Source: Cunninghamella blakesleeana (taxonomy: Eukaryota > Mucoromycota > Mucoromycetes > Mucorales > Cunninghamellaceae). Taken from it: a DNA stretch of 64,000 nucleotides. Shown here in pieces: positions 1 through 64,000 of this stretch (position 1 is its first letter; the number at the start of each line of letters is the position of its first letter). Under the pieces are notes generated by a model. The model was not told where the DNA came from and did no database searches. It saw nothing but the letters and a program-made list of their open reading frames with translations. The position numbers were made by a program, and so were the translations under genes. The stretch is taken from NCBI GenBank assembly GCA_017871115.1, contig JAFCIZ010000008.1, forward strand, positions 930,001-994,000, read 5' to 3'.

Positions 1-482
1 GGAGCAAATAATTTAGCGAAAGTAGGTGAGGACATGTCAGGTTTTTGAGATAAAGTTGAAATAAGAATAAATTCACGTTGGGCTTGAATAGCTTCGGTTA
101 CAATAATAGCCTATATAGAACAGAAACCAAAATAAAAAAAAATATAAAATGAATAAATAAAATATAACTGCATAGATATATATACTCATATCATTATAAT
201 TATCATTATTGCTATTATTACTTGTTCAGCAACAACATCACCAATTTCTTGAGATAACTTGATATATTTTTCTACAGCTTCTCCGATAATATCATCTTGC
301 TTTTGTAATTGAGCAGGTATTTCATTAGCGTTGTTATTATTTGCTGCAGCAGGAGGTGGGGCATTATTAGATGAAGCTGTTACAGCTGAGGCAGATGATG
401 AAGACATGGCCAAATCCTCAAGGCGAGTAGTGGCCACCTCTAATCGTTTTATAAGATTTGCTAAGGAATGAAATTCAGACAT
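1..482 (-). CDS. SRV2: Cyclase-associated protein CAP/Srv2, N-terminal part (partial)
   Basis: Actin-recycling and adenylyl-cyclase-binding protein; only the N-terminus lies in the window and the gene runs off the left edge. Exons 222-482 and 1-110 are joined across a GTAATA...AG intron with no phase shift. The start (ATG at 482) opens with LIKRLEVATTRLEDLA, the N-terminal helix typical of CAP that carries the cyclase-binding RLE repeats. An Ala/Pro/Asn-rich linker follows (about residues 42-55), then the start of the helical N-terminal domain (EKYIKLSQEIGDVVAEQ, then EAIQAQREFILIS). In the family this domain promotes cofilin-actin turnover. Identification rests on the N-terminal motif and its position; the proline-rich region and the beta-helical CARP domain are outside the window. 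Confidence 0.85.
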
Positions 483-1103
483 GGAGTAAAAGTGATAATA
501 AAAAACGAGGTAGAAGGGAAAAAAGGAAAAGAAAGCGAAAGAAAAAAAAAACTGAAGGAGTCCTATATAGAAAAAGCGGCATTTTAAAGTTTTAAAAATT
601 AATTTTTAAATTTTAATATTTTTTTCTGTGTATATTAAATTAAATATGTTCATACTATGATAATCATATTAGTACGTGCCACTTGGCATTTTTTCTTAGT
701 TAATATATAATATAGTAATAATGGTAGTTATATATTATTTAATAGCATATGAGAAAGTTAAAAGATAATTGTATTACTTGGCTATTTCTCTCGTTTTATT
801 TATTAAATATAAAGTAATTTAGACCTAATTAACAAAAATGAGCATTTTATATACAGTATTAGCAAATTTAATAAGTTATATTTTTTTGTACATATCCTAA
901 ACATTATTATGTTTTGTTGCTGTCGTTGTTTTACATTTTGATGGCAAAATATTAGGATGCTAAAAAGAAAAAGTTTATATGTATATATTTATAAATCAAA
1001 AAAGATAAAATAAAAGATATATATAAAAGCAGGTTGACTTTTTTATGTAACAGTATATATAGTTAAAAAAGCAAAAATAATCTTTTTTGTTTCTCTTTTG
1101 CTT
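483..1103. other. Intergenic, 620 bp, no gene seen
   Basis: Upstream of the CAP gene and downstream of the F-box gene stop. AT-rich sequence with short A and T runs; no coding-like frame, RNA gene or repeat seen. It should contain the CAP promoter. Confidence 0.6.
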
Positions 1104-3006
1104 TTATAGTGATTTAGCAATATCTTCATAAATCGACATTGTAAAATAGATACGAAGAACTTTACCAAACGTATTTACTTGATCTGAAGTAGGGCCTAAT
1201 GGCCTAGTAGGGGGAATCCGATAATGATTTAAATGGTATTTAATAATAGAGATAGCTAATTCTGATGATCGATGCTTTTTTTTAATACCGTTTTTTAATG
1301 TATTGGAAACATCTGAAGGTAAAAGAGAAATGGCATACTTGATCATTGCAGGTTTCCATAGAGATTGAATTTCATCCCATAAAAATTTAGGTGGTCGATC
1401 GTTATCTAGTTCGTCAAATTCTACAGGTTGATATATATGCTGTTTGAATCGTTTGGTTAACCATTGTTCAAGAGCTTTCTTTTTAGCTAATTCAGTTGCT
1501 TTAATACTATCCACTTGTCTAAAATACTTATTTTTTCTATACATATAATAAAACAATATAAAGAATAAAAAAATCAGTAAATCACGTGAACCATTTCAAT
1601 ACTTAGTTTAAATCTTTTCTAAAAAAAAATAACGCTTACGGATAATCTGAATCACATTCTACAGAAAGACATTGAGCCAAACAAAAATCATAATCTGTAC
1701 ATCGGTTAAACCAATCTAATTCTCTGGTTGCATTAACTATTTTCTGAAGATCCCCAAAACCTTGTCGAATATACCGAGTGACTACCTTCATTCCATAAGG
1801 GATGGAGAGACCATATAAAAGAAGTTTTTTTTCTAAAAGAATTTTTCTCTTATTTTGTTCTAATAAAGTTAAAAAGCAGTAAAAAAAAAAAATGCATGAA
1901 TATATATAATAACATTTATTCATTTTTTTTTTCTCTCTCTTTGCCTTTGCTTTTGTCTATTTCCTTCATTTACCTTCTAATTCAAATGGATCATCCTGAG
2001 CTTTCTTGATATCTCTTTTCTCTAATTGAGCCAAAAATCCCACTGAACCACCATATTTTTGTTTCACCGTAGTCATAATATCTGTATAACGATATAATCG
2101 CATAAAAGGTAAGCTTCTTCCATGTGGGTTTCTTACCGTAATGCAATGTATATTTTCCAAATCTTTATACGTTAATAAAAAATCATGTTCGGCTGTTGAT
2201 TTATCAATAAAATTTTCATGTACATTGTATTTTAATTCAAATTCATTATCTTCTATAGTATTATTATTATTATTATTATTATCATGCTGAGGCTGCTGAG
2301 GCTCAGAATAATATTTTTTTCGACAAGATAAACATAAATATAATTTACTATGTTCACTAGCAAGATGAATATTCAAAACAGCTTTAGCTCCATCTCCACT
2401 ACATATATATTTAAAACATTCTTCACATATTCTATTTCGTCTTTCTGCGACGGCTTTCTTATAGTTATAGAAGATTAAATCTTTTTCTTCAATCTCTTCT
2501 TCATCTTCATCGTCATCGTCTTCATCGTCTTCGTTGTCTACTTCTTCGTGATGTTGTTGTTGCTGCTGTTGCTGCTGTTGTTGGCGCTTTACTAGAAGTT
2601 TATTTTTCTTTCTTATTTTTTTTTCATACTCTTTAATTAAAATAGGCGAAGTATTTATAACTTGTTCCCATATAGGTAAGTGTTGAATAAGATTATGAAA
2701 CATTTTACATACAGCCGATAGTTCAAATAAATGTGATATTTTTAAATGAGAAAAGATATTAAGCCATAATTCTGGAAAGTTATTGGAAGTAAATCGAATA
2801 TCAGGTATATTACTAAAAATGGTTGTTTTTTGCAGTATATGTGTTGGTGGCGTTGGTATTTGCTTTGGTATTATGTCTACTACATCACAAACTCTATTAT
2901 TATTATTATTATTATTAATATCTCTATTTCTCTTTAGAATAGCATTTTGACTGTTTAAAAGTTGATGTCGTTTTCTTTTTCCAATAAGAACTGATGCATT
3001 AGGCAT
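1104..3006 (-). CDS. F-box protein with Cys/His-rich zinc-like region
   Basis: Probable substrate receptor of an SCF ubiquitin ligase. Three exons (1974-3006, 1640-1859, 1104-1536) join in phase to 561 aa through GTAAAT and GTAAGC donors. Residues 77-118 (FPELWLNIFSHLKISHLF through LPIWEQVI) read as an F-box, the Skp1-binding motif. Next come a poly-Gln run and an acidic stretch of Asp/Glu (about residues 143-175), then CEEC...H...H...CLSC, a C-x2-C/C-x2-C arrangement that could bind zinc. The C-terminal half (YKDLENIHCITVRNPHGRS onward, then the two small exons) has no domain I recognise, but its unbroken frame across both introns supports the model. A basic patch near the N-terminus (GKRKRH) hints at nuclear localisation. 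The substrate is unknown. Confidence 0.8.
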
Positions 3007-4083
3007 AGTATATTTAATATTTTTTATATTTTTATTCTTGTTTACTAAATTTTTTTTTAAAAAAAGTAAAGGAAAGCTGAAAAAATCATTGCTGGGATTA
3101 AAAATTTATACCTTTTTTTTTCATGCTTAATTTTAAAAACGATACAATATAACAGTTGGAAAAGATTAAGTATTAAAATCAAGTAAAAGAATGCTGTTCT
3201 ATTTAATTGATTTTTTTATTTCTCATTAAAAAATAAAATAAAGTAAGAAAAGCTCTATATTTTTATTTGTATACACAGCATTATTATATCAAATTGACTT
3301 TGGAGGGTGAGGGAGGCCTCGACTAAAAGTTTATTATCTAAAAAGATATTACATCACCAACTATATACATCATTAAAAAACTTTAATTGAGTTTCAAAGA
3401 AGTTGTAACATAATTTTTTCATATTTTATACAACATTTAATCTAACGATTGTGATTATGTGTTTAGGATAATATATTAAACGCACGCATAGAATGACAAA
3501 CAATTAATTATAATAAACTTCTCTTTTGATAATAAATCTATAAATATATCATCCTTATTTACCAACTTGCCTTTTTTAAAAATAAGAAAAAAATAAAAAT
3601 AAAAACCGCATTTTTTTATAAAAAATATTACATGTGTAATTCATTATAATAATCATAATGAATTAATAAATGACAATAATGAGATATTTATTTTAAACTT
3701 GGGTTATATTATATTAAAATATCATACATACACCAATACAAACCTTTTTTTCCCAATTTGTAAAAAGCCGCAAAATATAGATATATTGAGTTTTAAATTT
3801 ATTTATTTATAAATAATCAATATATATAAAATAATAATAAACAACAGATCATATAAGTCAACAAATGAATATGATGTTCATTTTATAATTTATTTTTATA
3901 GCAATTTGTTAAATTTATTTATAATACTAATAATAATAGAAATTAAATATAAAAATGATAATAATGAAATGAAGTTTTTTTTAAAATATGCAAAAGGAAA
4001 AAGTAATAAAAAAAGAAAAAGAAAGAGAGTCAATAGTTATAATTGAGGGATTTTTTTTAAAAAAAAAAGGATAAACAAATACA
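3007..4083. other. Intergenic, about 1.1 kb, no gene seen
   Basis: Lies 5' of the F-box gene and 3' of the SERTA-like gene. It holds T-run/A-run junctions at 3050-3065 and 4051-4068. I see no coding-like frame or RNA gene. Confidence 0.6.
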
Positions 4084-4800
4084 TTATATGGATGCAATAG
4101 GAGAAATATGATGATTTTGAGTTCCAATGGATCTGCAATCTGGCGATACAATGGAGGAATTGGGTATTAAAAAGGAAGGATATTGTAAAAAGTCTTCGTC
4201 ATCTTGAGGAATCACAAAAGCATTATCACCCATGGGGGCTAATGATTTCATTGATAAATGCATACTGCTATTAGATGATGGTTGGTTATTATTATGATGA
4301 TCTATATTAAATAATTGTTGCTGATGATTATTCATTTCATCATCATGTTGATCATAATCATCTTCATTGTCTTGATCAGAGTGACTTAATGGAGAATGAT
4401 ATTCAACGTGATGATATTGATGATCATAATGGTGTTGATGTTGTTGTTGTAAAGATAAATCATGGCTTGTTTGAATGATATTAATAGCTGTTAAATCTTC
4501 TTCTGAAGTAATAGGTCCATCTTCTTCTTCAAAAGACATGACTCTTCTATTTGTACGAGCTGTTCTTTTTTGTAAAAATTGTTCTGCTCTGGATAAGGTG
4601 TTACATAATAATAAACGCTCTCGAACATGATATTTAGGCTTATGTCGTTTATCGTCTTTATCTAATTTTTTGATAGCTAAACTATACGCTTTATTGGCTA
4701 CTTGTCTTGGACTAAGATTGTTATTACTAGAAAAGAGTGTACTTGGTGCTGCTCTTTGGTTGGATTTATTTTGATTTCTTGTCCAGAGTAATGAAGCCAT
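4084..4800 (-). CDS. Gln/His/Asp-rich protein with SERTA-like segment
   Basis: Single-exon gene of 238 aa; function unknown. Residues about 31-80 contain VANKAYSLAIKKLD, then HVRERLLLCNTLSRAEQFLQ, which resembles the SERTA motif (short basic helix, then LxxNTLxR). SERTA proteins are transcriptional co-regulators in animals; the resemblance here is by eye and weak. The rest is low complexity: Gln/His runs (about 118-135), an acidic stretch, then Asn/Ser-rich sequence and a hydrophobic C-terminus. Arg/Lys-rich segments around residues 50-88 suggest a nuclear protein. The start at 4800 is the only upstream ATG of the frame. It could also be a lineage-specific protein with a chance match. Confidence 0.65.
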   Translation of the reverse strand: MASLLWTRNQNKSNQRAAPSTLFSSNNNLSPRQVANKAYSLAIKKLDKDDKRHKPKYHVRERLLLCNTLSRAEQFLQKRTARTNRRVMSFEEEDGPITSEEDLTAINIIQTSHDLSLQQQHQHHYDHQYHHVEYHSPLSHSDQDNEDDYDQHDDEMNNHQQQLFNIDHHNNNQPSSNSSMHLSMKSLAPMGDNAFVIPQDDEDFLQYPSFLIPNSSIVSPDCRSIGTQNHHISPIASI

Positions 4801-5529
4801 GGGGTCTGTTTTTATTATTATTTTTATTATTAAGTTTTATATTTCTATCCCTTTCTTTATTGATATTAATTAAAAGGTTGTGGTTCATGGAATAAAGGGA
4901 ATGGTGTATATATGTATATATTTTTTTAGAAAGAGTAATAAGTTTTTTTCAGTAGTTGAGTTAAAAAAAAAAAAAAGGAAAAGAAAGAGGAATAAAATTA
5001 GGAAATCTCCACATTTTTTTTCTTTTATATTTGAAATTTTATGAACAACCAATCCAGAATCCGGAAATAACCGGAGCTTAAAGACAAAAAACGACCGGAC
5101 TTTTAAAATTGATCAAATTGTAGGACTCTGTTAAGAAAAGATAAAAACTTTATTATATCGTTAAAGTTTAGTTTGGTTTGTGACTAATGGTGCTGATAAA
5201 AAGATTATCATAAGTATATAATAAGAAAAATAAACATAGCAGCATACGTATAAGATTTTTGCAAATAAAAAAGGGGAATTTTTTTAATTGACTAGCAACT
5301 ATCTCCGATATAATTTAGACCCTTTTTTTTTTTATTACTGGATCATAACAAAAGATAATAGTGATGTTTAAGTAATTAAAATTACCTCATTATCGATAAA
5401 AAAGAGTTCGGCGTAGTATGATAAAGATAAAAAAAAAAAAAACTCAACACAGTATATTTATAAAATATAATTATTCTATTTCCTTTCTTTTTATGTTTTT
5501 CCTCTAAATTAAAAGTAACCATTTTATTT
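4801..5529. other. Intergenic, about 730 bp, no gene seen
   Basis: AT-rich, with T and A runs at about 5320 and 5430. A small GC-richer patch near 5055-5100 (CCGGAAATAACCGGAG and ACGACCGGAC) could be an upstream element of the SERTA-like gene. No coding frame seen. Confidence 0.5.
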
Positions 5530-8500
5530 CTATTCTAAACCAGAATGTCGGAGTAGAGCATTTACATCTACATTTTCTCTACCTCTAAATTCCTTCCAAA
5601 CTTGTCTTGGATTAGTTCCGCCACCCAATGCTAATACTGTGTCGCGGTATCGTTGACCTACCTTTGTAACCGATTCTCCGTTTGACTGAGCTTCCTCAAA
5701 TGCACCATAGGCATCGGCAGAAAATGTTTCAGAATATTTATATCTATAATTATATAAAATAAAAGTAAAAATAAAAACAAAATATTACTATATTATTCTA
5801 GAGTATCCTATATAATATGTTTTAAGTAAAAATCATATATGCACTTACGAATAATAACCAGCAGAATACCCACCACTAAATATATGTTCAAAAGAACATA
5901 AAAATCGATCTTCAGGTAAGCGAGGAATTAAAGTAGTTGCTTTGGCAATTTCTGCGTCAACATCAAATACACTTGGATCAGAAGGTTTGGAAGGAGGTGT
6001 AAATTTGGAATAAAGCGTTAAATCAACCTTGGCAAAATGAAGCTATTTATAAAAATAAAAATAAAAATAGATAACAATGCTGAATAAATAAACCCTTGGT
6101 TCATAAATATATATATTTATTTTTTGTCTTAAAAATAATAATTACCTGTCTAAGCATAGCCATACCACTAAGGAATTGTCTATTTTTTATCAGAGCATCT
6201 ACCATATCTTTTGGCATAGGTTGTCCAGTTTTATAATGACCTGATAGTCGTTCCAGCCATTTGGGTTCACTACAAAAGTTTTCCATGAATTGGGAAGCAA
6301 CCTAATTATTTATATATAAAAATAAAGTAGAGTAAAAATAGTATTATTATTGTTATTACTATAATCTGATATATAGATTTATGCACGCATATATATGCAT
6401 AATGTGGCATTTATTTTATTTTCAAATTACTTCAACAAAATCCCATTCAACCCCATTAATACCCGAGGCATCAGCATAATCAACTGTTGTCATCATCTAA
6501 ATTAAAAATATAAATGTAAAGAAAAAGAATGGTTTAAATAAGATAATTATTATTCATATTAATTAAATATCTAATAACTTACATGCTGAAGACAGTGGCC
6601 AAATTCGTGGAATAATGTTTCTACATCTCTAAACTTCATTAACGATGGTGTATCTTCTGAGCGAGGGGCTGCCTGATTACATATGAGGTGGGCTAAACCA
6701 TAATTTTTTTTTAAAAAAAAGAGATTAAAATTAATAAATGTATTTATTGCATATGTATGTGTATATGTATGTATGTATGTATGTATGAATCCTGATTTTT
6801 TATTATTATCACTTTTATTTTACTTACCAACAGGTAATATAATATCCCCATGCTGATCCTTATAACGTGAGGTCACGGTATTCATCCAAGCTCCTCCCCG
6901 TTTTTCCGAAGGTCTTGAATAAAAGTCGCCATAAAAGTATGCTTTCACTTGTCCCTTTTCAGAAACCTCGAATACTTTAACGTCTTGATGCCAGGTTGTA
7001 ATATGTTTTGATTTTAATTCTTCCTTATTTAATTCACGTACTTGAATCCCCAAGATTTCATCCGTCACAGCAAAAAGCCCTTCCAATACTTTAGGGAAAG
7101 CGAAATATTCTGAAATTGTTTCATCGTCATATTTATATAAAGATTTACGATATTGTTCAGAGACATAAGATGTATCCCAAGGTTGTAATGGCTGATCTTG
7201 AGGATGATTTAAATGATCAACAGCAAACTTTGTCATGGCTTGTAATTCTTTTTTGGCGTGACCAATGGAGGAAGCATAAAGTTGATCTAATAAACCTTCA
7301 GCTGAGGGTACATCGTGGGCCATTTTTACTGAAAGAGATAAATCAGCATATGTCTTGTAACCTAATAAATTTGCCTTTTCATGTTGTAATGCCAATATTT
7401 CATTGATGATAGGTTCATTATTTAATTCACCTTGAGAAGCTTTGGTAATATTGGCTTTGTAAATAGTTTCTCTTAAAGATCGATTACTACAGTTCATCAT
7501 GAAGGGGCCGTAAATGGGGAAATCCAATGTGATACAATATCCGTCCTGTTGTTGGTTGAGAACAGCATTCTTTTTTAGAGTTTCCAAAAAGGTATCAGAA
7601 CAACCAGTTAATTCAGATTTATCATGAATGACTTTTTTAAACGATTTAGTGGAATCCAACATATTGTTACTAAAATTTAGGGATAATTGGGAAAGTCGTT
7701 CCGATATTTCGTTGAATCGTTTCTTTTCTGCTGAGCCTTCAGGAAATCCAATCCCGGCATGTTTCATACTTAATAATGCTTTATCCACAATTCGTTGTTG
7801 TACTTTATCTAATTTATTCCATTCATTTGAATTTTTTAATCCTTCAAGTGCCTTATATTTTGGAACTGATTGATTAATCATTAATCCAAGTTTGACATAT
7901 TCGGGCTGATTTAAATACACACAAAAAAAGAAAAAGAATAAAATATATATGCATAAATATTAGTATTAAGGGTTTTTTCAATCTCTTCCTAGCTAAATTT
8001 TTTTTTATATATGCTTTTTTTTAAAAAAACAAAAATAAAAAATGATACCTGAATTTTTTCCAAAGTAGTACGTAAATCCTCTGTATTTTTAACACTATTT
8101 AAATGATAAAGTAGACTAACTGCTCTTCCTAAATCATTTTCCAATTCTGTCACTATCAGTTTATAAAATATAATAAAATATATAAATAAAAGGAACCTCA
8201 ATATATATATATATATATAAATTTAATAAATACTATTACATTTAGCAATGGATCCTTCCCATGTAGGTTCGAATGATTTTTCCAGGGCTAAAAATTGTTC
8301 TTGAGTAGATTTAAATAAAGCTTGAAAAAAAGGAACCGCTATATCAGGTTTAGTTTGAGTTAAAAGTTGTTCAAAGTCAGGGAAAAGCTTCCAGTTTACA
8401 TATGGTGATTGTTGTAAAGGAGCATTATTCTTTTCAGTAATTGTTGCCATAGAACGCGTTAATTTATTTTTCATTGAAAATAAAGCTTGATGTTTATTTG

Positions 8501-8657
8501 TTAAATGAGTAAAAGAACGTGTTGTGGTTGTTGTCAAACATGGTTTTGGATTTGGAATAAGATTGGATTTATTAGTTGTACGTGAAAATGGTCGTGTTAT
8601 AGAAGACACAACTGAAGATTTATTTCTATTGGTTAAGGTTCGTGAAAATCGATACAT
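5530..8657 (-). CDS. M3A zinc oligopeptidase (oligopeptidase A / organellar oligopeptidase type)
   Basis: Metallo-oligopeptidase that cleaves short peptides, probably in mitochondria. Eight exons (8240-8657, 8049-8152, 6828-7905, 6583-6692, 6431-6496, 6146-6301, 5849-6042, 5530-5743) join in phase to 779 aa. The zinc site HEFGH is at residues 562-566, the expected third ligand is Glu592 in DFVEVASQF, and the C-terminal family signature [16 protein letters not shown] spans the last intron. The first about 70 residues are rich in Arg/Ser/Thr and nearly free of acidic residues ([15 protein letters not shown]...), as in a mitochondrial presequence. PVAHLICNQ and [18 protein letters not shown] resemble the bacterial OpdA and plant OOP branch more than yeast Prd1/thimet. 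Length fits the family. It ends about 195 bp before the next minus-strand gene begins its 3' end. Confidence 0.92.
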
Positions 8658-8852
8658 TACAATAAAATAAAATTAAAATAATAATAATAATAATATTAAT
8701 AAAAGTATATGAGCATATAAATAAAATATATAAAAAAAATTGTATGTATAAAAAAAAGAGAGGAGAGGAAAAAAATAAAAATATAGCACACTAAAAAAAT
8801 AAACAAAAAGATAAATTTAAATACCGCTTCTGTGTCACATCAAAATCTTGAT

Positions 8853-9824
8853 TCAATTTGCTTCGGTAATCTTTTTAAGTAAAGCTCTTTTCATAAATTG
8901 TTCTCTTGCTAATTTTCGAGTACACTAATAATAGAAATAAAAATAAAAATAGTTTATAGATTGTTATTTCATCCACAAAAAATATACATATACACAATTA
9001 TATATATAAATATATATCGAACTCTCACCTTCATAAATGTTGATAAATCAATGCATTCAGTATTTAAAGCTTTTCCTAAATAATAAATGGTATCTACAAT
9101 GGCATTATCGTCTGCTACTAAGTCAAACATTCTAAATCAAAATAATCAAGAAATTAAAAAAAAGAGAAAAAAATAATAGTGATAAATTATCTTATATATA
9201 TTATTAAGTATTTGTAATTTGTAATATATATAAATCTTCTTACTGATTATGAACCACAGTTGTACCAGAAATGACTTCGTCAACAGATACATCAGGTAAA
9301 GTATTTACATTTTTAATGATTTCGTCTATTTCTCTTGATTTCGATTGTAATATATTTATATTATCAAATAGCTGTTCACGAAGATTTTGCAACATGTTTA
9401 TTTCATTTTGAAGTTGAATTTCCCCATCATTTAACTGTCGATTAACTAATAATAATTCGTCCATTTCTTTTGATATATCCATTTGAAAACCTTGCATTCT
9501 TTCGGCTACTTTATGATAAAGTCTATCCTGTAATTCTTTTTCTTTACTATCTATTCCTGGTGTACCAGTATGTATGGTAGCTATTTGATGTGGTGATGGT
9601 TGTTGCTGTTGTTGTTGTTGCTGTTGTTGCTGTTGTTGCTGAGGGTATGGTGATGCAATTGTTGTAACAGATGGTGATTTTGATAAATAAGAATTACTTG
9701 TGCTACTTACTGGTGTTGGACCATAAGAGTTTGGACTTAGTGTTAACCCCTATTATCAGTCATCATTGTCATCATCATAATAATAATTAAATAATAATAA
9801 TAATAATATTATATATATAATTTA

Positions 9825-9867
<43 letters not shown>

Positions 9868-11031
9868 TATATATCCCTCCTTATATATATAAATGTTTTG
9901 TATTTGTAATTATTTACTTACAGCCATATCTTGATTTAAACTATAAGCCATGTCTTGATTCAGATTATAATATGCTGTACCTTCTACTTGCCATCGTGAA
10001 TGGTGAGGTGTATTTTCAATAGCATTAGGTGGTATGATAGGTGATTGTGATTGAGGTTGTGAAAGTGTAGGCTGAGGCATTGATGCGTGAGAAATACCAG
10101 GTGACATAGTAGCTATAGCATGTTCTTTAATAGGTGATCCAACGTTTGAGGAAGGTGAAGACGTAATAGCTTTTGTATAAACAGGTGGTTCATTTCCAAA
10201 TATATGCTGTAATATTGCAATTAATTCAAGTAAAGTATGATTCTGTTTTAGATGAATTTATAAAAAAATAAAAATGAAAAATTATATGTTAATTTTTAAA
10301 AATATAACTATATATGTAAAAATATAGGTAACAAGTAATTTTTTTTTCTTATTACTATTATTATTATTATTATTTCATTATTTAACTATTATATATATAT
10401 ATATATATATTATATTTTACCTCGGTATCTTCTTTCCATTGCGAACGATAAGGGTGATAACATAAACCACTATTGTCTACATGTTTTCCTTCGCGTACAA
10501 GCATATTAGCAGTTGGTTTAACATAAGGAATAGGTGGATATTCAGGGTATTCGGTTGGTATCCAAAAAGCAACTGGAATATTATATGGAATGGATCGATA
10601 AGTTATTGGCACTGTTCCATATAAGCATAATAAAAGTTGCGTATGACCTGTTCTATATGCTAAAAAGAAAGAGAGAAAGAGGAAGAGAAAACGAGAGTAG
10701 AAAGAGAGAGAAAAATAATTAGTTTCACATTTTTTTAAATACTGCTTTAAAAAATACATCATTTTTTTCATTATATTATATAGCGTACTATATGTATCCA
10801 TCTTTGGTTTCAAAGAGGTGTTATACATTTGAAGTACTGCATCTACATCTCTAAAAGTTCGGTCAGGATCTTTATACTAATAAATCATTATAGAAAAGAA
10901 AAGAAAAGAAAAGAGAGGTATATTAAAAAAATGAATATATATTTAAACCCAATATATTATTTTTAAATAATGATAAAACAAATTATTACATATTGAATTA
11001 AAACAGTTTGTAACCAACTTTTAATATCCAT
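8853..11031 (-). CDS. VPS23: ESCRT-I subunit Vps23/TSG101
   Basis: ESCRT-I component that recognises ubiquitinated cargo at endosomes. Seven exons (10990-11031, 10789-10876, 10421-10659, 9922-10242, 9244-9749, 9029-9131, 8853-8924) give 456 aa, all in phase. Residues 1-125 form the UEV domain, an E2-like fold without the catalytic Cys (TGHTQLLLCLYGTVPI, then GLCYHPYRSQWKED). A Pro/Gln/Ser-rich linker with a poly-Gln run follows, then a coiled coil (ELQDRLYHKVAERMQGFQ to SREIDEIIKNV). The C-terminus is the steadiness box (DNAIVDTIYYLGKAL, LAREQFMKRALLKKI). The first exon is only 42 bp. It is divergent from CWC27, the two start codons being 207 bp apart, so they probably share a promoter region. 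Confidence 0.93.
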
Positions 11032-11238
11032 CAAGTCGGTCGAAAAATATTTTTTTTAAAAAAAGTGAGCACCAAGAAGAAAAGGCAAAAAATAAAAAGA
11101 CTTGGAAGATAATAAAATCAAAGCTGCTGTCGGAGTTTAAAAATTTAAAATACTCTTGTCTAGATTTTTCATGTTTTTATTTTTACACTTTTCCACCTTT
11201 TTTTTTCCTAATATTTATAAAAAGAATATTTATATAGC

Positions 11239-13553
11239 ATGTCTAATATTTATGCCCTTGAACCGCATACAAAGTAAATATTTTATAGTAATAATATTAT
11301 TAATAATGAATACATAAATATAATATATATATCATTTTTATTTATGGTTTTTATTTCATTTTTTAATATTTTCTTTAGTGCCAAAGTTATTTTACATACA
11401 ACAAAAGGCGATATAGAAATAGAACTATGGGGAAAAGAAGCACCAAGAGCTACACGAAACTTCATTCAATTATGTATGGAAGGCTATTATGATAATACTA
11501 TATTTCATCGAATTATACCAAATTTTATCGTTCAAGGTGGTGATCCAACAGGCACTGGTCATGGTAAAAAATAGAACTAACAACACCTTGCTTAATAAAT
11601 TAACATGTATATACCTAATATTAAGCTCTATATTATTACTACTGTTGTTTTTATTATTGTACTATTTAAGGTGGTGAATCTATTTACGATGGTGAGTTTC
11701 CTGATGAATTTCATTCGCGATTAAGGTTCAATCGCCGTGGTTTAGTTGGTATGGCAAATACTGGAGAAAACGATAACGGTAGTCAGTTTTTTATTACTTT
11801 GGATCGTGCTGATGAACTTACAAAAAAACATACTTTATTTGGAAGGGTAAAACTTTAATATCTCAAATCACCTTTGTTTTTTTTAAAAAAAAATAATCAT
11901 ATCAATGCTATATTTATTTTTTACATGTAAATTAGGTTGCTGGGGACACTTTATTTAATGTCATGAAAATGACAGAATTAGAAGTTGATGACGATAATCG
12001 ACCATTATACCCACCTAAAATAAAAACCACTGAAGTAGTTATCAATCCATTTGATGATATTGTACCAAGAATCACCAAAAAGGAATTATTAATTGCTCAA
12101 CAACGAGAGCGGCAAAAATTAGAGGAATCCAAACCAAAAAAAGTCAAAAAAGAAAAAAAGTAAGGATATATATGTATATATGTTTTTGGATAAAAAAAAA
12201 AAGTACTTTAATGCGAAAGAGAATTATATCAGACTTATTAACATTTGGTAAATATTTCAATAGGAAATTAAACTTGTTATCTTTTGGAGAAGAAGCTGAA
12301 GAATTATCACCAGAATCAACAAAAACAACAAAGACAAAAATGAAAAGTAGTCATGATTTTTTGGATGAATCTACTGATACAACTGCTATACCTACGGAAC
12401 AAAAAGATATTTTAGAAAAACAATTCATAGATCCAGAACTAATTCCATCATCATCATCTACAGAGCATAAATCAACATTAAAAGACAATCATGAATCCAA
12501 TACCAAAAATAAAAAATCAGATCAAAATATAATACAGAAATCATCAAAACCCATTACTACGCCAAAAACGCTGTAAGTACACGTATTTATTATTATTATT
12601 ATTATTTAATTACTTGTATCAACCTAGAACTGTAGTAACATTTTTTTTTTTTTTTTCAATCATATTTTTAGCACTGCAAAGGAAGAAATTGAAAAACTTA
12701 AAAACGATATTAAAAAAATAAGTAGTCGACAAGATGATGATGAAAATGATAATAAGAATAATGAAAATCAAAAAAAAATATCATACTTACAACAAGAGCG
12801 AGAAAAGTATCAAAAGCGTGGAAAAATTCAAGTAGGCGGTTTGAAAGCAAGAAAACGGGGAAGAAATAATGATGATGATGAGGTAAAGAATTATATTATG
12901 CCAATCTTATATATAAAAATATATGGCAATAAATAAATAAATTATAAGAAATTAATAAACTCGAAACATATATACATATATATACATAGACATTTTCCAA
13001 ACTCATGGCATTCCAAAACAAACTTTTATCAACTGAAGAATCGGCACCTTTACAAAAAAAGGAACTACCACCATGTAAATTGCACGATATTCCCGGTTGT
13101 GAATCTTGTCACGATTTAGTAGATGACGAATTTGAAGAAGAACAAAATCCTAATGCTTGGATGGCTCATCGATTGGTTTTTGAAAAGGATAAAAAAGGAA
13201 AAGATTTAATGCAACGTAGAGAAACAGTAGATGATTATGTTGTTATCGACCCAAGAGAACGAGAAGCAAAGAGTAAGCAAGAAGAATATGAAAGAAATTA
13301 TAATAGCAAAAGTAGCGGTAATAAAGATAAACGGGATCATCATCAACAACAACGACGATATAATGAAGAAGAGGAAACATCGGATCGTAGAAGATATTCA
13401 TCTTCATCATCGAGAAAGGATCGAGATCGTGATTATGACCATCGAAGTAACCGTGATAGAAAAAGATCAGTGGAACGAGATGACAGTTATAAAAGAGATG
13501 ATAGAAAACGATCAAGAGGTAGTGATGATCGTCATTATAGTCGTAAGCATTGA
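11239..13553 (+). CDS. CWC27: Spliceosomal cyclophilin CWC27
   Basis: Cyclophilin-domain splicing factor of the activated spliceosome. Exons 11239-11273, 11379-11563, 11671-11846, 11936-12159, 12264-12572, 12672-12882 and 12990-13553 join to 567 aa. The start [11 protein letters not shown] is the family N-terminus. The cyclophilin domain (about residues 10-165) has [19 protein letters not shown] and NGSQFFITL; the active-site Trp of cyclophilin A is replaced by Glu ([13 protein letters not shown]), as in other CWC27 proteins, so isomerase activity is doubtful. [10 protein letters not shown] is the conserved CWC27 motif that follows. The tail holds an acidic/Lys-rich coiled region, [12 protein letters not shown] and [10 protein letters not shown] (both conserved in the family), then a long Arg/Asp/Ser-rich stretch. 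Divergent from VPS23. Confidence 0.95.
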
Positions 13554-13733
13554 TTCATTATTGTAAATATATAAAAAAGTAGCTTTTATTTTTTGAAATA
13601 AATATATTGATGTTAAAATATAAGTAGTTAAAGAATAATCGATTATTTATTGTTTTAATATTTTATAAATTTCGTTTTTATTATTTAAATTTACAATTGC
13701 ATTTATTACGTACTAGTAAATTAAAAATACTTT

Positions 13734-13772
<39 letters not shown>

Positions 13773-13780
13773 ATGTTCAC

Positions 13781-13823
<43 letters not shown>

Positions 13824-14651
13824 ATGAGTATAATACAGAAAAGTAAATTTGATATATGTAGCCTCTTTTTACATTTTTTTTATGTAACATTTAAAACATA
13901 GTATTGCCATTTTTAGTCAATCACAGTTTAGAGTATGATTAATCCATTAAAAAAATAAATATTTCATAATATATGATAAAGTAAACAATATAGTAGTATC
14001 ACTTTTATTAAAATCAAACATTTTCAAAAAGAAAAAAAATCAACTTTTAGTAATGAAAGCATTCTCTTGGTATAAATAAATTTTTCAATCCATATACTAA
14101 AGAAAGTAAATTTCACATTCAACTTTTTTTATTTTCAGTTATGACCCTATTATAGATTAGTGATGAATTCTTTTTATAAATAAAATAGAAGAACTTTATA
14201 TAGTTAATAGAAGATTGATATGATTTTATACGCACATACGTGGATATGTATATAGAAGATGAATTCATTTACTTTTCACATTCTCTTCATTTTTTATTTA
14301 TTTATATATTTATTATCAACATGTAACAAATCACTTATGACTAGTCCATTTTTTATCTTTCAGTACTCTTAATTATATATTCTTTTAACAAAGAATATAG
14401 TCAAATGATGAAAAGCAGCCCTTTGGCTTGTGCATTTGTTGGTTTGCTTTTTTATTTGTAGTATAAATTATCATATATTTGCATTCAGGTGTCAAAAATT
14501 CTATTTTTTTTCTCTTTTCTATATTTTCTTCATAATATATTTTTATATCTCTTTATTATATATACTTTTATTATATACTGATATTTTTTTAATATCATTT
14601 AAAAAAAAATATTTATAAAATAAAAAGGATGCAAATGTTTTATTTTTATCT
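13554..14651. other. Intergenic, about 1.1 kb, no gene seen
   Basis: Between CWC27 and the first kelch copy. It contains the A/T hairpin listed separately. The rest is AT-rich without a convincing frame. The exact TAGTACAA word found upstream of other cluster genes is absent here. Confidence 0.55.
13735..13820. repeat. A36/T37 inverted homopolymer repeat
   Basis: A run of 36 A (13735-13770), a 13-base spacer (taatgttcaccaa), then 37 T (13784-13820). As a transcript from either strand it would fold into a long perfect A:U hairpin. It lies about 180 bp past the CWC27 stop. It could be a termination or 3'-end element, or only slippage-prone sequence. Confidence 0.9.
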
Positions 14652-15544
14652 ATGCTTACCTTATTATTTTATTATATAAAATTTATTACTTGCCAACAAG
14701 TATCAGCAAGAAAAAATGCAGGTTAAAAGAATAAAATCACAGTATTATAATTACCATTATTATTTTTTACTTAGATATTATATATATATATATATATATA
14801 TATTAACTTGCTGCTATTTTTTTTTATTGATAATCATAATCCGTATATATATTAGGGTGTGCTTTGATTTCAAATAAAATATTTTGTTATAGTGGATATC
14901 TAGTCGGTAGTTTTGACAGTCTAAATGTTCAACATATTGGCTTGAATCTAACTCAATTACGCGATATATCAAATTTGGATAATTCAAAAGTTCAATGGAA
15001 TATGGTGACCGATATTATCAATAGTACTCAAAGGACAGTACGATCACGTTCATATCAAGGTCTAGCTGTAGCGATATCAAATAATAGTTATACTATGTTT
15101 GGTGAGGTGCATAATCATAGTATTATTGATACAGAATTATTTTTAATCTATAATCCTCAAACATATACTTGGAAATCCTTACAAATCGATTCTAATATTA
15201 AATGCAACGTAAAAAAAAAAGAAAAAAAAAATATTAATTTTGTTTATTCTAAAATCTCCTTTTTTTTTTATTACGAAATTGTGATAATAAATTCCAGTAA
15301 TACAATCGTTAACATGGGTTATGATATTTTTTGGATTTGGGGTGATGAAAGTTAGTAAGTGATTTACATAAAAATAATACTCTTTTATGTTTTAATACAC
15401 ACTTTTATATATATATAAAATATCTTTATAGGCTTTGTTAATAAACTAATATACAACTAATGATGTTGTAAATAATACAGTGAAAACCATACCCTTCCAA
15501 ATATTGCTCAAATATATGATTATAAAGCTGCAACGACCACCCTT

Positions 15545-15584
<40 letters not shown>

Positions 15585-16294
15585 CCGATATCTATATTGA
15601 AACTTATCTTGTGATGATTTTTGGCCATATTGATCAAAATACTCCTGCCGCTAGTTTAAGTGTGTTGGATATTACTGATCCATATCAACCAAGGTGGACA
15701 ACATCATTCTCAAATTTTCCTACTAATTCATCAGATACTGTTAATGGATTTTGTCGTGAATATATAGTAGCCATAGTTGTTCCCTTATTATAAGTAATAA
15801 TAATAATAATAACAATAATAACATTCATTTCACGTTGTTTTACTTTTTTTTTCCTTAGTTTTTTTTCCCTTTATTTATATTTATTATAGATCGTTATTGC
15901 CATATTCATGTATTTTTATAAAAAACGAAAACAATATAATAAATTACTAAAAGTCCCATTTGTATTAGAGGAATCAAATTCAAGTTTACAAATTCAAGGG
16001 ACTGATTTTGATGGTTCTGATAATACAAAATTTGCCAAGTTGACTATCAACCGTGAAGAAGGAGGTTATAATAAAATTCATGATGACTACCCAGCTGATA
16101 ATTTTTGCAAACCACTTGAAAATAATGCTTATAAAAACGAACCTGAAGACGAAAAAGTATAAAGCTATAATAAAATATGCAATGATCAGCCCGTTAATGA
16201 TATTTGTAACCCAATTAAAAACATCAATGATATAGATCCTCAAAAGGGTGAATATGTAAAATCAACAACAAACCATTCATTTTCCATAAATTAA
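14652..16294 (+). pseudogene. Kelch-repeat type I membrane protein, copy 1, truncated and broken
   Basis: Relative of the intact copy at 26697-28995. Recognisable pieces: a signal-peptide exon 14652-14721 (ATG giving MLTLLFYYIKFITCQQ), a kelch exon 14856-15208 (SLNVQHIGLNLTQLRDI, QTYTWKSLQ), exon 3 from about 15298, exon 4 from 15481 (HTLPNIAQIYDYK), the juxtamembrane exon about 15584-15793 and the tail exon 15890-16162. Breaks: exon 2 ends in phase 0 but exon 3 needs phase 2, so splicing as in copy 3 would hit a stop; the donor after exon 4 reads GC instead of GT; exons 5-7 of copy 3 (three kelch-bearing exons) are missing, replaced by an (AT)n tract; the membrane exon ends in TAA; an in-frame TAA at 16160 cuts a tail that otherwise reads on to 16294. 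Reading through some introns stays open, so a short product cannot be excluded. Confidence 0.8.
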
Positions 16295-17124
16295 TACCAG
16301 TATATATATAGACAATTGGATGGTATTATTTAGTATATCTGAAGGAAAAAAAATTATATTATTATTTTTAATCAAAATACCTCTTTATAGATTTATCATA
16401 TAATATCTGCTTTTATTATACTTATTCGTGTATTTGATTCCACACTAAATTTAAATACATACGAAATACTATATTATTAATCTTTAACCTTTAAAAATAA
16501 TCCTTTATTCTTTTCTTTTCTCCATGCTCATCTTATAATAGCCTATTAGTATGTTTAATTTTTAATATTAAAATAAAAAACAAATTTATACATCTTTAGA
16601 TCAGTTAGTAAACTTTTTAAAATCAACACCAGGACTATATTATTAAAGTAAAAAAATAAAAAGATAAGGAATAAAAAATGAAAGGAAAGGAAAATATATA
16701 TATATATATTCATTTTCTTTGTGTTTTTAAAAAAATATATTTCCCCATTTTATTTGTAAAAATAAAGAAAACTTTTTTTATTGTTTTATTTAATATATTA
16801 GCAGCTTCTATTTTTTTTAAGTAAATATGAAATAATCTATTTAATTTTTTTAGATGTGTGAGACTTTGTAGTGGTTGATATGTTAGAAAATAATATTTTA
16901 GAATAATAATTGTTGACTTTTTTTTTTAAAAAAAAAAGGATGTTTTTTTTAAGATGTTATTTATTATTTTAATTACATAATATTGCATTTTTATTTGTAG
17001 AGTAGAATAAAAAATATTAATATTATACAAAAAAATATAAAGAAAGTATAATAGATACAAATATATATTAAATAATAATAACAATCAAGATAATTTTTAA
17101 GTTAAAATTAATTTATATGAAAAA
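16295..17124. other. Intergenic, about 830 bp, no gene seen
   Basis: Convergent 3' region between kelch copy 1 (plus) and Kre9/Knh1-like gene A (minus). AT-rich, with a T10/A10 junction at 16918-16937. No gene seen. Confidence 0.55.
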
Positions 17125-18160
17125 TTAATTTTCTATTGATGGTTTTATATAGTTTGCCTTTTGATTATTTTTATCGTTGGCATTGCCAAACGGTTTACAA
17201 AAAGTATCGGTAGGATAATCATCGTGGATTTTATTAAAACCTTCCTCTTCATAGTCAACAGCTGGCTTGGAAAGTTTTACACCTTCCATACTACTGAAAT
17301 CTGATTCTTTGATTTTTAACCTTGGATCCAATTTATCTATAATAAATGTATCTTTCGGCAATTTATTTTTGTTCCTTCGTTTATAAAAATATATAAATGT
17401 AACCTATATTAATATATATTTATATATATATCAGTACTAATTACCATATTTTACAACTATTTTTATGTAATTATGTATGTGTACATATATGTATATATTA
17501 CTAAAAATATAACCACAATTGGAATAATTATAGCTGCAATTTTTCCACCGCTTAAACTTTCATTATCATTTTCAGATGGTTGTGAACTATTAATAGAGTT
17601 AAAGGTAGGTTTATTACCATTACTAGTAGGGGAGATAGGTGTGGTAGTAGAATTGCTGGAAGATGTACTTGCATCAGGTGCAGTAATGGTGAAAGGACCA
17701 GCATAGACTTTGTCGGTCCCAAGACCAAATACGAAGACGTAATCGTTGGCTATTATTAAAAATAGTAATAAAAGTATATAAAGTTATCTTTATCTAAAGA
17801 AATAAAAAAATCAAACTCTATATATGATATTTTTTTTTTTTTTTTTGATTTATTTGATTTGATTTGTTTTTTTTTTTATTTTTTACCTGGAGGAATGTCA
17901 ATAGGAATTTTCCATGAGTAAATTAGATTTTTAGCTGGGATGGTATCAGCAATTTGAAGTATGGGTTGTAAATTAGTGCCGTGGCCTTGACTTAACAAAA
18001 GACCATTAATTGTATCAACAGTAGGGTTGTACCAAGCGATCGGAACATAAGTCCCCGCTTTATAAACAGTACCTCTTATAGGAGAAGTTATAGATATGAT
18101 AGGCTGTTGAGCAGAGGTAACGGAAATGAGCGCGGCAATAATTATAACGGAAAGCTCCAT
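17125..18160 (-). CDS. Kre9/Knh1-domain single-pass membrane protein A
   Basis: Cell-surface protein, 266 aa, exons 17887-18160, 17502-17749 and 17125-17403, all in phase. A signal peptide (MELSVIIIAALISVTSAQQ) precedes one Kre9/Knh1-type beta-sandwich (ITSPIRGTVYKAGTYVPIAW ... LIYSWKIP ... DYVFVFGLG ... AGPFTIT), a domain best known from yeast cell-wall beta-1,6-glucan proteins. A Ser/Thr/Asn-rich stalk with many N-x-S/T sites follows, then a transmembrane helix (GGKIAAIIIPIVVIFL joined to VTFIYFYKRR by a phase-0 intron), and an 83-residue cytoplasmic tail with LPKDTFIIDKLDPRL, NKIHDDYPTDTFCKP and YIKPS. The tail and membrane helix match those of gene B and of the kelch genes nearby. Two GTAGTACAA words lie 117 and 189 bp upstream. 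Ligand unknown. Confidence 0.85.
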
Positions 18161-18705
18161 AATAATATTGTATACATATGTATGAAATGATATACGAAAG
18201 TTAAATTAAAGAAGTAGAGAAAAAGAAGAATGATAATATGATCCTACTTTTGAAAATAAAAAGGTTAACATAGTAAGTAGTACAAATTTAATTCTTTTAA
18301 CAATTTTATTTTAATCACTCCCACCCACTCGCTCCCTTTTTCGATTACGTAGTACAAATAACATGCAGATATGTTTTTTTCTCAACACATTTAAATATGT
18401 TTGTTTTTTTTGTTTTTTTTTTGTTTTTCTTTTTATTTTAATATCGTTTTAATAATAATAATAAAAAAGAAGGATCTCTAAACTTTTCCCTTTTTTCTCT
18501 ATTGTTTGTCAAATATTTGAAAGAAAAAATGTAACTAGAATAAATGACATATATATTAAATAATAATAACGATAATGCATTTGAATTTATACTAAATAAT
18601 ATTACCAATTTTTTTTTTTATTCCATATTAATATTTATTGTAATTATTTTTAAAAAATATAAACTAACTAAAATAATAAATAAAAATAAATCAAATAGAA
18701 ATAGC
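18161..18705. other. Divergent intergenic region with paired GTAGTACAA words
   Basis: Lies between the starts of Kre9/Knh1-like gene A (minus) and the beta-trefoil-like gene (plus), 545 bp. It contains GTAGTACAA at 18277-18285 and 18349-18357 and a C-rich patch at about 18318-18337. An AT-rich in-frame extension upstream of 18706 looks non-coding. Confidence 0.5.
18277..18357 (+). promoter_or_regulatory. Two GTAGTACAA words upstream of gene A
   Basis: Exact 9-base word at 18277-18285 and 18349-18357, 117 and 189 bp before the gene A start and within 430 bp of the beta-trefoil gene start. The same pair occurs at similar spacing upstream of gene B. Regulatory function is inferred only from the recurrence. 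Confidence 0.4.
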
Positions 18706-19227
18706 ATGCATCACGTTGTATTGACTCTGGTCGTTGTTTTTCTCACTACTTACCAAGTTGCGTTAGCAGAGGTACTCGCTAACGGCAATTACAGAATTTA
18801 CCATGGCAACTATCAAGTGCCAAGTACCCATCGCTATTTTACTGCTGAGCCTGATGCTCGTCAAGGGCGTGTAAGATTACATCCTAAGGATGATACATCG
18901 CAGTTCCAAGTTTGGCAACTTAAGAATTACAATAATGATCAAGTTACTCTTAAATCCGTCGGTGCTAGTGGCAAGTATTTAACTCCTGGACGCTCTGGAG
19001 CATTACCTGGTGCTTATGTTGGTGTCTCCAACAAACCACAACGATTTAACATTAGTAAGAAGGCTGGTGGACCATTCACTAGCTACCAATTGGCCTATCC
19101 TAAGTCTGTACACAACAATACTCTTGTTGTCTCCTATGACTCTAATGGAGAAGAACCTTACTATGTCAATTTTAAGAACTTGGATGTTGAAGGATCCCTT
19201 CAAGCATGGAAATTCGTTCGCGTTTAG
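18706..19227 (+). CDS. Secreted beta-trefoil-like protein (R-type lectin-like)
   Basis: Intronless gene of 173 aa. A clear signal peptide (MHHVVLTLVVVFLTTYQVALA) precedes about 150 residues that look like a beta-trefoil: three similar segments, with Q-x-W near the end of the first (FQVWQLKN) and of the last (LQAWKFVRV), as in ricin-type carbohydrate-binding domains. Segment starts include GNYRIYHG and GKYLTPG. A fungal beta-trefoil protease inhibitor is an alternative. No second, enzymatic domain is present. Its composition stands out: codons such as CGC, GGC, GCC and CTC are common, unlike neighbouring genes, which suggests high expression or a different origin. An in-frame AT-rich extension back to 18544 is rejected because the signal peptide starts at 18706. 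It sits between the two Kre9/Knh1-like genes. Confidence 0.8.
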   Translation: MHHVVLTLVVVFLTTYQVALAEVLANGNYRIYHGNYQVPSTHRYFTAEPDARQGRVRLHPKDDTSQFQVWQLKNYNNDQVTLKSVGASGKYLTPGRSGALPGAYVGVSNKPQRFNISKKAGGPFTSYQLAYPKSVHNNTLVVSYDSNGEEPYYVNFKNLDVEGSLQAWKFVRV

Positions 19228-19758
19228 AAATACGCATTGATCGTGTTTTAAAATAAAATTAAAAGAGCAAATATCCACAGAGATATAATGCTATTTATTT
19301 AAAAAATAATATAAAAATAGTCAAATATTTATATTTTAAGCTAAATACTTTTTATTTGCTTATTAAACAAAATAAAAGAAAAAAAGGAATTTCTAATGTA
19401 ATTATGAGACACAATTTATGTGGCGCAGTTGAAAATACTTAATTTATTTTTTGCCATTTTTAATATTATTGAGTTACGTGAACCCATAAAAAAAATTAAG
19501 GTTATAAATATGGTTGTATATTGATAAGATATATTCAAGTGCATCAATTTTACAAGAAGTAAAAAACTGAAATAATAATCATAAACAAATATAATAGTAT
19601 GATAATAAATTGTTATACAATAAATTTTACAAACAGGAAAAAGCTCTTATTTAAGATCAAAAGGTAATATTATGTAAATAGGTATTTATTTTCAGGGTTG
19701 AAGAGAGTTTATTACTACGATATACGCAATAAAAATGCAATAGATATATATATAAAGT

Positions 19759-19791
<33 letters not shown>

Positions 19792-19844
19792 GGTACTTTT
19801 TTATATATATTTTATTTTTTAGTTATGATTAATTTATGCAAATA
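19228..19844. other. Intergenic, about 620 bp, no gene seen
   Basis: Convergent 3' region between the beta-trefoil gene and Kre9/Knh1-like gene B. It contains an (AAT)n tract at about 19762-19790. No gene seen. Confidence 0.55.
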
Positions 19845-20943
19845 TTAGTATCTTGCCGATGGTTTTATGTATTCAACATTTTGGCTATTTTTTTCGGACG
19901 TATTCTCAAACAGTTTACAATATGTATCTGTAGATTGACCATCATAGTGAAGCTTATTAACTTTTTCTTCTTCTTTATTAATAGTTTGTCTGTCAGATTT
20001 TGAGGTATGAGTACTACTGAAATCCGTATGGTAGTTCATGTTTGATGTTTGTCTATCAGATTTTGAGGAATGGATACTACTGAAATCCGTATGGTGGCTA
20101 AGATTTAATCTTGGGTCTGATTTATCTAATACAAATGTGTCCCCCGGTAATTGATTTTTTTTTTCCTTTTTTTTATAAAAATATAAGAATATGGCAATAA
20201 CCACCTACGTTAAAAAAGAAGGAAAGAAAATAGAAAAAAAAAAAAAAGAGTAAGATGAATAACCGTATTTTGAACAATATTTAATTTTATTATTATTATT
20301 CTATAGATATATATATGCCGATATATTACCAATATTAAAATTATAACTGGAATAACTATAGCCGCAATAATTCCACCACTCAAACCGCTATCATTACTGT
20401 TATTGATAGAGACTTGCATACCATTATTACCGTTATTAATTGAGCTGGAAGAAGGGTTAGAAGCACTACCAGTTGTAGAGGAGGAATTAGAGTTGTTAGT
20501 GGATGAATCAGAAGAGATGGTAAAAGGGCCAGCGGTAGCTTGACCGGTGGTTTGACCTAATATGAAAAAGTAATCATTACCTACATTTTAAAATAATAAT
20601 AAAATAAGTTTTCTTTAACCAGAGAAAAATATACATTTTATATAGCGTATTCACTTTTATTTTTTTTACCAGAAGAAAAATTAGCAGGAATCTTCCAGGT
20701 ATAAGATAGAGAGTAAGCAGGCACCATACCAGCAATTTTATCAATGGGTTGAATATCAGCGGTAGTTCCTCTACCTAAAACAATACCATTGATGAAATCA
20801 ACAGTAGGATTGGCCCAAGTAATCATGGCATCAGAGCCAGCCTTCAAAATACTACCTTGTTTAGGGTAAGTTACAGCAGCAATAGGTTGCTGCGCAGAGA
20901 CAACGGAGATGAGAATCACCAGAAAAATAATAGAAAGTACCAT
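19845..20943 (-). CDS. Kre9/Knh1-domain single-pass membrane protein B
   Basis: Paralogue of gene A, 294 aa, exons 20670-20943, 20330-20580 and 19845-20204, in phase. The first exon has exactly the same length (274 bp) as in gene A. It has a signal peptide (MVLSIIFLVILISVVSAQQ), a Kre9/Knh1-type domain (VTYPKQGSILKAGSDAMITW ... SYTWKIPANF ... NDYFFILG ... AGPFTIS), a Ser/Asn-rich stalk, a membrane helix (LSGGIIAAIVIPVIILIL joined to VVIAIFLYFYKKKE across a phase-0 intron) and a tail of about 108 residues. The tail begins LPGDTFVLDKSDPRLN, contains a 17-residue tandem duplication (HTDFSS..SKSDRQT twice), then NKLHYDGQSTDTYCK and ends near EYIKPS. Its membrane helix is nearly identical to that of kelch copy 3. 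Two GTAGTACAA words lie 111 and 166 bp upstream. Confidence 0.87.
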
Positions 20944-21053
20944 AAAAATATAAAAGGAAGAAAAAAGAAATTTTTTTTATTAAAATAAGATGTAAATTAA
21001 AGTAGACCAGCCGAAAGAGTAAGTGGGATAAAATAAAAAAAAAGGCTTATATC

Positions 21054-21117
21054 GTAGTACAAATGTAATTTATATATTCCTAATGATCCGCTTTTCTATA
21101 TTAGTAATGTAGTACAA
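21054..21117 (+). promoter_or_regulatory. Two GTAGTACAA words upstream of gene B
   Basis: Exact copies at 21054-21062 and 21109-21117, 111 and 166 bp before the gene B start, mirroring the arrangement upstream of gene A. Confidence 0.4.
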
Positions 21118-22630
21118 GCAAATAATATTTTGAAAATAACAATTCAATTTTTCTTTAAATCAAACTTTCTATCTTGTTTTTTTTTTAAAAAAAAAAAAAC
21201 ATACAGCTATAGAAGCATAGCACGATATAATAATTATTCATTTAATAATAATTTAATTTATATACTCATTTAATTCAATCAATAATAAATCAACTGAGTA
21301 GAAATTTTTATACACGGTTAATATAGTTTTACTCTTATGTAGGTTTATTTTCATAGAGTGGTCTTTAGATATGACTGATTAAATTAAAGTATCACGTCTA
21401 ATTTAAAAAGTTAGCAATCTCTAAATATAATGTACCAATTAACAAGGTTTTAGAAGGTCGCTAATAGAAACTTATTCAGCATGTAGGCAATATTTTCATA
21501 AGATAAACCTGGGTATTAAACAAATAAGATTTTGTTTAACTTGAAGTTACTTCTATATCCCAATCAAGGAATACTCAAGACCTACTTTAGAAAAGTAGTG
21601 AATATTTAAAATAAAATTATGTTGACGGTTTAGTATATAGTCAGGCCGACTGGTCTATTATTTGTCAAAACAATTGAATAAAGATATTAAAGAGTTAGCA
21701 TTTGAGTGTTTTTTGCTTTATTGTTATTAGTTTCTGATTCTAGAGAAAGGCTTTAGCCTCCATATACAATATAGTATTTCAAACATTATCCGGGATTAGT
21801 GCCTAATAAAATTATAATAAAACACATTTTAGATTTATTTTCACTAGCAATAAAAAACAAATTAACTTTGTTTTTAGAGTAATCATCACTTATTTTTTAT
21901 CAAGCTATTTAAAAAATTAAACACCTCTATTTTTTGTTTATATAATCGCAGGTTGAAAATCATCTAGAGCAATTATTTATTATTATTATTATTATTATTT
22001 ATTTTAGTGGTACGTTAAGTAATAACTCTCTTCTTTTCATTTCATATCTTTTTGTTTTTTAAAAAAAAAATATAAAATACAAAAGTTGATTTGAGTTTTA
22101 CATCTGAGAATGAATATGGTTCAAGGTAGATTGGACTTTTTACTTTTTTTTAGGTAATATAAAAAACGTAAGGTCTACCCTTTTTGGAAAAATGTGGCTG
22201 TAGTTGTAGTCAATTTATTAAAAACTAATTTTCCAGAACAGCAAAGTCAACTATAAATAAGCAATGGTGGTTTTTTTAAAAAAAGGGATAAAGTAAAATA
22301 AATTAAAATTCTAATACAAATATATTATGATTAGTTTTTTAATTGTACGTAGAAGGATATAACTGTATAGAAGGCAATTAAATTCTTTTTAAAAGGGTTT
22401 AATAAAAGCAAAATTTTCAATTTTGTAGCTCTATGTTATTCCGAATAAAACCTGTGTTTATCCTACATATATACATACCATCTCCATTACATTTTTTTAT
22501 CAATATAACGAAATTAATACCTCCATACTTTTCTTTTTTTACTTTTATTTTTTATTATCCACTATATACTAACAAAGGACCAATCAAAATATAAAAAGTA
22601 GTTTTTTTAGTTTAAAGATTTTTTCAGTGA

Positions 22631-22638
22631 TAGTACAA
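22631..22638 (+). promoter_or_regulatory. TAGTACAA word upstream of kelch copy 2
   Basis: Single exact copy 129 bp before the old start codon of the decayed kelch copy 2. Probably a remnant of the same promoter element. Confidence 0.3.
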
Positions 22639-22766
22639 GTAAATCCGTGCTTGTCAACCCAATGGATCCAAATATTGAAATTTTCGTACATTTCTCTACT
22701 GTTTGTAATTCTTTCATTTTACAAAATAAATTATACATATATATTAAAAATAAAAAAATAAAAAAA

Positions 22767-25083
22767 ATGTCAACAAATCATTTTTTCTACTATTATTATA
22801 TTATATTATAGGATTCACTTATTGTCAGCAAGTATTAGCAGGACCAAATGCAAGTTGAATGGATATAATAATATCATATTTTTAGGATTTTTTTTTTCTA
22901 CTATATATACTAATATATATATATATATATATATATATGTTATTACTATCTTTTTGATGATTACAGTAAAATAAAATGTGCTTTGCGTTAAAAGAAAATG
23001 TTTTGTTACGATGGATCACCAATCAATTGCAAAATAAATATAAATTTTAGTACATCAGTTTTGATTTAACTCAACTAAACCAAATAATAGATCTAGGTGA
23101 TTCAAAATTTCATTTAGATAGAGTTACAAACATTATAAGTAGTGCCCAAACGACAGTACAACTTTGTTCATATTAAGATAATACTGTAGTAGAACTTGAT
23201 AATAGTAGCGCTGTGTATGGTAACAATAAAAGTAAGACTGGTCTTGTTGAAACGAGATGGGGTTTATATTATAAACCTTAAATGTACACTTGGTAGTCTT
23301 TGTAAGCTGGTATTTGTATTAATGTAACGTAAAAATAAAATAAAATAAAAGACTTTAAATGCATATATAGTATTTAAGCACTATTTTCATTAAATAATAA
23401 TCCTTCAAATTAATAGGATCCTCTTTCTTGGTATTATTGCCATGATAACTAGTGTTTTTAATGCAAACATTAATATATGAAATGTTATTTTTTGGATATA
23501 GGATGGATAAATAATATAATTGATCTATATGAAAAATATTCATTAACTTTTTAACGTATAGTTTTGCGCACTTACACACATACACACACATATATATATA
23601 TATATACACTTCGACAATAAATTAATATCAATTTATCTGCATTGTAAACAATATAGATCGAAAAATAATCTTCATAACATCATACATATATGAATATAAA
23701 ACTATAGTGACCATCCTTTTTTTTATTTTCAGAGTAATCTGGCAAGTATATATTTTTATCCTCATAAATTATTTATTTTCCTTTTTATTAATATCATTTT
23801 TATTAAAATATTCAAGGCAAACGAGATGAATGCAGTCATTTAAAAGAACACGTCAATGGTAATAGCACATACAGCAATATTAAAACTTGATAATGTTATT
23901 TATGTTTTAGGTAGTACTCTTGGTTATTCAAATGATTAAAGTACTCTAATAATGTCAGTGAAATGAGTAAGTTTCATACAAAATCATTTCAATAATCATA
24001 TGTTAATATCACTGGTAATTCTTTTTCTGCAAAGGTATTCCAAACTGTAACACAATGTAATATATAAATATACTCTAATATGGATATAATTGTGGGGATT
24101 GGTTGTTGATAAATATCATATATATTTATATATTTTACATGTTCAATATTTTATATTTTTGGCTTTAAAAAAATAGTGTACAAATAAAAGCTTAATATTT
24201 ATATATGATGGCGATAATAAAAACAAATAGTTTTTTGTATCAATATATCTATTATTGCGGGTTTTCTTGTTGGAATAATATAATAAATTCCTCTTCATTC
24301 AGTATAGATTCCAAGGTCATAGCTCATTGAAATGTTTTTGGTTATGATAACTATAATTTTAAATTATTGATATTCCTAACCTTCCCAATCTTGTATATAC
24401 CAGAACTGAGCATATTGACAGATATAATAATAGTAATAAAAATAATAACAATGGAAAAGGATATCACCAATTTCTAGTTTTTAACTAATATGATATATAT
24501 ATATAGCTGAAATCTACAATGAAACTTACTTTATAAAGTTATTTAGTTTACTGGAGAAAGAAGACTAGTTACTATTTTAAGTGTGCTAAATATTTTTAAG
24601 TCGGATAATTCCTTTTCCAGGTCTTCCTATTATTAATTCAACCAATGTAGGTAATTGATTTCGTGCTAGGTATATTGTAACTACTATAATAACTTTATTG
24701 CTAATAATAATAATAATATATTAAGCAATGACGATATATATTTTAAAATATTTTACTTATTTTCTCATTAATTTATTTAGAAAAGATTGAAATTGCCGTA
24801 TTAAGGTATAATTACGAAGGGTGAGGTATGAAATATGTATCTCCAAAATATTCAGCGGTAATAGATGGATTAAACTCAAAATTAATTATCAAAGTATATA
24901 ATTTTAATGGTGTTGATGATGTAAAATATACCAAGTTCACTATCGGTTTTGAAGATAGTTTAAATGTAATCATCTTACTGATATTTTTTGTAAATCACTT
25001 GGAAATAAGTCTAACCATGTAGATTGTAATAAAGTTAATGGTAGTAATCTTACTAGTACTTTTTGCAAACCACTACTGATATA
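22767..25083 (+). pseudogene. Kelch-repeat membrane protein, copy 2, heavily decayed
   Basis: Collinear relic of the kelch gene at 26697-28995, recognisable along its whole length: start (ATG TCA ACA, then TAG inside the signal peptide), CQQVLAG-like end of exon 1 at about 22840, exon 2 (SFDLTQLNQIIDLGDSKF, with TAA stops) at about 23045-23330, a piece equivalent to exon 5 at 23815-24065, exon 6 at about 24175-24225, exon 7 at about 24300-24400, the juxtamembrane exon near 24510-24660 (AEIYNETYF) and the tail exon from 24781, which still shows STFCKPL before a stop. Many stops, frameshifts and lost splice sites rule out a full product. Unlike copy 1 it keeps the equivalents of exons 5-7. Confidence 0.85.
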
Positions 25084-25664
25084 AAAGAATAGAAGGTTAA
25101 ATAAAGAAAATCAAGGACTAGAAACTAATTTTTATATAAACCTTCTCCCACTATATAAAATAAAAAAAATAGTTACACTATTATTTGTATTATTTAATAT
25201 ATACGTATCATATATTGCCTTTCATATTATTGAAAAATAATATTAAATCCGTTTCAATTTTACAAAGTGTGATAATAAAATATTGATATTTTAAATAAAA
25301 GAAATACGTTTTCATTATATTTGCTCTCCTTATTATATTTTATTATTAATATAAGGAAAAGCACAATGCACCACTTAGATGAGTAGTGTAACTATTTATT
25401 CTTAGTCAATAGAATGAAAAAATACAAAAAAAAAAAAAAACAAACTAGTTTTTTTGAGGCGCATTGAAAAAAATTAAAATTTAGCGCTACTATATTTTTT
25501 TTATTTAATTTTGTTTATAAAAATATCGAAACAACTATTTTAATTGTATTTATTTTATATATTAGCGTCATATTTATATCGATTTTTTTTTCTTCTTTTC
25601 CTTTTCCTTTTATAAGAAAAGAACAAAAGACGTGTTGAATTTAAAATGAGAAAGCAAATATGAT

Positions 25665-25701
<37 letters not shown>

Positions 25702-26696
25702 AATGTGGCTTTGGGTATGATCGATCCAATTGGAATCAATATCTCAGAATAACAAAGCTTACAATAGATAAGCAATGGATTTTTTTTTTTGAAAAAAATT
25801 AAAATAATTTAATACATAGGTATAAGTATATTATACTTAGCTTGTTTATTTTAGATGTATGTGATTGTATAGTTGGTAATTTAATCTTTTAAAAAAAGCT
25901 TAATAAAAATGTTATTCAAACCCATAAATTTTATATCAAATACTTTATTTCAAAGACTCCATAAATTCTTGCTAATATATTTTTTTCTTTTTCAAAGTAC
26001 GAATATATAATGAAATTAAGTCTTTAACATCGTTCTTTTTTTAAAACAAATACTATGTAATCAAGATGTAAAGGATAGTTTTTAACCATGTATTTTTTCA
26101 GGTCACGTAAGTACACTTATTTTGAATATAAAAAAGTCATACAACTAAAGGTTCCATAGCACTTTTTTGTCCTTTATTTTAATTTTGATAAATTCAACCG
26201 TAATGATGATCGACAATAGGGAGGTTAGTAAGAAAAAAAATCTAGCAAATCTGGTTTTTTCTGCAATTTAAAGTTTCTAGACTTTTTTATTTATTTTTTT
26301 TATTACCATTACTATATAAAATAAAAAAAATAAATATTTTTTTGACTCATTCAATTATTTTATATATTTATATTATATTATTTTCTTTTATTATTATCTT
26401 TAAAATGATACTATGAGGAATAGAAAAATATTTAGGAATGAAAAGTAGTTTTTGGATCTCATTTTTTTTTATCTCCCCCTAGCCTTCTTAATAAAACAGT
26501 AGTACAATTTAATTATAGTTAGTGGCAACTTTGTACTATGGAATCTTTCAAAAGTAATACAGATGATTGCATCTTTCAATTTAAAATCTTAAAAGCTGAT
26601 CCTACTTTTTCTTCACTTCTTTTCCCTTTTTATTTTTAATACTCTTTGCATTTTTATTTTCCTTCTCTTTGTATATAATATTTATATTAAAAAAAA
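25084..26696. other. Intergenic, about 1.6 kb, duplicated 5' flank
   Basis: The segment from about 25620 resembles the 5' flank of kelch copy 2 from about 22090: AATGTGGCT at 22194 and 25702, ATAAGCAATGG at 22256 and 25768, and a TTTAATAAAA-type stretch at 22396 and 25900. It includes a 31-base T run at 25670-25700 and the promoter words listed separately. No gene seen. Confidence 0.55.
26500..26538 (+). promoter_or_regulatory. Inverted pair of TAGTACAA words upstream of kelch copy 3
   Basis: TAGTACAA at 26500-26507 and its reverse complement TTGTACTA at 26531-26538, 190 and 159 bp before the start codon. The same word occurs upstream of both Kre9/Knh1-like genes. Confidence 0.4.
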
Positions 26697-28995
26697 ATGT
26701 CAAAGTTATCCTTTTTATCTACTATTATTTTACTATTCTATTATATAAATTCTATTATTTGTCAGCAATTATCAGCAAGAAGAAATGCAGGTTAAATAGA
26801 GAATTAACAATAAATATGTATTGGTTGATTTACATGTTAATATATAATTATATTAATCTATTACTACCCCTTTGATAAAAATAAAAAATAGGATGTTCCT
26901 TGATAAAAAATACAATATATTGTTTTGGCGGACTCCCAATCAAAGATAGTCAAAGCCTTAATGTTGAGCATATTAGTTTGGATTTAACAGAATTACATGG
27001 TATAACCGAATTGGACGATTCAAAGATCCAATGGAAAACAGTGACCGACGTTCTTAATAGCACACAATCCACATTACTACCACGTTCTTATGTAGGTACT
27101 GCTGCAGTTACATCGGATAACAGTTATGTGATGTATGGTGGTGTTATATCTGATTCATTTTTAAATTATAACCCGCAAACTTATACCTGGAGAACCTTAC
27201 AAGTTGATCCTAATATTAATATTACGTAAAAAAAATAAACATAAAAATAATATAAAGACACCATTTTCTTTATATAGTAATATCTTTTTTCTTTTTATTA
27301 TTATTACCTTGGTAATTAGTAACAGAGATACCCTTGTAAACATGGGAGATGATAAATTTTGGCTTTGGGGTGGGGAAAACTTGTAAGTAGTTCACATTCA
27401 ATCTATATACTTTATATCTATTGACGACTTAATTAACCCTCTATTTGTGATGTTATAAATATTTTAGTCCAAACTATACCGTTCCTATTCCAAATATGGC
27501 ATTTATTTATGATTATAAAACTGTAATGATCATTCTTTTTCATCTGATGAATAATTATTTAAATACTCTTATTTAATCAAATTTTTTATATATGTATTTT
27601 TATTTATGTATTAAAATAATTAAGGCTAGATGGATAAACCAAATTGTTGATAATAGTATACCAATGAGAACAGAACATTCAGCTACTTTGGGTCTTGATG
27701 GTGGTATTTATGTATTAGGTGGTGCCATTAGGTATCCAGGTGATATATTTTATTATAGTAATTTCAGTGAAATCAGAAAGTTTGATACAAAATCATCCCA
27801 GTGGTCTTATTTTAATGCTACAGGTCATCCAGCTTCTTCAAGAGCATCTCATACTGCTACACAATGTAATACATAAATATAAATAAAAGCAACATAATTA
27901 ATTATAGGTTATTGACTTGTATTTTTATATTATCGTATTATTTTTTTCTTTAAAAAAAGTACCAAATAAAAATCAAATGCTTATATATGGCGGTGTTAAT
28001 GCTGATCCTGCCCTTTTGGCTACTAATAATGGTCGATGTAAGTAACTTTCTATTCAATTGCTGTTTTCATTACTGTTGTTGAATTATATTTAACATCTTG
28101 TTTTATTTATATAGCTGCCCCATCCTTGGATTATTGTATTATTTTTGATTATAATACCAATACCTTTCAGAACATTGGTTTTCCTCCCCTTCCTAATTCA
28201 GTAAATATCAGATATGGCCATTTTGGTAATAAAACTAATAATATAAAAAAAAAACTATTGAACACCAATTTATTCTTTATTGAATTATTTTTATACATAT
28301 AAACATATATTATTAATTTTCTATCACCTTTACATACATTTATATATATAGCGGAAATATATAATGAAACTTATATTGTGATGACCTTTGGTTTTGTTGA
28401 TGAAACTAGACCGGCTACTACTTTAAGCGTATTAAATATAACTAATCCAAGTAGTCCACAATGGGTGAGATCTTTTTCAGCACTATCTAATGAAAGTAAT
28501 GCTGACAATACTAATGTTACTGGAGGATTAAGTGGTGGAATTATTGCAGCAATCGTTGTCCCCGTTGTATTTGTAGTATTGGTAAAACATATAAATTAAT
28601 ATATAACAATAATAATAATAAAGGTAATACTAATTTTAAACTATTTCATTTATATAAATATATATTCACTGTAGGTTGTTATCGCAGTAGTCATATATTT
28701 TTATAAAAAAAGAGAAAAGAAAAAGTATAAATTTCCAAAAGATCCATTTGTAATAGATGAGTCGGATCCAAGATTAAATACAAAAGATGATGCTTTCAAC
28801 AATACACTACCTGGTGGATCAAATGAAAATACTGAAGGTAGTCAGACCGCTACCTATATCAAACCAAGTGAAGGAATGGATAATGACAAATATATAAAAC
28901 CAAGCGAGGATAAAGATATATCCTCAATAAAATTAACTGATGATTTTGTCAAACCATCAGAATATATCGGTAAACCTTTTGGGAATGAAAAATAA
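26697..28995 (+). CDS. Kelch-repeat type I membrane protein, copy 3 (intact)
   Basis: Nine exons (26697-26790, 26892-27225, 27320-27382, 27468-27522, 27625-27865, 27960-28037, 28115-28225, 28352-28581, 28675-28995) join in phase to 508 aa. A signal peptide (MSKLSFLSTIILLFYYINSIICQQ) precedes a kelch beta-propeller ectodomain with repeat signatures (IYCFGG, SYVMYGG, FWLWGG, GIYVLGGA, MLIYGG) and W/Y-rich strand ends (TYTWRTLQ, SQWSYFNA). Several N-x-S/T sites suit an extracellular protein. The membrane helix (LSGGIIAAIVVPVVFVVL plus VVIAVVIYFYKKRE) is split by a phase-0 intron. The tail of about 95 residues has FPKDPFVIDESDPRLN and repeats of YIKPSE / FVKPSE. Membrane and tail match the Kre9/Knh1-like proteins nearby. 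Ligand and signalling partner unknown. Confidence 0.88.
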
Positions 28996-29459
28996 AATAT
29001 ACAGATAGTTACATTCTTTGGTGTATGTTTATAAGTTTTAAAAAAACATTTCATACTAACTATTATAATTTATACTCTTCCTTTTATAAAACTAAATAAA
29101 AATTCTGGTATTATTTATATTAACCCTTGGTAATAATAATATTTTAATAATATTTTTTTAAGAAAAGAAATAGTGCCTTTTTTAACTGATACTACCACTT
29201 AATAATTTATAACATAAATTTTATTTATTGCAAAATAATCAGTTTAAATAATTAAATCTATTCGTTTAAAAATAATAAAACATTTATAAATATATAAATG
29301 ATAATATGACATATTGACTTATCAAATAATGAACTAACCTTTCCTTATTTTAAAACAAATCAAAAAAGAAAATTGGTGCATTATTATTTTTTATTTAAAA
29401 ATTTTAAAACCCGTTTTTCTTTCTTTCTTTTTCATTTTTTGAAGAAAATTTTTTTATTA
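28996..29459. other. Intergenic, about 460 bp, no gene seen
   Basis: Between kelch copy 3 and the methyltransferase gene, both on the plus strand. AT-rich; no coding frame seen. Confidence 0.55.
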
Positions 29460-31023
29460 ATGATAGAAAACTCTGATACTACTAATAACAATAACATTCA
29501 AAAAAGAGGTAATCCATATTTACCTGAAACTTCTTCAAATAAACGCCATGAAGTTTATTTATTAGAAACATCTACATCTCACAATCAGAATACCCTAAAT
29601 AAAACAAATAATAATCTTTCAGATAACACAAAAAACTCTACAACTCAATCAAAGTTACCCCAAGATAGATTTATTTACGGCAATTATGCAAATTATTACA
29701 AGTAAAAGAAAAAATAAAATAAAAGATAACAGTAATAGCAAATAGGTATTAATAATAACTATTTATGTATTATTTTTATTACTATTTTTATTGCTGTTAT
29801 TGCTTTTATAATAATTTTATAGATCGCGAAGAAACACTAATGATCACCACGACATTCGACTATCCTTATTAGAAAAATCAATATTTAAGGATAAAAGAGT
29901 GTTAGATATTGGCTGCAATTCTGGGAACGTTACAATGGTCATAGGTAATGTATATAAAGTTACAATAGAAAAGGAAAGCAACTTTGATTAATTGATTTTT
30001 GCATAATTGATTTTATTTATTTCATTCAAAAAGGAAAATATTGCAAACCTCAGCATATATTAGGTGTTGATATTGACGAACAACTAATTAATAAGGCAAA
30101 CTCTTTATTAAAAACAGTCTATTCATTACAAAAAAATGATGATGATGATGATGATGATAAAACGGAGAACAATAAAATATTAGCCGATATCAATTTTCGA
30201 ACGCATTATTTTCCAAAATCGATGACATCCATGTTTGGATATTTACCTACCGCTACGCCACCTACATTTAAAAGTGATCAGTTCCCTTTTAACATCTCCT
30301 TTAAAGCTGGTAATTGGATAGAAATGGATACGATAGAAAATCAATATGATATTATTTTAGCGTAAGTTGTTTTCTTTTTTTAAAATAATAGCGATAAATA
30401 AATAAAATAATATGACTATGGATAAATGACAAACCAACTATCTTTTTATTATTATTATTTACCTTCCCTTATTATATTCTATTTATATAGCTTTAGTATT
30501 ACAAAATGGATACAGTTACATAATGGTGATCAAGGCATCAAGCTATTTTTTCAGAAAATATACGACTCACTAAGTAATGGTGGGATATTAATCCTAGAAC
30601 CTCAAAACTTTGGAACTTATGGAAAAAGAGCAAAGATGTCAAAGGTATTTATATAAATTAAAATAACAATAACTATGAATGTTACGTTTAAAAACGGATA
30701 ATTAGTTATAACTCTTTATGATTTATTATTATTTTATCATCCTGTTACTCTAGGAAATGAAAAATACTTTAGAAAATATTAAATTAAGACCAGAAGATTA
30801 TCACGATTTTCTAATTAATGAAGTAGGATTTTCTGATTTTAAAAACCTTGGTACAACAAATGCTGATACTAAAGGTATATAGATGAATATAAATAACAAG
30901 TATTTATAGTCATATTATCTTCATCAAGTTTATTAACGATTTGAAATTGATTATTTTATTTTATCTTTATTTAACTTGATATGTATAGGATTTGACAGGC
31001 CGTTAGTTTTATATTTTAAATAG
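29460..31023 (+). CDS. Bin3/MePCE-type RNA 5'-phosphate methyltransferase
   Basis: SAM-dependent methyltransferase of the Bin3/MePCE family, which methylates the gamma- or mono-phosphate at the 5' end of small RNAs such as 7SK or U6. Exons 29460-29701, 29823-29944, 30034-30361, 30491-30644, 30754-30874 and 30989-31023 join to 333 aa. After a Ser/Asn/Thr-rich N-terminus comes FIYGNYANYYKSRR, then SAM motif I (VLDIGCNSGNVT), the acidic binding motif (ILGVDIDEQLI), an Asp-rich insert, and the Bin3 hallmark (FSITKWIQLHNGDQGIKLFF, then GGILILEPQNFGTY). The last exon is only 35 bp (FDRPLVLYFK). The start chosen is MIENS at 29460; an in-frame upstream ATG at 29373 adds only Phe/Leu-rich sequence that looks like a leader. 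RNA target in this fungus unknown. Confidence 0.93.
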
Positions 31024-31200
31024 ATTTCCCACCATTTAATATTTTCAGCAAAACTGTTGTTATGCATTTACATTCACTCTCAGTTAATAAAACAATTCAT
31101 TTATACCAACTTTTTTCATACTTTTTATTATAATGTATCATAAATAATACAATTTATACACTCATATATATATTTTATAAAAATAACAAATAAAAATAAT

Positions 31201-31928
31201 CTATTGTTTGGTTTGGAGACTAGATACGTCGAAGACACGACATTTAGTTTTAAATACTTGAATAGTTCTTTCTCTAACGATATCTTCTACTATCAATTCA
31301 TTGGCAATCATACGTCTCTATATGAATGAAATATATTTTTTTAATCATATAGATCACACAATAAATAAATTATACCCTATGATTTTATTTTTTACCTTTG
31401 TTTCATCACTAAAGAGACCAGTTTGAACATCATAATCATCAGGATCTTCCTGTAATTTTTTATTTTTAGCTTCAATTTCAGTATCTAACACTTTAAGACA
31501 ATAATCGACGGCTTGTTCTCTTTTTCTATAGGCTGACGACAATTGCTTAAAAAAGTCACCACAAGCATTTTCAGAATGAGTATCTGTTGAATTTAAACGA
31601 AGAATAATATTATCGTCTACTTTACGAAGCTCTTTCATCATATCTATACTTTCACGATAAATGATAAAATTAATAGTAAAGAAAAATGTTTAGTTTATGC
31701 AAAACTATCCATTGTTTTTGCCACTCAATAAAATATATGAATTACTGATCCACTCCAACTATTTTTTCCTCTCTTTATTATTATAATTATTATTATTATT
31801 ATTATTATATATACCCAGTACGCAATAATTTTATTTCTATTATATTAATGATATACACATAAATGATTTTTACCTTTAAAAAAAGAAAAATTAGAACAAG
31901 TTGAAGGATTAAGAGCTTTGTCTGACAT
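31201..31928 (-). CDS. MIX23: MIX23 family protein (CCDC58/Cid2-like)
   Basis: Small mitochondrial intermembrane-space protein family with twin-Cys motifs. Exons 31874-31928, 31396-31643 and 31201-31317 join to 139 aa. Start MSDKALNPSTCSNFSFFKD, then MMKELRKVDDNIILRLN, the core family motif, and Cys residues at CGDFFKQL and DYCLKVLD, in line with the conserved Cys pairs. The third exon (RRMIANELIVEDIVRERT, then KTKCRVF) completes the conserved C-terminus. In yeast and animals the family is linked to protein import and stress; yeast lacks a clear function beyond that. Length matches the family (about 140 aa). Confidence 0.88.
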
Positions 31929-32732
31929 TTGAAAATAAAAATTAATATGAAAAAAATAATAAAAAAAGGGAGAAGAGAAAAGAGAAAACAAACAATGCCC
32001 AATTTTTTTGTTTATTTTAAAAAAAAATTCAGGTAATCCTACTGACTTTAAATTTTCCACCCTTTTTTTTTTTTGCTTTAAAAAGTAAAAATTCATGCTT
32101 AATAGAAATTCATTTTTCTTAAAAAAAAAAAAAGATATTAACGCACCTCAAGCTATCACTCTCTATTATAAATAAGGGTAAGAATTCGCGATTGATTTGA
32201 TTTTTTAAAAAATTGATTAGAGAATGAAGAAGCTGCTAGGCTGGCGATGGGCTAAAATCTATCTTTGTATATAGTCCTGACTTTAGTAACTTTTTTGATT
32301 TTTTACTTTTTCATGCTGAAAACTTAACAAAAAGAGAAATTATACAATTGAGTTATTATGAAAATGCTTTTTTAAGTCGCTCTAAAAATTCCAGTTTTTG
32401 TTAGTTTTTATCTCTTTTCCAAATACTTGTCTCTATAAATTCTCTTTCTTTAAAAAAATAAAAATAAAAGAAATGACAACCCTGATATACAGTAGATTAA
32501 TGAAAATCTCTTTGTTTTTTTAAAAAAAGGAATAAAAATTTAATTGAATTACAAATATTTAATTTGAAATCAGAATATCAAACATAGTATCAATTATATA
32601 CAAATTAGAAAAAAAAAGTTGTGTATGTAGATATTAAAAAAAAGTAGAAAAAAAGACAATATATATATATATATATGTGTGTGTGTGTATGTATATAATT
32701 AAAAAAGTATAAATTAAGGTCTATAATTCTTA
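31929..32732. other. Intergenic, about 800 bp, no gene seen
   Basis: Between MIX23 (its 5' side) and the 3' end of the amino-acid transporter. Short T/A junctions at about 32020 and 32520, and TATATA/GTGTGT simple sequence at 32660-32690. No gene seen. Confidence 0.55.
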
Positions 32733-34732
32733 TTAATCCATAATAACACTCTTCGTCGAGAAAAACATAACCACAAAGCCCCATACGATTAATAATATCG
32801 CACCAATATCTAAAAACCAACAAGGCTTACCATCATCCAAATCAATAACAACTGGTTCTTCTTCAACCACAATTTGTGATTCTTCATTATCTTCAGCTAC
32901 CTCTGTTCCTCTTCTTGTTGATACTGGTGTGGATGTCACGTTGCCATTAGTCGTTGAATGATTACCACTGCTTTCTCCAGAATGGTTACTGAAATTATCA
33001 TGTTGTAAAAGGGCTTGTTTCGATTCTTCCTGTGTGTATTTTGAAATGGATCTTGTTTTCAAGTAAGCAGCTGCAGGTATAATATAAGCTAGAGTTGTGG
33101 CAGCAAACCCTCCAATCAAGGCATAGACTTTTCCAATAGATCGGACATAAATTCCAAGAATAGTAAGAAGAATGGATATAAGAATTGTGATACCATAATG
33201 TTGATAAGCGTTAGGTTGTTTTTCAGATGTTTCAAATCCTAATGTCTTTTGAATTGCTTCTCTTGCAGGATAAAATGCCATACTATAAAAGTTAAAAAAA
33301 AAATTGAAATTGAAAAAAATTAAAATTTAGTACGTATTACATAAATAATCCCACCCCTTCCCCACTTAAATATATATTCCCCCTTATTTTATTTATATAG
33401 CATCTAAAATTTTAAATAAAACAATTTTATATATATATAATAACTTACGGTACAGTCAATATCATACTAAACCCTAAAGCAAACCGACCAATATTAATAA
33501 TGGAATCATCTTGAGGAAAATTTAAAAATAAGTTAGGTTGAACATTTTCACCAAAACTAAGATATCCAATAATAGCAAATCCCATGGAAACAACATAACT
33601 GATAATGGCAGCAATGGTGACCGCTTGAGCCCATGCACGTGATGTTTGTTCTTTCAAGGTTAAAAAGTTATTAAAAGCAACTTGAGAGCAAGCAAAAGCA
33701 AAAGCCATAATAGCCACGGCTCCGAATAAATCAGGTCCTACGATACTAATGGGTGAGGCATCATGTGATGAGGCATAAGCAGGTGCCCGGATTAATAAAG
33801 TTAATAAAATAATAGGTAAACATAGAACTGATACTATAGACCATTTAGCTACGGCTCCAATAGAACGAGATAAATTTAATGGGAATATCTTTTTAAATAA
33901 ATAAAAACCGATGGTCAGTAAAAAGGCATTAATACTGAAATAGTCATTATATATGTATATATAATTTTGTATAAATAAAAAAAAATTACCAAGAAGCAGG
34001 ATACAGTTACTAAAACCAAAGTACGATTAGATAAGATAGGATATTGAGGTATATATAAATCCAGTAAAACAGGTAGAGTGTCACCAATTACTATTTATCA
34101 AAGATACAAGATCATTATGTTCACAATAAAACGGCGATAAAAAAAAAATGAGCCTTTGCTTTTTTTTTTTTTTTTTTTAATCAGATTAAATAGGAAAAAA
34201 AGAAATGAATGAAACTCACATATAAGATAGCTCAAACATGCACCACCAGCTTGGATAAAGATCATGATGTTTAAAAAATGGTATCCAGGTCTACCCATGA
34301 TGTATTCTACTAAAGTTGCAAATTTATAAATATGTACTCTTTGTCCTGCTGTTATTAACATATATAACCCAAGCTGTGATATAATAGATACAAATACTGA
34401 CATGATAATTCCACATATAAAACCAGCTTTATACAATGCAAACGGTCTAAATAAAAATTAAGAATAAGAAGAATAATTATTGGATAAGTTTTAATTGATA
34501 TATTAAAAAAAAATTGATATGATATATATTTATATATTAATTGATTTATTTACACGCCTATTAATCCAGCACCTACAGTCGCATTAACTAGATTAAAACC
34601 AACCTCAGTTCTCGATCTACTTCCATATCCAGGTTGATGAGATTGTAATAAATCCCTTTCTGAATGTGAGAGTGACAATAATTTTTGTGTTGGTAGAGGT
34701 GGTATAGAAGGAACAGATCCGTACTTGTTCAT
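32733..34732 (-). CDS. AAAP-family amino-acid transporter (AVT/SLC38 type)
   Basis: Multi-pass amino-acid/auxin permease, probably vacuolar like yeast Avt proteins. Exons 34554-34732, 34220-34446, 33990-34090, 33449-33888 and 32733-33282 join in phase to 498 aa. The first membrane segment carries the family motif: GFNLVNATVGAGLIGVPFAL spans intron 1. About eleven hydrophobic helices follow, including LIGDTLPVLLDLY, LFGAVAIMAFAFACSQVAF and IVSMGFAIIGYLSFGE-like sequence. A charged Ser/Thr/Asn-rich cytoplasmic insert (about residues 400-470) precedes the last helix (GAILLIVWGFVVMFF). For exon 4 I chose the acceptor at 33888 (giving IFPLNLSRSIGAVAKWS); an upstream AG would add about 17 residues but breaks the frame. 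Substrate cannot be told from sequence. Confidence 0.88.
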
Positions 34733-35640
34733 TATGAAATGGGTTTGTGTATTATATTACAAATATATATGTGTATATATAGTTATATGGATAGGTAGAT
34801 AGATAAATTATTTTATTTTTACTATTAAAAGAGTGATAAAAGTAAAGTATAAAAAAAAGAAGAGAAAAAGAAAGAAAAGAAAAAATTAACGAATTACCAT
34901 GCTAAATTACTTTTATAGAAAAAAAAAATCGGCATTTAAATTTCTTCACCACTCAAAGTAACTATTTTTTTTTTAAGAGCAAGAAGGAGTTGAAAAATTC
35001 TATGCGAGTTCCTTAATTGTATTGATTTCATATTAAAATAAGCATTGATATATTTTATTTTATTTATATGTTATTAATAAACCGAGTAGAAATTACGTAT
35101 TATTATTTATTATACGTAATGATTGATCAAAAAAATAAAAAGTGTGTGACCCAAAACTATAAAAGGTAAAAAAGTGAATGAAAAGGAAATAACAGATCTT
35201 TTTCTTTAATAAAAATGTTATTGTCGTTTTATTGTATTATTTACGTACCTACGCACGTACGTATGTATGCATGTTTATATACTTATAAATAATTCTTTAT
35301 ATACATATTAAATAATTTTTCATCAATTTGGAATTTATATATTATATTTTATTACTTTTTTGAATTAAAATATATATAACATGACAACATATATACCATA
35401 TTTAGATTCAAATAAAGCTAATCCAATCATATTGAAGATAATTATATTTTAAAGAAAATTATTCAATTCTTTACTAAACATCATGCATGAAATCTGGGAA
35501 TATCCTGGATACCCTTTATTTTTTTTTAAAATAAAACTATTTATGCCGGAACTTTTCCATATTTATTACAAAAAAAAAGTGATTTACTTTATTTTAAAAA
35601 ATAAAAATAAGTAAAAAAAAAAAAAGCTAGGTAAAAATGA
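34733..35640. other. Intergenic, about 900 bp, no gene seen
   Basis: AT-rich promoter side of the transporter gene. No coding frame until the phosphorylase relic at 35641. Confidence 0.55.
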
Positions 35641-35840
35641 ATAATCAATTCAAAAGTAGCAGATTTGAGATTTCAAATTTTTATTAGCATATTCGCCAAC
35701 CACCTGATCTAGAGAAAAGTTTATACCTGCGGTACATAATATTTTTTTTTTAGCCTATAAATTTTGATTATGGAACGTTTCATCAACTTATTCGTGTTGA
35801 TTACGATTCAAAATCTCCAGAAACCAAATAATAATCATTC
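35641..35840 (-). pseudogene. Decayed copy of the 3' end of glycogen phosphorylase
   Basis: About 200 bp align by eye, almost without gaps, with the last part of the glycogen phosphorylase gene (about 36125-36350). Shared blocks include TTCAAAAGTA, ATCAGCATATTC/ATTAGCATATTC, CATCAACTT and GATTCAAAATCT. Substitutions and small indels introduce stops. No other part of the gene is present nearby, so this is a partial, old tandem duplication lying about 290 bp beyond the parent stop. Confidence 0.8.
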
Positions 35841-36126
35841 TCATAAATCAATATATATATATGTTTTTATTCAAATAGTAATAACAAATAAATTATATTT
35901 ATTGGTTATCTAAAAAATTAATAGTGATTGGAGTTGGAAAAAAAAAATCCAAATGATTTAAAAAGCAAAAAAAACAAAAACAAAGTAAGCATCTGGGTCA
36001 AAAATTTTATCCAAGAATGGCTTTTTATTTTTGTCTTTGTAACTCCTTTAAATAAAAATTAAAAATAATTTATTTTTTATTAAAAAAAAAAAAAAAACAC
36101 AATAAAAATATAGTAAAAAAAAGAAT

Positions 36127-38763
36127 CTATTCAAAAGTAACAGGCTTAAGATTCCAAATTTTATCAGCATATTCACGAACCGCCCGATCAGAAGAAAAGA
36201 AACCCATACCAGCTGTACACATAATTGATTTTTTAGCCCATAGTGCTTTATTACTGAATGTTTCATCAACTTGTTCATGTTGATTAAGATATGATTCAAA
36301 ATCTTCAGAAATTAAATAATAATCACCACCATATGTTAAAGTATCAATTAATGGATTAAAAATAGAAGCGTCACCAAATGCACCGGATTGAATGAAATCC
36401 ATCACACCTTGTAAATCCGAATCAATCAAGACCCCGTGGTATTTTTGATTATGACGAATATCTGGTACTTTATCTGCCAAGGTACCAAACATAAAGATAT
36501 TTTCTTCACCAATTTCATCTCTTATTTCAATATTAGCGCCATCTACAGTACCCAAAATCAACCCACCATTCATTACGAATTTCATGTTCGAAGTTCCACT
36601 AGCTTCTGTACCAGCTGTTGAAATGTGCTGAGATAAATCGCTTGCGGGAATAATGATTTCGGCCAAAGATACCTTGTAGTCAGGAATAAATACAACTTTC
36701 AATAAATCACCAATGCTTTCATCATTATTGACCACTTCAGCAACACTATTAATCAACTTGATGATCAATTTAGCAATATAATACCCACCAGCCGATTTAC
36801 CACCAATGATCACTACTCTTGGTACTACTTTCTTCTTTTCCTCTTCTGTCATATCACATAACTTTCGATACCGATGAATTACACTAAGGATATTGAGGAA
36901 TTGGCGTTTGTATTCATGAATACGTTTCACTTGAATATCAAATAAGGATGTTTCTGATACTTCAATATTTAAATTGGTTTTAATCCATTCGGCTAATCTT
37001 CTCTTATTTTGTAATTTCACATCCATCCATTGTTTTTGGAACTCTTTGTTATCTGCATGCTTCTTTAAATGTTGTAATTCATCTAAATGCTTTACCCATT
37101 TTTCAGATCCCAAAGTTTTTGTAATCAAATCACGTAAAGGAGGATTGGCTTGATATAACCATCGGCGTGGGGTCACACCATTTGTAATGTTAATGAATTT
37201 TTCTTCACCAAAATATTTTACAAAGTCGGGGAAAAGGTCCTTCTTCACTAGTTCAGAATGTAAAGCAGCAACACCATTAACTTTATGCGAACCTACCACA
37301 CCTAAATAAGCCATACGAACATGTTGGGGGTTTGATTCTTCAATAATGGAGACGCGATTTAAAAGATCCCGATCACCAGGATATTGTTTTTCAACCCGTT
37401 GTAAAAAGAATAAATTGATATCATAAATGATTTGCATATGGCGAGGTAATAAATGCTCCATAAGAGGGACTTCCCATCGTTCCAAAGCTTCAGGCAAAAC
37501 TGTATGATTAGTGAAAGCAAATGATTTGGTAACAATATCCCAGGCTACATCCCATTCTAAACCTTCTACATCCACTAATAAACGTTGTAATTCAGGAATA
37601 GCCATGATAGGATGAGTATCATTTAATTGTAAAGCCACTTGGTTGGGAAATTCATTCCAGGAACATTTGGACCGTTTAAACCGACGAATGATATCTTGTA
37701 AAGAAGCACTGACCCAGAAGTATTCTTGTTTTAATCTTAACTCTTTTCCAGGTGCATGGTTATCATTAGGGTAAAGGACCGCAGTCAAATTTCCAGCACG
37801 ATCTTTTTCTTGAAAAGCTTTTGTATAATCTCCATTATTAAACGCACTGAAATCGAAGAGGTTTTGAGGTTGGCTATCCCAAAGACGTAAATTACCACAA
37901 CCATTGGTATCAAACCCAGGAATTGGCATATCATAAGCTACGGCTGTGACAGTTTCTCCACCTTCCCATGATAATCTTGTTTTTCCAGCATCATTGATTT
38001 TTGTTGCTACATAACCATAAAATCGAACTTGATAATTCACATCTTCACGATGAAATTCCCATGGATTACTACTACCGTCTTTTAACCAATAGTCTGGTAA
38101 TTCTTCTTGAAATCCGTTTTTAATAATTTGTTTGAAAAACCCATATTGAAAACGTAAACCATAACCCCAAGTAGGATAATTTAGAGTAGCAGCTGAATCC
38201 ACATAACAAGCAGCAAGACGTCCTAAACCCCCATTTCCTAAAGCAGCATCATGCTCTTCTTCTAAAATGTCTTCCATTGAGAAACCTAGCCCTTTTACTG
38301 ATTCTGAATATTTATCTTTGGATTGTAAGCAATATAAAGCATTGTCTAAAGCACGACCTAATAGAAATTCCATAGATAAGTAATAAGCCTTTTTAGGATT
38401 GGTTTCATGAAGATGGTTTTGAGTCTTATTCCATTCTTGTAATAATAAATCACGAACAGAATGAGCAGTAGCATTATAGAGTGATGGTTTATCCACGTTA
38501 TATTGATGGCGACAAAGTGTATAGATAGTATGATAAACAATACTTTTTTGAATACTTTCTTCATTTGGGGTAGAAGTAGGTTGAAGTTTAGCCCATTTTT
38601 TTAATAAATCTTCCTTTAAAAGAGCGTGTTTTCTTTCACGTGTAGGGATTTCACTTGGTTCAACAGATTGGATATCTTCATGAATAACTATATTAGTCAT
38701 ACGTTGAGACACATTAGGTAAAGATAACCTTCTTGTAGGTGTAGGCCGTTTTTGTTTAGACAT
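36127..38763 (-). CDS. GPH1: Glycogen phosphorylase
   Basis: Releases glucose-1-phosphate from glycogen. Intronless, 878 aa, full length for the GT35 family. The pyridoxal-phosphate site is EASGTSNMKFVMNGG, with the Schiff-base Lys at residue 728. Other conserved blocks: YYLSMEFLLGRALDNAL, ALGNGGLGRLAACYVDS, LQLNDTHPIMAIPELQRLL, TNGVTPRRWL and DIQVKRIHEYKRQFLN. Near the N-terminus PTRRLSLPNV (Ser14) fits the RRxS consensus of protein kinase A, as in the regulatory phosphosite of yeast Gph1, so cAMP control is likely. Codon use is somewhat richer in GC than neighbouring genes. A decayed copy of its 3' end lies just downstream. Confidence 0.97.
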   Translation of the reverse strand: MSKQKRPTPTRRLSLPNVSQRMTNIVIHEDIQSVEPSEIPTRERKHALLKEDLLKKWAKLQPTSTPNEESIQKSIVYHTIYTLCRHQYNVDKPSLYNATAHSVRDLLLQEWNKTQNHLHETNPKKAYYLSMEFLLGRALDNALYCLQSKDKYSESVKGLGFSMEDILEEEHDAALGNGGLGRLAACYVDSAATLNYPTWGYGLRFQYGFFKQIIKNGFQEELPDYWLKDGSSNPWEFHREDVNYQVRFYGYVATKINDAGKTRLSWEGGETVTAVAYDMPIPGFDTNGCGNLRLWDSQPQNLFDFSAFNNGDYTKAFQEKDRAGNLTAVLYPNDNHAPGKELRLKQEYFWVSASLQDIIRRFKRSKCSWNEFPNQVALQLNDTHPIMAIPELQRLLVDVEGLEWDVAWDIVTKSFAFTNHTVLPEALERWEVPLMEHLLPRHMQIIYDINLFFLQRVEKQYPGDRDLLNRVSIIEESNPQHVRMAYLGVVGSHKVNGVAALHSELVKKDLFPDFVKYFGEEKFINITNGVTPRRWLYQANPPLRDLITKTLGSEKWVKHLDELQHLKKHADNKEFQKQWMDVKLQNKRRLAEWIKTNLNIEVSETSLFDIQVKRIHEYKRQFLNILSVIHRYRKLCDMTEEEKKKVVPRVVIIGGKSAGGYYIAKLIIKLINSVAEVVNNDESIGDLLKVVFIPDYKVSLAEIIIPASDLSQHISTAGTEASGTSNMKFVMNGGLILGTVDGANIEIRDEIGEENIFMFGTLADKVPDIRHNQKYHGVLIDSDLQGVMDFIQSGAFGDASIFNPLIDTLTYGGDYYLISEDFESYLNQHEQVDETFSNKALWAKKSIMCTAGMGFFSSDRAVREYADKIWNLKPVTFE

Positions 38764-39282
38764 CTTGTTACAGATTTATAATAATATATAAAAATATAAA
38801 AAATTAAAAAAAAAGGAAAAAGAAAAAAAAAAGAAAAAAAAGGGTTCTTTTGCTTAAAAAAATTAAGAAACATGCAAAATAAAATTTAAACCCCGAGTTT
38901 TTTTTCCATGCATTTTTTACAAAAAAATAATATATCCTTTTAAAAATATATAGGCATTTTATCTATAAAATAATAACACCGTATCACGTTTTCTTTTCAA
39001 TAATATATTCACAAACATATAATGCCTTTTATATCATTAATAAATAATAGAAAAAATACATGTACATACATACTCACACAACACAAATAAATAAAAATGT
39101 TACCGCGGGAGTTAAACAACAACGAAAACCACAACAAAAAAATCATTCTCCCCCAAAAAAAATTATATAAATGGAATGATTTTATTTATTTATTATTTAT
39201 TATTATTTATAATTATTATGTATTGATTTTTTTCTTTATTTTGTAAAAATAATGTCAAAACAAAAATGAAGTAACTTTTTAT
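38764..39282. other. Intergenic, about 520 bp, no gene seen
   Basis: Promoter side of glycogen phosphorylase and 3' side of the C1/dysferlin-domain gene. AT-rich, with a purine-rich A/G stretch at about 38808-38842. No gene seen. Confidence 0.55.
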
Positions 39283-41458
39283 TTAAAAATGGTATTCACT
39301 TTTTCTTTTCCATCGTCTTCTTCTAGTCGTTGTATTAGCATTTCTTTGATTACTTGGATTTTCCCATCGATCATCAAAATAGACCCAGCCATCTTTATCA
39401 GTTATCATCTTTAGTTCTAGATTAGTTTGTAAAGAAAAAAGAAGAAAAAAAAAAGAAACTTTATAAATCAAATGACCCAACGTGTATTTTTTTTTTTTCT
39501 TAAATTTATAAATTCTCCTTTTTACCAATATTTAAAGTTTCTTCTTTCCAACAACCCAACGTATCTATTTCCCATTTATCATCAACCCAACTGTGAGAAC
39601 CTGGCGCCAAAGTATATTGTTGAGTAGATAATAATTCTTTTTCCCCATATAAGTCAGACCAAGGCTTTCTTTCATTGGAGAGCAACTATAAATAAAATAA
39701 ACAGTAATTAAAATAAAATTGATATATTATTCCATTTTTCTATTTTTCACTGTTTTTCTTTTCTCTATCTATTCTTTCATTTATACATTTTAAATATCCG
39801 CCTTTTTATATATGTTATTAATTTAACATACCTGGGATGAAAAATCATTTTTTTCATCTGACCAACGTTGGTTTTCATAAACTGAGAATTCTTGAATACG
39901 GTAGCGATCCTTCATAAACTGTTCCATTTTTCTATTTTCGTGCTGTAACCAAGGCATCATTTGTTCTCCAAGACGGATAAAAATGGGGGTCAATTCTTTC
40001 AAAAGATATTTCACAAATCTTGTATTAATCATGAAAGCAGAGATACCGCCTACTAAACAAATCAAATGGAAGGGGATCATATAAACCGTAAAAAAGAGAA
40101 TTACCGTAGATATTAAAACCGTTTGAAGTAAACCGAGAGTTTTTTCTTCATCAGACCAATCAAAGTAATGAGCATATGAGGTAACTAAATCATATAGGTC
40201 ACTGGTTTCGCCCATCATGTTTTGCATGTTCTGAAGATTACGACCATATTCTGGACTGGATTCATCAAAGACAGGGAATAATGCATTGGCGATGCTACGA
40301 GCAAAAAGAGTACGTCGACTAGGTGTAATGTCATTACTATTATTATTATTATTGGCGTCAGAAGGTGAGGAAGATAATGGTGGGAGTGGTGAAGAGGAAG
40401 TGGATAAAAGTTGATCTTGACTTGAATTTCCTAATTGAGTTGTTTTTACTAAAAGAGTAGTTGGATTAGATGTATTAGTTTCTGAATATTTTTTTGCATT
40501 AATATTGTTTGTTGTTGCGGAGGAGGAGGGTGAAGCTGACATAACTGTTTTATCTTCCAAAACTGTGCTATATCGTTTATAATATCCATTAATTAGAATA
40601 TAAATGACTATAAGTTGTGGTATGAATAAAAGTAATTTTGGATAAAAACCTATAGATATAAAAAAATAAAAATATCAACATAATAATTAATAACTATATC
40701 TATTATTTTTCCATCCCTCTCTTTCTTTCTTTCTTTAAATTTTCTTATTTTATATTACTTACATATAAAGCAATAAGTTACCAGAGCTACCAAAGTATCG
40801 ACAGGTTGATCCCAGCTTAATAATAAAATAACCTGATCTCGGAAACTGAAAATTGGACCACATCTTGATACAAACCGAGAAAAATTCTTGGCAGTAGCTT
40901 GAGGATGTAAGGGAGGTAACGTAGCTAAATAATCATTTACAGGTAAAGATGGATCCAAAGAAAGAATGGCTGCTTTAACAACTGCTTGCTCTAATACCTC
41001 AGGTGTTAATTGATTTTTTACAACATCAATAGGGTGCTGAATAGTATCATTATTTTGATTATTGTTATTATTAATATTATTATCCGCTATTGTATCTGCA
41101 TTGATTGTATGCGTTTTATCTTGATGTGTCATTCTTGAAAGTGGTTCATTAGCTTTAGAGAGATTAATATAGTTATTTCTTGAACATACAGGTACGTTAC
41201 GCTGACAAGCGTGGTGACAAGTATATCCACATACTATAACAAATCAAATGATATATATATATTTGTTAATAATAGTATTAATAAAGACATGTATGTAATT
41301 CGTATGCCAAGATATTCTTGTACGTTTTTTTAAACATGGTTTCAAAATTCACCTGAACATTTAACACCTTGTCTTGCTATACCCCATAGTAAACCACTAC
41401 AGTGATCACAATAAGTAAATCGACCAAAGGATTTTTCTTTAAAAGAATGAGAAGACAT
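39283..41458 (-). CDS. C1 domain plus Pex30-like peroxin/dysferlin protein
   Basis: Five exons (41353-41458, 40763-41233, 39832-40649, 39526-39685, 39283-39416) join in phase to 562 aa. Residues about 4-55 form a C1 zinc finger: H-x(n)-F, then FTYCDHCSGLLWGI, GVKCSVCGYTCHHACQRNV and a final C, with the ligand spacing of diacylglycerol/phorbol-ester C1 domains. A helical region with hydrophobic pairs follows (PKLLLFIPQLIVIYILI and TVILFFTVYMIPFHLICLVGGISAF), as in the membrane-shaping part of Pex24/Pex30 proteins. The C-terminus carries dysferlin-type motifs: FSVYENQRW, RKPWSDLYG, SHSWVDDKWEID, DGWVYFDDRWENP and TRRRRWKR. Pex30 proteins act at ER sites for peroxisome and lipid-droplet formation. 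Combining a C1 domain with this architecture is noteworthy (see findings). Confidence 0.85.
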
Positions 41459-42447
41459 AATTTATTCTTATACTATTTTTATTATTTTTATTAACAAAAG
41501 AAAAAAGAGAGAAAGTGAGAAAAAAAAAAAAAGGAAGCTATTTACAATAAAAATACAAGTTAATAATAATCATAAAAAAATAGGCGAAAGAGGAAAGAAA
41601 AAATTAAAAAACATGTGAAATCCTTTTTTAACCTTTTTTAAAAACAATTTTTTTGCTGAAATTTAATTCAATTTTATTTGCACACAAAGAAAAATAAAGT
41701 AGTAAAAAAATGAATGAAATATAGGATTTACAAAATGATTTTTTTTTTTTTTTTTGGAAAATGAATAATACCAACCATAATTATTAAAAAAATTACCAAT
41801 AACTAAAAAATATAATAAAATAAAGCTAATTATATATTTGTAACTAAAAAATATAATTCATTAAAATATAAAAAATGAATAGATAGTTCTTTGATTTATA
41901 AAGAAAGAAAAACGAGGCTATTCAGTAGAGAGAGAATTAAAAGTTTATTGTTATTCACAAAACTACTCACCAGCTCCCATCAGCTTGGAGACATAACATA
42001 AAAAAAGTAATAATTGGTATTTTAAGAAAGGAGCGATTGTTATTATTATTAAGAAATAATAATTATTATTATGAAAAAAATATTATTTTATATTTGATGA
42101 AGTTAGCTTCATGTATTTTACAATATAATGTTTACTGACTTATATTGTGAACATAGTTTATATTTAAAATAGTGTGAGCTAAAAAAAAAATGAGTGAAAA
42201 GCACCACAAGTGATGGAGAGAAATTTAGTTATCGTCTCTACCAGAAAGAGGGGCAAAAAAAAATGGAAGAGTAATCGGGGTTAAAATTTTATTTTGATTT
42301 TCGGGGGGACATTATTCAAATTTTTATTGGCTAAAAAATTTAATTCTACTTTTCTCTTTTTTTATTGCAACCTTTTCTTTCACTCTACTTTTTCATCTTT
42401 AGATCGTTTTATATATATATATTTAATAATCCCATACCCTTATAACA
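41459..42447. other. Divergent intergenic region, about 1 kb, no gene seen
   Basis: Between the start of the C1/dysferlin gene (minus) and the p24 gene (plus). A short GC-richer patch at 41965-41996 (contains CACCAGCTCCCATCAGC) has no readable frame. Otherwise AT-rich. Confidence 0.5.
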
Positions 42448-42797
42448 ATGCGTAAACTTTTTCTTAGTTTAACTATCGCTTTATGCTTATTTAATTTGAT
42501 TCAAGCCATTAGTATTGATATTCCACCTCATGGTGTCGAGTGTTTTTTTGAACATTTAGAATTTCAGGATAAACTCACTGTGACATATCAAGTAAAAAAT
42601 AAAATAAAATAAAGAAAGAAATGAATATAGTTATATTAGAAATGAAAGAAAAATCAATAACAATACGCGTTAAATAAAGATAAAAGGAAAAGTGAATTTA
42701 CTAGAATTTATTTTTATTCTTTTTATTTCACTTTATTAGGTTGGTGAAGGTGGTAACTTGGACATTGATTTCACTGTAAGAAAATAAAAATCATTAC

Positions 42798-42865
<68 letters not shown>

Positions 42866-43573
42866 GTTTTCAATCTATTATAAAGGGAATACAATATATG
42901 TAGAAACAATCTATTCATCTAAATTACTTTATATATATATAGATTTCTGATCCTAATGGACAAGTCATTAAACATACTAACAAAGCATCTACTGGTCGTC
43001 ATTCATTGTATGCCACTATGGCTGGTAAATATACTTATTGTTTCAGTAATGAAATGTCAACTGTTTCTGCCAAGTCTGTTAACTTTAATGCCCATGATAT
43101 GGAACGTATGCAAGAAGCTGCTAAATGTAAGTATTATTTTGATTTATAATATTTTTAAATCAATAATAATGATAAAAATGAAATCACTATGGTTAACTAT
43201 AAACATATATATATTGATTATATTTACATATTTAGCTCATACTGATCCTATTGAACGTGAACTCCGTGAATTAGCTGAAAGTATTTTCGCTGTCAAGGAT
43301 GAACAAGAATATATTGTTACTCGTGAACGTCAACATCGTGATAGTAAGGATAAACGAGATAAATGATTTATTAATTATATACCTATGAATTATGGTCCAT
43401 GAATATATATATAAACTAATATATATTATTATTATAATAAATTAATAGCTGCTGAAAGTACTAATGCTCGTGTAAAATGGTGGTCCATTGGACAACTTAC
43501 ATTATTGGTTGCCGTTTGTTTCTGGCAAGTTTATTATCTCAAGAGATTCTTTGAAGTAAAACGTGTTGTATAA
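42448..43573 (+). CDS. EMP24: p24 cargo receptor, Emp24/TMED2 type
   Basis: Type I membrane protein cycling between ER and Golgi in COPII/COPI vesicles. Exons 42448-42591, 42740-42775 (36 bp), 42943-43126, 43236-43343 and 43449-43573 join to 198 aa. A signal peptide (MRKLFLSLTIALCLFNLIQA) precedes a GOLD domain with its two Cys (VECFFEH, YTYCFSNEMS), a coiled coil (DPIERELRELAESIFAVKDEQ), a membrane helix (IGQLTLLVAVCFWQVYYL) and the tail KRFFEVKRVV, which has the FF and KR signals for COPII and COPI and a C-terminal valine pair. The tail places it in the beta (Emp24/TMED2) subfamily. Intron 2 holds a long (ATT)n microsatellite. Confidence 0.95.
42797..42865. repeat. (ATT)n microsatellite in an EMP24 intron
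   Basis: About 22 uninterrupted trinucleotide units inside intron 2 of the p24 gene. Likely length-polymorphic. The reverse strand reads as a poly-Asn frame that is not a gene. Confidence 0.9.
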
Positions 43574-43835
43574 TTTTTATCATTTTATATAAAAAAAGGG
43601 TGTATAATACATTATTTTTTCTTTTTTCTTTTTTTTAATTATACATTCAATTTTTATTCTTTTTTTTAAAAAAATGAAAAAAATGAAAAAAAAGAAAACG
43701 GGATGAAAATAAATAATTAAATAAAAATATTCATAATGATTTTCTAATTTACTAATATATTAACACATGAATGAATCAAAGCTATATAAAATATTATGTA
43801 ACAAACAATAACAAAGGCATTATAAATGGCTGGAT

Positions 43836-44848
43836 TTAATATGGTGGAGAAGAAGCACAAACTAAATTTAACCATTCGTCGTCGACATCATCATCATCTT
43901 CATCGACGATGTTGTTTTTAAATAATTCTATATCATCATTTAAATCTTCATCTTCATCACTTTTAATACCAACTTTATCAAAATGACTATTAATACTATG
44001 AGTGCTAGAAGTTCTTTTTTGCTGATATTGTTGCTGTTGATGTTGTTTTGATAGATTGCTATTGGCTTTTCTCTTTTTAGGCAAATAATTCGATGTAGGT
44101 TGTGGTGGTTCAATAGAGGTATCAAGAAGGTTATCTTCAATATTACTATCAGTAATCACATCAGAGTAAGTATGTTCAGGTTGAGAATCAGGTACAATTA
44201 CATAACTTTCTTCTTCTTCTACTAAACTAGCACCAGAAGATAATTGTGAGGGAATTTGTGAGATGAGTTCATCCGATAAACCTTGCTCTTCCCATATATT
44301 GATTTGATCAGGGTCGATATGATCGTGATCCAATTGATTTATTTTTTCTAATAAACTATTAGTATCATTTAACCCATTATCATCACCTTCTTTTTGTCCT
44401 TTGATTTGATTAATAAGATCCCATGTATCATCATCATCCTCTATTCCTTTATTCTAAAATACAATAAAATAAAATAAAGTGTTATTTTTATTTTATTTGC
44501 TATAACTTCATCATGGTGCGAATATTTGTTATTATTATTAATGCATCGCTGTTTTGTTATGACGGTCATTTTATCATTTTACAGTTATTATAAACGGGAT
44601 GACGATATTATTAGATTGGTTGCTTGGTTTATATTGATATGCAAATCTTTTATGCCCTTTTCTACCTAGTACTAAGCGTTGCATACACCATTGTCCCCAT
44701 GCATCAACATTTACTGGTTGTATTGTATCCTTAATAAAATTTGTAGAGGTATGGTTTGTTGCCACAATCTATTATATATGAATGTATAAATAACGTTAAT
44801 AATAATAAATTAGAATAAAATAATATTAATAAATAATTAGAAGCTTAT

Positions 44849-44893
<45 letters not shown>

Positions 44894-46070
44894 ATTTAGA
44901 CAAAATTACCACAACACCATAATTGTTTGCCAAAGGTATCAACGAATGAAAAACATAATTTAATAGCTTTAGCCGTAATGTAGGTAGCTTAATATTAAAT
45001 CGAAAGAGGTATGCCATAGAATCTATTATGATTAATTTTACCTAAACATATATATTGGATATTGATAAGTATAAATAACGCTGTATATTTTTTTATCATT
45101 ATAATTTTCCGCGTATTTGTTTTATTTTACTTTTGGTATATCTTGTAAAATAGATGGTAGTTGGCGAGTTAATGCAATGAGCTCAATATGGTCCGTCACA
45201 CGGAATACATGAATGTTATTTAATCTATTTTCTATATCATCTAAAAAATAAGTATGCATATATATGAAAAATTAAACATGATAAAGTTAAAAATCAGAAC
45301 AAACGCATTTAGTTGTATTTGTCAATCCTTATATCATTGTATCATATAATATATACCTTTAGTAGAGTGTTGAGCAATTTCAATTAGTCTATCTTTTGAG
45401 AAATTCCCTTCAGTATCTGGGAAAAAAAGAATCGAACAAATTAAAATTATATTATTATTGATAATTGTGTTTCAAATAATATACACATATACATATATAT
45501 ACTTATTATTGTTATTGTTACCTATATATATACATTGACCATCCATACCACCTTGGCTTATTGGTAGTTGTACATTTAAAGCAAGGTCCATACTAAGATC
45601 CACCCAAAATAAAAATATTCAGCAGCTATTATCCAGTTAAAAAAGTATCCGGTATTTTGTAAAAAAAACTTCTTTTTTCTTTCTCTCTTTATGTTTTCGT
45701 TTTTTTTTTTTTTTTTTTCATACCAAAGTGTCGTTTTGCCAGTACCCATTGCCCCGCTTATCTCGGTAATACTACATTTTGGAACCTGTTTATTTATGCC
45801 GAATATCAAGTTCATCCTTTGACAAGATAATGATATGCCATAACATTGTTCTTCAAGCAACTGATTTGCTGTTATACCTTCGTTATTTGTTTCTAATAAA
45901 AAGGAAGCGATATAATATATATATATATATATATATATTATTAACGTAAATAGCCATAAATTTTAATTGTTACAATATAATTATTTCTTGATGGTGTGAA
46001 GGTTTTTACTTTTTTGAATTAATGTTACAAGTTCAGTTATTTCGTCTTTAGATAATCCTAATTCTAAATA

Positions 46071-46107
<37 letters not shown>

Positions 46108-46303
46108 AAAAGAAAATAGATTGTTTTATACATTTGACGTGTATTGCTTTCATTAAATTATATTAAATTCCTTTATTTATTTATTTTTTACCTTTTGTTA
46201 AATTTAATATTTTTTTATTTTCAAGATCTTTAATCAAAGTATATCCAGCTTTTTCTAATCTTGTTCTTAAATCATTCGATTTTATAACTTCATTTAAAGA
46301 CAT
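43836..46303 (-). CDS. RAD51C: RAD51 paralogue, RAD51C type, with acidic C-terminal extension
   Basis: RecA-fold recombination mediator. Nine exons (46192-46303, 46010-46063, 45724-45892, 45522-45592, 45357-45416, 45131-45240, 44910-45041, 44583-44768, 43836-44453) join in phase to 503 aa. The N-terminal helical domain (about 1-55) includes LGLSKDEITELV. Walker A is GAMGTGKT (102-109), Walker B LIIIDS (195-200), and VVIVATNHTS matches the TNQ segment of RAD51C. The core ends near residue 298 (WGQWCMQRLVL, then RFAYQYK). Exon 9 adds about 205 residues rich in Asp/Glu/Gln, including a PKKRK basic nuclear-localisation-like cluster and SYVIV flanked by acidic residues. Usual RAD51C is about 350-380 aa, so the extension is unusual. 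Divergent from LAMTOR2, 227 bp apart. Confidence 0.85.
44846..44890. repeat. (AT)n tract in a RAD51C intron
   Basis: Nearly pure AT dinucleotide run inside intron 7. Similar tracts lie in introns at 45916-45938 and 46077-46101. Confidence 0.85.
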
Positions 46304-46530
46304 TTATAAAAAAAAAAAAATGCAAATATAATAATAAACAAACAAATGGTAATAATAATGAAAATATGTACCTAAAAACGAAAAGAAACGAAAGAAAAAG
46401 GAAAAACACGATAGATTAAAAAATGTTTAAAAGCATTTGAATTATTTTTAAAGTCCGTATTTTCTTTTAAAATAATTTTTATTTCTATTTTTCATATTTT
46501 TTTTCTAATAAAATATATCAAAATATAACT

Positions 46531-46677
46531 ATGTTAAGACCTAAAGTAATATCACAAGTATTAAGACAATCACTTTATAATGGTGTTAAATCATCACTGT
46601 AATAAAATAAAAATATACTAAATCGAATATAATAATATTCATCTTTTTACGACAATAATAAGAAAAAGGATATATAA

Positions 46678-46725
<48 letters not shown>

Positions 46726-47347
46726 TTTTATAAAGATTGCTTACTATTTACCTTTTGTTCAACTTATCTTTATTTTTGCTTTATAATAGTTTAATGACAT
46801 ACGATGGGTCATTATTAGCTTTTGCCACTGATAATGACAAAAATGCCAAAATATATGCAGCTATTACAGCCAATATTTGGAATGCTTATAAAAAACAAAA
46901 CAATCTTGATTCATTTCTCCAAAGTAATGGATCCAATTCACCACTTTTTATATTATTAGAATGTGAAGTAAGTAAAACTACTATTGATGCTGTTTATATT
47001 TAAAATCAATAATAAAGGGAAAAAGAGGATCATGGGTGGATATAGAGTTAGTATTTACCATGTATATATTATTTTTTATGAAAAATAAACAAATAGGAAG
47101 GTAATGTTTTTATTACAAATATTGGGACCATGCTATTATGTATGGTAGCTGAAAGCTCAGTTAGTCTTGGTATATTAAAAGCAAAGGTATTTTTTTCATT
47201 ATATATTCATATATATGTACTGATGTACGTGTGTTATTTGATATATTAATGGTGCTATTTTTTTATCTTTTTTTTTTACAGGCCGAAGCTCTTAAAGTTT
47301 ATTTAGAAGAACCATTACTTCGTGCAGCAGCTTATCGTGAACAATAA
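46531..47347 (+). CDS. LAMTOR2: Ragulator subunit LAMTOR2
   Basis: Roadblock/LC7-fold subunit of the Ragulator complex that anchors Rag GTPases and TORC1 at the lysosome/vacuole. Exons 46531-46598, 46790-46967, 47097-47186 and 47282-47347 join to 133 aa, close to the usual 125. The start MLRPKVISQVLRQSLYNGV and the core YDGSLLAF, AAITANIWNAYKK, FILLECEEGNVFITNI, MLLCMVAE and LGILKAKAEAL match animal LAMTOR2 closely, ending in VYLEEPLLRAAA. Intron 1 ends in a long (AT)n tract (46680-46722). This is a metazoan-like Ragulator gene rather than the divergent yeast Ego form. Confidence 0.93.
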
Positions 47348-47649
47348 ATATTATATATACATGGTCATTTTAGAATATATATATGTATTGCTTTTATACC
47401 CCACTACCACTATCAGCATGCATGCTGTTATTTTAAAATACATACAGAGTTATACTTGGAATTCTTGAATTAATTTCCTGGTATTTTTTTAATGTATTTA
47501 CATGCTTTATTGAATAATATAATAATTGTAATAATGATACAAATAATACATAATAATAATAAATAGTAATAATAAATAGTAATAATAAATAGTAATAATA
47601 AATGATTATGTAAAAAAGAAAAAAAATACAGTTTAAATTATAAATATCA
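47348..47649. other. Intergenic, 302 bp, convergent 3' region
   Basis: Between the convergent LAMTOR2 and Zn2Cys6 factor genes. Contains repeats of aataataaatagt at about 47540-47600. No gene seen. Confidence 0.6.
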
Positions 47650-50600
47650 TTAAAAAATAATACTAGAGTATAATGTAGAATCAATACTACTCTTATTATT
47701 GTTATTATTTTGATTTCCAGTTGAATGAATATTATTATTATTTTGTTGATGATGGTTGGAGTTATTTAATACAGGTTGAGACGTTTCAGAAAGTGAAGGT
47801 GAAGATGTATTTGACTGAAGAGGCAAACCAGATGTTCTATCACTTAAAAACCCAAAAAATGTACTATTCGAAGTGGAAACATTAGGAATGTCTAATGGAA
47901 TAGAAACTCCAGATAATATGTCCACGTTAGAATCACCATGAATTAAATTTTGAGGATATTTTGATAGGGAAGATGACGAGCCATGTTGATTAGAAATATT
48001 AGTAGTATTAGGATTAGATGCTGATACAGATGAAGATGTTAAAGTAGTTGGTGATCGATTATAGACAGATGATGAAGATAAATCAGATTGAAGCACGGAG
48101 TTAAATATATTTGATGTGGATGCTATTGATGATGATGCTGGTTTTAATGATATATTGTTACCAAAATTTGATATATTACGAGTTGGAATTAAATGCGATG
48201 ATGATGATGTTGATGAGGATGAGGATGGTTGGTGCGCCATTGTTTCTCCTCCTACTGCTCCCCCTCCATCCTCTCCATTAGTAGACGGTGTTATAGTAAA
48301 ATGATTTGATTGTTGTTGCTGTTGATAAGTTGGTAATTGTGAACCTAAATAATTATTCCATTCATTTAAATCCAGTGATTGTGGCACCCCCCAGAACGCT
48401 GCACTTAGAGGATCAAATTGCCGTTGAGAAGGAATAGGAATAGTATCAGGAGCAGCAAATGGATCCATATTTCCCTTTGTAAAAGTTTGTTGTAAAATAG
48501 GAGGTGATTGTATAGATTGTGATGACGTTGATAATTTTATGTCATAATTATTGATATGATTATTATGATTCATATTACTATTATTATGGTTATCCATGTT
48601 TTGAAAATCGGAATGGTCTTTGGGTGATGATCTTATAGCTGAATCTTGTGCCCAATATTTCTTTTCCTTTGGATCCTTTAATTGTTTTATCTGATTGAAT
48701 GAATTATAATCTATCATCATTTTAGAATTAATAGTTGGTGAATTTGAAGGAGACGATGCTAAAGATGATGTAGCCGTTGCTGTTGGTGTATTAATACTAT
48801 TGTTAACTATTGGACGTAATGTATTTTCACTTGTAGGTAGATTAAGATCGTGAATCCCAGCCAATTCACCTAGAATACCGACCCCTCTTAAAGCTGAAGG
48901 CCAAGTGCTTGCCATTGTATTTAAAATACACATGGTGTTATTGATATTTATTTTTGCATCAAATGATTTGCCCGGATTGTTTTTGGATGTTGCTGAATTG
49001 ATAAAGATAATTCCAGCTGTAAAAACAAAGTAGACAGTGGTGTTGGAAACGTATTTCAAGACGTTCGAATTAAACATACTATTTGCAATCTTCATAATAC
49101 AAGTAGCTGATTCTGCACAAATATTATAATCTGTCATAGAGGAGGTAGATACATCATTTGCGTTATTAGGAATAAAAAGACGATGCAAAAGAATCACAGT
49201 TGTATGGTAGACCATATGAAGTTGATACACTGGTAAAGGATATATTCTATTTTCAACATTATTAATATCAATACAAAGCGAAGATGGTAAATTTTTATGC
49301 CAATGGGTTAATCTCCCAGTGAGTGTATGTACTAAATGATCAATATATCGCATATCAGCTTGCTGCAAAGACTTTGCATAATATATATTCTTTAAGACAT
49401 GGCCTAAAATATCACACACTTTTACTAAGTGATCCAATACTAACAATGGACCAGGAGGTGCATAATCTGTATTTGGTACCGCAGAGGTATAAACAGGTGA
49501 ATCATCTTCTTCTACCGGAAAAGGAACATCACAATCACTTTCTTCAAAACAGGAAGTGCGACCAAATGTTGCACTTGCAAGACGATCAACAACAAAGCAA
49601 CACCAAAATATTCGTTTTCTTCTCTCTTTTTCATCATGAGGGATTTGCCAATGATCACAGTTTCTATTCAATCCAAGATCCAAAGCCATTCGAAATGCCT
49701 ATACATTTCATTTGTATCCATAAAATAAAAATTAAAGTTAAAAAAAAATAATAGAATATATATATATATATTAGTTACTTGGTCCGATTGTTTAATTTTC
49801 TTACCATGCCACTATATAACCAAGCCCTAGCTGATTTTCTCATTCCTTGTTGATGGCTGGACAATAATATAAGCGCTTGCACTGTTGAAATTTTAGGTTT
49901 ATCATAATAACTATCGAGAAGAAATTTTGCCCTTTCAAAATATATCTCGCCTGCTGTTTCTGGTCTCGTTGGGTCTGACCTTACACGAACATCATCAACC
50001 ACACGAGATGCTAAAGCATATATAGCATTTAATAATAAAGGTGATATAGGTTCAGATGCATCTTCCAAAGTTGAAGATAGTTGATGTTTATAAAAAATAG
50101 GTAAGAAAGGATAAAAATAATTAAAATAGGCCCTAACTAGTTTAGTTGATAATTCTTGTGGTGGTAATTCTGTAGGATCCACTACTGATGTTGTTGCTAC
50201 TGAGGAAGAGGAAGATGAGGGGGAGGATGGTACTCTTTTCATAAAATGTTGAGAACGAGCATTATGAGAAGGTGAGATAGTGATAACTTTAGCTAAATTA
50301 CTATTATTGCTGTTACTGCTGTTGTCGTTATCATTGTTGACGTTTGATAAATGAAATGCCCCATGATGATATGTACGACTTTTTTGTAAGAGGTAAAAAC
50401 CAGATGATTTTCCTAAATATCTATATTCCCCATCAGCATCCATGGCTAATTGTCCTGTGCTATCCATTGAATTTAATACTGAATGAGCAGTTGCCTTTTT
50501 TTGCCCTTCATTATTATTACTATCATTATTTTTATTCTTTTGTTCTGTTGAATCAAAAATACAACCAGCCATTGTTGGAGAATGATGTTCACTATTTACT

Positions 50601-51259
50601 ATTGTTGATATATCATTACCGATATTTTTATTATTACTCTTCGATCTAATAGGAGCATTTTGCCAAAAGAAGACCCTATTACGTTCACTTGGGTTGGTTG
50701 AACGACGTTGTGGTTTACTTGTAATTTGTTCTCCAGTTGGTGTTTCTAAAGGCGTATTTAATTCATTCATTAATTGTTTTGCTTTTGGATCATCCCCTTG
50801 AGCTAAGTCGCTTAATATTTTCTCTAATTTATAAAGACGATTTTCAATGGCTTCAATATAACCTTTTGGTGGTCCTCTCTATATATATATATATATATAT
50901 GGATATATATGTATATAAATATAATAGATATATTAATTAAAATGTATTTAGAAAGTTGTATTTTTTTTATCTCTTTTTACTGTTTACCTTTTTTGTCGTA
51001 TCTTTATAAGAGCATTCTAAATTAAACGCTTTACAATTACTGCATACAGGATTTAAACCATCACATTTTATCTTTTTCCGTCTACATAGGTCACTTTTTT
51101 TATAGCAGTAGTAATAATAATAAGTATAATATACACAATAAGAATACTGATATTAGCATGCAATATATAAATAAATAAGGATTAGATAACTATTCTATTG
51201 AATTACCAAGCACGACTGACTCGCTGTCTTTTATTTGCTTCTTCATTATCACTTGACAT
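47650..51259 (-). CDS. Zn2Cys6 transcription factor with fungal_trans domain
   Basis: Sequence-specific nuclear regulator. Exons 51207-51259, 50988-51093, 49805-50878 and 47650-49698 join in phase to 1093 aa. The binuclear zinc cluster has its six Cys at residues 18, 21, 28, 35, 38 and 45 (ACDLCRRKKIKCDG ... CSNC ... C), followed by the linker RGPPKGYIEAIENRLYKLE, a coiled-coil dimerisation element. The middle homology region runs from about residue 270 (LVRAYFNYFYPFLPIFYK, LLLNAIYALASR, VQALILLSSHQQG, SGMAFRMALDLGLNR, RKRIFWCCFVVDRLASATFGR). RGPPKGYIEAIENRL and the middle region resemble the XlnR/Xyr1-like class, but the target pathway cannot be inferred. The C-terminal 400 residues are Asn/Ser/Thr/His-rich low complexity. 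Confidence 0.92.
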
Positions 51260-51872
51260 TGGGCATAAAAAGGATATAAATATATATTTATTTTAAATAT
51301 ATATAAATATGTAAAATACTGTATTAAAAAAAGTGAGGGAAAGAGAAAAGAGAGAGAGACAGAATTTTTTTTTTTTCCAAAATTCAAAAATTTGTAACCA
51401 AAAAATTTCAAGTCCAGACTTTTAATTTTTTTTTTTTAAAACCATTCTTTTTCGATTGTTTATCATTATATAATGCAATCAGATAAACATAATATATATT
51501 TATATATTACTTTAACTGGTAGAATAAAGAAGAAATATACAAATATAGTAAAATTAATTTCCAGTCCCTATTTACAAAAAAGTATTGCTAGGTGCACACT
51601 ATGAAAAAGGGTGAAACCATAAAAGGAAATCCAAATACACTAGCTTCATGAGTAGGCAAGTCTTATTCTCTCCACCCTCGAATTTGAGTATTTATTTATT
51701 ATAAACAGAAAGGTTATATATAAATACATGAAATATTTTTATTTGTTTTAAAATAATGATAAAAAAAACAAAAGTAAAAGATCTTGGAAGTATGATAATC
51801 ATAAAAACGGATGGAATAGAAAAATGGTAAAGAAGTGATAAAAATCATTACAAATATAGGTATAAGTGGAAA

Positions 51873-52019
51873 TTAACATAATGATAGCAATAATGCCGTT
51901 TCTTCATCACCCTTACCATCACCATCTGGTACTAACCCAAGCTCTGATCTTCCAGATAAACCCCCTCGGCTGCATCCTCCTCTTCTCAATCAGTGCTACT
52001 GCCAAAATTAATACTGCTA
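51873..52019 (+). pseudogene. Possible coding relic, Ser/Pro-rich
   Basis: In an AT-rich gap, a stretch of almost balanced composition reads AVSSSPLPSPSGTNPSSDLP and continues DKPPRLHPPLLNQCYCQN before a stop. Codon use is protein-like, but no start, partner exon or domain is evident. It could be an orphan exon of a lost gene. The overlapping other frame, which starts at 51866, looks less like protein. Confidence 0.35.
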
Positions 52020-52282
52020 TTTCCCTTATTACCATGCTTACCACTATTGACGCTTGATTATTTGGTTAATTTTAATTGTTTTTAAAAAATACTTTATTTT
52101 TCTAAAAAATGAAAATATTCTTATTATAGTATTATACATGTCATATAGTCAATTGATTTGACAATAGCCATAACTGAATACTTCTGGCATTTTCTTATAT
52201 TGATAATGATAAAACTAAATTATAGGCACTTGTATTTATATTGTAAAAATCAAATTCACTTTTCCAAATGAGTTTTTTTGTT

Positions 52283-52283
<1 letters not shown>

Positions 52284-52316
<33 letters not shown>
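52284..52316. repeat. (CT)n dinucleotide repeat
   Basis: 33 bases of alternating C and T followed by an (AT)n run to about 52337. No gene overlaps it. Confidence 0.9.
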
Positions 52317-52319
<3 letters not shown>

Positions 52320-52661
52320 ATATATATATATATATATTGAATTTTATAATTTATATTCATATATGTATACAAATATCTATATATATGAATATATATATAT
52401 TCAAAACCGCGACATAAATATTAACTTTGTTGTATATAGCTTTTTTTTCAAGGAAGGAAGGGAAAAAAAACGAAATCATAATAGTCATTTATTTATATTG
52501 AATGCATAGTTTATTTTATTAAAAAAATAAAAAATAAAAATAAAAAATACGCACTCAAAACTAAAAATCAAATACAATCAGAAGTCCTTAACTTAATTAT
52601 AATACACCTTAACATATAGTTCCGTATAAATATAAATTTGATAAAAACAAAAAAGTATAAT

Positions 52662-53260
52662 TCATTCATTTAATATCAATACATGTTTATATTGATTTTT
52701 ACAATGGTGTTGTTCTTGATGATCCAAAATAAATTGATTGATATTATACACCTTATTATAAGTGTATGATTCTAAAGTAATTTCTTTAAGTAATACTCCT
52801 CTCCAAGGGCACCAAAAACAACCCTAAAAAAAATATGTGTATTTATAAATTAATTAGCTTTTTTTTATATAGCATAATATAAAATAATCATTGTAATATA
52901 CTTAACTGGAAGAAAAGCACCACATGCTTCATCAAGATGATCTTCAAGATACAGTGCATTTGCATCACATACTTCAAGTGAGATATCCATGAAATTAATT
53001 GTATTAGGATCAAAATGGAAACTCCATTGTGGATTGTAATTTGCAGTCTTTTTTACTATTCTACCCTGGGGATGAATTCTATATTTTTCTTCCCCACGTA
53101 GAATTTTTCTTGCTTCTTCAATAATGCGACTATCGGTAAGTTTAAAGATAAAAGCATCCCTTCCGTCAGTAGTAAACGAAAAATAAGCTTCTTCAGCAAA
53201 TGCAAATGTTACCAAGCAAACCAAAAGAATACACGAGACAACTATTTTTGAAAGAGCCAT
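52662..53260 (-). CDS. Secreted BP74-domain protein
   Basis: Two exons (52907-53260 and 52662-52823) join in phase to 171 aa. A signal peptide (MALSKIVVSCILLVCLVTFAFA) precedes a BP74-like domain: YFSFTTDGRDAFIFKLTD, IIEEARKILRGEE, GRIVKKTANYNPQWSFHFDP, MDISLEVCDANALYLEDHL, EACGAFLP and, from exon 2, FWCPWRGVLL. The family is known from Dictyostelium and from secreted bacterial and fungal proteins; its function is not established. A Cys in each conserved block suggests disulfides. The last 35 residues (after LLKEITLESYTYN) are not part of the domain. It is isolated, with 1.4 kb of non-coding DNA on one side and over 4 kb on the other. Confidence 0.82.
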
Positions 53261-54654
53261 ATTTTTTAATAAATGAAGTAAAAATAATATTAAAAAGAAA
53301 TAAAATCAATCACTTTTATATTCATTTTAAAGTTTATTACTTTGATCTCTTAAAAATAATTTAAAACTGTTTCATGTAAAGGAAAGAAGAATAATATTTT
53401 GTTTATGTTAACCTTAATTTGTTATTATTATTATTATTATTAATTACATAAAATACGCCATTTTGTATTATTTGTTTTAAAAAACAGTAAATACATATTA
53501 TTAAAATGGCGTAAATAATAATGAATGTTTATGTATATATCTATTTTTATTATTTTGTTTTATTAATTAATATGAAAGTGTTTGCTTATTTTTAACTATT
53601 ATTTAAATGTAAAGCAATTTGAAACGTATCAATATTTAGATTTTAATATTATTATTGCTATTTTAAATAATAAGAGCGATAAATAACTACTTTTTATTTT
53701 ATTTAATTCAAGATAAACAGACTTTACGTTTCATATATACATATGCCATCCTATTGGAATATTCCAATTGTAGTAAAAAATTATATAAGCTTTCTTTTAT
53801 TTATATATATACACGTATATGATATACAACAGTAATTAAACACCGAATTTTTGTTATACGATTGGTTAGCTTATATGCTTATTTACCATTATTTTATCTT
53901 TTATGATGTTAAAAGAGTATTCTTGATATTTATTGTACTTGTTTTATAAAAAGGTACACTTTAGGATATTACTTTTATACTTATTTTTTATTTTAGCAAA
54001 TGAAACATTTTTTTTGAAATCTGCTTATAAGTACCCATCGTCATTGTATGTATAGCGATATATACACTGAAAATAAATATGTTACTGATACATTAAAATT
54101 TCAAGCCAATTAGTCTACATGCATATTTTTTATAAAGTTTTAAGGCTATTTAGCTTGATTAGGAGTATTTAAATAGATCAGCCAGTATCTACGCTTAACA
54201 TATAAAAATTATTTTACATATAAAATGTGAGTATGTTAATGATTAACTAAAATATTCAAACTAACTGGCTAATTATATATAAAGTCACTCAAATATTGAC
54301 TTGAAGTTATAATTATTAATTTTATTAATCGATATCCAATATCATACTATGAAAACTATTCTACATAAAGGAGATGTTTATGTTAATGCACTATTGAAAT
54401 AATAAATTAAATGCTATAAAATTAAAAGACTATTCCTTTGTATATGAATTGTAAAATAATATTTTTTTACGCACTAGTAACAATTTATTTATTATTTTTT
54501 TCTTTTTTTTAAAAAAAAAAAAAAAGGGAAAAATATTCTTGGCGGCATGCATTACTATTGTTCTAATAAATTTATTATCTTGATATAAAATGCAACGAGG
54601 TATAGTTTCTTAGATTTCCTTGATTAATTACAAGATTGACATTATTGATTATAT

Positions 54655-54860
54655 ATATTATATTAATAGGTGTCCATGCAATTAGAGCTTGACGGAATGA
54701 GGTTTTAGCTTATACAGAATAAATTGCAGTCAAAGGTATAAAATTAACAACTTATCGCTGGAGTAATACTTTTTTCAATCATATTTTGATATATTTATAT
54801 TTGCTGCTTTTTTTTTAAAAAAAAAACTGGTTGGACAGTTATTAAATTAAATTGACTTTC
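54655..54860 (+). pseudogene. Possible decayed coding relic
   Basis: Reads GVHAIRA*RNEVLAYTE*IAV then KGIKLTTYRWSNT in one frame with two stops, followed by GWTVIKLN and SLVQYDAE fragments after a T/A run. Protein-like composition but no family recognised. Confidence 0.25.
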
Positions 54861-55671
54861 GTTGGTACAATATGACGCTGAGTTAATATTATATATATAT
54901 ATATATTTGTATCGTTTAATATATTTCGAAGCAAACCTTGCTATACTCCTTGACCACAAGCATTAGTATGTAGCAAAATAATAAGCGAAATTAGAGACTA
55001 TTATATAAATAAAAAACAAAATCAACTCACCGCAATTGATTAACAAAAAAAAAATTGAGAGCTTTGCTCAAATTTTATTAAAAAATGATCGTGCCTCAGA
55101 TTAAATCATTCAAATTCATATGTGCTAATTAATACAAAAATAATAATAATAAGAAAAAGAGTTTTATAATTTTATCCTAAAAGAGGCAAATACATAAAGG
55201 TAATAAATATATCAGAATTACCTTTTATTATAAATTTTACTATTTTACCAGAAAATAATGATGTGATTATACCCGTTATATTTATATAATAAAGATACAA
55301 GTACTTAAACATTCCTCTGATTAATAAGGTATATAAAAATAATTCATTTCATGTTAAGAATAAAAAAAGAAAGAGTAAAATGTAATGCTGTGATGTTGAA
55401 AAAAAAAATGTATTTGATCATCACACACATTTACATCGTTTTAATTATGTAATGTTAGTGATCTATTGGGTAAAATTTTATACAAAGAACTCGGATGTAT
55501 TTTTAATAAAAATAATTTTCGTACTTTAATAAACTATATGTCATTTCTAAATTTCATATTTGACTACTAACACTAGATTCTTGTAATGAACTTGAAAATG
55601 AAGGTCTATGTCAACTTTTCAATCTATGGTAATTATAAACTGGCTTGAAGATTAAAGTCAAAATATTAGTC

Positions 55672-55985
55672 TTATTTGTATGAATCCATAGGTTTTGTAT
55701 AATTTATTTGGTTACTATCAAAATACTTCGTGTACAAGATCTTATTGTACCTATATTTTAAAAATAGATCAATATGCTTGGTTATAAAGGCCGCTGTCAA
55801 TAATTCAAGTTCATATGTATATTTATTAATATCTTGTCTAGGAACACTAGATATATTAGCACAATAACAGGTAATATTTAAATGCAATGAGTTATTCAGA
55901 GAATCAGTATAATCAACAGGAACATCACAAGTGTTAGAGACATTATGATTAACAAAGTTGTTAAAGGCTTAAAGTAGGGAATCAA
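55672..55985 (-). pseudogene. Unidentified ORF remnant
   Basis: A minus-strand frame of about 100 codons ends at 55672 (NKYTYELELLTAAFITKH, then LFLKYRYNKILYTKYFDS); it is interrupted upstream by a stop at about 55968, beyond which the frame continues (MVDYLDSLL). No domain recognised. It could be a remnant of a mobile-element or lineage-specific gene, or chance. Confidence 0.3.
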
Positions 55986-57642
55986 GATAATCAACCATAA
56001 AATATCGATCAATATAGGAGAAAAAAAGGGTACACTTATACAAATATAGTATGACTTTGGAATAAGCTGCTTTTAGAAGTTATATATCTTAATTTAGAGA
56101 CTGTAAGCATCAGTAACACGCTCAGTATAATCGTTATTACTTATAGAGTGACTGTATTACTTTTAATTTCTTTAATATCAGAAAGTTTGTTGTTGAGTAC
56201 TATCATATATATATATATATATATATTCATTTATCATTCAAAAAGTGTATTATATATTTTGAGAATTGTAGATATTAAATCCAAGAAGGTTTTATTTCTT
56301 TTTATTTTTTATTTTTTCGAAATAATATCATATATTTATATTTTTTTTTCCTGATAATTATATTTGACTTAACACTTGATATATTATAGAGTCTTGACTA
56401 TCAGTTTTGATTTAATATATGAAATACTCCTGTGTTATAAGATAGCAGTATCTATTTGATATGGGTGCAGCGAACAAATTTGTACTAGTTTTCTGATATA
56501 ACCTGCATCAGCAGCACCAGCATCAGTAATATTATCCTTATTGTATAATTAGTTTTTATATGTCATTATTAATTTCGTATAAACTAAAAAAAATTAAAAA
56601 TATATATATAACAATTAGAAGCTAATATTATTTTTATTTTACTTTAGTAATATTATGCATTAGTGTCGTTATGCATTGTTGTTGTTAAATTATTATATAA
56701 GGATATTGACATTTATAGTTTGTTGCCATTTTTAAGGTCTTTTGTATTTTGCACTTCCAAAATGTCTCATTTCGCCGTAATCAGTAAACTGTCTATACAG
56801 ATAACTTGAGAAACTCCGTTGACGGTAATGGGCCAAGCAATTCTTTATGCTCATTGCCTAAGCTTTAAAAAAATAGTTAACTTATTAAGTCCATTTGCAA
56901 TTATATTTTTAAAGGGTACCATCTACTAAATAAGAGAGAGTATATAGATAAAGAGATAAAGAGATAAAGAAATATAGATCAAAGTAAGAAAAAATTAAGG
57001 TTTAAGTAGTTGATCACTTTTTAGACCACGCGTCAAATATATAAAAAAAGGAGGAAAAGAGTAAAAATGCGCTATGAATCATTTTTAAGTTAAATTTAAA
57101 ATCCCGCTCGTCGTTATTTTTTTTTTATTTTGCAGTTGCAGCTAATAAACATTATTTGTAATAATGTTTTTGAGTACATTTTATGATTACTACTATTGTT
57201 TTGATTATTATTATATGATATTATATTTGAATTAGTATGTAAAGTCGTATAAAAACTAAATGTAGTTCAGCTTTATCCTAGGCATTCCAGTAATATATTT
57301 TTAAGCTCAGTAGAAAATGAATTTTTAAACAACAATAAAAAATAAAAAATGAGTATATATAATTATAATTATGAGTTTATATATATGTATATATATAACA
57401 AATCTATAAAAAATACAATAAACTATATATAAATAACGTCTAAAATAATACATATTTATTAAAGATTATTATTATTATTATTATTTAGTAATGGCATTGT
57501 ATGACAAAAAAAAACTCAGTCACTTGATCAGTACATAATTTTTTTAAAAATCGCGGGTGATTTGTTTTATTTTTTTCTCTTTTTCTCCTCTTTTTTTAAT
57601 ACCTCTTTTTTTAATATTAAAAAAAAAAAAAAAAAAAAGATT

Positions 57643-58154
57643 ATGCAACATCAAGGAACACATCAAGGACACCCACCTCCTAATCATCGTTTAGATGGCT
57701 CACCTTTACCTTCTTCTTATCGTTTAGCTCAACCTTCAAGCCCTTATCATTTACCTCCTAATCATAATAATCATACAAATCTTTCACATAATGGTCATAA
57801 CCTTCCACCTCATCCAGCTACCACTATGCTTCCACCTCATCATCAACAACAACAACATCACCACCATCACCACCACCATCACCACTCACAACAACAACAA
57901 CAACAACATCCTTCCTTGTTATCAGCATCTCATTTAACATCATCTTCACAACCTTATCCTTACCCCTCTCCCTCTTCTCTTCAAGCAAACGATAGAATTA
58001 AAATATATACTTGTCCTGAAGTAAATTGTAATAAGCAATTCACTGATATGGAACACTTTCGAATACATACTAGGTAATAATTTTTTTTAAAAAAAAAGTA
58101 TAGTTAATATTTTATTATTATAATAATAATATTAAAAACTCGTTAAGGAAATAC

Positions 58155-58196
<42 letters not shown>

Positions 58197-59065
58197 TAGA
58201 AGCGAATTAAAAAAAAAGGTTTTGCATAATTTTATAGGGAAATGAAATAAAAAAAAAAAAAAAAAAGATGCTGGTCCTAAAAAAAAATCTTTTTATAGAA
58301 CGAACCATGGTATAGATGGCTTGAAAGATATAAATCAGCTTACTGGAGAAAATAGACCTTATGTAAATATGTGTATATATATGTATACTCAAATAAAATC
58401 CATATCCATCCTTTATACTATGATGAACGATACTTACTTATTTTATTTTTATTTCTATTTTTATTTTCATTTATCATTAATAGATTTGTGAACATCCAGG
58501 ATGTGGAAAAACTTTTAAACAACATGGCAACCTCAAGGTGAATGGAATAAACATAATAGATGTATACTTACAGATAAAATATAAAATCGCTCTTTGCTTA
58601 TAGCTGATATAACTTTTATTTTTATTTTTATTATAAAGACTCACTTAAGGAAACATACTGGTGAACGTCCTTACCAGGTAAAGAAAAGTGATTAAGTTGG
58701 ATATTATTTTTATAAATAATTATATAATTTTCTGTATATTTATCTATATATCCATATATTGATTAGTGTTCATATGAAGGGTGTGGAAAATCATTTGCTC
58801 AACTTGGTAATTTAAAAACACATGAAAAAATCCATTGGCCAGTAAAACCATTCTTTTGTGATTATCCAGAATGTGGTAAAGGATTTACACAAAGAGGAAA
58901 TCTTAAGGTAAGTAATAATATAATATATATTAATGAAGATATAATTGAATCAGTTATAAATTTTCATATTTATTTATTTATTAATGATTTTATATATATA
59001 CATTATTTATCTTATCATTTTTTTAGGCACATTTAATCAAAGTCCATAATATCAACGCATCTTAA
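57643..59065 (+). CDS. C2H2 zinc-finger protein with four fingers
   Basis: Nuclear DNA-binding protein, probably a transcription factor. Exons 57643-58073, 58299-58362, 58484-58537, 58639-58677, 58767-58907 and 59027-59065 join in phase to 255 aa. The N-terminal 120 residues are Pro/His/Gln/Ser-rich with a ten-His run. Four fingers follow, all C-x4-C-x12-H-x3-4-H: CPEVNC...RIHTRTNH (the last His comes from exon 2), CEHPGC...HLRKH, CSYEGC...HEKIH and CDYPEC...HLIKVH. The linkers HTGERPY and WPVKPF and the repeated GNLK recognition helices suggest similar base triplets in fingers 2-4. The start chosen is [10 protein letters not shown] at 57643; the upstream in-frame ATG at 57562 adds only Phe/Lys-rich sequence encoded by homopolymers. 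The protein ends immediately after finger 4. Confidence 0.88.
58157..58193. repeat. A37 homopolymer in an intron
   Basis: Uninterrupted run of 37 A inside intron 1 of the C2H2 gene. Confidence 0.9.
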
Positions 59066-59723
59066 TATTTAAAGAAACTGTCAATTAACTACAATCAAAA
59101 AACAAAATAATATAACATTCATAAATAACCCTATTCTTTCCCTTTCCTTTTATTACTACTATTATTACTACTATTATTTTATCTTTCCCTTGAATACCCT
59201 AATATTCACTATATTATTATTACCATTAAAGTCGCTATTATTAATATTAAAAAGAAAAAAAGAAAAATATTAATACATAAAATGATTGATTTGTTACTAT
59301 TTTATTCATTTACTCTTACTGGGTAAATGTATATTTATATATATTAATATGATATATTTTATTGTATAGTTAAAACCATTTATTATTTTTGCTTTTTTTT
59401 TATTTTTTTTCTCTTTAATAAATATATATATATATAAAAATAAATAAATAAATAATATTCATATTAAATAAATAAAATAAATTTGTACCGACCTTGTTAT
59501 TAAAATAGGTATTGAATACGTTATGTTTATAATTTAATGTAATAGTCAAAAAAATATAAAAAAATGCTTTGATTTTTATTTTTAAACCCAGTACGAAAGG
59601 CACCACGTAATCTCAGATTTATATATATACGCGCTAGAAAAAAAAATACTTTTTTCCCTTTTTCTTTCCTTTATTTTTTTAAAATAAAATACATTATATT
59701 TATAAATAATTTATTATTAAACC
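59066..59723. other. Intergenic, about 660 bp, no gene seen
   Basis: Between the C2H2 gene and the proteasome gene, both on the plus strand. AT-rich, with TAC/TAT repeats near 59155-59180 and TAAATAAATAAA at 59441. No gene seen. Confidence 0.6.
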
Positions 59724-61019
59724 ATGTCTCGAAGATACGATTCAAGAACAACTATTTTCTCACCTGAAGGTACGTTTATACATACATATGATTATCTATA
59801 AAAAGGATTTTAGAAGGATTTATACTATTGGGAATTACTATTATTTATTTTTAAAACGAATAACAAGCAATTACCTTACAGTCTATTTAAATACATTAAT
59901 ACGATTTATAATGAAAAAAGAAAAAAAGAATATGTATGAATAAAAATATGTTTTAATTGTTATCTTACTCTCAATCTATTTATTTATATATATAACAGGT
60001 CGTCTTTATCAGGTAGAATATGCTATGGAAGCTATATCTCAAGCTGGTATTGCTCTTGGTATACTTGCTACCGATGGTATCGTTATTGCTGCTGAAAAAA
60101 AAGTCACCTCAAAATTATTAGAACAAACTGCTTCTTCTGAAAAGATTTATAAATTAAATGAGTAGGTTATATAGGGATATATTTAAAGAGTGTATAGAAA
60201 AAAGGATAGTTACACACCTTTACGTGTATATACATATTCATATATATATATATATATATTAAAAGAATAGGATTACTATTTTTATAAATTCATTTTTTAT
60301 ATTCATTATATTTTTTACATTTTATCTATCTATTTTCTTTTATTCATATTTATGTATAAAATAGTAATGTCATTTGTGGTGTAGCTGGGATGACAGCCGA
60401 CGCTAATATTTTAATCAACTGGACACGAGCAAGTGCACAAAGATACCTTTTCACTTATAATGAAGATATTCCTGTAGAACAATTAGTACAACGCCTTTGT
60501 GATTTGAAGCAAGGTTATACACAATATGGTGGATTACGTCCCTTCGGTGTTTCCTTTATATTTGCTGGTTATGATGAACATTTTGGATTTCAACTTTATC
60601 ATTCAGATCCTTCCGGTAACTACGGTGGCTGGAAAGCTACTTGCATTGGGGCTAATAATGCTAGTGCTCAAAGTATTTTGAAACAAGATTACAAGGAAAC
60701 CATGAATTTAGAAGAAGCTAAAGCTTTAGCTATTAAAGTATTAAGTAAAACCATGGATAGTACAACTCTTACTAGTGAAAAGTGTAAGTTTAATAAGAGT
60801 AAAAATAATGGAGGAAAATAAGAACTGTATATATATATCTTTGTATTCATTTCTTTTATTTATTTATTTATTTATTTTTTAATAGTGGAATTTGCAACAA
60901 TTCAACATAAGAATAATAAAATAAAATATGAACTTTTCAAGCCAGCTGAAATTGATGCTTTATTAAAAGCTCAAAACATTGGTCAAGATGCTAAAGAACA
61001 ACAACAACAGCAACAATAA
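59724..61019 (+). CDS. PRE9: 20S proteasome alpha subunit, Pre9/PSMA4 type
   Basis: Structural alpha-ring subunit (alpha3 in yeast numbering) of the 20S proteasome. Exons 59724-59769, 59999-60161, 60365-60783 and 60886-61019 join to 253 aa; yeast Pre9 is 258. The start [20 protein letters not shown] is the subunit-specific N-terminus with the alpha signature ([20 protein letters not shown]) that gates the channel. Further conserved blocks: [70 protein letters not shown] and [12 protein letters not shown]. The C-terminus ends in a short Gln run. Alpha subunits lack the catalytic Thr. Confidence 0.97.
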
Positions 61020-63244
61020 TAATAATAATAATATAATAAAGATGTACCAAGGTTTTTTTTATCATCATCCTCTTTTTTTACATAATTATATAAAATAAAA
61101 TAAAGAAAAAAAAATGCTAATAATGTGTAATGAAATGATGTAATGATTCTTTACTATAATTTTTTTTTTACCTTTGGAGGAAATAAGAAAATGAATACAA
61201 ATAAAAATTATATATAAAAATGCTTTTTTTTTAAGAAACGATATTAGAATAAGAGTGTGTCCACTGATAAAAATACTTGTAATAAATGATTATATATTTG
61301 GCTGAACCTACTTATGCATGTAAAGGGAATATTGATAGATGTTTACATACCAATTTCTTTTTATTATTAGATAAAAAAAAAAATTAAAAAACTCGGTTAG
61401 GATACATTTGAAATTTTTAAAAAAATAATACCAAAAGTTAACCAACAGTTTTTTTCATTATATCATTCATTTGGCCATAAATACCTTGTTTGATGATGCA
61501 ATTTACTGGTAGGGTATGTTTACATACAACATATTTAAATATATTATTCGTTAAAATTCAAACTAATTATATTATAATTTTATAAAAAAACGAGGCTTTC
61601 ATTTTTTCGATATAAGAAGCCTTTTTTTCTCTTTTGAATCAACTTCTTTTATTCTGAAAAAGGTTGAAAATAGAGAAGTGTGTCCACACCATTTCTTTCT
61701 TTTATTTGTTCGTTTTCCCTTCATCATTCTTTTCTCTTTTTTTTTTACATTTTTTTACTAAAGCAATTTCATGTTTAACGATGTTGCATAAGTTTGACTT
61801 TAGAACTTTTGGCATTTTTTAATTTTGATCCGCCTAATCAACTTAAACTTATAATCATGTGGTTTTGGATATATGATTGCTGAAAGATCAAGAAACCAAG
61901 TATATGAGATATCATGTTTATCAAGAACAAATGATATATATAAAAATTATAGCACTTTTTATTGAAAACTAATTTTGTAATGGTGATTATTGGACTGGTG
62001 GTGTCTGCAATGCTATACGTAAACATCAAAGAAGTAGAAAAACAAGAGCATGTTATGCATGAAGTTGTTCATCGTAATTCAAATTTTATCAGAATAATAT
62101 AATCATCATGATGTTATTATATTACTTTAAAAACTGGATACAAAATATTTTGTATTTCGTATATTTTTAAAACATAATTTATATAAATGTAAATAAAAAT
62201 ATCATATGTATATACAAATTTTAATATAACAGATTCTTACCGTTTTTGCAATATTCATTTTTATAACCAATATTTCCTTTAGTACGTTCACTTTTTGTTT
62301 TTATTTTTATTTTTTCACCATTCAATTTAAATGTTGGTTATTACAAAGAAACAAAGTTTATTGAAAATAGAAGCAGTTGTTAATCGTTGTTTGTGATACA
62401 TATATATAAATCATAGTAATATTGTTAAATAAAATTTAACTAAACAGTGTTTTTATAACCTTCTATTCAAGATATGATTCACTCGTCTATAATATATAAG
62501 TAAAATTGCAGAAATACAAACTCAAGTAATAGGCAATTATTATTAATATCTTTATGACTATTGTATTGTTTAAGTGCCAAACTTTTCGCATTATAAATGT
62601 TAAAGTATATTAATTTTTCGCCATTTTTAGTTTCTTTATTATTTATGGTAATATTTATAAAAGCAATAATAAAAGCAATAATAAAAATAATGCATAATAA
62701 TAATAATTATTTGACAATTAAGAATATAATGAATTATTTTAATTGATTAAGCAATTTGCTGCTCGAATCTGATATCAATGGCTTATTTATTTAGAAATAT
62801 TATAAAATAATCTGATTCAAGTAAAAAAGGCACATAATACTAAAGAGAATAAAGAAAAGGAAATGAAAAATTCAAAATGGAAAAAATTAGATTATTTTAT
62901 AAAAAACGCGTTTACTCATTTTTAAATTCCGCTGTCATTTTTTTACCATTGACAATTCCAAAATAAACTTTTATTTTACTATTCCTATTTATTACCTTGT
63001 ATATGTCATTATTTTGACTAGACAGATATATACAATTTATCTTTTAATACAAATCGATAAATACTTTAGGCTAAGGAAATGAAATAATGAATATTTATTT
63101 ATTTTTTTAAAAAATTAGTTACTAGTGAGAGATATAACAATATATATTTTTATCTTAAAAGCACTGATATACTTTTTATTTTTTTTATTTTTTATTTTTT
63201 TTATTTTTTTTTTTTTTTTTTTTTTTCATTGTTAAAATAAAGAA
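61020..63244. other. Intergenic, about 2.2 kb, no gene established
   Basis: Convergent region between the proteasome and magnesium-transporter genes. AT-rich. One Cys-containing coding-like stretch at about 61855-62062 is described under findings; no complete gene could be built. A long T-rich tract lies at 63175-63226. Confidence 0.5.
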
Positions 63245-64000
63245 TTAAAGTAACTGAAATCTTCTTCCAAAATAAGTAGTGATAACAGTGTACAAAATCA
63301 TAATAATGATGATCCAGAAAAAGAAGGAATTATCAAGATCATTTTTCCCTGGCACTTCCACATTCATACCAAAAAGACCACAAAGGAAAATAATAGGAAT
63401 AAACATGGTACCCAAAAAAGTTAAACGATTCATAACAGCATTAGTGGTGCGATAAGTCATGGATAAATCGACATTCACTTGAGCAAGATAATTAGTATGA
63501 GCTCTTGATAAAATTCTACTATAATGCTGAACATTTTGCATCATGGTTACTAAATGGTCTATTTAAAAAGAATGATAAAAATAGTATTATGATTAAATAA
63601 GCATGATATTACTTTATTTTATTTCTTTTTCTTTTTTTCTTTTTACCTTGTACATCCCCAATATATAATAATACTTCATTCAATGCCTTCTGATCAGTGA
63701 TTTCTTCCAAAGATATATTAGAATCTTCGTCCATCATCAACGTATTATACCCGCCAGCGCGATTCCATTTTTCTTCATAACGCTTTAATAAACTTTTTAC
63801 AACATCGATTTTCATCCCCAAGAGACGTAACAACTGACTCGTTCTTTTACGGCACCGACTGATCCGTTTCAACATATCTGATCGTTCTGTTTTATTCAAA
63901 ACCAAGGATAATTCGTCAATAGTGACTGATTCGATTTCAATTTCATTTATAATAGGGGCAAAGGCATCTGTAATATCATCAATCAGCGCATAGTTGACCC
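63245..64000 (-). CDS. CorA-type magnesium transporter, ALR1/MNR2 family (3' part)
   Basis: Two exons in the window (63647-64000, continuing off the right edge, and 63245-63558), joined in phase by a GTAAAA donor. The visible part is the long cytoplasmic helix (NEIEIESVTIDELSLVL, RISRCRKRTSQLLRLLGMKI, LLKRYEEKW, LEEITDQKALNEVLLYIGDV) followed by the two membrane helices: NRLTFLGTMFIPIIFLCGLF ending in the pore motif GMN (GMNVEVPG), then FFFWIIIIMILYTVITTYF and a short basic C-terminus. GMN at the end of the first helix is diagnostic of the CorA superfamily, and the VPG after it fits the fungal Alr1/Mnr2 branch (plasma-membrane or vacuolar). The N-terminus and start are outside the window. Confidence 0.92.

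Follow-up and report, generated by a model that had tools for sequence, protein, structure and literature searches.

Why do surface proteins with unrelated outside domains share one membrane helix and cytosolic tail? The question is raised by a 64,000-nucleotide stretch of the Cunninghamella blakesleeana genome (the window; contig JAFCIZ010000008.1, positions 930,001 to 994,000), which holds both kelch genes and genes with a Kre9_KNH domain (KNH genes). In this fungus, the kelch-type anchor and cytosolic tail are also found on two unrelated kinds of surface domain, KNH and Psg1-like. Tail homology spans these ectodomain classes, and several unrelated outside domains are therefore served by one inside tail.

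The intact kelch gene (26697-28995, forward strand) was reconstructed by exon joining and has nine exons encoding 508 amino acids. The protein runs from a signal-like N-terminus through a kelch propeller and a short stalk to one membrane helix and a cytosolic tail. The propeller exceeds the Pfam cut-offs of PF24681 (1.7e-25; 90.1 bits versus 50) and PF24981 (70.8 bits versus 50), and matches to PDB sequences cover it. P0003 of C. echinulata is a relative of this gene. Exon 8 (28352-28581) encodes the propeller end, the stalk, and the first helix half (GIIAAIVVPVVFVVL). A phase-0 intron of 93 nt (28582-28674) splits the membrane helix. The tail exon (28675-28995) encodes the second helix half, an FVIDESDPRLN box, and YIKPS, FVKPS, and KPFGNEK units; the tail is of type 1. 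Read by eye, the helix IIAAIVVPVVFVVLVVIAVVIYFY is followed by the basic flank KKREKKK. Two further kelch copies lie on the same strand. Copy 1 (14581-16294, its start set by repeat D2) is frame-broken, with a TAA ahead of the membrane-intron donor and a stop in the tail at 16160-16162, and has a type 2 tail in the frame 15890-16159. The other (22713-25140) is a heavily decayed remnant, recognized by direct repeats D2, D7, D8, D9, and D10 to other kelch copies.

The KNH genes A and B are on the reverse strand. In KNH B, exon 1 (20670-20943) encodes the bulk of the Kre9_KNH domain after a signal-like N-terminus and has an annotated relative (P0001, 90% identity). Exon 2 (20330-20580) encodes the domain end, a Ser/Asn-rich stalk, and the first helix half (GLSGGIIAAIVIPVIILIL). 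A phase-0 membrane intron of 125 nt (20205-20329) and a kelch-like tail exon of type 2 (19845-20204) follow, the latter with a duplicated 63-nt unit (19984-20109, repeat D12). KNH A has the same order: exon 1 (17887-18160; relatives P0007 and P0008), exon 2 with the domain end, the stalk, and the first helix half (17502-17749; SLSGGKIAAIIIPIVVIFL), a phase-0 membrane intron of 98 nt (17404-17501), and a kelch-like type 2 tail exon (17125-17403; NKIHDDYPTDTFCKP, YIKPS). Neither protein has a GPI-type end; in both, the helix is followed by a basic cytosolic tail. PF10342 is above the Pfam cut-off in both (35.6 and 36.4 bits versus 24.6), and the KNH alignment gave two weak matches to PDB sequences. 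The preliminary description called these genes Kre9/Knh1-like. The label is borne out by the N-terminal Ig-like domain PF10342; it is loose in that PF05390, to which PMC5872309 assigns KRE9 and KNH1, is not among the Pfam families listed at E ≤ 1 for either gene.

We built an HMM from the cytosolic parts of 18 kelch tails and searched 3960 frames of 260,425 bases. At E ≤ 1e-5 it returned 32 rows, or 24 distinct ones after 8 duplicate loci were dropped, and 18 of these are the training rows. The six others are KNH A (1.4e-14), KNH B (1.0e-11), the Psg1-like gene L019 (2.2e-11), a kelch tail at L019:5510 (6.3e-13), copy 1 (1.6e-10), and a broken kelch gene, L010b (9.1e-7). The tail remnant of the decayed kelch gene (24959-25081) scores just E 3.5. 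None of the control tails (L024, L033, and L034) appeared at E ≤ 10. The homologous helices and tails first noticed on kelch and KNH-type genes with unrelated ectodomains are confirmed, the tails by a profile made from kelch tails only. The check proposed at that time, whether a tail profile recovers more than one ectodomain class, was run on the 260,425 bases rather than on Mucoromycota proteomes, and gave kelch, KNH, and Psg1-like. Merged searches place the tail at 28 sites in the 32-Mb genome (24 kelch, 2 KNH, 1 Psg1-like, and 1 unexamined), and the divergent tails are all kelch, the Psg1-like one excepted.

The tail consists of a helix with a basic stop, an F-hydrophobic-hydrophobic-[DE]-x-x-DPR box near the membrane, and several hydrophobic-x-K-P units (for example YIKPS, FCKPF, and FVKPS). 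There are 38 such units in 15 tails versus 11.9 expected, with a maximum of 23 over 2000 shuffles. The probability that helices and K/D/N-rich tails became alike by chance in a genome of 26% GC is negligible, and for the cytosolic part the shuffles and control tails rule it out. The helix string LSGGIIAAIVVP recurs in the unrelated protein P0006, so convergence stays a caution for the first helix half. No Pfam family is above its cut-off for the tail, no Rfam family reaches its threshold within 13000-32000 of the window, and NCBIfam gave a single weak match, to the helix. Genome searches for WSC and SKG6 were empty; their controls gave no match either, so these searches carry no information. 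The tail is conserved in two further Cunninghamella sets, with cytosolic identities of 102/109 and 73/109 for KNH B and 76/87 and 75/87 for KNH A. A dN/dS value was obtained for 44 of 45 tail pairs; 43 of these values are below 1, and 28 do not exceed 0.5. The distribution of the tail family is shown here for Cunninghamella.

How did the KNH genes come by this tail? A script covered 24 genes, L019 not among them, and in 23, including the KNH-type gene L024, a phase-0 donor-acceptor pair is available at roughly one position in the helix; the exception is the broken copy 1. Of the four genes for which the preliminary description has such an intron splitting the helix at the same point, the intact kelch gene, KNH A, and KNH B thus have the site and copy 1 does not. 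The helix of L019 has no intron. Nor is a split helix universal, since L033 and L034, two other single-pass genes, have the helix within one exon. The common tail had also been ascribed to exon shuffling at this intron. One tail family on unrelated ectodomains is what stands of that proposal. Movement at the intron is not established, because the likeness includes the first helix half, L024 has the intron with an unrelated tail, and L019 has none. One exon encodes both the ectodomain end and the first helix half, so the join may lie inside this stalk-coding exon.

The remaining KNH-type genes bear on this point. PF10342 has 17 matches in the genome, A, B, and 15 others, of which 14 were read. 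Eight have a GPI-like hydrophobic C-terminus (called on hydropathy alone), L024 has a helix and an unrelated tail that matches nothing else in the genome at E ≤ 1, and five have neither in the frames read. L018 is closest to A and B (62/100 and 51/99 identical; support for the group of three 90/93), and its end is GPI-like without a membrane intron. That the tail exon alone moved at the phase-0 helix intron, into a KNH gene whose helix was already split, appears doubtful to us. The site is widespread, L024 shows it to be available in a KNH-type gene, and the likeness of first helix halves can be convergent, as in P0006. Against this, the closest relative L018 lacks the intron, the KNH domain of L024 is distant from A and B (24/100 and 20/99), the first helix halves of A and B resemble kelch ones, and the helix of the Psg1-like bearer is unsplit.

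This Psg1-like bearer, L019 on contig C5, has an ectodomain that scores 28.9 bits against PF14610 (E 1.1e-6). The cut-off is 30.1, and we therefore name it Psg1-like only. It bears a more diverged version of the kelch-type tail, probably acquired in a separate event. PF14610 gave five matches in the genome, none over the cut-off; three loci were read, L033, L034, and L035, the last being another kelch gene that bears the tail. In a tail tree without outgroup, from which copy 1, P0005, and divergent kelch tails were left out, six KNH and four type 2 kelch tails separate from six type 1 kelch tails (100/100), with the KNH tails together (81/83). A separate analysis included copy 1 and P0005 together with three of the divergent kelch tails. 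A rooted tree was built from 18 kelch tails, four of the six KNH tails, and the tail of the Psg1-like gene, leaving out copy 1 and the kelch tails of the P proteins; in it the kelch ingroup tails form a group apart from KNH (81/92).

This last grouping would agree with the reverse direction, in which a membrane-bound KNH/Psg1-like family had the tail first and kelch genes received it from there. So would the presence of the tail on a Psg1-like gene and the match of the Pfam Psg1 model to KNH B (3.9e-6, below cut-off). We consider it unlikely nonetheless, given that kelch genes hold 24 of the 28 places and nearly all divergent tails, that a tree constrained to unite the KNH tails with the Psg1-like one is 13.0 log units worse (p-AU 0.064), and that the KNH alignment and the Psg1-like ectodomain, compared as profiles, gave no match.

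A single old fusion followed by local gene conversion between adjacent tail exons could also account for the likeness of kelch and KNH tails. Within the window the tail-bearing kelch and KNH genes adjoin, with copy 1 facing KNH A tail to tail, and there is an inverted match between 15847-15988 and 20106-20247 (71%). The best match of the KNH A tail is, however, a kelch tail exon on another contig (C10:705252; 55% identity, 6.8e-29) rather than one of its neighbours, tail dS is high, and the inverted repeats listed, 25 of 33, include no long near-identical tail tract. We rate conversion as very unlikely.

As a whole, the evidence is probably best explained by a KNH gene joined to a kelch 3' end, with the tail read by a common adaptor. 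The donors would be kelch-type surface proteins of Cunninghamella, a family with a membrane anchor and cytosolic tail of its own. The recipient would be a surface gene of the GPI-type KNH kind that lost its C-terminal anchor signal and gained the kelch helix, phase-0 membrane intron, and tail exon, the join probably lying in the low-complexity stalk. Duplication of the product of this single presumed event would have given the A/B pair. We infer a signalling or sorting role for the tail. Most likely it would act as a string of short linear motifs for one cytosolic adaptor (sorting/endocytosis or cell-wall signalling). With all tails bound by this proposed adaptor, KNH A and B would use the route or pathway of the kelch proteins. 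The arrangement suggests that differing outside sensors lead to one common inside partner.

To our knowledge, little is known about the surface receptors of this fungal group. No description of a tail common to kelch and KNH was found in the literature, judged by titles and abstract openings with kelch and KNH never paired as a query. The tail offers a handle, as a pull-down with one tail should yield the partner for about 28 genes of the genome, and its profile is a tool to find surface receptors in further moulds. More tentatively, the exchangeable tail, with its FhhExxDPR box and hydrophobic-x-K-P units, might be a common socket in Mucoromycotan fungi for many outside domains: the kelch propellers with their expansion into arrays, KNH domains that would have given up GPI anchoring, and Psg1-like domains. 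Outside and inside halves would be made modular by the phase-0 membrane intron, in a manner resembling animal paired receptors, and all tails would be read by one adaptor.

KNH A and B share PF10342 with fungal GPI-type Kre9_KNH proteins and are closest to a GPI-like gene of the same genome. Where those proteins have a GPI-like end, A and B have a membrane helix followed by ~85-110 cytosolic residues, and their matches do not include PF05390, the family of Kre9/Knh1 proper. The intact kelch gene resembles kelch/attractin-type beta-propeller membrane proteins in PF24681 and PF24981. It differs in that no other attractin domain is among the best 25 of 27 families and its tail falls under no family over cut-off. 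The ectodomain of the C5 bearer, near the PF14610 cut-off, recalls yeast Psg1/Ykl077w, which is cleaved by Kex2 and located in the Golgi and COPI vesicles (PMC5607100). Exchange of ends between surface proteins is already described for the CEACAM receptors of mammals, whose paralogous genes alternate GPI and transmembrane ends, with transmembrane and cytoplasmic exons exchanged together (PMC2110893). Whole membrane-and-tail ends are swapped there, as is proposed here. CEACAM ectodomains are of one Ig family, and the tails have ITAM/ITIM, whereas the fungal tail is without a Pfam family over cut-off and is attached to unrelated kelch, KNH, and Psg1-like ectodomains. A fungal case of unrelated outside domains on one tail would show the same logic in this group.

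All peptides quoted in the preliminary description were recovered in the window at their reported positions. The intact kelch gene has nine exons with GT-AG ends, and its joined product is 508 residues long. KNH A (18160-17125) and KNH B (20943-19845) each have three exons on the minus strand. The kelch propeller and Kre9_KNH domains of the window genes exceed their Pfam cut-offs. KNH B is 90% identical to an annotated protein of Cunninghamella echinulata (P0001), and the kelch model is closely similar to another (P0003), which lacks a stretch near the N-terminus. Judged by protein similarity, the window thus comes from a Cunninghamella related closely to C. echinulata. The annotated helix junctions of P0001, P0003 and P0007, a relative of KNH A, are the same as in our models; in P0008, also a relative of KNH A, the annotated helix is shorter at the junction. 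The KNH B tail contains a 63-nt unit in duplicate (19984-20109). This unit has extra copies in P0001 and a single copy in the annotated protein P0002, so tail length varies between strains. A small ricin-B-like (beta-trefoil) frame, secreted as judged by eye, lies between KNH A and KNH B on the plus strand (18706-19227; PF14200 at 2.8e-4, below cut-off). A split plus-strand gene at 29460-31000 resembles, by eye, the Bin3/MePCE type of S-adenosylmethionine methyltransferase.

The genome was searched with four tails (E limits of 10, 10, 1, and 1) and the matches were merged into places. At least 28 places carry the tail (24 kelch, two KNH, one Psg1-like, and one unexamined, C11:254715), a lower bound because the searches score the best candidates only; some are weak in single-sequence search, where the Psg1-like tail scores 0.12, and were accepted from the profile or by reading. 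Kelch identity was assigned from translations or matches in the fetched loci, partly by eye, and for C10:568175 and C5:2846501 from an adjoining kelch-family match. The tail at C11:81120 lies just beyond the end of a fetched locus (L015) whose final kelch exon precedes it. The Psg1-like tail gene also sits among kelch genes. Tail types alternate along the strand in a kelch array (L009-L011, C10:700-723 kb): type 1 (L009a, as in the intact kelch gene), type 2 (L009b, as in KNH A and B), type 1 (L010a), type 2-like and broken (L010b), type 1 (L010c), type 2 (L011a), and then a divergent tail. This order suggests that a two-gene unit was duplicated.

Genome-wide, 17 matches to the Kre9_KNH domain (PF10342) were obtained, of which 14 exceed the cut-off; they comprise KNH A, KNH B, and 15 others. 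Fourteen of these 15 were fetched and read, leaving out a weak match at C1:5796270. Eight of the 14 (L017b, L018, L020, L021, L022, L023, L027, and L028) have a hydrophobic, uncharged C-terminus that by hydropathy resembles a GPI signal. In one, L024, a membrane helix is followed by an unrelated tail. In the frames read of the remaining five (L016, L017a, the minus-strand gene of L019, L025, and L026), neither end type is present. Adjoining the KNH gene of L016, a long frame with two zinc knuckles by eye (L016:3981-5576, on C10) looks like a retroelement gag. The nearest paralog of KNH A and B is L018 (62/100 to A, 51/99 to B); support is 90/93 for the group of all three and 86/87 for the A/B pair. 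In the simplest history, a GPI-type KNH gene would have had its own end replaced by a kelch end, and the kelch-ended gene would then have been duplicated to give the A/B pair.

The preliminary description had a phase-0 intron splitting the helix in every case and explained the tails by exon shuffling. Strict shuffling of a tail exon at this intron remains a rival reading rather than a result. A script that scored phase 0 alone and allowed several donors per gene located a GT donor with an AG acceptor near a common point of the helix in 23 of the 24 genes covered, namely 22 of the 23 kelch/KNH tail genes plus L024; the one failure is the frame-broken kelch copy 1, in which a stop precedes the donor. 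With fixed anchors, both splice sites were found in 11 of 18. The helix of the Psg1-like gene lies within one exon, and the helix exons of loci L033 and L034 are also intact. In L024 (L024:2988-4172; C2:217988-219172) a phase-0 intron splits the helix at the same point ahead of a Gln/Pro-rich tail, which matches nothing else in the genome at E≤1. Hence the tail family does not require the intron, which also occurs outside it. The first helix half, which shares an exon with the end of the ectodomain, is also alike, so the join may lie inside the stalk.

Among the closer tails, KNH and type-2 kelch tails separate from type-1 kelch tails at 100/100, with the KNH tails together at 81/83. A wider tree, with divergent kelch and Psg1-like tails as outgroup, divides these from types 1, 2 and KNH at 95/99. 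Forcing the KNH and Psg1-like tails into one group carries a cost of 13.0 log units (p-AU 0.064); this favors, without proving, separate acquisitions. The kelch ingroup is apart from KNH at 81/92 in this tree, KNH with type 2 has a p-AU of 0.56, and KNH forms a single group at only 40/0. Neither this tree nor a further one fixes where KNH falls with respect to the kelch ingroup, so we infer from distribution rather than from the tree that kelch genes were the donor.

A-like and B-like proteins are present in two further Cunninghamella echinulata sets. In each set the two are on contigs of equal size (38,812 and 2,728,505), so the genes are probably neighbors there too. Outside Cunninghamella, searches that reach only relatives sharing short exact words gave no protein with the tail, at E≤10 for two queries of the tail region (500 and 47 candidates) and at 0.01 for a whole-protein query (2063 candidates). 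A receptor-kinase-like eukaryotic protein (P0006) matches through the helix; its string GLSGGIIAAIVVPIVV is a convergent or widely conserved helix start.

The cytosolic tail is conserved between sets: that of KNH B is identical to those of other sets at 102/109 and 73/109 positions (22 gap positions in the latter), that of KNH A at 76/87 and 75/87, and that of kelch at 84/96. A dN/dS value was obtained for 44 of the 45 within-genome tail pairs; it is at most 0.5 in 28, below 1 in 43, and 1.05 in one, with dS often saturated. Fifteen tails contain 38 KP dipeptides, three times the 11.9 in shuffled sequences (maximum 23 in 2000 shuffles). Together, these sequence features would fit a tail read through short-motif binding. 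Yeast Psg1 has been reported from the Golgi and from COPI vesicles (PMC5607100), which is a reason, no more, to consider sorting first among possible roles.

A fungal tail family joining kelch, KNH, and Psg1-like proteins was not found in the literature searched, which was covered without a direct kelch plus KNH query. Exchange of ends is known: CEACAM genes, as described in PMC2110893, are a precedent in which membrane and tail exons are exchanged jointly, with alternation between GPI and transmembrane forms.
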